Assembly (NCBI GenBank): GCA_963377175.1
Contig: CAUJNA010003294.1
Coordinates: 1,417,001-1,481,000 of the forward strand
Length of the DNA stretch: 64,000 bases
Direction: 5' to 3'
Source: Effrenium voratum
Taxonomy: Eukaryota > Sar > Dinophyceae > Suessiales > Symbiodiniaceae
The notes under the pieces are model-generated. The model made no database searches and had not been told where the DNA came from. It saw only the letters and a program-made list of their open reading frames with translations. Positions 1-64,000 of this stretch are shown one piece after another (positions within the stretch are counted from its first letter, which is position 1; every line of letters begins with the position of its first letter). The position numbers and the translations under genes are program-made.

Positions 1-261
1 TGGGAGCGCCTCCCGAGCTCTGAGAGTCTTGCCACTTTCCTCTCTGGCACTGCGGCCAGCTTCTCCACCAGTTGCTCCAGGCGCTCCTCCGGGAATGTCC
101 GGATTCCGCAAAAACCAAACCTTGCACCATCTCTTTGCACCATTTTGAACTTGTGAAACCACACCAGGGCCCCCCGGGAAGTATGACTCAAAGGCTTACC
201 AAGGCCTTCTTGCCAGGGGCCCCTGAGACCTTAGCGCACCCCTGTATGGTATTGTATGGTA

Positions 262-372
262 TCAAGTGAGTGGCGTGAAGCCCATCTCCTCGAAGATCGC
301 TTCGTCTGCATCCTCGAAAGCATCAGGGTCACTGCGGTAGGCGTCGCGCAAGGCATCGCCTGGGCCATTTTT
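262..372 (-). CDS. Candidate 3'-terminal exon, perhaps of the histidine phosphatase gene
   Basis: An open minus-strand segment ends in TGA at 262-264 and encodes an acidic tail (ALRDAYRSDPDAFEDADEAI, then FEEMGFTPLT). Possible acceptors are TTTCAG ending at 373, or CCCAG|GC about 11 bases further in, which would fit the AG|GC junction rule of the neighbouring gene. It lies downstream of the histidine phosphatase exons on the same strand, so it may be that gene's C-terminus. It could also belong to another gene. No family is recognised. Confidence 0.4.
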   Translation of the reverse strand, partial: KNGPGDALRDAYRSDPDAFEDADEAIFEEMGFTPLT

Positions 373-631
373 CTGAAATTTTCCACGGACCACCGTGCCA
401 ATATCAAAGGAACCCCTTGCTTGGACCAAGCTTCTATAGAGAACCTCTTGATCTTGGAGGTGCTGATCCATTCAAAGGCTGGGCGAGCAAAGTGGACCAG
501 CAAGCACTTCAGCTATGTTTTGCTTTTGGAAGTCAGCTGAAGCCGCAACACTGACTTTGCCTGCCAACAGCTTGAAGAACTGCTTGATGGACTTTGGCAG
601 CTGCGGCCAGGTCACCATCTGGGGATATTTC

Positions 632-3600
632 CTGGAATGATTTAGGCAGCGTCCACCACACCTCCCAAGCACGCGTATGCAATTCCAAAGTGCACTCGAG
701 CTGCATGACAACGTCACACTGGTCTAGATGCTACGCAGGTAATTCCCGAACCGGCACCTTTTTCCCTGTGGTTTGCCCCGGGTTAAGCAGGGCGGGTCAT
801 ACAAGACTGTTGATCGCAGTCACAGCAAGAATGCATCATGATCAGTGAGCAACATGCTCCCACGGCAGGCAAAGCTTGTCTTTCTGAAGGCTACCTTTTC
901 GCACAACTCCTACCTTAAGGGCCCCAATTCCACTTTTGAGGGGGTGGGGATCCTGTTCGCGCAACCCCGGCTTGCTACTGACTTGACTTGCTTGACTTTG
1001 AGGCCTCCCTGCTTCCCAGGCCTCTGGCAGCAGCCTCAGCTTCTCAGCGAGGTGGGGGTACTTCCAAAGCAGCTGCTGCGGTGTGGAGCCCAAGTCGTCG
1101 CAACCAGTGACCTCTCCAAGCCACAATCCACGGCTTCAGCCGGCTGAACGTCTGATTCCATAAAGAAACCATCCAAAGTAAGTCAGCGACTGTGGACTTA
1201 AAACAAATCGAGCATTCAGCACTGACGAGATGATTGGCGATTCCGTGCTGTAGATTGCTGAGCCTCTCTCTGAGATTGAGTGGAATGAAGTGAAGGTTGG
1301 CAAGTGGATCGCGTCCAAAATGACGCAAAGCCAACACCATTCTGAGGTGACCTTACCCATTTTGATTAGCTATTTCAACTATTCCCCAACATGGATGCAA
1401 CATGACATATTCTTGCCAAATCGGGCCCGCGGGCCTCACGAATACCAACAAGCCGCCCACGCCGCCCGCCAGCACCCTCCCTGGAAGGAAGCCAAATCGA
1501 ACGAGCATTATACTTTGGAACCCTGTCCAAACCGACTACGCACACACACACACACAGACACACACTCAAATTCAACCTTTCCAGGTTACACAAGCTGGGG
1601 GAAAACGGACCCCTGGAGGGGACACCGAATTTCGGACATGGAATATATCGATGCTATGGAACAGGACGATGAGTGTGGAACAGAACGGTGCGGGTGATAC
1701 AGAACGATGCACGCGGAACGGAACAATGCTTCCTCTGATCCGACAACTGAGGGAATAGAACGATGTTTTGACCAAGCGCGCGATTGCGTAAACAATTGCC
1801 GAGAACAACGAATACAACGTCTTCACGGCCTATTGCAGCCCAACTGCCAGCTGCGCCGGTGAGGCTTGACTGCATCAATATTTTCTGCTACCCTCGGCCA
1901 CCCTCCGAAAAGGAAGACCCTGGTAAATGGAAACATGGACTAAAGGTGCTTTAAATTTGACCCATATCCATTTCGCAAGAATTGGTTCGGCTGCCAGGAT
2001 GCCACCTCTCGAAGCTCAGGCCAGACTTCCAGGCGCGCTGCCTTGTGGTAGAAGGCATCGGGCCAAATGCCTAGCCAGAAGCGAGATGACGTCGCAAGAG
2101 ATTCGGCAGCCGCATCTTTCCCAGCGACAAATGGAACCTACAACACATCATGGCCAAATGCAAGTGGAAGCACGGACGTCACTGACCCTTTTCCGCAAGC
2201 ATGCCGTGATTGAAACGTGCTCGCGCAGGAAACAAGCAAGCGGAGGGCTGCATGTGGGTTCCAAGCGGATGTGTCACCGCGTGAATGTCCTTTTGGGGAA
2301 TGATGGAGGGAAAGCCGAATCAAAGCCCATTGATGCTTTGCCAGTGCGTGTTCCTAGCTGCCCGCCCGGCAAACGGGATGCAACTGCTGCACAACAGCTT
2401 GGGCTTCACAACGATGCACGTTGATGAGTCGGGGTGGTTGGGCGCCAGCATATATTTACTTCCCTCATTTTACATATCCAAGTCTATATGTATATATATA
2501 TATATGTGTAAATTAATATGTGTAAATTAATATGTATTATAATTATGTGTATATGATGGTACCCACAGGGACTTACCTATTTTCAGAACCAATGGTGTTT
2601 GCAGTGTGTTGTACCCGTTTGTGGCTTTGGGGAAGGCACAAAGCACAAAGAAAAGGCACATGTCCAATGACAACCTGAAAATACTCCCAAATGAAACCAA
2701 GTGACGGTTCATTCGCCCGAATTCAAGATTCAATATTATTTTGAGATGTATTCCTTGGAATCTTGAATCTTGAATCCGGCGCCGAAGCAATTTCATTTGT
2801 TTTTATTCGGGGGGTGGGTACAGATTCAAGATTGCCTTAAAACTTTTCCAGGGAATCTTGAATCTTGAATCCGGGCAAATGAACTTTTACTCGTTTTCAT
2901 TCGAGGTGGCGTCCAGATTCAAAAACTTCTCAAGGGAATCTTGAATCTTGAATCCGGCCGCGAATGAATGTTCTTTCGTTTTCATTTGATTTCATTCAGG
3001 CAGCTGGTTCTAATCAGCAAATAGCGTTTCATTCCGGATTTGGTCCTAGTCCTAGTTGAGGGATCCTTGGTTCTAGTCCTAGATTAGTTCTAGTCTACTG
3101 AAACACTTGGGAATCTTTCAGGAAACTGTTGGACATGCCACTTGACATTCAATCATTATAAGAAAGTTAAATCGTCCAGTCCCAGTTTGGTCCTAGTCTT
3201 AGTTGAGAGATCCCTGGTTCCTGTCCCAAAACGTCCCACATGGGCAAACCCTTGCCCTTGTTCGCTTCGTGTTTCCTCTGGACAGCCTGCGGCCGTGTCC
3301 AGCGCTCTCTGCAAAGGAGAGCTGAGCAGCAGCCAGTCGTGGCCATCGCCCAATTCCTGGATTTCATGCTGGTGACGGGAGATCAGCTTGCTCTTAGTTG
3401 GTGAGTTGGTGGTTCTGGTGCCTTGGTGGTTTGGTGGTTAAGGAGGGGCTTCCCGCCCTCTACAAGGACCCGTCCGAGGGGGAAGCTTCCCCATTCTTTC
3501 CAGGGATCCTTGTTTTCAGGAAACCCTCAACAACCCAGGCAAAACGGCCGGTTGTTGAAAAAAAAGAATGGTTCAACAAGAATGGGGAATCAACCCTTAG

Positions 3601-4903
3601 ACAAATCCCAAACCACCAATTAGGGCTTACCTGAGGAAAAGGGCTCTCCCTGGCAAAAGGCAAGCAAACAAGCAATCTCCTACAGCAACTTCGGTGCTCC
3701 AGAGCGGCCATGCAATCGTAAGCTCTTCGCACGCATGCGATGCACACACAGGTAGTCAGCGCTGAAAGCATGGAGCACCAAGCGGACAGTGACATCGACA
3801 AATTTGATGGCATGAACACCTTCCGTCTCTCAGCATGCCCCGGCAGTCTGCAACCAGTGCAGTGGCACAAAGTAATGGGAACCTCAGCTCACGGCAACTA
3901 TGACTCATGAAGTCAACCATTCCGCGGAGAAAAGGGCTCCTCCAACAAAATCTCCAAACAATCTCAGCAACCCAATGGCACGTGAGTTTCTTTTCCTCCA
4001 AACAACCCCAGTGAGTGCCTTCGTCCAAACGGCATCGCCACAACTGGCAAGATATCGTCAGAGTCACAATCAAACCCTATCCAAAAGCGGCCAATTTGGG
4101 TGTGGGCCATGAAAATAGGTACCCAACATACCCTGGTGAATGGAACCAAGGACTAGTTTTTGTCTGTTTGGTTCAATTTGACCCATAGCCATGTGGAGAG
4201 TTACCCAACCTCACCTGAGTCACAATCAAAACCGGGTATTAAAATGGTATGTAAAGAATTGAGAAGGCGGCCGCAACGATTTCTGGCTGGGACTGCCCCT
4301 TACTAACCTTCATCTAACCAGGTTCTGATTGTCTGCCTCTCGCATCCCTCTCCTGGCGCAGCCCAGCGAGGCTCTTGGACGCCTCCTCCGCCTGCGCCTT
4401 GCCCCGCGCCGTGAGCCCCGCGTCGCGGAGGAAGGGATCCTTCCCGGTGTCGCGCATGGCCTAGCGAAACCGCGTGGATTGGCCAGAGCTCGGACTTGTG
4501 GTTTGCCACTCGAACGGCCCTCCCAAAAAAACAACAAGCGCAACAACAAACAAAAACAGAAGTCCAGAACCTGGGGAAGTGAGTCGCGCAGCGTTCATGC
4601 TTGCAGCCTCCTGTGCAGACTTACTATGCTTGAAGATGCGGCACCGGTTTTAGGCATCAGCTTGCCAGCCCAACTGCACCAATTCGCCTGAAAAGCGAGT
4701 AAGTAAAGGAGCACACCAAATCAAGTGCAAAGGAACCGGGAGATATGACTTAACTGCGTAACGCAAACGTCAGTCACCACCAACACGTTTGTTGTCGCTG
4801 CGCTTGCTGAGTTGCTAGCCGTTGAGCCTGGCGCTCTAAGGCATGCCTTGTTGTACTCAGACTCTCCATGCCGGACAAAGATTATGGTCTTCAGGCCGGC
4901 CAT
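632..4903 (-). CDS. Histidine phosphatase superfamily (phosphoglycerate-mutase-like) gene, multi-exon
   Basis: I read five exons on the minus strand: 4847-4903, 4353-4460, 3287-3356, 1013-1111 and 632-661. Exon 1 starts at ATG 4903 and encodes FVRHGESEYNK, the RHG phosphohistidine motif that starts this superfamily. Exon 2 encodes KDPFLRDAGLTARGKAQAEE, the usual 'LT..G..QA' element. Exon 3 encodes LLLSSPLQRALDTA, the 'SPL.RA..TA' element. Exon 4 gives CDDLGSTPQQLLWKYPHL, and exon 5 VWWTLPKSFQ. Exons 1-2 join as AAG|GC to AG|GC, and exons 2-3 as CAG|GA to CAG|GA, both in frame (LRQ|ELGDG). The family uses the RHG histidine as phospho-acceptor in phosphatases and mutases; the substrate cannot be told. 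The second catalytic histidine exon was not found. The family call is solid; exons 4-5 are less certain. Confidence 0.75.
1540..1760. repeat. CA microsatellite and degenerate GGAACAGAACGATG minisatellite
   Basis: A (CA)n tract lies near 1540-1566. It is followed at about 1655-1765 by a degenerate short tandem repeat of the form GGAACAGAACGATG / GATACAGAACGATG. Both lie in a probable intron of the histidine phosphatase gene, between its third and fourth exons. No coding sense was found. Confidence 0.6.
2715..2995. repeat. Three-copy tandem repeat, core GAATCTTGAATCTTGAATCC
   Basis: Three units of roughly 80-90 bp each carry the core GAATCTTGAATCTTGAATCC followed by a GAATGAA/TTCATT-rich stretch. 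An AT-rich stretch (TATATA and GTGTAAATTAATAT repeats) precedes them at about 2488-2545. Short 'GGTCCTAGTC.TAGTTGAG' repeats follow near 3041 and 3190. All lie in the intron upstream (on the plus strand) of histidine phosphatase exon 3. Confidence 0.7.
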
Positions 4904-5004
4904 GGCGCGGGATTGGCATACAGGCAGCAAAGTGTGTTTGTCCGATGGACCCTGAGCACCAAAGAGCTGCCGGGCGCCACGCGCTCGGAAACTCGCGGAA
5001 AGTA

Positions 5005-5126
5005 CAGTGGATGGACGAAATCCTGCACCACCTCAGAAACCCTGGCATGATGATTCCAATGTAAATACCAACAAACAATGGTTTCCCATGGTGTCTTAGG
5101 TGGTGCAGGATTTCGTCCATCCACAG
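5005..5126. mobile_element. Small foldback element (MITE-like hairpin)
   Basis: Two ~29-bp arms are near-perfect inverted repeats: GTGGATGGACGAAATCCTGC and onward at about 5008, and its complement ending near 5125. They enclose about 60 bp. The ends read TA-CAGTGG and CCACAG-TA, so a TA duplication with CAGTGG-type TIRs (Tc1/mariner-derived MITE) is possible, with one mismatch between the ends. There is no coding capacity. Confidence 0.55.
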
Positions 5127-7989
5127 TATAATCCGGGGCCCAGGCATAGGGCGGCAGCGGACTGGCGCAACGGCTGTGCAACATGACCACTGCAAGAGCC
5201 AAAGCTGCCAAACCGCATGCCTCATTGGCAGCCCGTTCGGCATGGGAGGCGCCAGCCTGAGGCTCCAAGCAGCAAACCGGCCCCAGGAAACGCAAGCTAA
5301 GTACTTTCATTCTACCTTACTTTAATACATGCAAAAGGGGTTTCACCGCCACCTGCGCAAGCCAAGCAAGCAGCACGCAAAGAAAAACACCGCATCCAGA
5401 GATCCGATGGAGCTAAGGACGCGCTGGCCCACAGCTTGGCACACGGCTTTGCCAGCATCGCGGCTGCACGGGCTTCCTCCTCAGCCTTGGCTAAGCACGG
5501 AGTCTGGGTTTTGGAGTCTGACGTGCGCATGTTGGCCAAGCTAAAGCTACGCAGCTCAATAATGCACTGGCAGTTGCTTCATGCGTGACATGACCAGGTC
5601 AACTATTAACAGTCTGTTCTTTGCCAAGCGCACGCATGGCAAAGCCACTTGGAACCCATTCACTCTCGCCTGCCCTGCTCAAGGATATTAAAGTTCCTTC
5701 CGCAAGCGCATTTCAGGCTGCAAATCCGCTAGGTAACTAAATGCCACTAGGCCACCATGCAAATCATCAATGGGCGCTTTTTTGCTTGAAACCAACATTT
5801 TATCATTCCAGGTCATCGGTGGTTGCTGTCATGCTTCCTGACCCCTGCCAATCTTTCTCAATAATTGCGGCAAAACATGTTGCATACATGCCATCAATGG
5901 CGCGAGCAGCACAGGTTGGTTCAGCCACAACACGACAATTATGCTCGCAGCGATTGCACCGGTTTGTCATCCTTTGTTTGGTCAGCCGGGCTGGCGATGT
6001 TCTAGCAGCAGCATATTAGTTTTGCATTTCTTATGAAAGGCATGGACTGCAATCAAAGCACAGGCACGAAACTGCTTGACCGAGGCTTGTCTAGATTCTT
6101 GTGGCACTATGACAACGATGCTCATTAACATGTTGCAACCCAGCTTCGATGCCCATGCCCAATGCCCTGGTGCCCTGCGCCCCCAAGGTCGCCAAATGCC
6201 GGTGGAATCCCAGCCAGGATTCCGGCCGCCAAGGCCGCCAAGGGGTCCACCTGCGAGCAAGTGAGGCCAGGGAAGCGCCGGGAGTTTTGTTCAAGTGACA
6301 CCCAGTAGCGTGTCCAAGTGCTGTGGTTTCCTCTCACTTTCGACCCATGTTGACACAACAAGATCTTACAGTCGTTCCCATAAAGCCTTTGCCCATGAGC
6401 TAAAGAGGCAGCTGCACATCCCATGCGCATGTCACTCTGTCGGCTTTTCCCCGCTCCAAGTGCTCCGCCCTGAGGCCCCATGGCAAAGGATGCAAAAACG
6501 GAGTCAAGGGCTGGGCTGGGGACACCCTTCTTGTCCTAGGTACCACGAGAGCTCGGACCCACATTTTCAAAATGCCATCCCTGATGCACACATCCCAGCC
6601 CCGACTGGGACTGCCAGATTGATGTTGATGTCAACCTCTGGCAGCACTGCAACTGGTCTGGATTGCCCTAAGCCACTCAGTGGCTGACAGGTCACAGACC
6701 TTGCTGACCTCTTCGCAAGTGGTCAATAAGGTTCCGCAATGTGGCAGCTGGAAAAACGAACAAGCTGGAACTCAGGCAGAATTTCCATCAGTGGCAGTAT
6801 TTCCATCAGTAAGTGCACTCAGGGTCAAGGGGCCCAAGCTCGCTGCCTATGTCGGCCACTTGGCGGTTTCTGCGGTTTGCGAGCGGTCGCAGGTGTCCAG
6901 GCCGTGCGATGCCGACTCGGCGACTCCGAAACTCTGGCGCTTTCCAAAAATCTCTGACAGCCCATGGGCCGGCTTCCATGGCGTGTTGGGCTCAGGCCCA
7001 AAAAGTGGTTTGTTGCCACCAACATGGGACTCATGTCCAAAACACCCTGTGAAAGGAATGCAGGTTCCAGGCTCGCCGATTCCAGACTTGATATGTCTTA
7101 GGAGCTCCTCCTTTTGCTGGAATCGGCCTGCCCAGGAATTTGCAAGCGACCTGTGACAGTTTACACGCGCGCCAGTCAATAAGTCTTTGGCCAACATCCC
7201 CCTTAGCACAGCTCAGGGTCAACTAAAACGGGCATCGTATAACTTCCAACGTCGTTTTTTTTGGATTGCATGGGGTCAAGCGCCCTACCACAGCAATCGA
7301 GCACTTTGGACTGTGCAAAGGAGCGGGGCTGATTTGAGTCACAATCAAACCGGTGCTCAAGGAGTCTACCCGATATTATGTAAAGAACGAGACGGGCCGT
7401 TGCACTTAAGGTTTTGATTATGGCTCATGTGCGACACGGCGTCTGTCTGAGGCACACGAGGATTCATTTGCAAGATTGAGCCTGATGCATAGGCCCTCCG
7501 CAGATCGTTGGCCTTCAGTAGACAATTGAATTTGCCAAGCTTTGAAACGTGTTTCTGCTGCGGGTCTTTGCAACGGCCGCTCTGCCTTTTTCAGAGCTTG
7601 GTAAGAGTTGGCCTTGTCCAGCCAGCCTTGTCGGCGCGCAAGAAAACACAGCTGGCAGAAGTGGCTGAAACCCCTTCGGCTCTATCAAAACCAAATAGAA
7701 AAAAGCCCGGGTCTGTGTTACTCTTCCGCAGTTGCGCCCCAGAAGCATGGAGGTGGGCAACAACATTCCAATACCAACCATAGGTAGGAAGTAGTCCCAA
7801 CATGATACATCAAGCACACAGTCATCTGCAAATGCTGCTAAGAAGTGTTAAACAATACTTCGCCCACATAAGCCATGGCAAGCTAACCGCTAGCTAGTTT
7901 CCCAAGGATTCAATCAAACCATGTGGCAAGCTGGGTCGCCACTCAAATCGCTCCAGCCCTGCAACAACGCCTGCCTTGGCGCTCGCTGG
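5127..7989. other. Intergenic stretch with no supported gene
   Basis: This lies between the histidine phosphatase 5' end (4903) and the PIMT stop (7990). Open frames here are short, overlap on both strands and show no recognisable motif. A possible Ala-rich minus-strand segment at 5312-5539 is not convincing. I see no repeats apart from short duplicated phrases. Confidence 0.5.
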
Positions 7990-9663
7990 TCACGGGCTGG
8001 ACGGATGCACCAATGGCACGTACATCACCTCGAAAGGTGCAGCGGCAGTGCCGCAGCTTCCTTCTAGCCACATGGTTGCACAATTTCTACACCACGTGCT
8101 GAGAACCTGGTGGCACTTGCAGGCCAAGGTGCTCCCATCAAGCTCTTCTGCTCAAAGTTGCCATTGGGCAGGCGGTCCTTGGAATCAACAATTCAATTTC
8201 AGGTTCACTGGTTGGCACTCCGTGAAATGCACAGTGCGCGGCCAACGCCGCAACCGGCAAACACAATTTCTCGAACATGCAGAACACAAAGCTGTATTTT
8301 TCTGGTCTGCTCAGCTGACTGCGAGCACCTTTCAGTTTTCAGCAAGTTCCCATGAATGTCAATCAGCAAGGCTGGCTTGACGCAATGGCAGCACGTCGAC
8401 CAAACTCCACGAACAAATGCAAGCTCAGCATCAATGGTGCAGAATTGCTGTGATGCGGTGCCAACCTTGGCGCATCGATGCTGAGGTCAACTGAAGGCAT
8501 GCGTGCTGGCGCTTCAATCTGCAAGGGTATGGCCACACAGGGCTGATGATAAGGCAAGCAATGCTAGCAGGTAATTCTCTCCTGTGAAATGACACGGGTG
8601 CCTGGCTGGGATGACCATGCGGCCACCCGGCTTGAGCTGTTCCAGCAGTGACTCCGGCACTGACCTATGGCACGCAGGGAGATGTTCAAGCGCAATGGGC
8701 CACCGCTCCAACTAGAAATCATTGGCACACCCTGTCAAGCACTGGTCAGGCTATGCTTCTACTATCCTTCAGCAACCCAGAAACGGCCTTCCCAACTGAA
8801 ATGGATGGATGGGTGGATGGATGTGGACGGATGTGGATGGAGGTGGATGGATGTGGATGGATGGCTGGGCGGGTTCTTTTTGAAGGGGCCATGAAGCGCT
8901 CCACGCTGAAGTCTCTGAGGCAGCCGCTCGGCTGCAGCCCCCACATGGATGGCGTCGAAAGGCGAGGCCTGTCAGCTCTCGGGCAGTTTCGTTGGCCACG
9001 TAGGAAACTGGTTCTTGGCGCCTGGGATTGGTTCCCAAAACGTAAGTTGATGCTTGGCTCCAAGCGGGTCTAGGCTATGAATTGGGGCCTGAGGGACCTG
9101 ACCCAGGATGCCAGAACCCCTTAAGACCAGGGAGCCAGGGGGGGGAGGCAATGGACGTGAATACTTGCTATTTTGATGCCTGGGTCTGAGAATCAGCTTG
9201 CATCTGATAGAAAGAATGATCCCAAAACAAGTCGTCTGAGGTGATCCCAGCTTCTATCAGCTTCTGCTCGGCCAAATGCATCAGCAAGACGATGGCTGAG
9301 CGGATTCACTGAAATGCAATGGCCTGCGTGACATGCAATGGCCTGCCTTCTCATAGCCTTTCCAGCCATCACCCTGTTCAAACTGAAGGGTGCCGCCTTG
9401 GCTTGCGACAGTCGGCAGCTAGGTATTGAAAGGCTTCGCGAGGCAGGCTACGTGTGTTCTAAATGATGTAAGCAGCGCTTGAAGCAATTCTTCTAAGATG
9501 CTATTCAGCAAGTCCGCGTCAGCCTTGTGCACATTCGCGACAGCTAAATCCACCAGTGGCCACAAGTAGTCAATACCGATCACCTTCCCCTCCTCGCCCA
9601 CCATTCTGGCCATCACCGCAGACAAGTACCCGCTTCCGCTGCCCACATCCAGGGCCCGCATGC
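7990..9663 (-). CDS. PCMT: PIMT exons 3 to 6 and terminal exon (C-terminal half)
   Basis: Exon 3 (9502-9663) begins GC-ATG-CGG and completes [16 protein letters not shown], the SAM-binding motif I. It ends AATA|GC, and joining to exon 4 (9347-9396) gives [15 protein letters not shown]. Exon 4 ends GAGAAG|GC; exon 5 (8919-8968) starts [10 protein letters not shown]. Exons 5 and 6 share TGCC at the junction, so the exact splice point is ambiguous by four bases. The terminal exon ends in TGA at 7990-7992. A GGAT-type microsatellite lies in the exon 5-6 intron. Confidence 0.85.
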
Positions 9664-12600
9664 CTGGCATCGAAGATCTTCTGCACGAAACTCGTTCTAG
9701 GCTTTAGCTCATGAGGGGAGGCGGCTGACCTCTGGATTGTCCCCGAAAGCTTGCGTGAGCCGAATTCACAGGCACTTGGTCTCCGGCAGCCTCCCATGTG
9801 TAGATTACACAACCCCACATCTCTATATTGACTCATGAGTCATCTCGAATTCCCATTCCCACCGCGTTGTTTTTGGTTAAACGTCCCATCCCCCTCCAAA
9901 AAAAAATAGTTAATAGGGGGCGTGTAAGGCAGGGAATTTTCAGTTTTCAGTTTCAGGGGCAGGGTTAGTTTTCAAGCAGTCTAACATTTCGTTCAAAACA
10001 CCAAGGGGGATTGTAGGGAATTTTTAGATTTTTTAAACAATTGTTCATAATGAAACAGGTTAGGATATTGTCATTTACATGGCTAGGATTATGGATTTAT
10101 CAATCATATTATAAATTAACAATATGATAGATAATTATGGTTCTGTTTCAGTTACTATATTCATGTTGTTTAGATGTTTTTTAGTTCGCTCGTGTCTTGC
10201 TTTGTGATGAAAAGTCACCATAACTTTACAGCAGGGACATTCATATCGCCATTGTCGATATTCTTTGTTATTTTTTTTGTATTCCTTATTTCGTTCATAA
10301 TATTCCTTTGCCTGTTGCCTTTCCTTTTCTCGGTTCTGTCTATGTTTCTCTCTACTTTTCTCACCACACCCATTACAGAGTTTTCTCTTATCAGTAAATT
10401 CTACATCTGGGTTAGACTTTTTACACCAACTACATTTTCGCTTACTTTGTTCATCCATAATAATTATACCCATTAACCCTTTAAGTGTTCTTGGGAATTT
10501 TACAATATATTTGTTTTACATTTTTTTCATTTAATAACAGTCTAAGATATTGACATTTTCAAGGTTCGGGTTTCAGACAATTTTATGGCTTTCTGTGGAT
10601 TTCAAGTGTTTAATAATATTACAAGATAATAATACTAATAAACTTAATCTGAATCACTATCAACAGTATCTCTATAGTTAAACCATTCTATAATCAACCT
10701 TTTCTTTTCTAACAAATGACAGACGAATTTATGGTAAAACTCATTATCAAAAATGGTTTTATAAACGACTTTGTCTTTGTTTTCTATATGAGGAGTGGAC
10801 GAAACACTTTACTTGGCCCTAGTACTTTTTTGAACGTTATCGTTTTTGGGGGAGACCTTATCGTTTTACAGTGTTTTCGAACTTTGGCAGATCCGGCTCC
10901 AATATCGCAACTTTGTAGTACAAGTCTAGTACGCAAAGTACACTTCCGCAGCTCCAGCTCGGAAAGTCGCAACTTTGTAGTACACTTCCGCATCTCCAGC
11001 TCGAAAATCGCAACTTTGTAGTACAAGTCTAGTACACAAAGTACACTTCCGCAGCTCCAGCTCAAAAATCGCAACTTTGTAGTACAAGTCTAGTACGCGA
11101 AGTACACTTTCGCAGCTCCAGCTGGAAAATCGCAACTTTGTAGTACACGTCTAGTACGCGAAGTACACTTCCGCAGCTCCAGCTCGGAAAGTCGCAACTT
11201 TGTAGTACACGTCTAGTATACGAAGTACACTTCCGCATCTCCAGCTCGAAAATCGCAACTTTGTAGTACAAATCTAGCACGCGAAGTACACTTTCGCAGC
11301 TCCAGTTCGAAAATCGCAGCTTTGTAGTACAAGTCTAGTACGCGAAGTACACTTCCGCATCTCCAGCTCGGAAATCGCAACTTTGTAGTGCAAGCCTAGT
11401 GTGCGAAGTACACTTCCGCAGCTCCAGCTGGAAAATCGCAACTTTGTAGTACAAGTCTAGTACGCGAAGTACACTTCCGCATCTCCAGCCTAAAAATCAC
11501 AACTTTGTCGCGCAAGTCTAATACGCAAAGTACACTTCCGCAGCTCCAGCTCGAAAATCGCAACTTCTCAGTACAAGTGGCGTATTTACGAAGCACACCT
11601 TGGCAGCTCCAGCTCGAAAGTGGCGACTCGCCTTCTCGTTTTACGGTGGCCACTCCAGGGTCCCACCCTAACTAAGTTGCAACTGCAGGGGTTATTATAG
11701 AGGCGTGTGTTAGTTAAGGGTTATCGTTTTTGGGGGAGACCTTATCGTTTTCCATGGTTTTGGCATGTGTTATGCAAAAACGTACCCCGCCTTGATAAAG
11801 TGGTCTTCGTGCGTTTTGTCCGTGGCTCATATATTGCCATTTCAACATTTTAAGAAAATCTCTACACATTGAAATGTTAAAATTTCTACAAGATACATAA
11901 CCATCATGACTATGAAAAAGAAAATTATAATGAAATTGAGTAGCGGTTTCATAATACAAGATTAACCTATTATCGTATCCATACTCTTTTAATGTTTTGT
12001 CTAAATCAGTTGTAAATATTGTATGTAATGACTTTTTCGTTGGACATTTATTTAACCTCGTCATATACCAAATCCACTTATCCATTTCTTTTAAATTGTC
12101 AGGTTCGTTTTTCATTAAATGTTTTGTAATGGTGCATCTTTTACAACTTACAAAACTCAAAATATTATCAATGATACAGTCAGGTAATATGTCATTTGCT
12201 TTTTTAGCTTTGTTGTTGAATATCTTACAACCACGGCATTTTACAATTTATTTTGTCAATTCTTCTCTGATACACTTATTCATTTTTTCTCTTAATATAT
12301 TAAGGGGTCATTTCTTTAAGTATTTTTAGTTTTTGTAGGGTTGGTATTTTGGGTTTCAGTTTCATCAGTTTCACTTTCAGCATTATTTTATGTCTAAATC
12401 ATGTTTGTTATTTCTTATCTATTAATTCACGGTATAATGATTGAACTGGTTTTATATCGTCCGTTTTGTTTTTGTTGTTTTCCATTTATCAAACATATCT
12501 TTGTATTTACTAAATTCATTTTTTTTTAATTTTCCCTTTGTTCAATCCTTCTTTGAATGCTTCGTCCAACAGTTGTATGTTCATTCTTGAGGGTGCTGTT

Positions 12601-15600
12601 TTGTCTTTTTGTATTGTCTTTTTTGGTTTGGCTATTTCAGGTGTCTTGTCGTCTTTATCTTTGTCAGGTTGTAAGCCAGATGATGATGACGTTGCACCTT
12701 GTGCTATTTCGGGAGTGTGCGAAGCATCATAACACTGACACACGCTAATGTTGCTGAACGCTCCATTCGCGCAGTTAAAAAGATGTTGGGAGACAGAATA
12801 AAAGCGACTGATAGAACTCGGACGAGTTTATTGCAAGCAGTCTTAAACAAGTATAATCAACAAATGACACACGGGACGACAAAACTTACACCTAATGAAG
12901 CACACAAAGACGAAAACGCTGTGGAAGCGAAGGCGAACTCATTAATGAAAGAGAAGTATTTACGAAAGTACCCTAAATTAAATGTCGGTGATAAAGTCAA
13001 AACTTATAACAAAGGAAAAGGTAATTACACATCAAGAAAAGAAACCACTTCAAAATGGAGTCAATCAACATACAAAATAACAAATGTAGGTCGTGATATG
13101 ATGCTTAATAAGTATTATGAAATTGAAGGTAATACCAAGAAATATAACAGACACGAATTTCTCTTAATAAATGAATAACATTATTTTAAGATAATGTTAT
13201 CAATTTGTATTTGTTAAATATCTATAACATACTTTCTCAACAGCATTCTGATAAGCTCTTTCTCTATGAATTCTATTACATTTATCGGTCCTTGAATGCT
13301 TTGCCATATTAGACTTACTTTTAATCATACATCCGCATCTTTCACATTCTAATGACTTATCATTTTCTATAAAATAATCTTTGAAGTATCCTTCTTCTTT
13401 GTATTTCTTGTTTAATACAACATTATATGTTTCTTACTTTCCTTTTCCTTTGCCTTCTTAATTTCTTCCTCTGTATCCGTGCTGAAGTCTGAAACTTCAC
13501 CCTCAATAGAATTCCACAACAAATCAAATTCATCATTTGTCATAGAAATTTTATTTTTATTGCCATCTACAATAAAGCAGGTCATTTTACGTAATATAAA
13601 ATACCATTATTTCTTTAAGTATATTTGTAAATTCTACTCGCTACTTTTGTTAAGTTCTTGTAATAAGGTTTTGTGCTTGGTTGATTTTAGAAGTCTTCTT
13701 AAACTGTCTCGTCTTATTGTCTCACCACATTCACAAATACAAGGTCTTGACGCCCACGCATTGATTTGTTGCTTGACTTTGTCAATGTTTTGTTCGTAGT
13801 AGTTTCTGTATTGTTGATGTTTTTTATCCTTGTTATTTGCTCTATATTCTTTGTCATATTCTTGTTTGATGCGTCCAGCAATACGCATATTCAATGTTGC
13901 TATGTCTCTAATGACTTGACCTTATCTGCGTTTCAATTGCTCTACATTTTCACACGGGCATTCTTCAACCAGTTCTATATAAAAATTATCCATACCAAGT
14001 TCCTTCATTTTACTATAGAGATTTAAACATTCAAGTCTGTTGTTCTTTACACAACTTCTATGTGCCTCAAATCTTTTATGTAGTGGTCTCACGGTTGAAC
14101 CAACATAGACATCATTATCAATGTTGTTTCTGATGCTATAAATTGTACCTTTTGAATAATCAATCTGTCCTTTTGTATCCATCTACCTATATAGGTAATC
14201 TACTCTTTAAAGCAAAGGTGATGTCCGTATGGCAAAGAATTAATACTGTCTCTGTAATAGCGTTTATTCTCATAGGCACTAAGCGATTGTTTTGTTTGTT
14301 GGATGCTGTATATTTGATGGGCTTTACTTCTTATGCTGTTGAATGTTATCGTGTCGCACTTATTGTTTTTCAATGTGTCATCATAAGAATTATATGTCAG
14401 TCCCTTCCTCACTTTATGTTTAACTATTCCTTTGCTCTTCTTTTCTTCTGTCTCTTCGTTATGTATCTTGAAACAGTATGATTTAGGTTTCAATGCTATA
14501 AAGTTTGCTATAATCTTTCCATCTGCTTCATCCTTAAAGCAACCAAGTTTCCTTTTGTTTGTTTTATCATAACATTTGTGTTTAGGGTCATAACCACTGA
14601 AATCCCTATAATCCCTAATGTCATTAAAGTCATCATATACATCTTCGGTTTTAATATGTAATACAAAACTGTCAGTATCAGTATATAACATTCTGATATT
14701 ATTTCTATATTTCGGTTTCATAATGTCATAGTAAAATGAATGCATATGTTGTTTTGATAAATCTAAAATACTCATTCCTACATATATTGGTTTATTCAAT
14801 TTAATTACACTTTTTGCTTTTTCAACTCCTATAAGATTTTCATTGATGATATGTCTGTAATTGAAATTTGGATTATTCACACATTTTTGGTAGCGTTCAG
14901 GTGTATCAACCAGCTCAAAGTCAATGTGTTCTCTCACATTTTCCATAGTCTTGCCGTATACAGCGTTGTTCATTAATTTGTACATATCTTTTGAAAAGTC
15001 GCTTGTAGCGTTCTTTCGCTTCTCTGTGTTAAAGTCAATCCACGGTTTCAACCATTGCTTGTGTCTAAATTCTATTACCTGTTTATTTTCTTGATTTTAA
15101 GTCCTTGTTTCAAACAGAATTTTAAAATGTCAATATGTAAAACAAAATTTTGTGTATCCATAACATTTAGTATCAACTTGTTTGTTTTCTCATCTTTTGG
15201 AGCATTATTAAAATGATATGCTTTGTAGGTTTCTTTCTGATAATCACTAAGCATATCTGCTGATACACTCATAATTTCTGGTGCTAATGGATAATCAGTA
15301 TGTTTGTCGGGCATTCTTTCGGATATTCTAAATCAACATCTAAAATATAACCTTTGCTGCTGTAATTACTGTCGTGATATTTAATGCCTTCTTCTGTGAA
15401 ATTATCTTTTACAAATCTTATTTTCTTGTATGGTAGTTTCTTACACATTGCCAGTCCATAAAGATTATTAGCATCTAAATAATTGTTTTGTTTCATCATA
15501 ATCATCACCCATATACTTATTATTAGCAGTTGCTTTTCTCATTGAAACCTGACACATACCGCCTCTTAGTCCTTGCTCTATCATTTTACAAACTTCTTCA

Positions 15601-18600
15601 TCGTGTAAAAGTTCAAGTTCAATTCCTGTTTTTAATAACATCGCGTCCCAAGCAAAGTTAGGTAATGTGTAGTAATGGGCGGGGTCTAATTCATAATCAG
15701 TTAAACATTGTTTTCTGAAATTTTCATATACATCGGTTAATAGTGATACATCGGTTTCTAAATATAAACCGTGATATTCACCGAGGTTTTTGATGTTAAA
15801 GTGCTTCCATATTAGTTTTGCTCTTTCATAGTCAGCATCGCTTGTATCTTCTTCACTTAATCTACTATAAAAATGTTTCTTTTCTGGTAGTTCAGTGTCA
15901 TTCAATTTATTGAAGTCATTACAATAGTCATAAGGATAAACTCCCTTTTCTGTCAGTAAAAATAAATCTTTTTCGTTTTTAATGTATTTGCCTTTGAAAC
16001 TGTATTTGAAATTTTCCTGCCAGTTGTCCCTTAATTTATTATCTTCATACTTTGTCCATTTAACCAGTTTATCTAATGATGATGACAAGAAACTGAAACT
16101 ATCCTTAAATTCAAGTCTGTTTAATGAAAATGTAATAAACTTCTCACTGTTCTGTGCTATTACTGATATGCTTTCTTTCTTTGTGTTTAGCTTTTCAAGA
16201 TTAGAAATTATTAGGTGAGCATCATAGTTTTTAAGATTGTGAAAGAATACTGGTCTATGAGATTGTTTAAAACAATAGTCTATATTGCATTTCATATGTG
16301 CCGCTCCTCTGTATAATCCAGTAAAGTGGCAATGGTCAGCAACTTGTTTTTTCGCTTCTACTCTGTTGTCAAAAGCGCGATTACATAAGAAACACTTCTT
16401 AGCTTCTAAATATTTAATTTAATCTAAATCTGTCATATCAATATCTTTTGACTCTTTCATTTGTTCCATAACATCATCTCTAATATTGTTTAATGTTTCA
16501 CAAAACTTATCAATACAATCTTCGCCTCTATATAAAAATGGTTTCATTGCACCACTGTAAGCATTAACAAGGTTAAGCATATAACCGCTGGGTTTATGGT
16601 TCTGATAAGTCTCTTTGATGCCTTCTGATGTTTCTGTTGTTAAACATTCAAAATCACCGTAAGTAACAAATGGCGCTTTCAGTTTCTTAAAATGCTTTTC
16701 AAACTTCATTGATGTTCCTTCTTCTGGCATTTTTGCTTGTTGAATTTCATTTGCCATGCAACCTTTTATTAAGTGAGAATTTAAGTTTTTCTGATTGAAA
16801 ACCGTGCTGACAGTAAATACAATGAAATATCTTTGTTTTGTGATTGTTGGTTTGACTACCCATTAATCTATTATAATCTTTTATTAAAACATGATGTTCG
16901 TTGTTGTTTTGTTCAATTCGTAACAAATTAATATGACAAGATGGTCTTTCAATTTTTGTTGTTCTGTCTGCTCTGATGGTTTGGTTCACATCTTCAACAT
17001 AAACATTAACTGATATAGATTTGTTATTGATTTCTTCAAAATGGTCTATGTCATCGTTGGATGCTGGAAAATTTACACCATCCCATTTAATTAGACTTTC
17101 AGTAGTTATTAATTTCTTGTAGTGTCTCATATGTTGTGGATGGTCTTTCTTGAAGACTTCATAAAATTTACATAAAACACAGTATTTAAAACATAACTCA
17201 TCTTCATTCTGTATGTTGATACATGCCTTTTTCTTTGAAATCCATTCTGGTAGTTCCATATATCTTCCTGCTCTGTTCGGATTGTATTTGTCGTAGTGGA
17301 TGGTGATTTTGTTAATCTTATTAATCTTCAATCCTGAGTGTTTCAAAGGTGAGTTTTCAATTTGTAGTTCAATATCTTTAGGTATATTTTCCAAGGCTTT
17401 TTCAAGTCTCCTACATTTAGAATGTTATATCTCCTGCTTCTCATATTGTGTTTTATTTGTACATCATTTTCATCTTTGGTAGATATTCCAAGCGTGTTTG
17501 ATGCACTGACAGTGTCTTCTGTTTCATCACCACCTACATTAACTTTATCAAACGGAACCTCAACATCAATCAGTAGTTTCATTGATTTTGCGTGTTGTAA
17601 AAACTCTGTTAGTTTCTTTTCTTGCCATAAAAGATATGTTAATCCTTTGTATTCCTTGAATGGTATGTTGGTTATTGAATATGTGTTGGCATATCCTTTC
17701 AATGCCGAAAATGTCTCTGATGTTTTTGCTCATATTTTTAATCTGTATTTCTGGATTGTTTTAATGCCTCTCATTGTGTTTGATGCTTTTTTTAGAAGAT
17801 TAAATCGTTTGAATCCTTGTGCGTTGCTGACTTGATTGAGTTTGTTTTGAAGTGATGTGGATAATGGTTTTTCTTTGTCGTTGATGATTAGTTTTTCAAT
17901 GGTTTGTTATTCTTCCCTGTTTTTATGGTTGCTTCTTTTCTGGATAACAAATAGTCAATTACTGAACCCGAACTGTATTCCCCTGCCATATATCTATACT
18001 ATATAAGGTATTTTCTCTTTAAGTAGTTTTGTTTATGTTTGGTGGTTATGGGATTGGGGTTGGGTTCAACATTGAAAACAGTCTGGTTTGAGCTCAACCT
18101 TGAAATGTTGGTTTGGGGATGGGTAGCATCATAAGCATCATAAAAAGTCACCAGCATCACCACTGCCATTCATCAACACTAATGAAATGATTTCCTCAAC
18201 ACTGATGAAATGATTTCCTCAACACTGATGAAATGATTTCCTCAACACTGATGAAATGAAGGTGGGGCGTTTGATGAAATGAAGGTGGGGCGTTTGATGA
18301 AATGAAGGTGGGTCTTTTGATGAAATGCCCAAAACAAACAATGACAAGCAAACTAAAAATACGTAACCCTCTATCCCCCAGAAAGCTTAAAAATTGTCTG
18401 AAACCCGAACCTTGAACATGTCAATATCTTAGACTGTTATTAAATGAAAAAAATGTAAAACAAATATATTGTAAAATACCCAAGAACACTTAAAGGGTTA
18501 ATGGGTATACTTATTATGGAGGAACAAAATAAGCGAAAATGTAGTTGGTGTAAAAAGTCTAACCCAGATGTAGAATTTACTGACAATAGAAAACTCTGTA

Positions 18601-20075
18601 ATGGGTGTGGTGAGAAAAGTAGAGAGAAACATAGACAGAACCGAGAAAAGGAAAGGCAACAGGCAAAGGAATATTATGAACGAAATAAGGAACACAAAAA
18701 AGAATATAACAAAGAATATCGACAATGGCGATATGAATGTCCCTGCTGTAAAGTTATGGTGACTTTTCATCACAAAGCAAGACATGAGCGAACTAAAACA
18801 CATCTAAACAACATGAATATAGTAAATGAAACAGAACCATAATTATCTATCATATTGTTAATTTATAATATGGTTGATAAATCCATAATCCTAACCATGT
18901 AAATGGTTAAATATCCTAACCTGTTTCATTATGAACAAATGTTTAACAAATCTGAACAAAAATCCTTACAATCCCTCTTGGTGTTTTACTGCTTGAAAAC
19001 TAACCCTGCCCCTGAAACTGAAAACTGACAATTCCCTGCCTTACACCCCCCCTAGTAACTATTTCCCGCCCCCCCCCCCCCGCCTTTTTTTTTTAAACAT
19101 CACCGGCTTCTCCGGACCCCAGGCATTCGCTCGGCATTCGCGCCTGGGCGCAGATGGCGCTCGAGCAGCTCCAGGGCATGGGCGTGCATGTGGGGGGCGC
19201 TGATGGTCGCCTGGTGCCCGATGGCTTGCGGCGCATCCGTGTAGGGGTTCCTCGGCGTGTAGTTGCTGCGATCCACCGAGAGCATGGCTCTCTCCACAGC
19301 ATCGGAGTGTATCACGCCAGCCTGGCATGGCTGGAAAAAGCAACAAAACGATTCCAAGGCGAATTGGTGGGAGAACTAAAAGGGAAAGCAGAAGGGCATA
19401 TGCAATAGTTTGGGGTCTCTCATTTTCAGACACACCCACATTGGAATTTGGCTGCGAGGCTGCCCAGCACAAAGAGCTGAACAGCAATGCAGTCCGCATC
19501 GTAAACAGTTCGGCCTATCAATGAATATTGTCTTATCCTTGACCGCCAACCTTACAAAAGATGGAATTCAAAGACTTGCCTTCAAGAGTTCCACCTAAAT
19601 CGTAGTGTGGATTATTGCGTTTGTGGACGAAACCCAGTTGGACGAGAGCCCAAGTGAAACTCCTTAAGGCACCATTGACTTTCTCCCAGGAATACGTGTA
19701 CGCATATGCCTATATATTATATGTATTGCCATTAGGGAGGTATTTCAAAGGGTGCGCTTGAATGGGGCACAGGGCTTGCAGCTTTGCCACGGGTGTCCTT
19801 AGCATACCACACAGCCATTGGAACTCTGCAGCTAGAAGCCCAAGACAAAACTAAACAATGAGAAAATACACAGCGCTGCGCTGAGCGCCAAGCAATTGCA
19901 ACAAGTCAGCTTTGGAAAGTAGTGGCTGCAATTCATTTGGATTTACAGTCCGTGATGGAACATAGTATTTGCTTTTTTAAGGAGAACCCCCCCAAAAAAC
20001 AAACGAACACACACTTGCCTTGCGGAGGTTTCGCACGAGCTCCGCATGGCCGGTGGCGGAACAACGCCACGCCAT
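7990..20075 (-). CDS. PCMT: Protein-L-isoaspartate O-methyltransferase (PIMT), split gene
   Basis: PIMT uses S-adenosylmethionine to methylate isoaspartyl residues in damaged cytosolic proteins, starting their repair. The exons I can place are 20019-20075, 19144-19321, 9502-9663, 9347-9396, 8919-8968, 8602-8655 and 7990-8028. They encode in order: [19 protein letters not shown]; the '[20 protein letters not shown]' substrate region; SAM motif [59 protein letters not shown]; and [16 protein letters not shown]. Phases match at each join up to exon 6. At least one exon between 8029 and 8601 is missing from my reading. The intron at 9664-19143 contains a whole Polinton-like element. Several introns open with GC (AAG|GC, CAG|GC). 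Family assignment is strong; whether the long intron is still spliced is unknown. Confidence 0.88.
8800..8872. repeat. (GGATG)n-type microsatellite
   Basis: Degenerate tandem GGATGGAT/GGATGTGGATGG units. It sits between PIMT exons 5 and 6, so it is intronic. Confidence 0.8.
9905..10598. repeat. Polinton left terminal inverted repeat
   Basis: It matches the complement of 18380-19064 with small indels, ending internally around GGTTCGGGTTTCAGACAATT. It contains a complete zinc-finger ORF, so both TIRs carry a copy of that gene. Confidence 0.88.
10135..10473 (-). CDS. Small zinc-finger protein in the left TIR
   Basis: 112 codons starting MGIIIMDEQ. An N-terminal CSWC...CNGC pair could form a treble-clef-like zinc site. 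A highly charged middle (residues ~35-75, rich in K, E, R and repeated [13 protein letters not shown] motifs) looks helical. The C-terminus has YECPCC...[12 protein letters not shown], a C2H2-like finger. Similar charged-linker plus finger proteins are found in Polintons and large DNA viruses, often linked to GIY-YIG nucleases. No molecular function is known to me. Its partner at 18501-18842 differs by only a few residues, and the reading frame is intact in both. Confidence 0.75.
   Translation of the reverse strand: MGIIIMDEQSKRKCSWCKKSNPDVEFTDKRKLCNGCGEKSREKHRQNREKERQQAKEYYERNKEYKKNNKEYRQWRYECPCCKVMVTFHHKARHERTKKHLNNMNIVTETEP
10836..11751. mobile_element. Direct-repeat-bounded unit carrying a tandem array, inserted in the Polinton
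   Basis: The unit is bounded by two identical 32-bp direct repeats (10836-10867 region and 11720-11751) starting GTTATCGTTTTTGGGG. The interior is GC-richer than the Polinton and consists mostly of a ~60-bp minisatellite. The same 16-bp start also bounds the unit at 22081-26847, and a monomer of the same minisatellite occurs there near 26530-26600. The family is therefore host-dispersed, not Polinton-specific. It interrupts the open frame of the gene at 10644-12283. Confidence 0.6.
10905..11640. repeat. ~60-bp minisatellite, about 12 units
   Basis: The unit includes CGCAACTTTGTAGTACAAGT, CTAGTACGCGAAGTACACTT and CCGCAGCTCCAGCTCGAAAA. Copies diverge by substitutions, and some are 40-45 bp short forms. 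Spurious open frames cross it on the minus strand. The fully repetitive 'spacers' exclude a CRISPR array. Confidence 0.9.
12397..12743 (-). pseudogene. Lysine-rich Polinton ORF, decayed
   Basis: A minus-strand frame runs [20 protein letters not shown], then [20 protein letters not shown] and [21 protein letters not shown] one-base shift at an A-run then continues as [20 protein letters not shown], after which more shifts and stops follow. The composition (K, D, P, S, T) suggests a disordered protein. There is no recognised domain. Its upstream end abuts the integrase remnant on the other strand, a likely rearrangement point. Confidence 0.45.
12727..13178 (+). pseudogene. Polinton integrase, C-terminal remnant
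   Basis: The open frame encodes [20 protein letters not shown], where the Glu corresponds to the last acidic residue of the DDE catalytic triad in rve-type integrases. [15 protein letters not shown] and a basic C-terminal region ([31 protein letters not shown]) like the SH3/chromo-like tail of Polinton integrases follow. The N-terminal zinc-binding domain and the first two catalytic aspartates are absent: upstream DNA is antisense to another ORF. This copy therefore cannot make a working integrase. It ends TAA at 13176-13178, convergent with the next gene. Confidence 0.75.
13200..13585 (-). pseudogene. Small zinc-finger gene, one frameshift
   Basis: ATG at 13585 opens [20 protein letters not shown] and an acidic stretch ([14 protein letters not shown]). 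Near 13430-13445 the frame shifts. The new frame reads [20 protein letters not shown] and then [18 protein letters not shown], a single finger, ending TGA at 13200-13202. Too short for a long uninterrupted ORF, but the coding sense on both sides of the shift is clear. Function unknown; the finger type resembles others in this element. Confidence 0.55.
13634..14182 (-). pseudogene. GIY-YIG endonuclease with C-terminal zinc finger, split by TAA
   Basis: Residues 1-86 carry the GIY-YIG fold: KGTIYSIRN...[19 protein letters not shown], with Tyr-rich strands, Arg on the helix, and a later Glu ([20 protein letters not shown]). A TAA at 13922-13924 interrupts the frame. The same frame continues [17 protein letters not shown], a linker-like charged segment ([20 protein letters not shown]), and [21 protein letters not shown], a zinc-finger end. 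GIY-YIG proteins of this layout are common in Polintons and giant viruses. Comparison with the usual linker suggests the stop replaced a Glu or similar codon. As read, only the catalytic half is translatable. Confidence 0.75.
14200..17989 (-). pseudogene. Protein-primed family B DNA polymerase (Polinton type), frameshifted
   Basis: Start ATG 17989 ([20 protein letters not shown]); stop TAG at 14200. In order the pieces show: Exo I YGDFECL (~16650); a zinc-like block CFLCNRAF...[15 protein letters not shown] (~16300-16390); Exo [13 protein letters not shown]; Exo III-like [10 protein letters not shown]; polymerase motif [10 protein letters not shown] (~15480); motif [17 protein letters not shown] (~14930); and motif C YTDTDSF (~14680). 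These are diagnostic of DNA_pol_B_2 replicases of Polintons. At least six single-base frameshifts (near 17910, 17400, 16760, 15495, 15305, 15070) and two stops (TGA ~17732, TAA 16419) break it, several at A-runs. All catalytic residues seen are intact. About 1,260 codons, typical for the family. Confidence 0.9.
18160..18335. repeat. Tandem AACACTGATGAAATGATTTC and GATGAAATGAAGGTGGGGCG repeats
   Basis: Three to four ~23-bp units are followed by about three ~22-bp units sharing GATGAAATG. It lies between the polymerase start and the right TIR of the Polinton, the likely promoter region of the polymerase. Confidence 0.85.
18380..19064. repeat. Polinton right terminal inverted repeat
   Basis: Complement of 9905-10598 with scattered substitutions and small indels. 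The outer end is followed directly by a C14-type run and a T-run that begin the remaining intron sequence before PIMT exon 2. Confidence 0.88.
18501..18842 (+). CDS. Small zinc-finger protein in the right TIR
   Basis: 113 codons, [20 protein letters not shown] onward, a near-identical copy of the left-TIR protein in inverted orientation. CSWC...CNGC, the charged [13 protein letters not shown] linker and the CPCC...[12 protein letters not shown] finger are all kept. Differences from the left copy are few and conservative, and neither copy has a stop or frameshift while most internal genes do. Both copies are read towards the outside of the element. Role unknown; a DNA-end-binding or regulatory role would be conjecture. 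Confidence 0.75.
   Translation: MGILIMEEQNKRKCSWCKKSNPDVEFTDNRKLCNGCGEKSREKHRQNREKERQQAKEYYERNKEHKKEYNKEYRQWRYECPCCKVMVTFHHKARHERTKTHLNNMNIVNETEP
19144..20075 (-). CDS. PCMT: PIMT exons 1 and 2 (N-terminal half)
   Basis: Exon 1 (20019-20075) has the ATG and 19 codons and ends AAG|GCAAGTG, a GC-type donor. Exon 2 (19144-19321) follows the acceptor ATGCCAG|GC, codes for [20 protein letters not shown] and continues through [20 protein letters not shown], the conserved '[10 protein letters not shown]' block of PIMTs. It ends CCCAG|GCGCG, giving the first base of the Gly codon completed by exon 3. Only about 80 bp separate exon 2 from the right end of the Polinton. Confidence 0.88.
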
Positions 20076-20199
20076 GGCTCGTTAGGCTGAGCCAAGCGCC
20101 CAAGCGCGCGGGAACAGCATAACAGGTCATGGAAGGCTCGCTTTGCGTGGGGCATGGCAAAGATTGCGGCACCCCCAAGTGCAATTCGCATGTACATGG

Positions 20200-20457
20200 T
20201 CAACTGCCGCGAAAGCGCATTTTGTCACTCCTTTCACTCGCCTCGGCTTCTTGTTCCTCGTCCTCGCTGGAGCTGTATGCCACCAGTGAATGACGTTGTG
20301 GCTTGGGCTTGGTCTGGAGCGCCTTCAAATACGAAGGCGGTCGTGGCTTCGGCACTTTGGCCACAACCACCGCTTCTGTGCCTGGCCAGGAAGGAGAAGG
20401 CAAGCGCAGTTGCACTGTTCCCCCGCTTTTCTCGGGCCAGCTCAAATTTTTCTGCAC
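20200..20457 (-). CDS. Probable 3'-terminal exon of an unidentified nuclear-type protein
   Basis: The frame ends TGA at 20200-20202, only 124 bp upstream of the PIMT ATG on the same strand, a tight head-to-tail spacing. It encodes a Pro/Lys-rich stretch (AKVPKPRPPSYLKALQTKPK), then SLVAYSSSEDEEQEAEASER, an acidic serine-rich motif seen in disordered nuclear proteins such as the PRCC type. I cannot name the gene. The true 5' exon edge is not fixed. It may be the end of the RRM-protein gene whose exons lie near 27.5-28.1 kb, which is a guess. Confidence 0.45.
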   Translation of the reverse strand: MQKNLSWPEKSGGTVQLRLPSPSWPGTEAVVVAKVPKPRPPSYLKALQTKPKPQRHSLVAYSSSEDEEQEAEASERSDKMRFRGS

Positions 20458-22080
20458 GCAATAAAGCCCCCATTCTTGGTTTCCAGATCTTGTGGGCTCG
20501 AGAGATTCTCTCTTTGGGCTGATTTAGGCAGCTTTTAATTTTTAGACTGTCATTTTTGTGAGCTGGGCTTTGGGATGGGCCATTTGGGGGGCTCCGGGTC
20601 TGACAGGGCCCCTTTCTTGTTGGGTTTTCCACAGCTGCGAGCGGGTGAACAAAAACATGACCAGCATCATCTTTGTTGAAGCTACTTGGAGGGAAGTTGC
20701 TGCCTGTCTTTTCGGATGCGGACAAGGGCCCTCGGCATCCACCAGCATCCCATGGTATCACGTGAGGCCGGTGCTTGGTTCTGAGTGTTGGCTTTGCACA
20801 GCTTAGCAGGGGCCTCCGAAATCCTTGGTCAAAGCTGACATTGTTTAGGGCCCGCATTTTGAGCCCAATATGTTCCAGTCTTGTTTTCCACCAGCCACAA
20901 CACAAACAACGCATTTTGTCTAGGCCGTGGTCTGAAAACAAGTTGGGCTGTGGATGTGCGAATGCACGTTTGGGTGGGATTCTGGTCATGATTAAACATC
21001 TTCATGGCTCAACATGGTTGTTGAACCGAGTTGAGAACAGTTCCAAGCACGTGCTTGAGATCTGCCCGACCATGGGACGGTGTGCCCAAAGCGCCGGCTG
21101 GCAACAGGATCGCCATGTTTGCTTCCCATAGTTCCTTTGGTGGGCCGTTTTGGTCCCTCAGGCGAGCTAGGCCTCACAGTGGACGGTGCTGGGGGATTGA
21201 CAGTACCAATAGGGCCATAGCTTGGGACACGTGCCCTTTCGAGAAACCTGACATCATTGCTAGCATTCTTGGGGAAGCGCGGCAGGTCACACCGAGCTCG
21301 AAAAAGGGCCAGGGACAATTGATTGTACACCCTATTGCTGATGCATGGCGTGGAGATATGCCAGCACGCACGAGCTTGTTCATGGCAAACTCACGCCTGA
21401 ACTCCATATGAATCATAATCCGAACCTGGCACAAAAAATGTGAACCCAGAACTAGAACTAGTTAACGGCCCCAACTATTTCCGGCTGGGACTGCCCCTTA
21501 CTAACCTTCATCTGCCCGGGTTTTGATTGTGACCCGTGACTGGGATGCTGTCCCTTCTTTGTGTGCCCCCAATCATCGCTCCGCAACAACTCACAAGAAC
21601 AGAATCGGAAGAGCCACATTTACGACAGTGGCCGCTGGCAATTCTGATCATTTGCACCTTCTATTCCCTGTTTGCGTCAGGGGCTGCAGCACAGAACGAT
21701 GCCCAGCTTTGACAATCCTCCGGGTATTTGCGCTATAACTAGAGGCGCTGACCGCCAAGTCGCCACGTACCAAGTTCAGGCAAAGGCAAAGCATGGCGAA
21801 ACTGGGAACAGGTCAGATCCAAAGCACGCAATGCTACGGGTTGCCTGTAGCATCTTGCCCGGTCCGCTAGCAACGGCAACTGGGCGCGATCGAATGCAAC
21901 CATTGGAGCGCACAGCAGTGCAAGATGTTGCTCTAAGTATTGCCATTGCAGTGTGCGGACTGCATAGCATAGTTTTGATCGCAAATGACCGAAACATCAC
22001 AACCAGCTTTAACTTGCATAAAAAAAAACACATGAGCGAGAGGCAAAACCTAAGACTACCTTGGGCGATTTCGAGCAACA
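20458..22080. other. No supported gene
   Basis: Open frames, including a 251-codon minus-strand one at 20234-20989, are mostly shadows of GC-rich sequence without motifs. The phrase GGCTGGGACTGCCCCTTACT, seen also near 4285, recurs at 21483, so a dispersed repeat is present. Otherwise it is probably intronic or intergenic. Confidence 0.4.
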
Positions 22081-22149
22081 CGTTATCGTTTTTGGGGCTT
22101 CGCTATATCGTTCTGCAATGTTTCAGACACTGGTGTGTTTATGTCAAGG

Positions 22150-22460
22150 AAGGGTGGAAGGGGGAAAGAGAAAGAATGGAGGAAGAGAGCAGAGGAAGAG
22201 AAACTGGGAGGAAGAGAAAGCAGGAGGAGAAAGGACGAAGGGAAGAAGGATGGGAGGAAGGGATAAAGGAATCCAGGGAGTAAGGGAGCAAGGAAGGATG
22301 GTGCAATGGAAAAAGGAGGGTGGAAGGGAAGGGAGGAAGAGGAAGGGAAGAGAGGAAGGGAGGAAGAGGAAGGGAGGAAGAGGAAGGGAGGCAGGGCGGA
22401 AGAGGAAGGGAGGCAGGGCAGAAGAAGAAGGAAGGGAGCAAGGGAAGAAGGCAGAAGCCA
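22150..22460 (+). repeat. Polypurine (GGAAGGGA/GGAAGAGG) tract
   Basis: About 310 bp of almost pure A/G on the plus strand in short GGAAG, GGAGGAAG and GAGGAAGG units. Charged pseudo-ORFs (GREEGRKRKG-type) arise from it and are not genes. Confidence 0.9.
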
Positions 22461-22659
22461 GGAGCCCGGACTGCTGTCCGGTGACTTGGTAGCTGCAAGC
22501 GAGACTTATAAACAACTTGAAGCACAGCAGCACCATGCAGCACCTTTTACTTGGGCTACGGCTCCACCTCTGAGTCCACAAGCTCTTTTCGAGCACGAGC
22601 AACGAATGGGCCACCCCCCCGCGCCATGTGAACGCTGCAATTCCAGGGATGTGGTTTCG

Positions 22660-23760
22660 GTGTCGTTTTGGGTATCGTTTTGAGCAAGCAGTACTTCGGT
22701 GGCCAAAAATGTCCCCGAATGATCCGAAAAGGTGTTTTCGACGCTAAAAATACTTTTTGGTATGGTTTGGCATGCCCTGTGGCGCCTGCGGGCGCAAGCA
22801 AGAAGCGTGAGCAGTAGGAAGGAGAGCAAGCAGTACTTCGGTGGCCCAGAATGCAGTTCACACGTGGCGCCTGCGGGTGCAAGCAAGAAGCATGAGCAGT
22901 AGGAAGGAGAGCAATCGGTGGCCCAGAATGCAGTTCACACTCTCCGAGTTATCCGAAAAGGTGTTTTCGACGCTCCAAAATTACTTTTGGGTATGGTTTG
23001 GCATGCCGACTGTGGCAATCGGTGGCCCAGAATGCAGTTCACACTTTCCGAGTGATCCGAAAAGGTGTTTTCGACGCCCCGAAATTACTTTTGGGTATGG
23101 TTTGGCATGCCGACTGTGGCGCCTGCGGGTGCAAGCAAGAAGCATGAGCAGTAGGAAGGAGAGCAATCGGTGGCCCAGAATGCAGTTCACACTCCCCGAG
23201 TGATCCGAAAAGGTGTTTTCGACGCTCCAAAATTACTTTTGGGTATGGTTTGGCATGCCGACTGTGGCGCCTGCGGGTGCAAGCAAGAAGCATGAGCAGT
23301 AGGAAGGAGAGCAATCGGTGGCCCAGACCACACTCCCCGAGTGATCCGGAAAGGTGTTTTCGACGCTCCAAAATTACTTTTGGGTATGGTTTGGCGTGCC
23401 GATTGTGGCGCCTGCGGGTGCAAGCAAAAAGCATGAGCAGTAGGAAGGAGAGCAATCGGTGGCCCAGAATGCAGTTCACACTCCCCGAGTGATCCGAAAA
23501 GGTGTTTTCGACGCTCCAAAATTACTTTTGGGTATGGTTTGGCATGCCGACTGTGGCGCCTGCGGGTGCAAGCAAGAAGCATGAGCAGTAGGAAGGAGAG
23601 CAATCGGTGGCCCAGACCACACTCCCCGAGTGATCCGAAAAGGTGTTTTCGACGCTCCAAAATTACTTTTGGGTATGGTTTGGCGTGCCGACTGTGGCGC
23701 CTGCGGGTGCAAGCAAGAAGCATGAGCAGTAGGAAGGAGAGCAATCGGTGGCCCAGAATG
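22660..23760 (+). repeat. ~147-bp satellite, forward arm, about 7 units
   Basis: The unit contains GCAATCGGTGGCCCAGAATG, then CAGTTCACACTCCCCGAGTG, GATCCGAAAAGGTGTTTTCG and GGTATGGTTTGGCATGCCGA. The leftmost unit is divergent. Units are 100-150 bp apart, some shortened. Confidence 0.92.
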
Positions 23761-23950
23761 CCGCAGAAATTGCTGCACGCCTTGCTTTTGTGGTTGCCGG
23801 AAGGGCCAAACCATACCCACAAGCCAGCCAAACCATACCCACAAGCCACTGAACACTCAAGACGCGCCTATTGGGTGCTTTTGACCAAAGCTACACTCCC
23901 CGGCTTGTTGCTCAAAACTGCGTTCCCCGGCTTGCTATTTGGAGGTTGCT
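23761..23950. other. Unique spacer at the satellite inversion point
   Basis: About 190 bp without satellite sequence separates the forward and reverse arms. It contains two adjacent copies of AAACCATACCCACAAGCCA and a repeated CCCCGGCTTG phrase. Such a spacer is expected at the loop of a large inverted repeat. Confidence 0.7.
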
Positions 23951-26080
23951 GGAAGGGCCAAACCATACCCAAAAGTAATTCCGGAGCGTCGAAAACACCT
24001 TTTCGGATCACTCGGAGAGTGTGAACTGCATTCTGGGCCACCGATTGCTCTCCTTCCTACTGCTCATGCTTCTTGCACCCGCAGGCGCCACAGTCGGCAT
24101 GCCAAACCATACCCAAAAGTAATTTTAGCGCGTCGAAAACACATTTTCGGATCACTCGGAGAGTGTGACCTGCATTCTGGGCCACCGATTGCTCTCCTTC
24201 CTACTGCTCATGCTTCTTGCTTGCACCCGCAGGCGCCACAGTCGGCATGCCAAACCATACCCAAAAGTAATTTTCGGAGCGTCAAAAACACCTTGTCGGA
24301 TCATTCGGAGGGTGTGAACCTGCATTCTGGGCCACCGATTGCTCTCCTTCCTACTGCTCATGCTTCTTGCTTGCACCCGCAGGCGCCACAGTCGGCATGC
24401 CAAACCATACCCAAAAGTAATTTTTGTCAAAAACACCTTGTCGGATCACCGCAGGCGCCACAGTCGGCATGCCAAAAGTAATTTAGAGCGTCGAAAACAC
24501 CTTTTCGGATCACTCGGGGAGTGTGAACTGCATTCTTTGCCACCGATTGCTCTCCTTCCTACTGCTCATGCCGTCGCCACAGTCGGCATGCCAAACCATA
24601 CCCAAAAGTAATTTCGGAGCGTCGAAAACACCTTTTCGGATCACTCGGAGAGTGTGAACTGCATTCTGGGCCACCGATTGCTCTCCTTCCTACTGCTCAT
24701 GCTTCTTGCTTGCACCCGCAGGCGCCACAGTCGGCATGCCAAACCATACCCAAAAGTAATTTCGGAGCGTCGAAAACACCTTTTCGGATCACTCGGAGAG
24801 TGTGTGGGCCACCGATTGCTCTCCTTCCTACTGCTCATGCTTCTTGCTTGCACCCGCAGGCGCCACAGCCGGCATGCCAAACCATACCCAAAAGTAATTT
24901 TGGAGCGTCGAAAACACCTTTTCGGATCACTCGGAGGGTGTGAACTGCATTCTGGGCCACCGATTGCTCTCCTTCCTACTGCTCATGCTTCTTGCTTGCT
25001 TGCACCGCAGGCGCCACAGTCAGCATGCCAAACCATACCCAAAAGTAATTTTAGAGCGTCGAAAACACATTTTCGGATCACTCGGGGGGTGTGAACTGCA
25101 TTCTTTGCCACCGATTGCTCTCCTTCCTACTGCTCATGCTTCTTGCTTGCACCCGCAGGCGCCACAGTCGGCATGCCACCAAACCATACCCAAAAGTAAT
25201 TTTGGAGAGTCGAAAACACCTTTTCGGATTACACGGGGAGTGTGAACTGCATTCTGGGCCACCGATTGCTCTCCTTCCTACTGCTCATGCTTCTTGCTTG
25301 CACCCGCAGGCGCCACAGTCGGCATGCCAAACCATACCCAAAAGTAATTTTGGAGCGTCAAAAACACCTTTTCGGATCGTTCGGGGGGTGTGAACTGCAT
25401 TCTGGGCCACCGATTGCTCTCCTTCCTACTGCTCATGCTTCTTGCTTGCACCCGCAGGCGCCACAGTCGGCATGCCAAACCATACCCAAAAGTAATTTTG
25501 GAGCGTCGAAAACACCTTTTCGGATCATTCGGGGAGCGTGAACTGCATTCTGGGCTACCGATTGCTCTCCTTCCTACTGCTCATGCTTCTTGCTTGCACC
25601 CGCAGGCGCACAGTCGGCATGCCAAACCATACCCAAAAGTAATTTCGGAGCGTCGAAAACACCGATTGCTCTCCTTCCTACTGCTCATGCTTCTTGCTTG
25701 CACCCGCAGGCGCCACAGTCGGCATGCCAAACCATACCCAAAAGTAATTTCGGAGCGTCGAAAACACCTTTTCGGATCACTCGGGGAGTGTGAACTGCAT
25801 TCTGGGCCACCGATTGCTCTCCTTCCTACTGCTCATGCTTCTTGCTTGCACCCGCAGGCGCCACAGTCGGCATGCCAAACCATACCCAAAAGTAATTTCG
25901 GAGCGTCGAAAACACCTTTTCGGATCACTCGGAGAGTGTGAACTGCATTCTGGGCCACCGATTGCTCTCCTTCCTACTGCTCATGCTTCTTGCCTGCACC
26001 GCCAAACCATACCCAAAAGTAATTTTGGAGCGTCGAAAACACCTTTTCGGATCACTCGGAGAGTGTGAACTGCAGCACTC
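23951..26080 (-). repeat. ~147-bp satellite, reverse arm, about 14 units
   Basis: The same monomer in opposite orientation: CCACCGATTGCTCTCCTTCC recurs about every 144-152 bp. Some units carry small deletions (for example near 24480, 25640 and 26000). The many overlapping ORFs of ~60-180 codons here are repeat artefacts. Confidence 0.92.
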
Positions 26081-26849
26081 TTGGAGCTCGGGCTCTTCTC
26101 CAAAGCCTTCCGGATCACAGATCTGCTCGGGCAAGTGAGGCCTTCCCATCCTCCTGCAGCAGCAGATCTTTGAGGAGCAAGCGCAAGCCCGCCAAGGCGT
26201 CCGCGGCCTGGCCCGTTGCGGGCCCTTTGTGTGCGCGGAAGGATGTGCGCTGAAGGAGCTGCGCGTGTGGTTGAAAAAGCAAACGCACTATAGGTAGGCC
26301 TCACATTGGCTGCTCCGGGACGTTCTCGGAGTATCGATAGGGTGTCGTTTTGGGTATCGTTCTGGGCGCGTGTGGTGTCGCGAAAAAAACAAACTTGCTA
26401 TAAGCTAGAGCCAAGCAAGCGCAGAAGAGCCTTCTCTACCTTGCAGTAGTCATGTGATCAGCGGACTAAACTATGCTTTTCTGGCTCCCAAGCATTGGCG
26501 GCTTTGCTTGCTGGCTGCAACTTCCAGGTCGCAAGTCGCAACTTTCAGTACCAGCGCAGTACGCAAGTTACACTTTGGCAGCTCCAGCTCGAAGGTCGCA
26601 GCGTGCTCCGGTGCCTGCGGGCGCCTGTGCGTGTGCGTGTGCGCGGGTGCGTTAGCGATCCATCTGGGTGGGCCCCATCTCGTGCACACATGTGCCCACC
26701 ATGCATTGCCGAGGAGCATTGACAGGAGCTGTCATGGCAACTTGCAGCTTGGGGCAAAAAAAGGCTCACACAGTGCAAAATAGAAGCGCGAAGCGCCAGT
26801 TGCACGTCATGCGACGTTATCGTTTTTGGGGCTTCGCTATATCGTTCCT

Positions 26850-27539
26850 GAGGAAAAAATACAAAACAAGCAACGCGAAATCGCCGAAGACATATTTTAT
26901 GACGAGAGAGTTTAGCCTTTTGCTCACATGTTGTACCATTCTTGGTCTGTGTGTCTGCTGTTTTGGCGGCAAACACAAATGCCGTAGAATCAACCGATCT
27001 GAGTGGCACTATTGTTAAATCAAACGATTGAAGTTCATCGGGAATGCTACAAGGTATGACTTCCGGATGGGCCGAAGGGCCTCTACCACGTTGGTAGTCG
27101 ACAAAAAATATGGTCCCGAATGGGACCGTTAAGCTTGGCCAAGGTCAAACAACATCCCAAGAAAGGGCCACTGGTTTGGACAACTCCCCGCATGGCCTTG
27201 GCTGTGTGCTCGAGATCTCTCACGCTGAAACATCTCCGTCTCGCGCTCTCGAGAGCTCTTCCGTGGTGCTTTTGCAGTCTTCCTTTCTCGCTTGCGGAAG
27301 GAAGACGCAGCCCACGGGCGCCTAACGGTCGCGATCTTGGGATGCCAGGCGATGTGCAATGACTTGCATGCTTATATGGGCAGGCCTCGGTGTGGTTTGG
27401 ATGGGGGGGAGAGCCCGTTGCTGAGGCTACTTAGCAAATTAGAATGTTTTGGGAGTGTCTATGGGGAGGGGGCTTGGGTTGGCATACGTGTTGCCAAGCA
27501 TTAAAACTGGAAAGAACTTGGCACGCGTCTGGCCATTTT
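26850..27539. other. No supported gene
   Basis: Mixed sequence right of the direct-repeat unit. Short ORFs on both strands have no motif. Confidence 0.4.
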
Positions 27540-27641
27540 GTGCGCAACAGTGAGGCTCAGGGTCGTGGGCATGCGCGACGAGCTGCTCTATAGCCCTGCT
27601 GCGTTTGCTGCGCTTGTCGTGGTCAAAGTCAATGGTGAGGC
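27540..27641 (-). CDS. Possible exon following the RRM exon
   Basis: After a CAAAG|GCC acceptor at 27641/27642 the minus strand reads GLTIDFDHDKRSKRSRAIEQ and then LVAHAHDPEP. The AG|GC junction and the charged content fit an exon of the same gene as 27983-28055. No domain boundary can be proven, and the 3' edge is a guess. Confidence 0.35.
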
Positions 27642-27704
27642 CTTTGCTGCATTGGGCAAAGCCAAGCATCGAACTACAACATAGGCAGTGCAAAATAACA
27701 GTCG

Positions 27705-27735
<31 letters not shown>

Positions 27736-27982
27736 CACGCGCCCACTCAAATGCACAAGCATGCACCACGAAAAAATATAGCACTCTTTAATGCAAACCT
27801 GGGGCCATCTGTCTCATCAAAGCGGTGTCCCTGATGCCTTCTCATAGCAGTCGTTGCTTGGATTTCAGATCCATAATCTACGAATGCCATTCGCCCACCA
27901 ACTGCCCGCAGCCCGCAAAAACCCTCATCCTGGCAGCAGTGTCTTGGGAAGGCAAGGGTTTACTCATTGCACGCGCAGTGTC

Positions 27983-28055
27983 CTTGGAGAAGAGGTCAGT
28001 GAGGTCTGCGACTGATGTCTTCTCCGGGATGTTTGTCACATAGAGAGTCAGGGCT
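27983..28055 (-). CDS. Exon of an RNA-recognition-motif (RRM) protein
   Basis: The minus strand gives QALTLYVTNIPEKTSVADLT followed by DLFSK. LYVTNIP is a good RNP2 strand, and the following helix (SVADLTDLF) matches the start of an RRM. It is preceded by an acceptor (CACGCAG) and followed by AAG|GACACT, a GA-type donor. RRM proteins bind single-stranded RNA in splicing, transport or translation; which one this is cannot be told. RNP1 should be in a later exon and was not identified with certainty. Confidence 0.6.
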
Positions 28056-29414
28056 TGCTGCGTGGTGGTTGTCTTGCCGCCACCACTCCACATGCTGGCA
28101 TGCCAAAGCGTAAGCTGCTGGCATGCGGAATCAAGCCGAGGGGCAACCCTGACACAACTAAGCAACTTGCGGCCGCTGCGCTACCTGTCAAGTGAATAAT
28201 TAATCCTTCGACTGTTTGGGCATCATGTGCGTGAGACATGGTTGGTGCACCGATGCACCTGCTACTTGCTGTCAATGCTTTGACTGGCGCAGCTGCGCGG
28301 GACAAGCGAGAAAGGTCACCATGGGCTGCTTTTCGCACCAGAATTAGCCAACCTGAAATCTGAACTCGCCTTACCCCCGAGTGGTGGTTTTGTGGGTGGT
28401 TCGGGGTACCTTCCCATTTTGTTTCAGGAGATGGCGGGGTTTATATTTCGAAGTCGTAAACCAACATCACCAATTAAGGGCTCCCTGGACAGCCTTGTCC
28501 CAGAAACAGTGTTGGACCCAGCCTCATTTGAGGGAAACAATGCACACAGTTGGCGCCGCATGTTGCCAGGAGTGCTGGCTTGGACCAAAGACCGGATTAT
28601 CTTGGTCACTCCGACCCCTTGCCTCAAGTTTTGTCGGTGAAGCCACGCACCATCGTGCCGAAACACGAGGAAGCGATCTCACCGAATACACTTTGCTGCG
28701 CCTTCGGCTTTGGCTTCGGCTTCGGCTTGGATTTTGGCTGCTCTGGCCGAGCCTGGCATACATGGCTGGTCAAAAGCATGTACCAAAATGGCACCCTGGC
28801 AACTGGAACCAAAGACTAAAACCTGCATACGGTGGCTCTTTATTTTGCCACACCCACATCTCAGCAGCTCTCTACCACTCTCTAGAGCTAGCTCCCCCGC
28901 CCTCTGAGCCCAAAGTGAGCCAAACAAAAAGTCTCCATCATTTGGATCAGGTTGGATCTCAATGGACGAGCACCCACTCTTTGCCGCTGCAAGCTCTGGG
29001 CAACCCCTTGACATCGCAACATACCCGGGGGGGAACCAAACAAAAAACACACACAAGAAAAAGAGAGAACAAACAGGGACTCGGGCATGCCCTTGCGATT
29101 CCCGCCTTCGGTGCTGCCATCTTTGAGAAGGCCTGGGGGCTACAATCAGGGGGTTTTGTCGAAGCTTTGCGACTGTCGGGCCGAGGTTCGAGGGGCTGGG
29201 CCCCTGGGCGCCTTGTCCATGCTGTGTATGCTAGGAATCAGAACAGGCCATTTTGGGGGCTTTCTGGAAACCTCACAACTGACGGCCAAGCAGCAGCGCG
29301 AGTGCTTCTGCCGGGCTCACCTTGGGTCCAACAATCCAACACCAAGTTCAATATCTTGAGTCGGCTTGCACGGAAGCCCACGGAAGAACCAAACACCAAA
29401 CTGTTCTTCAGACA

Positions 29415-29690
29415 TCGTTCTTGGTCCCCAACGCTCTTGGGCCTTCTTAGCCGCTTCGGCCTGCAGGTGCTGGCACTGCTCAATTGCCCCATGGCGCAGT
29501 GTATATGACAAAAGTACGCGGGGAAATGGAGCCAATGGAGCCGAATCAACAAGTCGAGATTATACAGGCCGGACATGCAAGAAATCCACTCCCAACGCTC
29601 TTGCCACACCTCATCGTCGCCCAGGTCTTCGAAGTCAAACTCGAACATCCCATCGGCACACGCCCTCCCTACAAAGCCGGGGGTCGGGGG
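29415..29690 (-). CDS. Two exons of an unrecognised gene
   Basis: An upstream exon (about 29575-29690) encodes GMFEFDFEDLGDDEVWQERW then EWIS. A downstream exon (about 29415-29484, after acceptor GAGCAG) encodes CQHLQAEAAKKAQERWGPRT then MSEEQ. Both read as helical, charged and Trp-containing protein, unlike the shadow frames around them, and they are on the host-gene strand. I do not recognise the family. The 375-codon plus-strand ORF overlapping here (28381-29508) has no protein-like composition. Confidence 0.45.
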
Positions 29691-30652
29691 TCCAATCAAG
29701 TGCCCCCTGGCTACCTGGTGTTCTGAAGCATGTACGTCCGCAAGCCCACCCCCTCAAAGGACACACGCAATATAACTCAAATACACTCACCAGAGGTCGC
29801 AGAAATCGGGTCAATTCCCTCTGGTGCAATTTTCATGGTTTGGGCCGCTGTTGTTTGCATTGATTCTCCCCATGCAAAACAGCCTGGCGAAGAAATATTG
29901 TACTGGGTTGGGTCCGCCTGGAAGCCATGAACAAGCTTGAGTAGCGGCATGTAGCAAACATGCAAAGCTCCTCAGATGTGGACATGCCTCATCCGTTGCA
30001 ATCGCGAAAGTGGGCGGCGGCAGTCCAGTCAGGATCATAAAACGCACGCATTAGGTCATTGCCACTGTTTTCTCAGAATGGCATCTGCGACTTCAAGTAG
30101 TGCTCCCACCAAATCCTGAGGCACTTCACTCAAACCTTCACAGTGCCATCTCAAAGCGCGCAAGCTTTCTCACAAAGCCGCACAACAAATATAATCACTT
30201 CTTCCTATTAATCAGCCTACCCCTAATAATAAAACTCCCCCGAGCCGCAGCAAAACATCGGCAATACTAAATTTCAATTGGCCAATACTAAACCAATACT
30301 AAACTCCTGAGACTACACATGCTTTCCACCAAGCTCCCAAAATATGCTTATTTGGGGGTCCCCCCTTCAGAGTGTGTTGAAACAAGAAGGCTACGGGACA
30401 CTCCCTTTCGAAGTTCTTACTTGAAAGGTGCAATCTGAGCAGTTTGTGCTCCAAGTCAAAGGAGATCCACTTTCCAATACACGTCCAATACAAAACAGCA
30501 AACTATCAACTGGATCTAGGCCCAAACCGGCGACCCCTAATAAAACTCCCCTTTCATTTTGGGGGGACGGTCTTTTATTAGGGAGAAGCGATTCATGAGA
30601 TGTCTGATCATCGATTCGCACGCTGCGAGCACCTAAGATGATGGATGAATCT

Positions 30653-33162
30653 GAGAATCTGCTCCAGGTCGCCCTTCTTGGCTTCCGCATCCCACGGCTT
30701 TGGCGATGAACAGAAATGCAACACCTTAGCGTCACGCAGGCCGGCCCTTCCGATTTCTGGAAGTTGGTGCTCAGAGCCCGGCCTTGAGTGGCATCAAGGA
30801 TTGCCAATATCCAGGATTCGCATGAGTAAACCTTGGTCACTTTTAGCACAGCATGGCTCACCCACTGACGCGGACGTGGGCGTGGCACTGACCCCCGCTC
30901 CGGCTGCAAAAGGCAATCCAGAAATGTTGACACCGCTTTTAGGAGCTGGCCAGTACATTGTCCTCAGCGCATTGTACCGGAAGGGCAGTCGCTGCTCCGC
31001 AGGCCAAGAGAACCAGTCAGGGTAGAAGGAATTCAGGAAGCCAGTGTCACCTTCACAGGCTGAGATGAGCTCAACTCATCAGACAACGAGGGTGAACACC
31101 ACTCCACCTCTAGTGCTGAGCACTGGTGCCTCCGTCATGTGATGGTAGTTTCTCGCACTGCATGATCATCTCCTGCTCTCGCCAGCTTGGATCGCAGGAA
31201 ATCTCTCTGCGTGCGGTCGTCTAAGCAAATGTTTCAGGCAAACACCGCGTGATGAAGACGTTTTACTCCCAGCGTTGCACTGCTTCTAGCACGACAGGAA
31301 CCCTGCTTTCGATTCAACACATGTCCTGAAATACCACCTTGCTGGGCTCAAGCACAATGACGCCAGCGTTAAACTTGTCGGGCGGAAAAACATCCTTGGC
31401 AATGGGCAACGCTACGAAACAAATCAGGAAGAGATATGATTGTCAATTTCCAGCTTTGCACCGGTAGGACAGCAACAATTGAACCTGTCTATACATCTGA
31501 ACATATCTGAACGAAGCACAGTCCGCGGCATTCTGCAATGAGGCTCGGGGGCAAAAGCTGGGCAGGGCCGGCCAAACAAGTCGTCGATGTTGTCCTGGCC
31601 ATCGGGGATGTTGCCGACGAGGCACAACGACCACTTCACCCGCATTCTCTGTGCCAAGGCTCAAGAACCAAACAATCCGCGTCTATGTAAACCAGCTTTG
31701 CCTCAGTCAGCGACAAGTCTAGATCATTTTCATTGACGCCAGTGCAAAGCGTGGTCCAAAGAGGCAAAGCAGGCTAGGCACAAAGTCATCTTGCTCCCAT
31801 ATCCGCAGCTTCGTGAAGCCAGAGTTAACCCAGCCAGGCCTCGAGAGGAAAACCTCGCGACCAACAAAACACGCCAAATCAGCTTGCGACAAACTGTAAC
31901 CGTGGCAGGCGAGAAACATGAAATGCCGAGACGCACGTCAGTGCTATGCGGGTTGGGAATGGCTTCAACCGCTCGCCTGGGCTGGGCACCGCCGAGTGCA
32001 GAGTAATGCTCATTCCCTTCCCTGACTCTGAACTTGTGCTCACCTTGCTCCACCAAACTCCGCCCCACGCAGCACCCGCCAAACAGCATATTGCCATATG
32101 ACTGGCCAGTGTTAAACGTTGTGCCCAGATTGCAGCCTCTGACCTGGTCCAAATACGTTGAACGAAACATGGGAGCGAAGAACATGTGTGATGAACTGTG
32201 CCGGCAAGCAACACTGCCACCGAAGCGTCGGCTTCTAAACGTGAAACCGTATTGGCAGATACCTGGTCCGTGTAAAGTACCTGGGGAGCAAGCTTGAATC
32301 ACAGTACGCGCCGGTCAGGGCGGCAAACGCAAGTACTCATGATTTTGCAGCCGGGCTTCCAAAAGCGGCAAGTGAGCAGTGCGAGTGGCCTTCAACGACG
32401 ATGCCAATGCTTGCACAGCCTGTAGCTGGTGGATGCCGGTGGTATCAAAATTCATGCCAATGACCAAGCGCAACATCCCCGCAACAACACACCGACCAAA
32501 GGCATGACTGCATCAAGCACGGCCAAGGATGGCCAAGGAATTTGTTTGCCAGCTGTGCGGCGCGCTTGGCAAGCCTTCCTGTTAAACAACACGCCAGCAC
32601 ACATCTATGCGAGACAGCACCACCTAGTAGTATGAATGTCGCGCCAAGGGGACGTGACGAAGAGCAGCAATTTAAACACGTGAGCATGCCAACGGAAATG
32701 ATGCTTACACCGACTTGCGTCGTGACAGCCACAGACATGGTTGCAACGTTAAACAATGGCCGATAGACATATATATATATATATATTTATATATACACAT
32801 AACAACAAACAACACAACATCCTTATAATCTACGCGAACAGCGGGCACCGCGCGCCTAGAACACAAGAGAATACTGCGCAACATTGCGCAACACCGTAAC
32901 CGGATGAAAACCAAAAAGCAAGTAACCAAGACAGTGAGAAAAAACCACCGCGGCAACAAATGAAACAAACATGACACGCAAACCGCAATAGCCTCCCCAA
33001 CGCCAGAGGCAAGGGCAACGGCAGCGCAGCTACACCATCCCCTGAAACTGTGTGCCCCTCTATCATTGCCTCCTGGAGCTGCCTCAGCCGAGTAGCCATC
33101 AGAAAATCATCTGAAGTGATGAGCGTGACAAAAGACATAGAAGCGCCCACAGCGATTGCCAT
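30653..33162 (-). CDS. Glycosyltransferase family 8 (glycogenin-like), multi-exon
   Basis: Exons placed: 33085-33162 (MSFVTLITSDDFLMATRL, the N-terminal nucleotide-binding strand), 31782-31839 (VNSGFTKLRIWEQDDF), 31660-31701 (AKLVYIDADCLVLE, with the DxD metal/UDP-sugar motif), 31544-31594 (DNIDDLFGRPCPAFAPE), 31320-31394 (DVFPPDKFNAGVIVLEPSKV), 30950-31069 (GDTGFLNSFYPDWFSWPAEQ, later LPFRYNALRTMYW) and 30653-30724 (VLHFCSSPKPWDAEAKKGDL). Every block is in GT8 order, and joins such as VLE|DNIDDLF and FAPE|DVFPPD are in frame. GT8 enzymes transfer sugars from UDP donors with retention; glycogenin-like members prime glucan synthesis. At least one exon between 31,840 and 33,084 was not identified. 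Substrate unknown. Confidence 0.82.
32760..32800. repeat. (TA)n microsatellite
   Basis: A TATATATA tract of about 35 bp in a GT8 intron. Similar TA tracts occur near 27715 and 45948. Confidence 0.85.
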
Positions 33163-33499
33163 GGCAACGTCGCTCTCCCATCTGATCTAGTTTGTTCAAG
33201 CAAGAAAGCCCTTTCCTCTGCACGAAATATGTTTGACGCGCTGAAAGCTACCATCATGTTGCCTGCTACTGCTACCCTTGCTCTCTTCGAAGGCAAGACA
33301 GCCAATGGCTGCCAAGGCGGACGCTGAGTTTACAGCCATGACAGAGTCACCGCGTTTCCTAGCCACGCCACCAACCCGCTAACCACCTGCAGTCAGCATC
33401 AGTCAGCCCGACAAGGTTGCCTTTGAGTGAGCGAGTGAACGAAATGGGATCGGGCTCTTGTCTTGTGAAGCTACTGCGTTTCGGCATGTTGCCGCACTT

Positions 33500-33820
33500 C
33501 AACCCGCACACCCTAAGCTTCAGGTTGGTGCTTTCCGAAACAAGAACGTAAACGCTTCGTCGCCTTCCGCCACCCTGCAGGCCCAACCGCGCAGCAAGCT
33601 ACGAGCTCCGGGCAGGTCCTCCCGCTTGACCAAGGCGGCAGCGCGGCGCAGGCCACAGCCATTGACGCCTGAGCGTCGGGCCATCCGCAGCGGCAAGCCC
33701 ACGCAGTTGCAGGGAGCGGCATGCACAGGCGGGAACAGCTCGCTGGGCATCCGGAAGCACGCAGGGCTCGCGATGTGAGCAGAGCGCGCGACGCACTTGC
33801 GCGCTGTCATGGCCACCGGA
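33500..33820 (-). pseudogene. Fragment of the non-LTR retrotransposon 3' ORF region
   Basis: The minus strand encodes MPLPATAWACRCGWPDAQAS, matching the LPLPLSARTCRCRRPLDPLG block of the copy at 36.7-38.3 kb and LPASARACRCGRPADA of the copy at 34.3-36.0 kb. The segment is short and out of frame in places. It is a degenerate member of the same family, inverted relative to its neighbour. Confidence 0.55.
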
Positions 33821-34324
33821 GAATGGCGCTGCTGCACCAAGCAAGGCACCGCCCCAGCTTCTCTGGCACTGCCCCTGTGGGCCAACGGGCTGCCTTGCTT
33901 ACGGCAGCTGTAGCCCGTCGGAAGCAGCAAGGCGGCGACAAAAAACACAACATACCCCGAGCTGTCAGCTGGCCGTGACGGCCCGTGCAGTGGGTGGACG
34001 CTGGAGCACCGAAGCTTTGGACTTTGTCCGGCAACTTGCCCGAGCCCGGGCCCGTTATGTCCAGCGCGCTGACCGCGGCACACGTGAGGCGATGGTGTTC
34101 TCTGCTCGCCGCTGCAGCCGTTAGCTTGCTGGCGTGCGGCCCGCTGAGAACCTGCCAAAGTGTACGGTGCTCCAACTGTGCATTGCTGACATTTTGGAGC
34201 CGCGGCTCAGGAAGAGGAATGTCCGGGCTTGCATGAGGGAGGAAGCTGCCCTCTCAAAACCGAAGCTCGCAAAGCTTCTTGTGCCTAGAAACGCCCCATC
34301 GCTGCCTGCGCCGTCCGCGAATTG

Positions 34325-36030
34325 TGTGTGAGAGGGACAACGGTCAGCATAGATGGTGTCGTTGCGTATGACCATGTCCACTGAGTAAGCACGTTGGGAA
34401 GCCTAGCGGGTGACAAGGCGCTCGCCCCGCTACTTCCCTTCACTCGCCTCTTCTACGCGGAGAGCAGCACGTACCTGTGGCACGACGCTGCGGGCACAGC
34501 GCGCGACATCGCCCAGGCGGAAGGGGGCGAGCAAGGAGACCCACTCATGCCAGCTCTCTACGCGCTCGGGCAGTACCTGGCGCTCCTGGCGGCTGCCGCC
34601 ACCTTGCTCCCTGGAGAGACCGTTTTCGCTTACCTGGACCTGGACGGAGTCTATGCTGTGTGCCAGCCGGAACGGGGACACGCGGTTGCCAGCGTTGCCC
34701 GAGCGGTGTTGCAGGAGCACGCGGGCATAGAGGTGCACCTCGGCAAAACACGGCTGTCGCAGAACCGTCAATGCGCTGGCTGCAAGGACCGGGCGGGGGC
34801 GGCCTGGTTGTTCTGGGTGCGCCGGTGTGCCGCCTTTGTTCAGGACCATCTGCGTCAAAAACGCGCGGAGCTTGACCGCATCCCTTGCGTGCCCGACTTG
34901 CAGGCGGCGTGGTTGCCGCTCCTCTTCTGCGCCGTGCAACTACCTGCTGCGAGCCTTGCCGCCCGCTGACACGGCTGAGTATGCCGCTGGCCACGACGAG
35001 GCGCTCGCCGCTTGCTCGCCGGAGACGGAGCTGACGGCTGCTCGGCGCTGCGGGGTGCCGAGTTGGGCGAGCTAACAACTGCGGCGAGTGCAGTTGCCTT
35101 TGGTGCGGGGCGGGCTTGCGAGCGGCGCGCAGCCGCATTAGGCCTCCTGGCTGCGCTAAACGCGGGCGGCGGCGGGCTGCCGTGCGCAGCCTAGGCTGTC
35201 CAGGCAGCGTCCACGCTGCCAACGGGTTTCAACAGGCCCACGTGGCAGGAGCTGTGGGAGGTGCCGGGTGAGCCGGGAGACTTCCTCCGCGGCTGGCAAG
35301 AAGAGGCACCTCGCTGACCGACGAGGCGGTGCGCAACACGCTGTTTTCAGACCTTGACCTTGCGTCACGCGTGCTGCTGTTGTCGCAGGCGGGGCTGCAC
35401 GTGTTTCCAATAGCCGCAGAGCTTCGGCTGCCTAGCGAACTGTTCATCGTCCTGCTTCGCCGCCTGCGCGTGCCACTCCCCGCATCTGCGCGTGCCTGCC
35501 GCTGCGGGCGCCCCGCAGATGCTTTGTGCGACTGTCACTGCTTGCCCGACGTCCGGCGTGCTGCGGACAAGGGCTGTTGCCGTGGAGCGGGCAGTTGCTC
35601 ACGGCAGTTGCGAAACATACTTGATGTCCCAGTATCTGATGCCTGGTGCATCAAGATCCTTGCGTCTGCATTGCCAGTGTGGCATGGCGCCCAGGTTGCC
35701 ATCAACACCACGTTCGTCAGCCCGAACCGGGAGGCAATAAAACTGTTCTTAGCAAACTTGCAGTGGTCACGCGATATCACGGCGCCAAGGTCCAGCCCAG
35801 AGTTGGCTCTTGCTTGCGCGTAGCGGGTGCGCCTCCGAACACCTTACGTCGCCTCAGGCCGTTCGCCGCGCGTCCGAGGCGGGCTGGCGGCGCAGGTGGT
35901 GGGCACCGCTCAGCGCGGCCTTGCAGCGCACCCTCCCTTCCACTCTGCTCGGGGGGCGTTGGCTTCCCCCCGCGCGGCCGGCTGCGGAAGGCGAGCCCGA
36001 CCTCGCCGATGTCCTTGCTTTGGCTGGGTA
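34325..36030 (+). pseudogene. Non-LTR retrotransposon copy: RT to C-terminal endonuclease-like region, decayed
   Basis: The plus strand from ~34345 reads VSIDGVVAYDHVH then a stop (RT motif A region), then FYAESSTYLWHDAAG, AEGGEQGDPLMPALYALGQY (motif B-like), FAYLDLDGVY (the YLDD motif C with an extra residue) and HLGKTRLSQN. A PDLQAAWLPLLFCAV block follows with frame changes. The C-terminal part has LPASARACRCGRPADA (Cys-rich) and LPVWHGAQVAINTTFVSP, the remnant of a restriction-like endonuclease domain, ending DLADVLALAG-stop at 36031. Frameshifts and stops make it inactive. It shows the ORF order expected for the copy split by the 19.8-kb transposon. Confidence 0.7.
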
Positions 36031-36179
36031 GCCGCCGCGTCGGCGGCGCGCGCGCTTCGCTCGCCTTTCTCGGCTGCCATTTCGGGTGGGGGGGGGGGAA
36101 CAAACAAAATAAATAATGAAAGAAACACAAGTAACCATAATATTTCTAGCTGTTTCCCTTTCCTTTGCCTAATTATCCT

Positions 36180-36745
36180 TGACGAAGGGAAGGGACATTA
36201 TCTCTCTCATTTCTTGTTCCACATTTTTTTCCGCGCGCGTTTTTCCGCTGCAACTGTCGGTGTGCCTAAGGGGTTTGCCTCCGGGCATGAGAGGGCTTCG
36301 CCCTGCTCATGGGGCGCTGCCGGGCACGGGAAGCTTCACGAGCTGTTTTTGTTTGAGAGGGCAGTTTCCTCTCTCACGGCTGGCATCCGGCGGAGGCTCA
36401 GCATGCGCACCAAGAATGTTCCACATCCTAAAGAAATTTGTAGATGGATGTGGATAAAGAATGACAGGTGAATGTGAGGAAATCCTATAGACGAAGCAAT
36501 TCACCTACTCTCTCCTGTCCCTCGCTCCCTTTGTCCTGGGGACCCATGTCACCGCAGCTGCACGGAACAATTTTTGGTGGTGGAGCCGTGCTAAGAGATT
36601 TTTTTCTCGCGCCTTTTTCTGCAGCGTCTCTGTCGCAATTAAGGGGGGCCCCGGGCACTAGGGTTCTGCAAACTGTTTTTTAGGAGGCCAGCTTCCTCAC
36701 CTGCACGCTGTTTTTACGGAGGGCAGCGTCCTCGCGTGCACACGA
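36180..36745 (-). repeat. Two similar retrotransposon 3'-tail segments
   Basis: The blocks at about 36220-36390 and 36590-36745 share a TTTTTC(C/T)GC start, a GGGGCCCCGGGCA or TTTGCCTCCGGGCA part, and CTGTTTTT...GAGGGCAG..TCCTC. The second abuts the stop of the retrotransposon ORF at 36749, so these look like two copies of its 3' untranslated tail in the same orientation. Confidence 0.45.
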
Positions 36746-36748
36746 CGG

Positions 36749-38288
36749 CTACCGGGCCGGCAGCCGCGACGCCCCAGGGGAAGATGGGCACGCCGCGAGA
36801 AGGTCACTCAAGTCCGGGCAAGGCCCATCAAGGTTGCTCAGGCCAGGGGAGGGCAAGGAAGTGAGGCTGTCAGCAAAGGCAAGCGAAGCTGCAGCGCACA
36901 ACAAGCCGGACCATCGGTGGACATAAGCACTTCGAAGGGCAGGGCGAAGGGCCTCCGGCGCGGCTCGGGCTCTGGCACGCGCGAGGAGGCGGAGAAAAGA
37001 GGCGGCCGCTGACCCCCAGCGGCCTCCGACCTCTACACCGATCACAACCAGGCGGCAGCGGGCGCTGGCAAGAAGCTCGGGGTAGGTTGCTTCCTTGCGG
37101 CGCCGGGCCTCCAGAAAAGCGACGGGTCGGGCCGGGTCGCGCCGAGAACGGGCCTCCCCAGCGGCGGTGAGCGGGGACACAATGGTCGTGTCAACCGCGA
37201 GCTGGGCCCCATTCCACAAAGGGAGCCCGTTGGCGATGACCTCGATGCGACGGTCATCAAAGCGAGAGACCGCCACATTGAGGTCACGGACAAGGGTGTT
37301 CGTGGTCACTCGAGCCCCGGCCTCGCGGCACACGCGGGCTTGCACGCTCGAGCGGGCAGCCTCGACTCCGGAGTGCACCAGACCGGGAGCACGCTGCACG
37401 GTGGTCGCCAAGAGGGTCAAGAGGGCGACGACACCGACAGGTGCGGGCGGACAGGGGCAGGGGGAGGCGGAGGCGCCGCAGGAGGAGAGCACGCAAGGGT
37501 TCGGAGGGGAAGGTGAGCTCAGGGCAGGTCGGAACGGTGATGAAAGGCCGACAGCTGAATGGGCCAGTCTGGGAAAACAGAAGGGCCTGCGAGGGCACAT
37601 CCAACTGAGCCAGGAGCTCCGTCTGGAGATGCGCGGCGACTGCGGCCGCAGCTGGCGCCTGCCAGCCCCGCGCGCTGGGTTCGGGCAAGTGGTCCTGGCT
37701 CATTGGACTGGGGAAGGGCTTGGGCACCGAGGATCACGGCATCCCATGTGGGCAAGTCAAACCCGCAGCAAGCGCTGCCTGTGACTGAAGCACGCCTCGG
37801 AGGGTGGGGCCGACGGGCTCGCCGGCTCCAAGCCTGGCAACAACGTCGGCGGCGAGGCGCGGGAGCTGGCGGTGCAGCACGGGAAGAGTGTCGGCCCACC
37901 AGGCCCAATACGCGGCCGGAGCGAGGGCGACCGCGGACCGCAGGTTGAGGCCACCTTGCTGGAAAGGGAGCTGGGCAAGGCGGAGCGCGTGGTCCGGGAG
38001 CGGGCCGGCCCCCAACAAATCCGCAATGCAGGCGGCGACAGCCGCGTCATGGGCCTCCGCAAAGGCGAGCGAAGCCACAGGTGGCAAGGACCGCAGAAGG
38101 TGACAGCAGCGCGGGGAAGCACAAAACAGAAGCAGCAACCATGCGGACTGAAGGTCGGGCAGCGAGAGCAAGTCCTGCTTGGCGCGTGTGGCTTGCAACT
38201 GGGTAGCAACATATGCAGGATGGCCGCAAGGAACCCCAAGTGCAACGAGCCCCTGTTGCTCGGGCGGCAAGGCTGGGTCACCGACCCA
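36749..38288 (-). pseudogene. Non-LTR retrotransposon, 3' half (thumb to endonuclease-like domain), severed by transposon insertion
   Basis: Starting exactly at 38288 the minus strand reads WVGDPALPPEQQGLVALGVP, LPDLQSAWLLLLFCASPRCC and LPFQQGGLNLRSAVALAPAA. After an in-frame stop near 37734 come LTFPSEPLRALLLRRLRLPL and TCRCRRPLDPLGDHRAACSR. A frameshift near 37300 leads to ARVCREAGARVTTNTLVRDL, LPLWNGAQLAVDTTIVSPL, RRRKEATYPELL and VVIGVEVGGRW. The D...RRRK pattern after a conserved GAQLAVDTT suggests a restriction-like endonuclease as in R2/CRE-type elements; this is inference. The missing RT half lies at 58053-59335. Confidence 0.72.
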
Positions 38289-38316
38289 CTTGGATGACCG
38301 GCTTGGTTGCTATCTA
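38289..38316 (+). repeat. Left TIR of the 19.8-kb transposon
   Basis: CTTGGATGACCGGCTTGGTT followed by GCTATCTA. It is the complement of the right TIR except one A/T difference. Flanked outside by CA, the presumed 2-bp target duplication. Confidence 0.88.
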
Positions 38317-38600
38317 CTTGTAGCAACTTAAAGCAACTTACTACTTGACTTGGCAGACTTACGAGGCGAACTTAGCAACTAGTTACGGGCCGACTTACTA
38401 TGTGAACTTAAGAATAGGCGCTAAGTAGGCCGCGGAGCACTTAGTAAGTGGTTTGGCTTAGTTACCTAAGCAAGCTATGTTTGCCGGGCCTACTTAGTAA
38501 CTAGGATAGAGTGGTTGCGTAAGTCTGCCAAGTCCACGTGGCATACTTAGCAAGTAGGCCGCTAAGTAGGATAAGCGTCGTTGGTAAACTTAGGTATGTA
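38317..38600. repeat. Left subterminal repeat region
   Basis: Dense, imperfect direct and inverted copies of ACTTAGTAAGTAGGCCG-type words, for example GCTAAGTAGGCCGCGGAGCA, CTTAGTAAGTGG and GGGCCTACTTAGTAACTAGG. Such arrays bind transposase or TNPA-like proteins in CACTA elements; here that role is inferred. Confidence 0.75.
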
Positions 38601-38976
38601 CAAAGATAGCTAAGCTACACACATAGCACGTCTCACGTTTCGCAGCGCATATTACTTGGCGGTAGCTGCACATGCGCGCTTTCAATCTGCTGCTGCCGTG
38701 GCTTTTGCTTTGGACAAAACAGGTGTAAACGCATGCATGTGTGTTCCAAACTGAATTGTCACATGTGCATCAAGTTGTTTATGCGCGAGTGTCAAACGGG
38801 TGTTTCAAAAAATGACCATCCAAATTGGGTTCGGGAGTCGGTTCATGCAAATCGTTTGCTTTGCTGCGGCAAGCTTACAAACACCTATGTGAAAAAAACG
38901 GCGGCTCATCCAAAATCAAGAAAACAACGCGCTTGTTTTCTCCGGCACGTCTTGCAACACTTCTCTGCGGGCCACA

Positions 38977-41024
38977 TCACCAAGTAGTGGATGGAACCAC
39001 TGACGGCGTGGAGGTGGCGCCATCCCGGTGAATACAGACATCCATTATCTGAGACAGGTCTGCCACAAGACTCTCGGCGCTCTTCTGGAACTTGTTGCTG
39101 CCCAAGGCGTTCCACTGCGTAACGCAGCAAAAGTTCTTGCCCATGGCAGTTGCAAAGAAATTCACTTCGCCCAAACACTGATCACCCGCATCGCCAACCA
39201 GCCTGACAACATCGCCAGCTGAAGCCTTTGAGCCAGGACTGAAAAACGCAGTTCGACTCACGCGAATTTCTCTGTCGAACCCAAGCTTGTGAAATTCCTG
39301 GCTGATTGCAGGCCCTGCTGCAGCTGGGCTACACAAGCCTCCATAGTATGGCTCACCAGGCGTGCCCGAAAGAGAATCCAGACTGTCACCCACTGCATCC
39401 ACTATGACAGACCTTTCAAACTTGGACCATGTGTTCGTAATGAGATTGGCGTGGCGTTTGATTTCCTTGTGCTTGCGCTCGTGCACCCAGCACGAGACTA
39501 AAGTCTTGTGCTGGGTGCACTGAGCTGGCAGGTGCAGCGCGTAGTGGTGTTTCGGCAGGAAACGCTCATATAGAGCTACATACCCTTGCAAGTGCCTCTC
39601 AATTGCCAGTCGAAGAGCCTCAGGGTCCCAGCCATCTTTTTTTTGCCGGACAAGTAAATCCAAGACTCTGCAGAGCCTGAAGTAACTGGCACACTCTGCT
39701 TTCAAGCTTTCAAGGCTTCAAGCTCGCCGTGCTTCCGCAACTCCCACAGGATGAACCTGACGACAGAGTAAACGCTCAAACATTCACTTGCTGAGCATTT
39801 GATGTCGCCATCCTGATCTTCTTTTGCGAATATGTTCACACCAGTCACACCTCGACCGGACAAGTAAGATGGCCAGGTGAATCTGTTGAGTTCGTCACGC
39901 AGCCTTTCCTGACCGACTCCATGCGCAGACAGCTTGCCGACCAAAGCGCCAAGCTCAACATTCCACAGACCTCCAACTGCATAGGTATGCATCCAGTCGT
40001 ACATCAAAAAACTGACGGGTTTGAGTGTCAAGATATCTGAATGCAGTAGGCCATGACAGTTGTGATTAAATCCCAACGCCTGCTCCATCTTTTTGAACGC
40101 AGTTTTACTCATACCGTCATTGCTGTGACTTGCCAAATATTTCACAGTCTCCAACAGAGTCTCATCCGAGTGAAGGTCCACACCAACTAGTGTGGTAGAG
40201 TTGCTGGGAACAAAATCCGTCGAATGGCGGTCCAGCTTGCTCTTCCAGTCGACAAGATTGCGGCATAGTGGACACAAAACAGTGCCACTCGCACCCTTCA
40301 TGTCTAGACTTTCTTTGAGCGCAACCTCATCTCCAATCACAATCGACAGGTCACAGAACAGCATCCTGCGCTCTCCATTGGGAAACACCAGCTGCACTCC
40401 ATGTCGAAGATCCACTGGAGAAAAAAAGCGTTCCACTGCCTCTCTGAAATACTGCGACATCTTTCCTGCCATCCTTTTAACATGATCAGTTCTTGCAACT
40501 CCAAGCAGAAACCAGTTCTTTTCCAAAGACAACGCCAAGTCACCAAATTCTTTGATCGACCAATATACGCATTCAACTTTGCGGGTCTGGTTGTGCGCAA
40601 GGACGTTGCCAGGCGATATGCCATCACTGTAGCAAATCAAGCTGAGTGGGGACGACTGGCTCGGCGTATACAGATCCAGCACCTTCAACATCATGTTTGA
40701 AAACTCTGGGCACTCAAGACACATGTGGCAAAGCAAAGGTATTGGCTGCACAAAAGGAAACTCCACAGTCTTCATCTCCTTGGGCTTGGTCACCGAGCCA
40801 GACTTTTTCTTCGTCTTCCCCACCGGCAGCAGCGTGACCTTCCAGTCTTGTAGGAGTTTGCCGTACCGGGTCTGCACATCAACGTCTGCATCCCGCCGTC
40901 TCTTGATCGTCTGTCTTGATGTTGCATCTGGAAAATCCTTCTTCTTCAGCTCATCCAGAACAGTACTCAGGCCAGAACGAGAGATGCCCTTACGCCTGCC
41001 AAGGTGGCCAACATTGGCGGACAT
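38977..41024 (-). pseudogene. tnp2-like (CACTA/Plavaka-type) transposase, one 8-bp duplication
   Basis: ATG 41024 (MSANVGHLGRRKGISRSGLS). Residues ~80-140: VEFPFVQPIPLLCHMCLECP, then SPLSLICYSDGISPGNVLAH. Residues ~230-270: LFCDLSIVIGDEVALKESLD followed by VLCPLCRN. Around residue 340: HGLLHSDILTLKPVSFLMYD and WMH. This order (Y.DG, then IGDevA with a C..C pair, then DWMH) follows the tnp2 transposase layout with its catalytic aspartates. The frame closes at 39702 after LEALKA because TTGAAAGC is tandemly duplicated. Removing one copy gives LEALKAECASYFRLCRVLDL and the ORF runs on to 38977, about 680 residues in total. No introns seen. It is the obvious candidate mover of the 19.8-kb element, perhaps only just disabled. 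Confidence 0.65.
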
Positions 41025-41512
41025 GGAAGAAAACCCAGCGAGCGAAGCGCCCGGCTAGGAGGTGAAGCAGTTTGCATCAAAGTGAGCTGTCGAGATGTAC
41101 ATGTATGTATCTATCTTTGCATACGCGTAACTATTGATTGATCTTCGTGTGTCTATTTGGCATTTAACATTGGAAACCGTGCGCAATTATGTTCTATCCT
41201 GTTCTCAAATCGGTGGTTGCAATGAAATCCGCGGCCTCGCCTTTGATCCCAAGCACAGACCCAACAGTTCAACCGGTTCACTGGCGCCATCACTCTGTCT
41301 CAAACAAGCAACGGGAAATGCATGGTAACGTTTTGAGGTCAAGATGCGTTGTCACAAGAAAACCGGCTAAGGCTGTATACCTGTGTCTGTCTTCACACAT
41401 CTACGTTGCACCGTTTCAAATCTGAAATCAAAAGCGCTCACGGTGTGACTACGGCAGTGGCGGAAACTCGAACAATGCCTTGTCTTGCCATGATACACTG
41501 CGCTCACAAATC

Positions 41513-43286
41513 TCATAAGCCCCGGGCAGCCATGCCTTCCTCGATGATTTCAAGGGCACGGTGAAACGATTTTACATGGTCATCGCCCAGTTTCACTTTT
41601 CGATCAATTCTGTCCGCCTTGTCGACAAAGGCCCGCCAACACGCGGACTTTGGGTTCTTGTGGATCTTGCCGGTCCCCCAAAAGAACGTCTCTGTCCAAG
41701 GGTCTGGCGGAGCAGGCTTAGGGCCCAAATCCTTTCGCGCCACAGCACCTTCCGCAGCACCTTCCTGAGGCGCAGCTGCCGCTTTCTTGGGACCAGGAGC
41801 TTTCTTCGCTTTTTCCTTCGCCGCAGGTTTCTTGAAGGTTGCTTCCTTCTTCTCCGCAACTTTCTCTTCTGACCTTCTCTTCTTTGCCTTGGGCTGCTTT
41901 TCTTCCGGCTCCGAAGCCTCCGCTCCATCCTCTGGCTCATCCACATCTTGCTTTGCCTCTGCGCGAGCTCTTTCACGGCTCTGGACGCCAGTCTTGAAGA
42001 CCTTCACATACTCCTCTGGTGTCTTTGCCTTTTTCTTGGCGGAAGCCGACGCTGCTGAAGCTTCCTCGTCTATAGGGACCTCAAAGGCTGGTTTCTGGTT
42101 CGGTGGCTTCATTTCGGCTGCGCTTGACTGCGTCTTTCGACTTTCTTGGCTATCATCTTCCAACGCACCCTCCAGCAAAGCTTTCTGCTCTGGCGATGTT
42201 CGATCGGCTTCTGCGGCATTTGGCAATGCCTTTGTCTTCCTCTTGTTACCAAAGATTTGCAAATTGGCCGCGCCATGCGCATCACCTTTGTCTGCACCCA
42301 TAAACTGCTGAATGCCGGCCATCATCAGCATCATAGGGTTCACTCCGCCCATGTTAGACTTCATCATGTGATCCATCTGCTGCATCATGCTGCTCATGGG
42401 GTTGTCATTCAGACTCACCTTCTTCACCAAACTGTGCGATTTTCTTGCAACCACTTTCGAAGACTCTGCACCAGCACTGTTCTGGGGCGGCGACGGCAGC
42501 TCCTCTTCAAACACTGCGTCATATATATCTTTTGGCAGCTTCCCAGGGTTGTCAGGAAACATCACTAGCAAAGACTTCTTCTCCATGTGCTTGATTTTGC
42601 TCTTCAACTGCTGCTTGAACTCGTTCACAATCCTCAAGGTGTCTGCTCCTTCTCCCACTTTCATGCCGCCTGGAGCACAGACACTGTTTCCAAGAAAAAT
42701 CACCCAATGCACACTGGCAAATCAACAACGAAATTGAAAGGGGAAGAGTCACGGCGCCACAAACACTTTATGCAACTTGCAACGCATCCAAGGCGCAGTC
42801 GATCGCGGTCTTGATGATCTGCTTGGTGGTGGTCTCTCTGGGCAAGTGAAGGCCCAACTTCACACACTTGGCAACCAACCTCTGGACCTTGTTGACGTTG
42901 TGAATATCTGGATCCGACAAAATCTGGCAATCGCTTTCTGTCAAGTAGGCAGCAAAGCATGTCAACGTCTGAAGAGGTCGTCTTGCCCTGGCTTGGTTTC
43001 CAGCTGCGGCCCCATCCATTTTGGACGCCAAAGCCTCCGACAGGACTTCGTGGTGCTGGTCAAGCCATGGCCCCTCACCCAGCAACTCTCCCACACGCGC
43101 AGCTTCCTCCGGTTTGATGTTCATCTCGTTGATTCTTGTGACCCAAGCTTTCACCTGGTTGTCAAGCATCTTTGTGAACTGCTCTTGTTTCACAGCGCGC
43201 TTCTGCGTCCCCAAGAAGCTCTGGATGTTCTCAAGGTCCTGGATGAGCAACTTGCCCGGTGTGGCATTGGATCCGCTGGCAGCCAT
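41513..43286 (-). CDS. Two-exon Lys/Ala-rich protein of the 19.8-kb transposon
   Basis: Exon 1 (42781-43286) starts MAASGSNATPGKLLIQDLEN. Exon 2 (41513-42683) starts FVCAPGGMKVGEGADTLRIV. The 97-bp intron opens with GCAAGT and closes ACAG, and joining keeps frame, giving 558 residues. Exon 1 is helical (LDNQVKAWVTRINEMNIKPE). Exon 2 has a Met-rich segment (MMQQMDHMMKSNMGG), then a long Lys/Glu/Ala region, and ends with ETFFWGTGKIHKNPKSACWR and AFVDKADRIDRKV, a C-terminal Trp-containing block that I associate with repeated dinoflagellate protein families. Not recognised functionally; an accessory DNA-binding protein of the transposon is one option. A broken copy of exon 1 lies at 49640-49990. 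Confidence 0.65.
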
Positions 43287-43794
43287 TGGGAGCTTGCGCA
43301 CTTCTGACGACAAAACGAGATGAGTACAGAGCGCGTGTTTAGTCTGACCTTTAGTGATGTTTGACATATCTATAGCAAACACTGCTTTTCACGCAACTGC
43401 AACGCTTTCCCGATCTGCACCTGGTGTCATGCACAGAAAATAATGCGAAAGACTGAGCACGGCTGCGGTCATTGATACAACGAATGCATGCGTGCAAACA
43501 TGCACAGCATGCGGAGTATGTTTGCCCGACGCGCCCAACTCTCAAGACCAAGTAAGAGTGCATCGCAATGAGTGTGAGATGCAAGTACTCTTGCAAGCAC
43601 TCTTTTACCAATGGGACATCCCAATCCATGGGGCAGTTGATGCAGCATCGAAACAGGACCGGAAGCAGGCGCCCGCCAGAAAGAGCTGATTGGAGCTGCC
43701 TGCCCGTTGGTGGTTGAAGTCCGAAGTGTGTCAAGGGCAACACGCCTGGATCAAGTCATACCATCACCTGCCAATCAGCAGCACAAGCAAACAA

Positions 43795-44035
43795 CAGAAT
43801 CAAGCATTGTGGTGCCAAACCAACCTCGAAGCCAACCCTGATCTCAAACACCATTGGCATCCCCATGCGCTGGACCTTGGCTCACGCTGCAGGCCAAGTT
43901 GAAAATGGCAGACATGCAATAACCAAGGCGCCCACCAAGAAGCCAACCCTGATCTCAGACATCATTGGCATCCCCTGCGCTGGCCTGGGCTCGCACTGCA
44001 TGCCAAGTCAAAAATGGCAGACATGCGATCTAAGA
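43795..44035. repeat. Tandem duplication of ~115-bp unit
   Basis: Two diverged copies each contain GAAGCCAACCCTGATCTCA, CATTGGCATCCCC and AAAATGGCAGACATGC. It is noncoding and lies upstream of the Lys/Ala-rich gene. Confidence 0.7.
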
Positions 44036-45371
44036 AATTACTATCACAGTTGAAGTCCTGAAGACACCAAAGGTGAATCTAATGGAGGGGAAACAAACAT
44101 GGCAATCCGACGCGATGCAACAACATCTGGAAAACAACGCAAATGCCAAGCATCATGTCACTAATACGGTTGATTGATTGAAACCGCCGGTATGATTGAA
44201 ACCGTCACAAACCGTCAAGCTCAAATCGTGAAGAGGTGGGCCAAGCCTTGTGGGCGAAGAAGATGGAGAAGTGCGGAGGCCTGGTCACACGACACGGGTC
44301 ACAACAAGATGACGAAATGAAGTGAGAATGACGGCAATATGATGACAACACGATGACAACATGCCCGTGCTCCCACTGTCACTGCCCACGCTTTCTCGAC
44401 ACCCGTGCTACGGTGCACGATGGAGGACAAAGTTTTTGCCACTATTGGGCGAATTCGACTTAGGATTGCATCTGTTGCTACTGATACGAGTATGTCCACA
44501 ACTAAATGGAGTACCCATGAGCATTCAGAGTCATATGTTTTAGATCTATTGGAAAACAATCTAAAAACTAAAAGCATACCCCTGCAACGATGCAATCCCA
44601 AGCAACCACGGGCGTGTTCCTGGCCACCCATGAATACTGTTCAGGCACCTTTCATTGTAAACCAAATCCACTACATATCTATGGAGACGTGATGCATTCA
44701 AACCAAACAGAACCGACAAACCAGGCCACACGCAAACACGCCCATGGATTTAGCTAATACTCAAGACTTGCTAGGCATTGCAAAACACAAGACAACAACC
44801 TTTGATTGTGAATCAGTCAGTGGTCAATGGTGGTTTCTGTAAACATTGGAGCGCCCTATATTAGTGGAACAAACTGGAACATCAAGATTAGTTGGAAATT
44901 GAAAGAATGGTTCCTCGCCCAGCAACTCATCTGCAATGCCCAGGATTCGCAGGCGCGTCGCTCGCAACCAAAGCGCCTCGTTTCTCAGGGTGTGCCTTGC
45001 CCCGTTTTTGGTGCTGTCTGGTGTTTGTTGTGTTTTTTTGGGCTTTACATGTTTGCCCTTTGCCACGCGATCCCATTTTGCACCTTGACCGTTGCGTGTT
45101 GTCGCATTTTCACCGTTTGGTTGCGCTCTTCAAAACTGCCGCCATGTCCTGGACAGCCGAGATGGTCTGCCGCCTCTCATCTGGGCTCATGCGGGCTGAG
45201 CTGGATGTGGCCTTGCGGGGCGACATATTGAAAAGCAGTTACAATGACGAGTTTGGTACGCGCATGCAAACATGTTAAAAGCTTCAACACCCAGCCTCCT
45301 CGTGGATTTCGTGGAGATGCTTGAACTGCTCCTCAGGAAATCACCAGTCGAAGATCACTTTCTAGTCACAA
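44036..45371. other. No supported gene
   Basis: Inside the 19.8-kb transposon. Repeated GATGACGA/GATGACAACA phrases near 44310-44365. Short ORFs are unconvincing. Confidence 0.4.
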
Positions 45372-47384
45372 TCAGACCTTCTTGCACACTTCACGCAACT
45401 GAAAATGAATCACTGTTTCCACTGCACGCAGTCGAAAGTCCTTGGCTCGGATCTGGGCTCCACCGCGGGTTCGAGCTCTCGTGCGTGTCGACCCCTCGGA
45501 GCGGTACTGCTCGATCTCCCACTCTTTCAGCAGCTTTCCGTCGACGCGGACGGTGCCGTCCGAAAGCCACACCTCCTGAACATGAATGGACTCTCAACGC
45601 ATCTGAAAAAATGACGCGCGCGACTTGAGCAAACTCTGACGCTGACAAGTTGCCTTCTTCTCGTTGTGCCACTCCACGTGGCTGACCGATGTCTCCGATG
45701 TCACCTGTTGCAAACATTGAACCGTAACAACAACCTGCAAACTCAATCCTCATGACAAGAAACTTCAACAAACAATTGCAAACGCGACCAACATAAGTAA
45801 CGCATGTCCATGCAGCCCTCCTCCGGCGGCGGCGGAGGAGGCAGCTGCCGCTCCCTCTGTCGCTCCATCTGTCGGGGATTGACTTCATGTTCATCAGCAA
45901 ACGCCAACAGGCTGAAATATGAAACTGCACTTGGATTCACTTGTGTACATACATATATATATATATATGATGATGATGAACGCATTGTAGCAACGCAGAA
46001 GCAAATATCACAGCAACGCACAATTATTCAGATCGGCCTTCATCTCCGCCTGCTTCATGGCCAGCTTGAACGCCAGATCTGCCAGGAAGTCTGCCGTCAG
46101 CTCCCCCGGCCCAGGCAAGGGAGCGTCCTGGTCCACACTGCACATTGAATGGATGTGGACAATGCGAGCACAGACACGCGCAACCCCCCACCTCCCCGTA
46201 GACCAGTCGGAATGCACCGATCCAGCCGTCATCCGGCACATCCGAAGTCTTGGTCTTCTGCTTCTTCTTCGCCTTCTCCAATGACGCCTGCGTGGAGAAG
46301 CTAACAATGTAGTCAAATGACCCATGACCTATGCATAAGATGCGCTTTGTGCGCGCTACTCACACACAGCTATCAACAACAAAGCTTTCAGTCCCTTCTG
46401 GACACGCCCACTGCCTCGCCACCAGAGTTGTCCATGGCCCGTTCCAAGGAGATGCAGCCCTGCAACGGATTGTGAGAAGAACACAACAAAGAACCATAAC
46501 TCATCCAAGCACAGCTTTGCAAATCCGTTGCCAAAAGCTCATATGGCCCCATGCCTCCATCGCCTTCGGCTTCCTCCACGGAGCCATGATCACCGCCGGA
46601 GCTGCCTGACTGCCATCATCAAATTTGACCATTGTGCTTTTTTGCACAAAATTTGAATTTGATGTATGGATATGTCTCAACACGGCGGCGTCCTTTTTGG
46701 TCCACAAAATGACAACTTGGGTAACAAAAAGGTGGCCTTATATTGGTGTGACCCATCATATCCATACGTGCACCACTGTGTGTGTAGTTGAGCGTTTGAT
46801 CATCGACGGAATGAGGCCGCCACTGGCTTCGGCATCTTCTTCGGCTGCACCTTGGCTCCGATCACGATGACCCCCTCCTCGTCGGTTTCCTCCTGATACC
46901 AAGTAACTTCGCACGACAAACGAAGGGAACTAGCATCAGAAGCGCAAGCCATGGTGAACACCCCTGCCTCCGGCGGCGGCGGCGGAAGCGGCTGCTCCTC
47001 CATGGGCTCACGCAAAGCTCTTGAGATACCAAGCAACTGTCACAACTCACAAAACACGCAGTAAACTTGTCTCAACACGCATTTTCAAAACTTCAGCAAC
47101 ACACACATAAACATAACTCCAGCAACGGGAATGAAAGTGAAGCTGTCCTTCTTGTCGTCAGGGCTCCATGCGCCCCACTCCTCCTCGCTGCTCCACGAAG
47201 CCATGGCGCGGTCTGTGTTGATTGTTGGCTGCAGTGCCTTGTTCAGTTGAAATGCCTGTTTGGGGCGGTGCGCACAACCTATGTGCTCGAAGTGGCTGCC
47301 TGAGCCTTGAAAGTTGACGACCATGACACAGTTAAAGACATATACGTCTGGCGCGTTTCTATGTAAATGTTCTAAACATATCAT
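45372..47384 (-). CDS. Cluster of short exons, unrecognised gene(s) in the 19.8-kb transposon
   Basis: Minus-strand coding-like pieces, in transcript order, are: MASWSSEEEWGAWSPDDKKD (~47150-47205); MEEQPLPPPPPEAGVFTMAC through EVTWYQEETDEEGVIVIGAK (~46803-47010); MVKFDDGSQAAPAVIMAPWR (~46545-46633); GCISLERAMDNSGGEAVGVS (~46390-46462); EKAKKKQKTKTSDVPDDGWI with GAFRLVYGE (~46195-46285); DQDAPLPGPGELTADFLADL (~46020-46140); ERQLPPPPPPEEGCMDM (~45805-45880); and VWLSDGTVRVDGKLLKEWEI (~45375-45575). They are separated by stretches that open GT or GC and close AG. One or two genes may be involved, and two exons share a PLPPPPP-E-G motif. Function unknown. Edges are approximate. Confidence 0.4.
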
Positions 47385-47424
47385 GCGAGTATGAATCTAT
47401 AAGGAAAATACGTGTTGGTGGATT

Positions 47425-47590
47425 GGTGCTGCGATAAACAACACCAACAACACAAAGGCAGGCCCCATAGGGGCAACCGGGTGTGACAGTCTATCTATAT
47501 AGCTGTGTGATGCCTGTAAACACCAACAACACAAAGGCACGCCCCATAGGGGCAACCGAGTGTAACAATCTAATGATGCCTGTATCTGTG
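47425..47590. repeat. Tandem duplication of ~85-bp unit
   Basis: Two copies containing ACACCAACAACACAAAGGCA, CCCCATAGGGGCAACCG and GATGCCTGTA. CCCCATAGGGG is itself an inverted repeat. Confidence 0.75.
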
Positions 47591-48069
47591 GTGTGTGTGT
47601 ACCCATAGCAGATGTTCAAATGCTGCCTAAGAGCCATCCGTCTGCGGTTTGCAAGCACGCTCACGCACAAGTCACAAAGCGGTGGCTGACTCCCCTTCAT
47701 CCAGTCCCAAGCGCGCCTCTTGTTGAAGAGCTTGGCATGAACCCGACCTGTCAAGACCGAACGCAACTCAAACACGCCACAAAAGTTCTGCGAAATCGAC
47801 ACGAAACAACACATCCCACTATGTCACCATGGCGCTGGGAAAGCTCGCAAATAGTGCTGGGCTAGCTCGCGCCGCTCAAGGAACGCATTCCAACACACGA
47901 CCCAGGCCTCATCCATCCTCGATCGCTATGGGAAAAACTCATCTCCGCCTGGCAATGGGTATAGATGGAAACATGTGTTGTGTCACTTCTTTACAATCCT
48001 GAAGCTGATCATCATCCAAGACGGCCGCATTTCAAAGTGTGTGGAATCACATGGTTTTAAACTGCAGAC

Positions 48070-48230
48070 TTGTGGGTCCACAAATTCCTAGCTTCAGAAG
48101 TTGTGATTCCACAAAAAAAACCTAATGACACTATTCACAGTTTGTGGGTCCACATATTTTCGGATTCAAACTTTGTGGGTCCACTTTTTTTTGAAATGCA
48201 AATTTGTGGGTCCACAAAAAACCAAACTCC
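48070..48230. repeat. Dispersed TTTGTGGGTCCACA motif array
   Basis: Four exact or near-exact GTGGGTCCACA words at roughly 30-70-bp spacing, plus one diverged form (GTGATTCCACA), within an A/T-rich stretch. No gene here. Confidence 0.7.
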
Positions 48231-49639
48231 CCATCTCTCGAAAAAAATGACACAAAAAATAAGGGGGAACTCTCGCAATTTTTTTTTTAGGATTTGGTGA
48301 ACCTTCAAGATTTTTGATGAATTGTGATGCTTTCCCAACGTTGCAAACATTCGAAAACACAATAACGTCCCTATGATTTTTGTGTTTTTCAGTTTCAGGT
48401 TGAACCTATGTTTTATTTGTTTTCTACAAGAATATCAGGTAGATAGTGCTCAGATACACCTCATCCCCATCCATCCTCGCCTCAAGAAAAGCGCTCCAAC
48501 AAGTAGTGAAGTCGGCCTGCAAAGCTGCACCTGGCAAATGGCACAATTGAAAAGAACCTGCAATGAAATGCATGAGGGTAGCGAGCACACCATGCCCAGC
48601 TACCAGAACAAGCAACGAATGCAACATCCCTTTAGTTCAGACACACCAATGCAAATACAAGGCAATTAACAGCAAGTATGTTGACAAGTTCAGCTGGAAA
48701 AGCAAGCCTGTCCACATCCCCCAACGCACCTTCACACGCGCCTTGAAGCGGGCAAGACGCACCAATGTCCTGGGCAAGGGCGTGGACAGTATCCTACAAT
48801 CTACATCCAGGTCAGCATCAAATCAAACCATCAAGATTGACTACTTCTTTAAAGTTGCAAGCCCTGGCCTCTCGCGTCGGGGTGGAAATCGAGCTGCAAC
48901 CTACATCCATGCAGGAATGAATCAGTCTATAACGAATTGCAAACAACCGGAACTACCAAGATTCAGAAGTTCGGTTGCTCAAAACTGAAGTGCTACCAGG
49001 AAGCAACCAGCTCCGGATTGTTTTATCGCCTGCTACTGCAGGCATCAACGATGCGGTGGACATTACTCTACAAATTACATCCAGGAATCATTCACTCAAT
49101 ATCGGGTTACCACCAATTGAACCTATCAAGATAGACTAGTTCTATTGCTCAAAACTCAAGGACAACCAGGAAGCAAATGCTACAGCAAGGGCTGTTCTAA
49201 CGCTTGCTGTTGCCGGCATCAGGTTAAAGTAGTTCTATGGTTCAAAAAAACTCAGTCATCTAGTTTGGGTTTGATAATTAACATGTCTATTGACGGGACG
49301 CGTCCATGGGGCGCTTTGCAGCAGCCAACTATACTCTAAAACGCCGAAACACTCCGACAGTCCTGCTTTGGAGTAGCTGCGGGGAGGGCGCAATAACATG
49401 CCACTGAATGTGTAGTGAATGTGCGCACATTCTCAATCTCATGGAATTCAAAAAACCGCAGCGCAGCAACAGCCAAGGCCCGGACCCACTCATCAAACAC
49501 TGAATCAACAATCCAAAACCTGATCAAAATCCAACAATTCAAACATGTTTATAACTACGGCTAAGCTTCTTACGCGCGCACATGCTGGGACAGCTCAAGC
49601 ACTTGAGCCACAGGTCAATTTAAAAGGCAATCTGTCAGC
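48231..49639. other. No supported gene
   Basis: Noncoding by eye. Repeated phrases such as CTACA..CTACATCCAGG and AACCAGGAAGCAA occur between 48780 and 49190. Confidence 0.4.
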
Positions 49640-49990
49640 CAGGCAGCAAAGCATGTCAACGTCTGAAGAGGTCGTCTTGGTTTTGGTTTGTTTCCAGGTG
49701 CGGCCCCATCCATGTTTTGGACACCAAAGCCTCCGACATGTTAAGGTTGGTAACGGTCAAGGTTGGTTCCTTCATTTAGCAATTCACACGCGGTTTGCAA
49801 CCCACACATTCAGCTGGTTGTCAAGCTTTGTGTTGGTCTGTTTTCACAATGCGCTCCTGCGTCCCCAAGAAGCTCTGGATGTTCTCAAGGTCCTGGACAT
49901 TAGATCCGCTGGCAGACGACAAAACGAGATAAGTACAAACCGCCTGTTGACATATAGCAAACACTGCATATCACGCAACTGCGCTTGTGT
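49640..49990 (-). pseudogene. Degenerate copy of exon 1 of the Lys/Ala-rich gene
   Basis: Matches 42950-43395 in pieces: AGGCAGCAAAGCATGTCAAC, GTCCCCAAGAAGCTCTGGAT and GTTCTCAAGGTCCTGGA are shared, with several internal deletions and no long frame. Same orientation as the parent. It shows duplication within the transposon or capture from a sibling copy. Confidence 0.7.
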
Positions 49991-50821
49991 AGAGGCAACC
50001 CGCCAAAAAACTCCTTTTTTACTGGTTTGCCACTTCGGCTGAAAACTGATGTGTTTCCAGGCCCAGTACGTTCCAGATCAACGCAAAATCAAAAACAGCA
50101 AATACAAATAAAGAAAATGCACTTCCTGGTTCGCAATGAGATTGAAAATTGCAAGTGCTAGCAAACGCCGTGACGTTGTACGCTCTTTGTTTTCTTGCGC
50201 TTGCGACGCGTCGCGCGATCTCATTGATCTTCAGAAACATTGCCCGTCGCAAACTTGGCCTCCATGTCACACTTGATCCTGGCTTTCTCAGATTCGGACA
50301 TAGCCCACGTAGCGGCGACATCCTCAAAAGGTATCCTTAGAGCAACACGCACGCGAACACGCGCAGTCTACTGTTCTTAATGTTTTTCCAAGTCGCGTAC
50401 GGCAGGGCCCATCAAGACGAGCAACTTTCCACTTGAGGCCATTGTCCATGACCCACGAGCAGGACCAAATCACCTTGCTGGCATCGTCGTTCTCACTGAT
50501 GGTTCGCTTCATCATGCGCGGCATGATGTTCTTGCGCGAGAGTGCGCGATTCAACGATTCCTTTTGGACAGCTTAAGGCTTAGCACGGCTGCGCAAAAAT
50601 CACACACGGCGTCGCACATGGACTTTGTTGACGTATAAGAATCTGGTCGCGAATAGACAAGGCAATCACAAAGCAAAAATCAAGCCAACACACAACAGAT
50701 CTTTTGGAGACGACTCACTTGAAATTGAATGTAGCGCCACGCATCAACAACTTGCAGCATCATGTGAAATTCATTTGGCGCTTCAACATGCAAAAGGAAG
50801 GACAAATCGCGCGAGCAACAC

Positions 50822-51012
50822 TTGCAGGAAATACTGCGACATCTTTCCTGCCATCCTTTTAACATGATCAGTTCTTGCAACTCCAAGCAGAAACCAGTTC
50901 TTTTCCAAAGACAACGCCAAGTCACCAAATTCTTTGATCGACCAATATTCAACTTTGCGGGTCTGGTTGTGCGCCAGGACGTTGCCAGGCGATATGCCAT
51001 CACTGTAGCAGT
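50822..51012 (-). pseudogene. ~185-bp near-identical fragment of the tnp2-like transposase
   Basis: Matches 40446-40636 almost base for base (shared AAATACTGCGACATCTTTCC to GGCGATATGCCATCACTGTA), lacking 5 bp (ACGCA) and with about one substitution. Both flanks are unrelated to the parent. The divergence is far lower than that of the exon copy next to it, so it is a recent event. Confidence 0.8.
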
Positions 51013-51044
51013 CACACTGGCATTCTATACAACAAATCTACGGC

Positions 51045-51897
51045 CTAGCCTGGCAGCTCCAGCTCCTGGGGTGCTTGAGGTAACTCTGCTGCATCCGCCT
51101 CCTTACTCGGTCTCCACTTCAGTTTTCTACGTTTCTTCTTGGGGGACGCAATCTTCTGTTCATCCCTACCCTTCTCTACGGCCGGCGAACATTCCAACGC
51201 GCTGAAGCAGTATCGGAGATTTTGGTCTGTCAGGTCTATGTGAATGTCTTTGCTCTTGACACTCCACAACATGTGCATTTCGGTCTCGTCAACGGCACTT
51301 CCTTGCCCATCTGTAAATGCAGGAAGGGTGACTGAGACGCAGCGCGCGATCACGAATTTATCGTCCTCGCGAGCTTGCCGGAATTTCGGCGGCTCTTCTC
51401 CATCTTGCACCCCACTTAGCATATGCTTCCGTAAAATGTCCGTGCAAGCGTCATGTCCTGAGCGCGCAATCTATAGAGCGGGGTTTTGCTTTACGTTCAA
51501 GCAAAAACAGGTCTGGCATATCTTCTATACTTTCATGATCTAAAAAAAGCATACTTGAAGGAAAGGGTGAGGCGCTCAGTTTCGTTGTCTTCTCCCACCA
51601 CTGGACATTCAGACTGTGGATGTCCCTTTTTGCATGCCTGTTCTGTCCTCTTCCAGTCACTATAAAACAAAGGCCTGGGTCAGTCTTTGATAGGGTCACG
51701 TACGTTCGGCCGTCAACCTCCTGCGTCTTAGGGAACCAAGGCCGCCGATTCCCCAACACCACTCTGGTCACATTCTCAATCACCAGCGGCAGGGGGCCAC
51801 GCTCTTCCAGCTCAGCCTGCTCCTCAGCCTGCTCCTCAGCCTGCTCCTCAGCCCGCTCCTCAGCCTGCTCCATCATTGCTGGATCACCTTCCTCCAT
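51045..51897 (-). CDS. Two-exon unrecognised gene in the 19.8-kb transposon
   Basis: Exon 1 starts MEEGDPAMMEQAEERAEEQA, with a short Glu/Ala tandem repeat (EEQA x4), then PLPLVIENVTRVVLGNRRPW, TYVTLSKTDPGLCFIVTGRG and LNVQWWEKTTKL. Exon 2 (to stop 51045) has PPKFRQAREDDKFVIARCVS, DETEMHMLWSVKSKDIHIDL and a basic tail (SPKKKRRKLKWRPSK) that could be a nuclear localisation signal. The break between exons lies around 51425-51560; splice points are not fixed. It is not a family I know. Codon use and exon style match the other transposon genes. Confidence 0.5.
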
Positions 51898-52277
51898 GGC
51901 TCAAACCCGATCTGTTTGTTGTATGGCACTGCGTGTGTGTTTGCAAAGCTTGAAATCTAAACTCCCTTATCACGCGGTTTTGCTTCTGGCACGCGAGCTT
52001 CTTCAAAAAGCCCAGCAGCCTGCACAATTCACAGAATCTCTTGAAGTTCCAGGACAAGGCAAGTCAATGCTTGCAGAACTCAGTGCTGCACATCTGCAAA
52101 GCTGCACATCTGCAAAGCTAAATGTGGCTCACTTTGTTGACCCGCGCGCTGGGCACACGCTCGCGCAGTCACAAATGAGGTGTTGGTCTCACAACAATGA
52201 CAAATTGTTGGCCAAGGCATCAAAAAACGCTTAAGACACTTTGGCATGTGACATCTTAACTGCCAACCATAGGCTTC

Positions 52278-55200
52278 TCAACCAGTTCGCAGCCTTTTGG
52301 AAGGCGCGGCCCTCAACGGCTCACCCTGCTGCGCCTTGTCCTTCTTCTCCGTGTGCAAACATAGCTCATCTCCTTCCGCCAACTTGCCAGAGTTGCGAAG
52401 GACTGGCAGCACAATCTCCTTGTCAAGCTTGATGACCTTCGTCTTCAAGACATCGATGGAGGGGAAGACCTGCGCAGAGCCGCCATGAATCAAGTTCGCG
52501 CAAGGTCTTTGAAAACAGTGTACCTTCACGTAAAAACCTACAAACAGATGTATGCGTATGTATGTATACATGTGCCTGTAAATGCAAGTTTGAACACACA
52601 TACATTTACATATACAACCCAATTGGTGCATTTCTCTGTCTCTGCTTACGCCAACATATCTATGTACACAGATGTACATATAAACACATAGTCTCAATGA
52701 TTTGACTCAGCAAAACGTGTATGCAAGCAATCGATGTGTGTACAATACGTACCAACTTTCGGAAAACACGCACACGCTCAGCCAATCAGCTGGTACACGC
52801 CTTGAAAGCAGAAACACCAAACCTCCCAAGCACAAGACACCGCGCAACTTCAAACCGTGCCTCCATGTTGGCATCGTCAGCTTCACTTGTCCTCGGCACT
52901 AGCCAGAAAGGGTTCTGGAAGCCATCGCCCGGCGCGGCGCCAGTCTTGGAACAGCTGCCAATGACCACCATGTAGTTCTCAAATGTTCCAATGGGCAACT
53001 GGTCTGCCGTGGTCTTGCTTGCCTCAATCAGCCAGATGCGAGTACTGGCGCACGGCAAGTGGAGCTTCTTGGGAGGCCAACTCTGCGCAACTTTGACAGC
53101 CTTCGGGTTTGCAAAGAGCTGCAGAGTATCCCAGCCTTGCAACTTCGCGCACTGCTTTGCCATAGCCTCGAACACTTTGCCCTTCACCAGACAATGTTGG
53201 AAGTCCAAGCTCGAAGGTGGGGAGTGCTGCAGCCACGTCACCTCCAGCTGCGGCTTTGGCTCACTGTACTGCTTCCACTCGTTGGCGATGAACGATGCAG
53301 CGGACACAAATACCTTGCTGTCCTCCACGGTCAAGCGCACCTCATCACCTTGGACACGGTCGATCTTCGCCACAGTGCTGCCGCGCTGCACCTGAGAGCC
53401 CACAGCAAAGCCCATCGAAGCCATGACTGCTGGAGCGTTTGTCAGCACACCTTTGTCGTTGTATTCTCTCAAGATGGTGTTGGTGGAAGGCGGCTGCTTG
53501 GGAGACGGCTTCTTCTGAGTCTGGCCCCATTGGCTTGGCGTCGCCAGCGCGACACCAATTTCGTTGGCAAAATCCTGCAACACCTGTCGGGCTGCATCTT
53601 CCATCTTGTCGTGCGTTCTGTTTTTCTTGTCAAGCGCGCATGCTGCCAAGTGTACTTCTAAGCTGCCGTGCGCACGCTGGAACACCAACTGCTTGGTCTC
53701 GTCGTTGGCGTAGGGTTCTGTCACTGCGGCCCACTGGTCGAGCAGCTTCATTGCGCACGATGCCTTCTGCACGACCTCCTTGTTTGTCATCGCTCGTTTG
53801 GCCTCGGATGTCTACTATTTTCGCAAGCGAACTTGATTGAAGCCATTTCATCTTGGGTTGCGATCATGTTTTGAAGAGAAAAGAGCAAGCGAGCAACATG
53901 CCCAACCTGCAAGGACATTGACAGCAACGAGAACTGATAAAAAAAAATGTTTCCCGGCGGCATCCGTGGCTGTGATCGGCATGACCCCACTGTATGCATA
54001 CTTCAGCAGCGCGTGTCTCCAACGGAGGTGGTCGGGGAAGCTCTTCATCTCTTGGGATAGTATGGCCCAAGTTTCCTGGCCAAGCTCCCGGCCCCCCTTT
54101 CCACACGTTCTGGCGTAGGCTTGTGTGTCCGCCAACATCTTGCTGGAGCCACCAAATCTCACTACAAAGGCGAAGATGGACGGAGCACAGGGGCCGCACT
54201 TTGGTCTGCTCCGCAGAACAGTGGCAGAGACGTCCTGCCACTTCGGAGCACTGGCGCCTGGCCAGGAGGTGATGGCCTGCTTCACCTTGTTGATGAGCTG
54301 GAGCTCATCCTCCTGTTTGGATATGCTTTGGTTTGTGTTTCCACTCTGGCACACCAGGTCCAGGAGCTGCGGGAACTCCTTCCAAACAACTGCCTTGATG
54401 ACTTTCCAATCACAGCCATCTGCAATGGCCTTCCTCCACTCTCCTGGAATTTCATGGAGGCTCAGGTCAGCCAGTCCCAACCCGCCATGGAAAATTGCCC
54501 TTGCCGCCATGTTGGCGTGCGAGCCACAAATCGTCGCGTAGCGGATCTCCTCCGCAGCTGGCAATTTGCCACCAGACTCCATGGCCAGTCTCCGATTGTA
54601 ATCCCTGCCATCAAAACCAACGTTTAATTATGTTCGACACACGCTTCAAAAATGGCCTGGCGCCTGGCACCCATATGTTTGATGATACACAGTCGTGTTT
54701 CAACACATCATGTCCTTTTAGATACAATAATTTGCCAGCTTCGCCTGCCTTGTGCACTCTGAGGCTGGGGAACCATCCAACTCGACGCAAACACGTGTGG
54801 AGACGTCATCCACATACCCCACGGCCGAGATATTCTTCATAAGATCCACCATGTGGTTCAAATCAATTCCTGTCCCGCCTCTGTTCCCATGATGGACCCC
54901 AAGGTGAATGCATCTTATCCTCTGAACGTGGACCAAAGTCTCCTTCTCCAAGTAGTCCAAAGCCTTCTTTGAGATCGCCACCATGCCTTCATTTGCAGCG
55001 GCCTGAACGTACTTCTGGATCTGGTCTCTCTGCGCCTGGTTCATGGCTTCAGACACTTCTTCAGCACAGACAGCACAGACCTGACTACGTGACGCATTTC
55101 ACAAAACCGTGGCGTTGAGTGTGGAATGTCTTGATGACAGGATCTGGCCAGGTCACATAGCATGCCTGGCAATTCACAAAGCCCTTCATGCGCTAGAATG

Positions 55201-56804
55201 CATGCGTCTGAGAGATAAGATATGAGCTGAAACATGGCTGCGGCGCACGCGTGCAAGCATGCACAGCATGCAAGTGCATATCTGAGTGAAACTCAACTTG
55301 GCCGCTAACATCAAACACATGGACAACGGCATTTGTGAATGCTGCACCTCCACTAAAACCGAACTGCGCCGAGTACGAGAGTCACATGTTGTTTTACAGC
55401 TGCTGGCGGCGACGGTGCCACATCAAAAACCGAGCAATCAATCGAGTCCATCGAGTCAAAGCCCCGGAAGTCCATCACCCACGTCATCCACTGAATCAAA
55501 GACCTGCAAGCACTCAATCCAACTGACAGAACAATGCATCCACTCAGTGGGAAATTGAAAAAGAATATCCCGAAGCACCTGTTGGACGATGATGGAAATT
55601 TCATTTCAAGCAGCAATCTATACTAACCCTTCACTGATGCATCCAAACCATTGGCTTCATTTCCCTTGCTCTGCAAGAGGCAGAAAGCATGGGTTGGACA
55701 AAGGCCGTTTTTGTTGCGTTTTCAAAACCATCATCAAGTTTATACGCCTAATGTTTGGTAGGGTTGGCAAACTGATCTTTGACTGAGCCCTAAACCCTAA
55801 AGGCTTTGACGATTTGCAAATCCGAGCCGCCTTCGTCGGAATCTCCATCGCTCATCATCTGAATGTCACTGAAGGGCCGGACTGATCTTTCCTCTTCTAA
55901 GATCTTCGCGTCATGCGTTGTGTCGGGTTTGAAGATCAAAGCGTTGGGCTGGAAATCTGCGCTCAACGTCACATCTGTGACGGGGGTGCAAACATTGAAC
56001 TGAACCAAGTGGTCCAGCAAGTGGTGCAAAGCTCGGCGCTGAGTGATTTTTTCCTGACACAAGGAAGTTCGAGACAACAAGTCTGGCTGAATCCTGCTAA
56101 ACATCGAGTCAGCTTCTACTTGGCGCAACGGAGAAATGCAACATTCTCCAAAAAATCCGAACTGCGAAACACTAGACATTCCCAAAACGTTGGCAAGAAA
56201 CGTTGCTGTAGAAGAACTTGGTGGTGATGCGTGTCCCTGAGGCGCTGTAGTGCCATGAAACCGCGCGCGCCAAGCCATCATCTCGAGTCACAATCTCTTG
56301 GTTCACCACCAACTTTGGACGTGACTCGTGGATCAAAACACCAATGCGTGGGAATCTCTCCTGGCAATGAGCATACACCAGCATTGGTCTGCCTTTCCAT
56401 TCTGTCCTCTCCTCATATTGAAACTTGCACGCTGACCCACCCCCCTGCGCAAACATGCTCAGGAAGATGTCTTCGTGCGCCAAGACTCGAGCATACTGAC
56501 CCGGCCACAACTTTGTGAAGTCTCTGGCCTTCACGGACCGGTCCGCGCGCTTCAACACGCAGTACTCCATGCAAACCATGGACTGCTCAAAATGAGCTTC
56601 ATGACCCGTCATCACGCTGATCGAAGCGTTCACCAAGCCAACATGTTTGAGATCGTGTTTGATTTTACCTCTTGCCGTGTTGTGACACTTTGAACATTGA
56701 CTGCGCGTGTGAAGCGAGCAAATCTTATAACCTCTTGAACATGTGAGTTTCATGCGCCATGCTTGTGAACTTGGTAGAGCCAAGGAAACTTGCATGTCAA
56801 CCAT
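52278..56804 (-). CDS. Multi-exon unrecognised gene(s) in the 19.8-kb transposon
   Basis: The minus-strand open segments read as protein, in order: ~56230-56690 (ARGKIKHDLKHVGLVNASIS, VLKRADRSVKARDFTKLWPG, RFPRIGVLIHESRPKLVVNQ); 55790-56230 (LLDHLVQFNVCTPVTDVTLS, MMSDGDSDEGGSDLQ); ~54780-55042 (MNQAQRDQIQKYVQAAANEG, HHGNRGGTGIDLNHMVDLMK); ~53960-54582 (ARAIFHGGLGLADLSLHEIP, CGKGGRELGQETWAILSQEM); 52800-53790 (MTNKEVVQKASCAMKLLDQW, VGSQVQRGSTVAKIDRVQGD, IWLIEASKTTADQLPIGTFE); and 52278-52485 (VFPSIDVLKTKVIKLDKEIV, stop 52278). About 800-900 residues if one gene. The stretch near GSQVQRGSTVAKIDRVQGDE resembles an SH3/KOW-like strand set, which is tentative. No known family was recognised. Exon limits are approximate, and two genes are possible. 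Confidence 0.45.
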
Positions 56805-57619
56805 GATGGCGTTGATTCATGTCGGCTACCAAATTGACCAATTGTCAGTGGCTCAAAGAGTTTGGACGAAGCAGTGTCAAAACTTGGACAGCAGCAGCAG
56901 TGTTTGTTGCGTCAAGGCACAGTCATAAACAAAAATCATTGACTGAAATGTGCGGTTCCAAAGTTTGGTCAAAACAGATTCCATGGGTGCATGTTTGTTT
57001 GACGCTGAATGAAACCTCAAATTCTTCTCTTTTCCAAGTTCATTTCCAAAACTGCAACAAAACGTAAACCCTCTTGATGAACTATCGCTAAACTCTTGTT
57101 CGGTAAACCTCATAACATTTGAGCCATCGGCGTTTTGTATTTTGTTTGGAAACGACACACGCGAGCACATGTTGAAAGCAGCAAAAACAAATAACCCAAC
57201 AGCTGGGTCTTTTTCGACGCATGAACTAGCCCAGGTATATACAAGGCAACGCCAACAAGACAGCCGGAAAAAATGTTGCCGCTGTCCATTTTCCAACTTG
57301 TTCGGGCAAAAGCTTCCACATCTGGCTGTCCAATTTGGGGGCGCTTTATTCTGTAGAAACCCTTCGGCCACGCTAACATGCATTGAAAAAAAGGGACCCA
57401 TCTTGTATTTCGCACACGCATGCGTATGATTCCGCATGTAAGCTAACAAGAACACCGCTCAACTACTGTGGGCACCAAAATTACAAAGAACACACACGAA
57501 CGCCAAACCTTTCAATTTCAACTTCAAAACCTACCAAAAACACATCTCCGCCTCCTTCATCTGAGCATTTCCATATTGCGAGGCGAGCTCATGCGCTCGC
57601 GCACCGACCAAAACGCGCA
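56805..57619. other. No supported gene
   Basis: Noncoding by eye, between the multi-exon gene and the right subterminal repeats of the transposon. Likely 5' flank of that gene. Confidence 0.35.
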
Positions 57620-57624
57620 TAGCA

Positions 57625-57960
57625 ACTAGACCCTGGCGCGCTTAGTAAGTAGGCCCCGGCGTACTTAGTAAGTAGGCCCCGGCGTGCGGGGTAAGTAGGC
57701 CCCGGCGTACTTAGTAAGTAGGCCTCGGCGTACTTAGTAAGTAGGCCGCGATCAACTTACTAACTTGAATATCATACTTGATAAGTTACTTAGTCAATGT
57801 AAGTATGTAGGTTATTTGTTTAGCAACTTCATCAACTTAACATGGCTTAGATACAAAAACCTTCTCTAAGTAGGCCGTAGCAACATAACAAACATACTAT
57901 CTACATAGCAGAAGAGCGTCAATATAGCAAGTAGGCCAGGTGAACTTGATAGAGTTAACC
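57625..57960. repeat. Right subterminal repeat region
   Basis: Five tandem ~22-bp units of the form CTTAGTAAGTAGGCCCCGGC at 57640-57750, then looser ACTTACTAACTTG / AAGTAGGCC words to about 57935. These match the left subterminal words. Confidence 0.85.
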
Positions 57961-58024
57961 CAATATATAACTTGGGTTAGAACATGTTAGGGAGCAATAT
58001 ATAAGTAGCGCAACCAACGCCATC

Positions 58025-58052
58025 TAGAAAGCAACCAAGCCGGTCATCCAAG
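58025..58052 (-). repeat. Right TIR of the 19.8-kb transposon
   Basis: TAGAAAGCAACCAAGCCGGT followed by CATCCAAG on the plus strand. Followed outside by CA, the second copy of the presumed target duplication. Confidence 0.88.
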
Positions 58053-59335
58053 CACACCGGGGCGTCAGTGGAGCCAAGCTCACGGATGCCTGGCGGCTCG
58101 AGCCCGGCGGCGTTCCAAGCCCTTGTTTTGCCTTGGTGGACTTCGATGCGCGCATGCCGGAACAGGTGCTGGGACAGTAGGTCGAAAACCACACGGGCCC
58201 GGGCTGAGGGGAGGATGACATAAATGTCATCGAGGTAGGCAAACACGAGCTCCCCTGGGCGAAGGTGGCGCTGGAGTTCTACCAGGGCCGGGTGCTGACC
58301 CAATGCATAGTGCTGGCATGAGCGGGTGGCCTTGTTCACCGCCTTCTGCCTGGTCGATCGCGCGCGGCCGACCTGCAGCATCATGCCACACAAACCGAGA
58401 GGGTGCCGTGTAAAACTGCCGCACGAAAGGGAGACAGGCGCTAGCACCGGGCACGCGGGAAAGACCGCGGAGCATTGCCAGGCGGCTGACGGTGTCAAAA
58501 GCCCCAACCCCATCCACGGACAGGATTGTGGCATCAGGATCTGCCTCCGCCTGGAGGGCGTGTGCAAGAGCTTCGGTGCCGGCACGCGTGGAGAGGGCGA
58601 ACTGAAACGGCTGGCAGGCCTCCTGCAGGTTGGACGAAAAAAATTGGGCAAGGGAACGGGCCACAAGCCGACGAAAGAAGTCACCGGCCACTATGCCCCT
58701 GACACGGCCATTTGGTTTCTGCAGCGCCACGATGCGGCCAAGGCCAATGGCGGCGGCGATGCCAGGGGGAACCTGCGCCCGTGCGAGATCAGTGGCTGCC
58801 CGGACGAAAGCAAGACCAGATGCTTCGTCATCCAAAACAAGGCGGCACAACTCCGAGGTGTGGCCACTGAAGCCCGCTGCTGCTCCTTTACGGGCACGGC
58901 ACAGGTTTGCAAGGAGCGTGTGGGCGGAAAGCGCGACAGGGGCCTCAGGCTGGAATTCCAAAAGCGCCCGGTCCAGGGGCTCCTACGGCTGGGCGGGTCG
59001 CCTGGAGAGCTCTCCCTGGCTGACCAGCCTGGCTGCACGCTCCGCGCGGCGGTTTTGCTCGGGAGGCGAAACCGGCGGTTGGGCGTCACCCTCAGTGGCT
59101 GGGATGCAACGGGCGGCACCCTGAAGGAGCAGCTCCCACCGGCCGGCTTGGAAGTCCAAAAGCCGCGAGCGCCACTCTGGTTTTGTGAGGCGGTGGGTGC
59201 CAGGGGGGCGGTGGAGCAACAAGCGGGGCAGGAGCAGCCACAGTGTCCAGGCCCGCACCTGAGCGGGGGCATCCTCGGGCCGCGCGACATCAATTGCCCG
59301 AAGAGCCAACGAGAGCGCTGCACGGAAAGGTCCTC
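58053..59335 (-). pseudogene. Non-LTR retrotransposon, 5' half (reverse transcriptase), severed by transposon insertion
   Basis: The minus strand from about 59335 reads LLLHRPPGTHRLTKPEWRSR, a stop, LANLCRARKGAAAGFSGHTS, LQKPNGRVRGIVAGDFFRRL, LSVDGVGAFDTVSR (motif A), FYTAPSRFVWHDAAG and AEGGEQGHPLMPAL (motif B). After a ~2-bp deletion come QHPALVELQRHLRPGELVFA, YLDDIYVI (motif C), EVHQGKTRAWN and, up to 58055, STDAPV. It is 5'-truncated at about 59335, one stop and one frameshift make it dead, and the C-terminal half is at 36749-38288. RT of this family copies its RNA at a nicked target site. Confidence 0.8.
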
Positions 59336-59374
59336 GGAGGAATTATAGGAATTTGGGCGGGCACTGGAAAAAGA

Positions 59375-59566
59375 GTTAGAATCTTGATCACTGCTTCAAG
59401 CCTACAGGGACATGCAGGGAAAAAAGCATCCGACCGAAGCAAACTCGACACGCGCTTTTTTACTTGAGCGTTGCTTAGAAGTGCAGGCTCTGAGATGCAG
59501 GTGGAGTGACGATGCGCGTCCACTCCATCTTCCTGCATCTCATGCGGAGCCTGTCGGAATGCCCCC
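59375..59566. repeat. 192-bp direct repeat, copy 1
   Basis: By eye identical to 60188-60379. It starts GTTAGAATCTTGATCACTGC and ends TCGGAATGCCCCC. The 3' part folds: CAGGCTCTGAGATGCAGGTG pairs with the complement of CTGCATCTCATGCGGAGCCT. Confidence 0.88.
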
Positions 59567-59814
59567 TGTGGTCAACATTGCGTGTTCGACCATCACACAG
59601 GGTGTTTTACCCATGGGGTGTGAGACAAATAGGAGGTATTTTGCACATCGGTATGCAATGCGTGCATAGGTGTGCATGGGAGGAATGCGTCCTCCTGAAG
59701 GGGACCAGGCTGGTCCGACAGAATGCCGATGGCATTCAGCGATGTGCGACTGCGTGCACAGCATGGGTTCAAACTGGTGTGGCCAACGAGGAATGCGTCC
59801 TCACTGCATAGGCT

Positions 59815-60015
59815 TAAACTGGTCCTGCGGGATCAGTAAGCCGACAACATGCTTGATGCTGGAAAGCTTGCCGACAACGCGTGTTCAGCAATCAGCTATC
59901 AGGCCTCTTTGCACAGGCTAAACGGGTCCTGCGGGACGCAGTAAGCCGACAAAATGTTGGAAGCGGGAAAGCTTGCAACCATGCGTGTTCAGCAACCCAG
60001 CAATCAGGCCTTGTG
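59815..60015. repeat. Tandem ~105-115-bp repeat, two units
   Basis: Each unit carries GGTCCTGCGGGA, CAGTAAGCCGACAA, GGAAAGCTTGC, CGTGTTCAGCAA and ATCAGGCCT. It lies between the two 192-bp repeats. Confidence 0.75.
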
Positions 60016-60187
60016 GAAGTTGGTTTCCACCTGGGCCGTGAAAGGGTGGGAGGGTGGGTTCAAAAAGAACGAAAGAGGGGTCAGACCCTCAAGGCATGTC
60101 CCTTACTAAAGGGCTTGAAGCAGAAACAGCCACGCGGCCGAAGATTCAACCAAGATTAAAACACAGGGGAAAAGAAAAACCCCTAGC

Positions 60188-60379
60188 GTTAGAATCTTGA
60201 TCACTGCTTCAAGCCTACAGGGACATGCAGGGAAAAAAGCATCCGACCGAAGCAAACTCGACACGCGCTTTTTTACTTGAGCGTTGCTTAGAAGTGCAGG
60301 CTCTGAGATGCAGGTGGAGTGACGATGCGCGTCCACTCCATCTTCCTGCATCTCATGCGGAGCCTGTCGGAATGCCCCC
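60188..60379. repeat. 192-bp direct repeat, copy 2, with hairpin
   Basis: Same sequence and fold as copy 1. It ends 45 bp before the stop side of the retroelement ORF at 60424 and could be part of that element's 3' terminal repeats. Confidence 0.88.
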
Positions 60380-60423
60380 ACTTTAGGGTTCTAAGCAAAC
60401 GGTCAAATCACCTCACCCCCTCT

Positions 60424-62124
60424 TTAGTGCGTTTGCGATGCAATCACGTGCTCGGGTCTCCACGGTGCGTCCGCAGGGTGAAGCGTGAGAGCTGATGCGT
60501 GAGGCCAGAAATCATGCGGCCTGAAGCGCACTCTGGCATGCGGCCGACTCTGGAAAGCGGAGGTATTACCTCTGCTGAGTTGGTCCGCCCAGATGTTGTG
60601 CTCTCCTGGGATGTGTGACGCGATCACGGACCATTTGTGTTTATGGGCCCAGGCGGCTACAAGTTGCACAAAGACTTGCAAGGGCCATGCTGTGGTGAAC
60701 AGTTTATTAACGCCTGCCTCGGAGGCCGTGTTATCTGTCCCTGTGGGCATGCAAATGCCATGCACGCTTTGTCCCTCGCAGGACCATGCGATACGCATGA
60801 GTGCTAGTTGAGCCAAGGTTTCGAAGCATGCGATGTAGCGCTGGGCTTCTTTGGTGAGGCACGGCCACTGCTCTTGGACTTCCTGGAATTGCCAAGTTTC
60901 TGCGAACCAAGAAACGGAGCTGCTGGTGATGAACCAACCCCCTATGCCCACGACACTGCCCTCGGCGCAGGCATCTGCGGCTGCTTTGCATGCCAGCATT
61001 GGCTTGCTTCTCAGCGGGCATGCGAGGTCTAAGTGGAAGCATTGCAGCAACCATTCTACGCCATGTTTGCTCATCTTGGACAGGCGAGTGTGCTCTGCGG
61101 ATGCGTCCGCGACGCGCACCCAGGCGGATTTGTGACTAGGCACAACGCGAGGCAGGTCAGCTGGCGTGCGAATGCATGCCCCTTGGAACTCGAGAACTTT
61201 AGAGCCTGGTGGCATGAAGATGCCGTGCACTGCTGACCTGAGCACGGCTTTGGTGTCCAATGCTGAAAGGAAGGATGGCCACAAGCGCGCATGGACAGAG
61301 ATCATGCAACCCGGCGGTGAATGCAAGTCTGTATACAAAGGTGCCAGCCAGGACCTGAGTTCGGGGCTCAGACTGGTCGCCCAAATGAGTAGGCCTAGAA
61401 CCTGCTCCAAAAGTTTTCGCTTGACCTTCCCCGCTTTGAGCAGCTCGTGCAGCTGCCCTTTTAATTTTAAGGTTTTTTCTGGCGTGAGTTCGATGGTCTC
61501 ATGCAGGAAATTAATGCGCCACCCACACCACGTGAGGCCATTTTGAAATTGAACCTTCTTCCACGAGATCGGGGCAGAAATTGCTGCAAAGAACATGACC
61601 ATAAGGGCCAGCTGTGCGTGCGCGTCACTGCGATGCAGTGCTGCCAAAAGGTCATCCACAAACAACCATGCACGATGTGGGTGCAGTTCCAAAATGCCGT
61701 GCAGTAGCCTCAGGAGGAATGCTCCGGTGCGCTGCCACCAGTATGCGGAGAAGCGTGCTCCGAAGTGGCAAACCCTATAATGGTACAGGATATCGGCAAC
61801 ACGGAACAGAAGCAGGCCATGTTCACTGGGGTGCACTTGGATCTGCTTATGCGCTGCTTTAAAATCAAAGCTTGCCCCCACAAAGGACGAATGCGTGTCC
61901 TCGGGGAGGAATGCTAAGCGCACGTCCGAGGCCATTGGCAGGCTTATGCGTTCTGGAATGGCGCACTTGGGGTTCACCCCACACACTGTGCTGTCTAAGA
62001 CTAGTCGTGGGTCCTTGCCTTCTGCATGCCGGTTCGAATGACCCATCCGTTTGCAATTTCCTTTTCCAGCAAGGCTGATACCGTCTCTGGTTCCGCTTCT
62101 GCGGCTTTCCAGTTGCCGATGCAC
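60424..62124 (-). CDS. Reverse transcriptase - RNase H of a retroelement
   Basis: About 560 residues. RT: DPRLVLDSTVCGVNP, SFDFKAAHKQIQVHPSEHGL (motif A Asp), CHFGARFSAYWWQRTGAF (motif B-like), RAWLFVDDLLAAL (motif C VDD) and LTWCGWRINFLHETIEL. RNase H-like: SVVGIGGWFITSSSVSWFAE, ETLAQLALMRIAW, PTGTDNTASEAGV and SHIPGEHNIWADQLSRG. The layout fits tyrosine-recombinase (DIRS/Ngaro) or Ty3-like elements; I cannot choose, and no integrase or recombinase is in the window. The N-terminal lead-in is in another frame (62001-62645), so one frameshift near 62030 breaks or programs the polyprotein. Stop TAG/TGA-type at 60424. Confidence 0.8.
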   Translation of the reverse strand: MHRQLESRRSGTRDGISLAGKGNCKRMGHSNRHAEGKDPRLVLDSTVCGVNPKCAIPERISLPMASDVRLAFLPEDTHSSFVGASFDFKAAHKQIQVHPSEHGLLLFRVADILYHYRVCHFGARFSAYWWQRTGAFLLRLLHGILELHPHRAWLFVDDLLAALHRSDAHAQLALMVMFFAAISAPISWKKVQFQNGLTWCGWRINFLHETIELTPEKTLKLKGQLHELLKAGKVKRKLLEQVLGLLIWATSLSPELRSWLAPLYTDLHSPPGCMISVHARLWPSFLSALDTKAVLRSAVHGIFMPPGSKVLEFQGACIRTPADLPRVVPSHKSAWVRVADASAEHTRLSKMSKHGVEWLLQCFHLDLACPLRSKPMLACKAAADACAEGSVVGIGGWFITSSSVSWFAETWQFQEVQEQWPCLTKEAQRYIACFETLAQLALMRIAWSCEGQSVHGICMPTGTDNTASEAGVNKLFTTAWPLQVFVQLVAAWAHKHKWSVIASHIPGEHNIWADQLSRGNTSAFQSRPHARVRFRPHDFWPHASALTLHPADAPWRPEHVIASQTH

Positions 62125-62540
62125 TCGGTGAGCTCACTAGGCAGGTCTGCTTGAGGTTTAGGCGGCCACTGCATGCTACGTGGCAGTTCGGACACAGCTC
62201 CTGTTGGCACGCCTTCTGCCAGCAGCTGCACTAGTTTGAGGTCTGGGTCATTGGATGCCGTTGCTAGGGCATGCAAGAGTGACAGGCGGTACGGTTGTCC
62301 TTCATCGGGTGCTAAGTCGGATGGGCACGGCATGTTCATGGCGCGGAACGCGATCCGTGCTGCCTCCTCGGACTGTTGTTCCGAGAGAGGGGGGGATGCG
62401 TTACCGGAGCCCACATGGGCTAGAATTTTTGGGATGAGTTTTTGTGCGTCTAGCCAATGCAGCCAGGCACGTGCTACTATCGTGAGCGGGTGGTTTGGTT
62501 GAGGGATTGAGTGGTCTGCAGTCGAATGCATGCCAGCTCC
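62030..62540 (-). pseudogene. N-terminal lead-in of the retroelement RT, offset frame
   Basis: The frame gives LAEGVPTGAVSELPRSMQWP, ELTECIGNWKAAEAEPETVS and LLEKEIANGWVIR, which is the conserved segment that precedes RT in this retroelement type. It ends TAG at 62001 after a +1 shift relative to the RT frame (which continues HAEGKDPRLVLDS). Whether this shift is decay or ribosomal frameshifting is open. Confidence 0.65.
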
Positions 62541-63309
62541 ATCGCATACCCGCAAGCGCACGGGGTGCAGTGAAAGCAGTGAGGGTTTGCGTAGGTTTCG
62601 GACTTCGGGTTGCGTGCTCACCTTGAATGCGCAATGTTTGATCAAGCACGCTGCGAGACTTGCCGGGTATTCGGCTCAGGTACTGGCCTGAGCTGCTTTG
62701 AACGCCCGCTATGCTGGCGTGTTTATGTTGATGCGGGCATCTGCTTGCCACGTGCTGGATGCATGCATCATTGCTGGCGAAGCACCATGATTTTGAGAGC
62801 ATCACGCCATGTTGGCACGCATCCACCCATGCGAGGTGTCCGTGAAAGTTTTTTAAACACTGGAAGTTTTCCGGCTCCAACCAAGCCATGCTGGACGGCG
62901 GCTGCTCGAAGATTGCCACGCCACTTTGGGAGGCGACTGCTTTGAACAGCTCTCGCCCTCTTCTGTGGATTTCGCGGCTGTCGCGAACCCGAGAGAGTTC
63001 TGCTGGTGACAAGTTCGGTGTGCCAAGCATGCATGAAGGCGTGCGTAACGCCTTTGGGCCGCCTGGTCTAAGCTTGAGCCTGGAGTATTCCTTGCACGGC
63101 GGTGCCAAGGTCAGCAAGCTAACGCTGCCAGACCAGCATATGCGCAAAAGCAACTCGAACCATGCGTCATCCAGAATGTTGTGCTGAGGATTGGCGTCCA
63201 AGTCAAAAGCTTCGAAGCGTGCAAGGCCTTGTTGGTCTGCTGCGGCGGAGATCGGTGCATGGACCCCCGCGAAGACGTCCAGCAGGAGTCCTCCCCGGGG
63301 CTTATGCAA
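62401..63309 (-). CDS. Methyltransferase-like domain of the retroelement
   Basis: 302 residues. The start LLLDVFAGVHAPISAAADQQ resembles a Rossmann motif I (D.FAG), with FEAFDLDANPQHNILDD as the acidic second strand. LLTLAPPCKEYSRLK matches the PPC motif IV of cytosine-5 methyltransferases, and VAIFEQPPSSMAW follows as a motif VI-like ENP/EQP. Methyltransferase genes have been reported in retrotransposons of several eukaryotes, including dinoflagellates. The target-recognition region is not evident, so this may be a reduced or non-catalytic domain. The upstream Gag-like frame is the same but separated by stops. Confidence 0.6.
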   Translation of the reverse strand: MHKPRGGLLLDVFAGVHAPISAAADQQGLARFEAFDLDANPQHNILDDAWFELLLRICWSGSVSLLTLAPPCKEYSRLKLRPGGPKALRTPSCMLGTPNLSPAELSRVRDSREIHRRGRELFKAVASQSGVAIFEQPPSSMAWLEPENFQCLKNFHGHLAWVDACQHGVMLSKSWCFASNDACIQHVASRCPHQHKHASIAGVQSSSGQYLSRIPGKSRSVLDQTLRIQGEHATRSPKPTQTLTAFTAPRALAGMRWSWHAFDCRPLNPSTKPPAHDSSTCLAALARRTKTHPKNSSPCGLR

Positions 63310-63420
63310 TGTGCCAGCGTCTGAAGGCGCTTGTTGGCATGCGGGAGGGAAAACAGTGAATGCGGCCGGCGTTTTTGTGGCACCGTCCGGGGAAGCTGCC
63401 GGGGCTTCCTTCGGACTGTT

Positions 63421-63966
63421 TCATGTGTGGTTCGATGCGTGCTGGGATGCTGGATGCGTCTGCTGGCAGCCTTTTATTGCGCACACATGTGCAAAGGTCC
63501 CTGTCTGGAACCTGCGACAAATGGGCTTCCCATTATGTGATGCGGCCCAGGCGTTTTTGGATTTGCCTTTTCCCTTTCCCTTGCCTTTCTTGCGTGGCGG
63601 CTCGGATTTCTGCGGCCGGCTGGCGGGCCGTTTGGGCTGCCTGGGACTCAGGTGGGCCCGTCTGGCGGGAGGCGGTGCTGGGACTACTTTGGCGATCTTA
63701 GGCCGCAGCATTAGGAGCGAATGAATCTCCATGCGGCCATGCGTCAGCTCGTGGAAGGCGTCGTCCATAGACCATTTGCGATGCAAGAGATCTACAATCG
63801 TGCCCCATATTTGGCGATCGGCGTGCAGGAGTTCCGAGGTTGTGACCGTGCGGAGGGACAGTGCGGGGTCTGGCTGCGCGAGGCACATGCTGGCAATTTG
63901 CTGATCTAACGCTTTGGCGTTCAGCAGGTGCACCGCTTGGCACAGGGCCAGCGCATTGCGGAACAC
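63421..63966 (-). CDS. Gag-like protein with CCCH-type zinc finger
   Basis: A helical N-terminal part (ALALCQAVHLLNAKALDQQI, LHRKWSMDDAFHELTHGR) is followed by a basic linker (RKKGKGKGKGKSKN) and ICRRFQTGTFAHVCAIKGCQ with QTHPASQH. The spacing suggests a CCCH finger in which one Cys is replaced by Phe (TGT-F). Such nucleic-acid-binding fingers serve as Gag-like proteins in dinoflagellate retroelements. The true N-terminus probably lies beyond the window edge. Confidence 0.6.
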   Translation of the reverse strand: MFRNALALCQAVHLLNAKALDQQIASMCLAQPDPALSLRTVTTSELLHADRQIWGTIVDLLHRKWSMDDAFHELTHGRMEIHSLLMLRPKIAKVVPAPPPARRAHLSPRQPKRPASRPQKSEPPRKKGKGKGKGKSKNAWAASHNGKPICRRFQTGTFAHVCAIKGCQQTHPASQHASNHT

Positions 63967-64000
63967 TTGTTGAGTGCGATGCAGCCAGCTAGCTGTCAGG

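Follow-up and report, generated by a model that had tools for sequence, protein, structure and literature searches.

A 19.8-kb, probably CACTA-like DNA transposon inserted into a decayed retrotransposon of the dinoflagellate Effrenium voratum

Introduction

Several known transposons come close to the element analysed here. Tgmt*, a 20.5-kb CACTA element of soybean, encodes a transposase and a presumed DNA-binding function (PMC2613891), and enlarged En/Spm families of 16–20 kb with 4–5 ORFs are described from the red alga Chondrus crispus (Kojima et al. 2013, cited in PMC6431247). SmTRC1, another element of interest, is flanked by 2-nt direct repeats in 7 of 14 copies (PMC1636069). EnSpm-like fragments have already been named in dinoflagellates, since RepeatMasker recognized a 119-bp EnSpm-like stretch in a 779-bp read of Alexandrium (PMC3229502). 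DNA transposons have been reported for Symbiodiniaceae, their families not being given in the parts of the article consulted (PMC8045281), and introners are the subject of a further study (PMC7789003). Among the literature matches listed, which mostly leave aside subscription papers, no dinoflagellate CACTA-like element of the present type was described.

We analysed a 64-kb stretch of the E. voratum assembly (hereafter the window), which contains an element of 19,764 nt at 38289..58052. We consider it likely that it is a single CACTA-like (CMCT-type) cut-and-paste DNA transposon, which entered an RT-type retrotransposon in one insertion accompanied by a 2-nt CA duplication. It resembles Tgmt* in its length, its short terminal inverted repeats (TIRs) and its asymmetric subterminal repeats. 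The two differ in their ends (CACTA in Tgmt*, CTTGG in the present element), in their TIRs (imperfect and 13 nt long versus 28 nt) and in the target duplication (3 nt versus 2 nt); a tnp2 domain can be recognised in Tgmt* (PMC2613891), and the present element gave no domain match. The Chondrus families, likened here by description only, are similar in size and in having several ORFs (PMC6431247). SmTRC1 and the TRC group share with the element the 2-nt direct repeats, an inverted repeat of comparable length in one member (27 nt) and the location of two copies inside retrotransposons; their first two D residues are 80 positions apart, versus 91 in the element, and the domain that contains the second D also has a CxxC. 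They differ in having TIRs that start with CCC and proteins that carry Transposase_21, which is unmatched in the element (PMC1636069). Plavaka and ESTA elements also show 2-nt duplications (2 or 3 nt for PlavakaB) and C(2)C and H(3-4)H motifs between the second D and E, but the ends of PlavakaA (TGT..ACA) and PlavakaB (CATCA..TGATG) and the TA duplicated by ESTA are all unlike those found here (PMC12730594). The initial annotation of this locus had presented the element as unusually long; as a novelty this is not borne out, CACTA elements of 16–20.5 kb being already in print (PMC2613891, PMC6431247).

Ends and target site

The two borders are defined by the following features:

38287..38288, no strand: CA, left copy of the 2-nt target duplication
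38289..38316, plus strand: left TIR, 28 nt, starting CTTGGATGACCGG...
38388..38560, no strand: left subterminal repeats, with 3 nonamer sites (AAGTAGGCC twice, GGCCTACTT once) and palindrome-like ACTTASTAAGT motifs
57620..57937, no strand: right subterminal repeats, with 7 nonamer sites, all AAGTAGGCC on the plus strand
57620-57747: 23-nt tandem array within the right subterminal repeats
58025..58052, minus strand: right TIR, 28 nt
58053..58054, no strand: CA, right copy of the 2-nt target duplication

The TIRs are identical at 27 of 28 positions and separated by 19,708 nt. When their 22-nt core was searched with up to 3 mismatches, the 64-kb window gave two matches, which are the two ends (0 in 100 shuffles). 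The core had 0 matches in viral_contigs, one of four collections (with genome_contigs, phages and plasmids) of viral, bacterial, archaeal and plasmid sequence used in this work. The border letters read ...CGACCCA|CTTGG on the left and CCAAG|CACACC... on the right, which fits a 2-nt CA duplication and not a 3-nt one; such a 2-nt flank match alone has a chance of about 1 in 16, for the single insertion examined. We rejected the idea that the outer CA belongs to a CACT terminus: the right side carries CA and not TG, so that the two copies lie in direct, not inverted, orientation. Measured over 200 nt, the G+C content falls from 0.62 to 0.465 on entering the element at the left border and rises from 0.41 to 0.625 on leaving it at the right one, while the interior is fairly even (0.45–0.52 in 2-kb steps).

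The subterminal zones share a nonamer, AAGTAGGCC or its counterpart GGCCTACTT, whose 10 sites in the 64-kb window all fall within 400 nt of the element ends, where dinucleotide frequencies predict 0.33; as the nonamer was picked after the repeats had been seen, this count is a description more than a test. Three sites, in both orientations, are located 134–263 nt from the left end, and seven, in a single orientation, 115–397 nt from the right end. A 15-nt version of the motif, allowing up to 3 mismatches, is present on both strands at both ends, with 14 of its 15 matches there. When the window was cut into 400-nt tiles and their own neighbourhoods were left out, the left and right zones were reciprocal best matches by shared words. 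The observed count was reached by 10 of 1747 (k = 8), 5 of 1736 (k = 9) and 9 of 1738 (k = 10) random internal 400-nt pairs, which may reflect the internal duplications.

The interrupted retrotransposon

The host retrotransposon region and a related copy to its left are the following:

34362..35593, plus strand: related RT copy, uninterrupted but decayed, used as paralogue
36749..38288, minus strand: decayed left half of the host retrotransposon region, C-terminal
58053..59335, minus strand: decayed right half of the host retrotransposon region, N-terminal, containing FAYLDD

The FAYLDD motif of the right half is typical of reverse transcriptases. Once the element and one CA are removed, ...GSTDAPV runs on into WVGDPALPPEQ... 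without a change of frame, a match that by itself would occur by chance in 1 case out of 3. No stop interrupts the joined frame between 58690 and 37737, and its G+C content is lowest at the second codon position on both sides. The initial annotation had stated that excision restores the reading frame exactly. The local continuity APV-WVGDPAL stands, but the host copy was frameshifted and stopped independently of the insert: a frameshift occurs 86 residues before the join, a stop 184 residues after it, and the conserved-looking upstream QGHPLMPAL (ending at 58308) is out of frame with the join-crossing frame (HYALGQ, from 58312). The halves as first delimited contain 8 stops in 513 codons on the left and 1 in 427 on the right. 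Because the host is frameshifted upstream and stopped on both halves, the join restores the continuity of a decayed retrotransposon copy and not a working ORF.

A single tblastn match of the paralogue spans the junction (E 9e-17 for a 2.5-kb target and with no composition correction; 414 columns with 82 gaps and 28% identity), and the paralogue's segment from GKTR to VPDLQAAWL (34559-34915, plus strand) spans 45 residues with no insert, versus 64 in the joined host copy. Judged by this alignment, the paralogue shows that the two halves belong together; it does not give the exact pre-insertion letters, since it is decayed and poorly aligned at the junction residues. The claims of the initial annotation of bounding 28-bp inverted repeats with one mismatch and a duplicated CA were confirmed by repeat comparison and by the flank letters, and a single insertion with defined ends is supported by the TIRs, the CA duplication, the subterminal repeats, the G+C steps and the insert-free paralogue.

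Five flank frames searched against Pfam at E up to 0.1 gave no match, and for the joined RT stretch none of the 9 candidate stretches in viral_contigs and none of the 105 in genome_contigs was confirmed. Further along the same flank, a second RT-like frame is present on the minus strand at 60427-62133 (RVT_1, E 3.6e-06, 27.3 bits, below the cut-off of 29.6). Between the two, at 59372-60379, two 195-nt direct repeats, 99.5% identical and with starts 813 nt apart, may represent short LTR-like sequences or a duplicated unit.

The candidate transposase

The leftmost coding region of the element contains:

38980..41024, minus strand: candidate transposase with D134, D225, C251-x2-C254, H324-x3-H328 and E513 (read-through numbering) located by eye; no Pfam match
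39698..39713, minus strand: 8-nt tandem duplication breaking the transposase frame

Frames 39705-41054 and 38980-39717 read as one protein, split by the 8-nt duplication. The latter is too short for an intron, an explanation which we rejected, and might be a sequencing error. Because its transposase frame is broken, the present copy can probably no longer move by itself. The succession D, D, CxxC, HxxxH, E is the order given for the CMCT clade in PMC12730594; the assignment of C251-PL-C254 and H324-GLL-H328, between D225 and E513, is a by-eye choice on one sequence.

For the read-through sequence, Pfam at E up to 10 gave no convincing match (best E 0.11; the HMMER filters drop most weak matches). 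Transposase_21 (tnp2) was absent among the Pfam matches at E up to 10 and at E up to 1, a result that a distant relative could escape. The 450-residue frame 39705-41054 had no match in a PDB sequence search (of four such searches in all, three gave no match and one a single match at E 2.6), and single-sequence AlphaFold2 produced no usable fold for it (pLDDT 33). Relatives of the same frame were sought in viral_contigs (2 patterned stretches, 0 confirmed), in genome_contigs (34, 0 confirmed) and in phages and plasmids (no match).

Other coding content and internal structure

Ranked by length, the first four stop-free frames inside the element (450, 402, 341 and 259 aa) belong to the minus strand, and a plus-strand frame of 252 aa, which overlaps the 341-aa one, comes fifth. 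Nine frames reach at least 200 aa (7 minus, 2 plus), versus a mean of 1.5 in 200 Markov-2 simulations. In these simulations the longest frame had a mean of 232 aa and a maximum of 405 aa, and only the 450-aa frame exceeds all of them. A second-position G+C dip of at least 0.08 was seen in 10 of 17 minus-strand versus 4 of 21 plus-strand frames of at least 120 aa, and all 4 of the latter overlap minus-strand frames with the same signal. By frame length and codon-position G+C, several minus-strand ORFs are therefore coding-like, in agreement with the several genes announced by the initial annotation. Besides the candidate transposase, the interior contains:

41516..42721, minus strand: 402-aa coding-like ORF, K/E-rich, no family match
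42771..43388, minus strand: coding-like ORF of 206 aa that may be an upstream exon of the 402-aa ORF 41516..42721
49631..49897, plus strand: decayed internal duplicate (72%) of part of the 206-aa ORF, 42937-43243
50828..51010, plus strand: partial internal copy (96%) of 40446-40634, a transposase piece (189 nt)
51048..51900, minus strand: two overlapping coding-like ORFs (51048-51470, 51454-51900)
52281..52706, minus strand: 142-aa coding-like ORF
52789..53811, minus strand: 341-aa coding-like ORF, no family match
53851..54627, minus strand: 259-aa coding-like ORF, no family match
54721..55098, minus strand: 126-aa coding-like ORF, sub-threshold Pfam match only (Vitellogenin_N, E 0.0068)
55793..56816, minus strand: two ORFs that overlap each other (55793-56287, 56175-56816), their coding signal being weaker

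Family scans covered the minus-strand frames of at least 120 aa, 11 of 17 against Pfam and 6 against NCBIfam, and their best match, at E 0.0068, falls short of its curated cut-off. The 11 ORFs scanned with Pfam, of the 17 minus-strand frames, contained neither PolB nor integrase, the hallmarks of Polinton/Maverick elements, and no TET/JBP match. Two further element ORFs gave 5 and 2 candidate stretches in viral_contigs, 0 confirmed. Intron candidates between neighbouring ORFs, examined by eye, had no unique solution. By their motifs, the RT and the candidate transposase look dinoflagellate-like; a search for a dinoflagellate spliced-leader relic gave no hit, and Rfam and tRNA scans returned 0 matches.

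Assignment and alternative explanations

Compared with the defining traits of known families, the element combines a partial fit with clear departures. Instead of the CAC(TA)..(TA)GTG termini of CACTA/EnSpm elements, or the CA..TG found in most cases for the CMCT clade, it ends in CTTGG..CCAAG. Its 2-nt CA duplication falls within the ranges of CACTA/EnSpm (2–3 nt) and of the CMCT clade (2 to 5 nt), and, as in CACTA/EnSpm, a subterminal motif is repeated at both ends. CACTA membership is not established, because no Pfam model matched and because of the CTTGG..CCAAG ends; the element is CACTA-like in its working parts and not a demonstrated CACTA member. By analogy with the En/Spm system and its TNPD and TNPA (PMC2613891), its movement can be pictured as follows: the 39–41 kb ORFs would encode a DDE transposase, other ORFs (41.5–43.4 kb or 51–57 kb) might supply an accessory DNA-binding protein, the two proteins would pair the ends through the subterminal repeats, and cutting at CTTGG..CCAAG would be followed by insertion with a 2-nt stagger. 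The lack of a Pfam match and the departure from CA..TG would suit a cut-and-paste element outside the CMCT group, be it KDZ, hAT-like or of an undescribed DDE superfamily. We regard this as unlikely, since the duplication has only 2 nt, versus the 8 nt of KDZ (Zisupton) elements and, usually, of hAT ones (PMC12730594), and since the D-D-CxxC-HxxxH-E order and the subterminal repeats fit a CACTA-like element. That the assembly had joined unrelated sequence by chance inside the retrotransposon is extremely improbable: TIRs, target duplication and subterminal repeats match at both borders.

A different question is whether the 19.8 kb between one transposon's ends form a coordinated gene set, which is the only point denied by a composite origin, in which a shorter element with the same ends and the same insertion would have grown by capturing pieces of host genes, by duplicating internally and by taking up nested insertions. 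The two partial internal duplications, an almost identical, out-of-frame one and a decayed one, point to internal rearrangement and leave room for such an origin. It would also account for the coding-poor region from about 43.8 to 51.0 kb, whose one minus-strand frame of at least 120 aa has no codon-position dip, and for the tandem repeats at 43.8 and 48.1 kb. However, the 25 longest inverted repeats, out of 56, include no strong internal TIR pair, the G+C content of the interior is even, and the frames with a codon-position dip lie mostly on one strand; we hold a composite origin to be a real possibility, on balance somewhat doubtful. As for the preferred reading of a single CACTA-like transposon, it may be extended, tentatively and with less conviction than the reading itself, to a founder of an undescribed giant CMCT-related lineage, with CTTGG..CCAAG ends, a transposase beyond the Pfam models and several otherwise unknown genes moving along.

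Significance and neighbourhood

The element looks like a clearly bounded member of a seldom-met size class, within a kind that is already known. The borders of large transposons are difficult to establish, and its exact ends, target duplication and diagnostic nonamer provide a handle for a family search in long-read assemblies, and for asking whether its ORFs move together. If the lineage exists, it would represent a multi-gene mobile element that Pfam domain-based annotation would miss.

The window contains other repetitive and mobile sequences. Large arrays of a unit of about 148 nt occupy 22911-26000, in opposite orientations on either side of about 24 kb. An element of 9.2 kb at 9904-19064, whose core has 31% G+C and whose inverted ends measure about 700 nt (93%), is a Polinton-like virus or a relative of one. 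It contains a piece of viral-type DNA polymerase B (Pfam DNA_pol_B_2, E 4.4e-12), which is 62% identical, in the best segment, to a 17.4-kb IMG/VR contig (L001).
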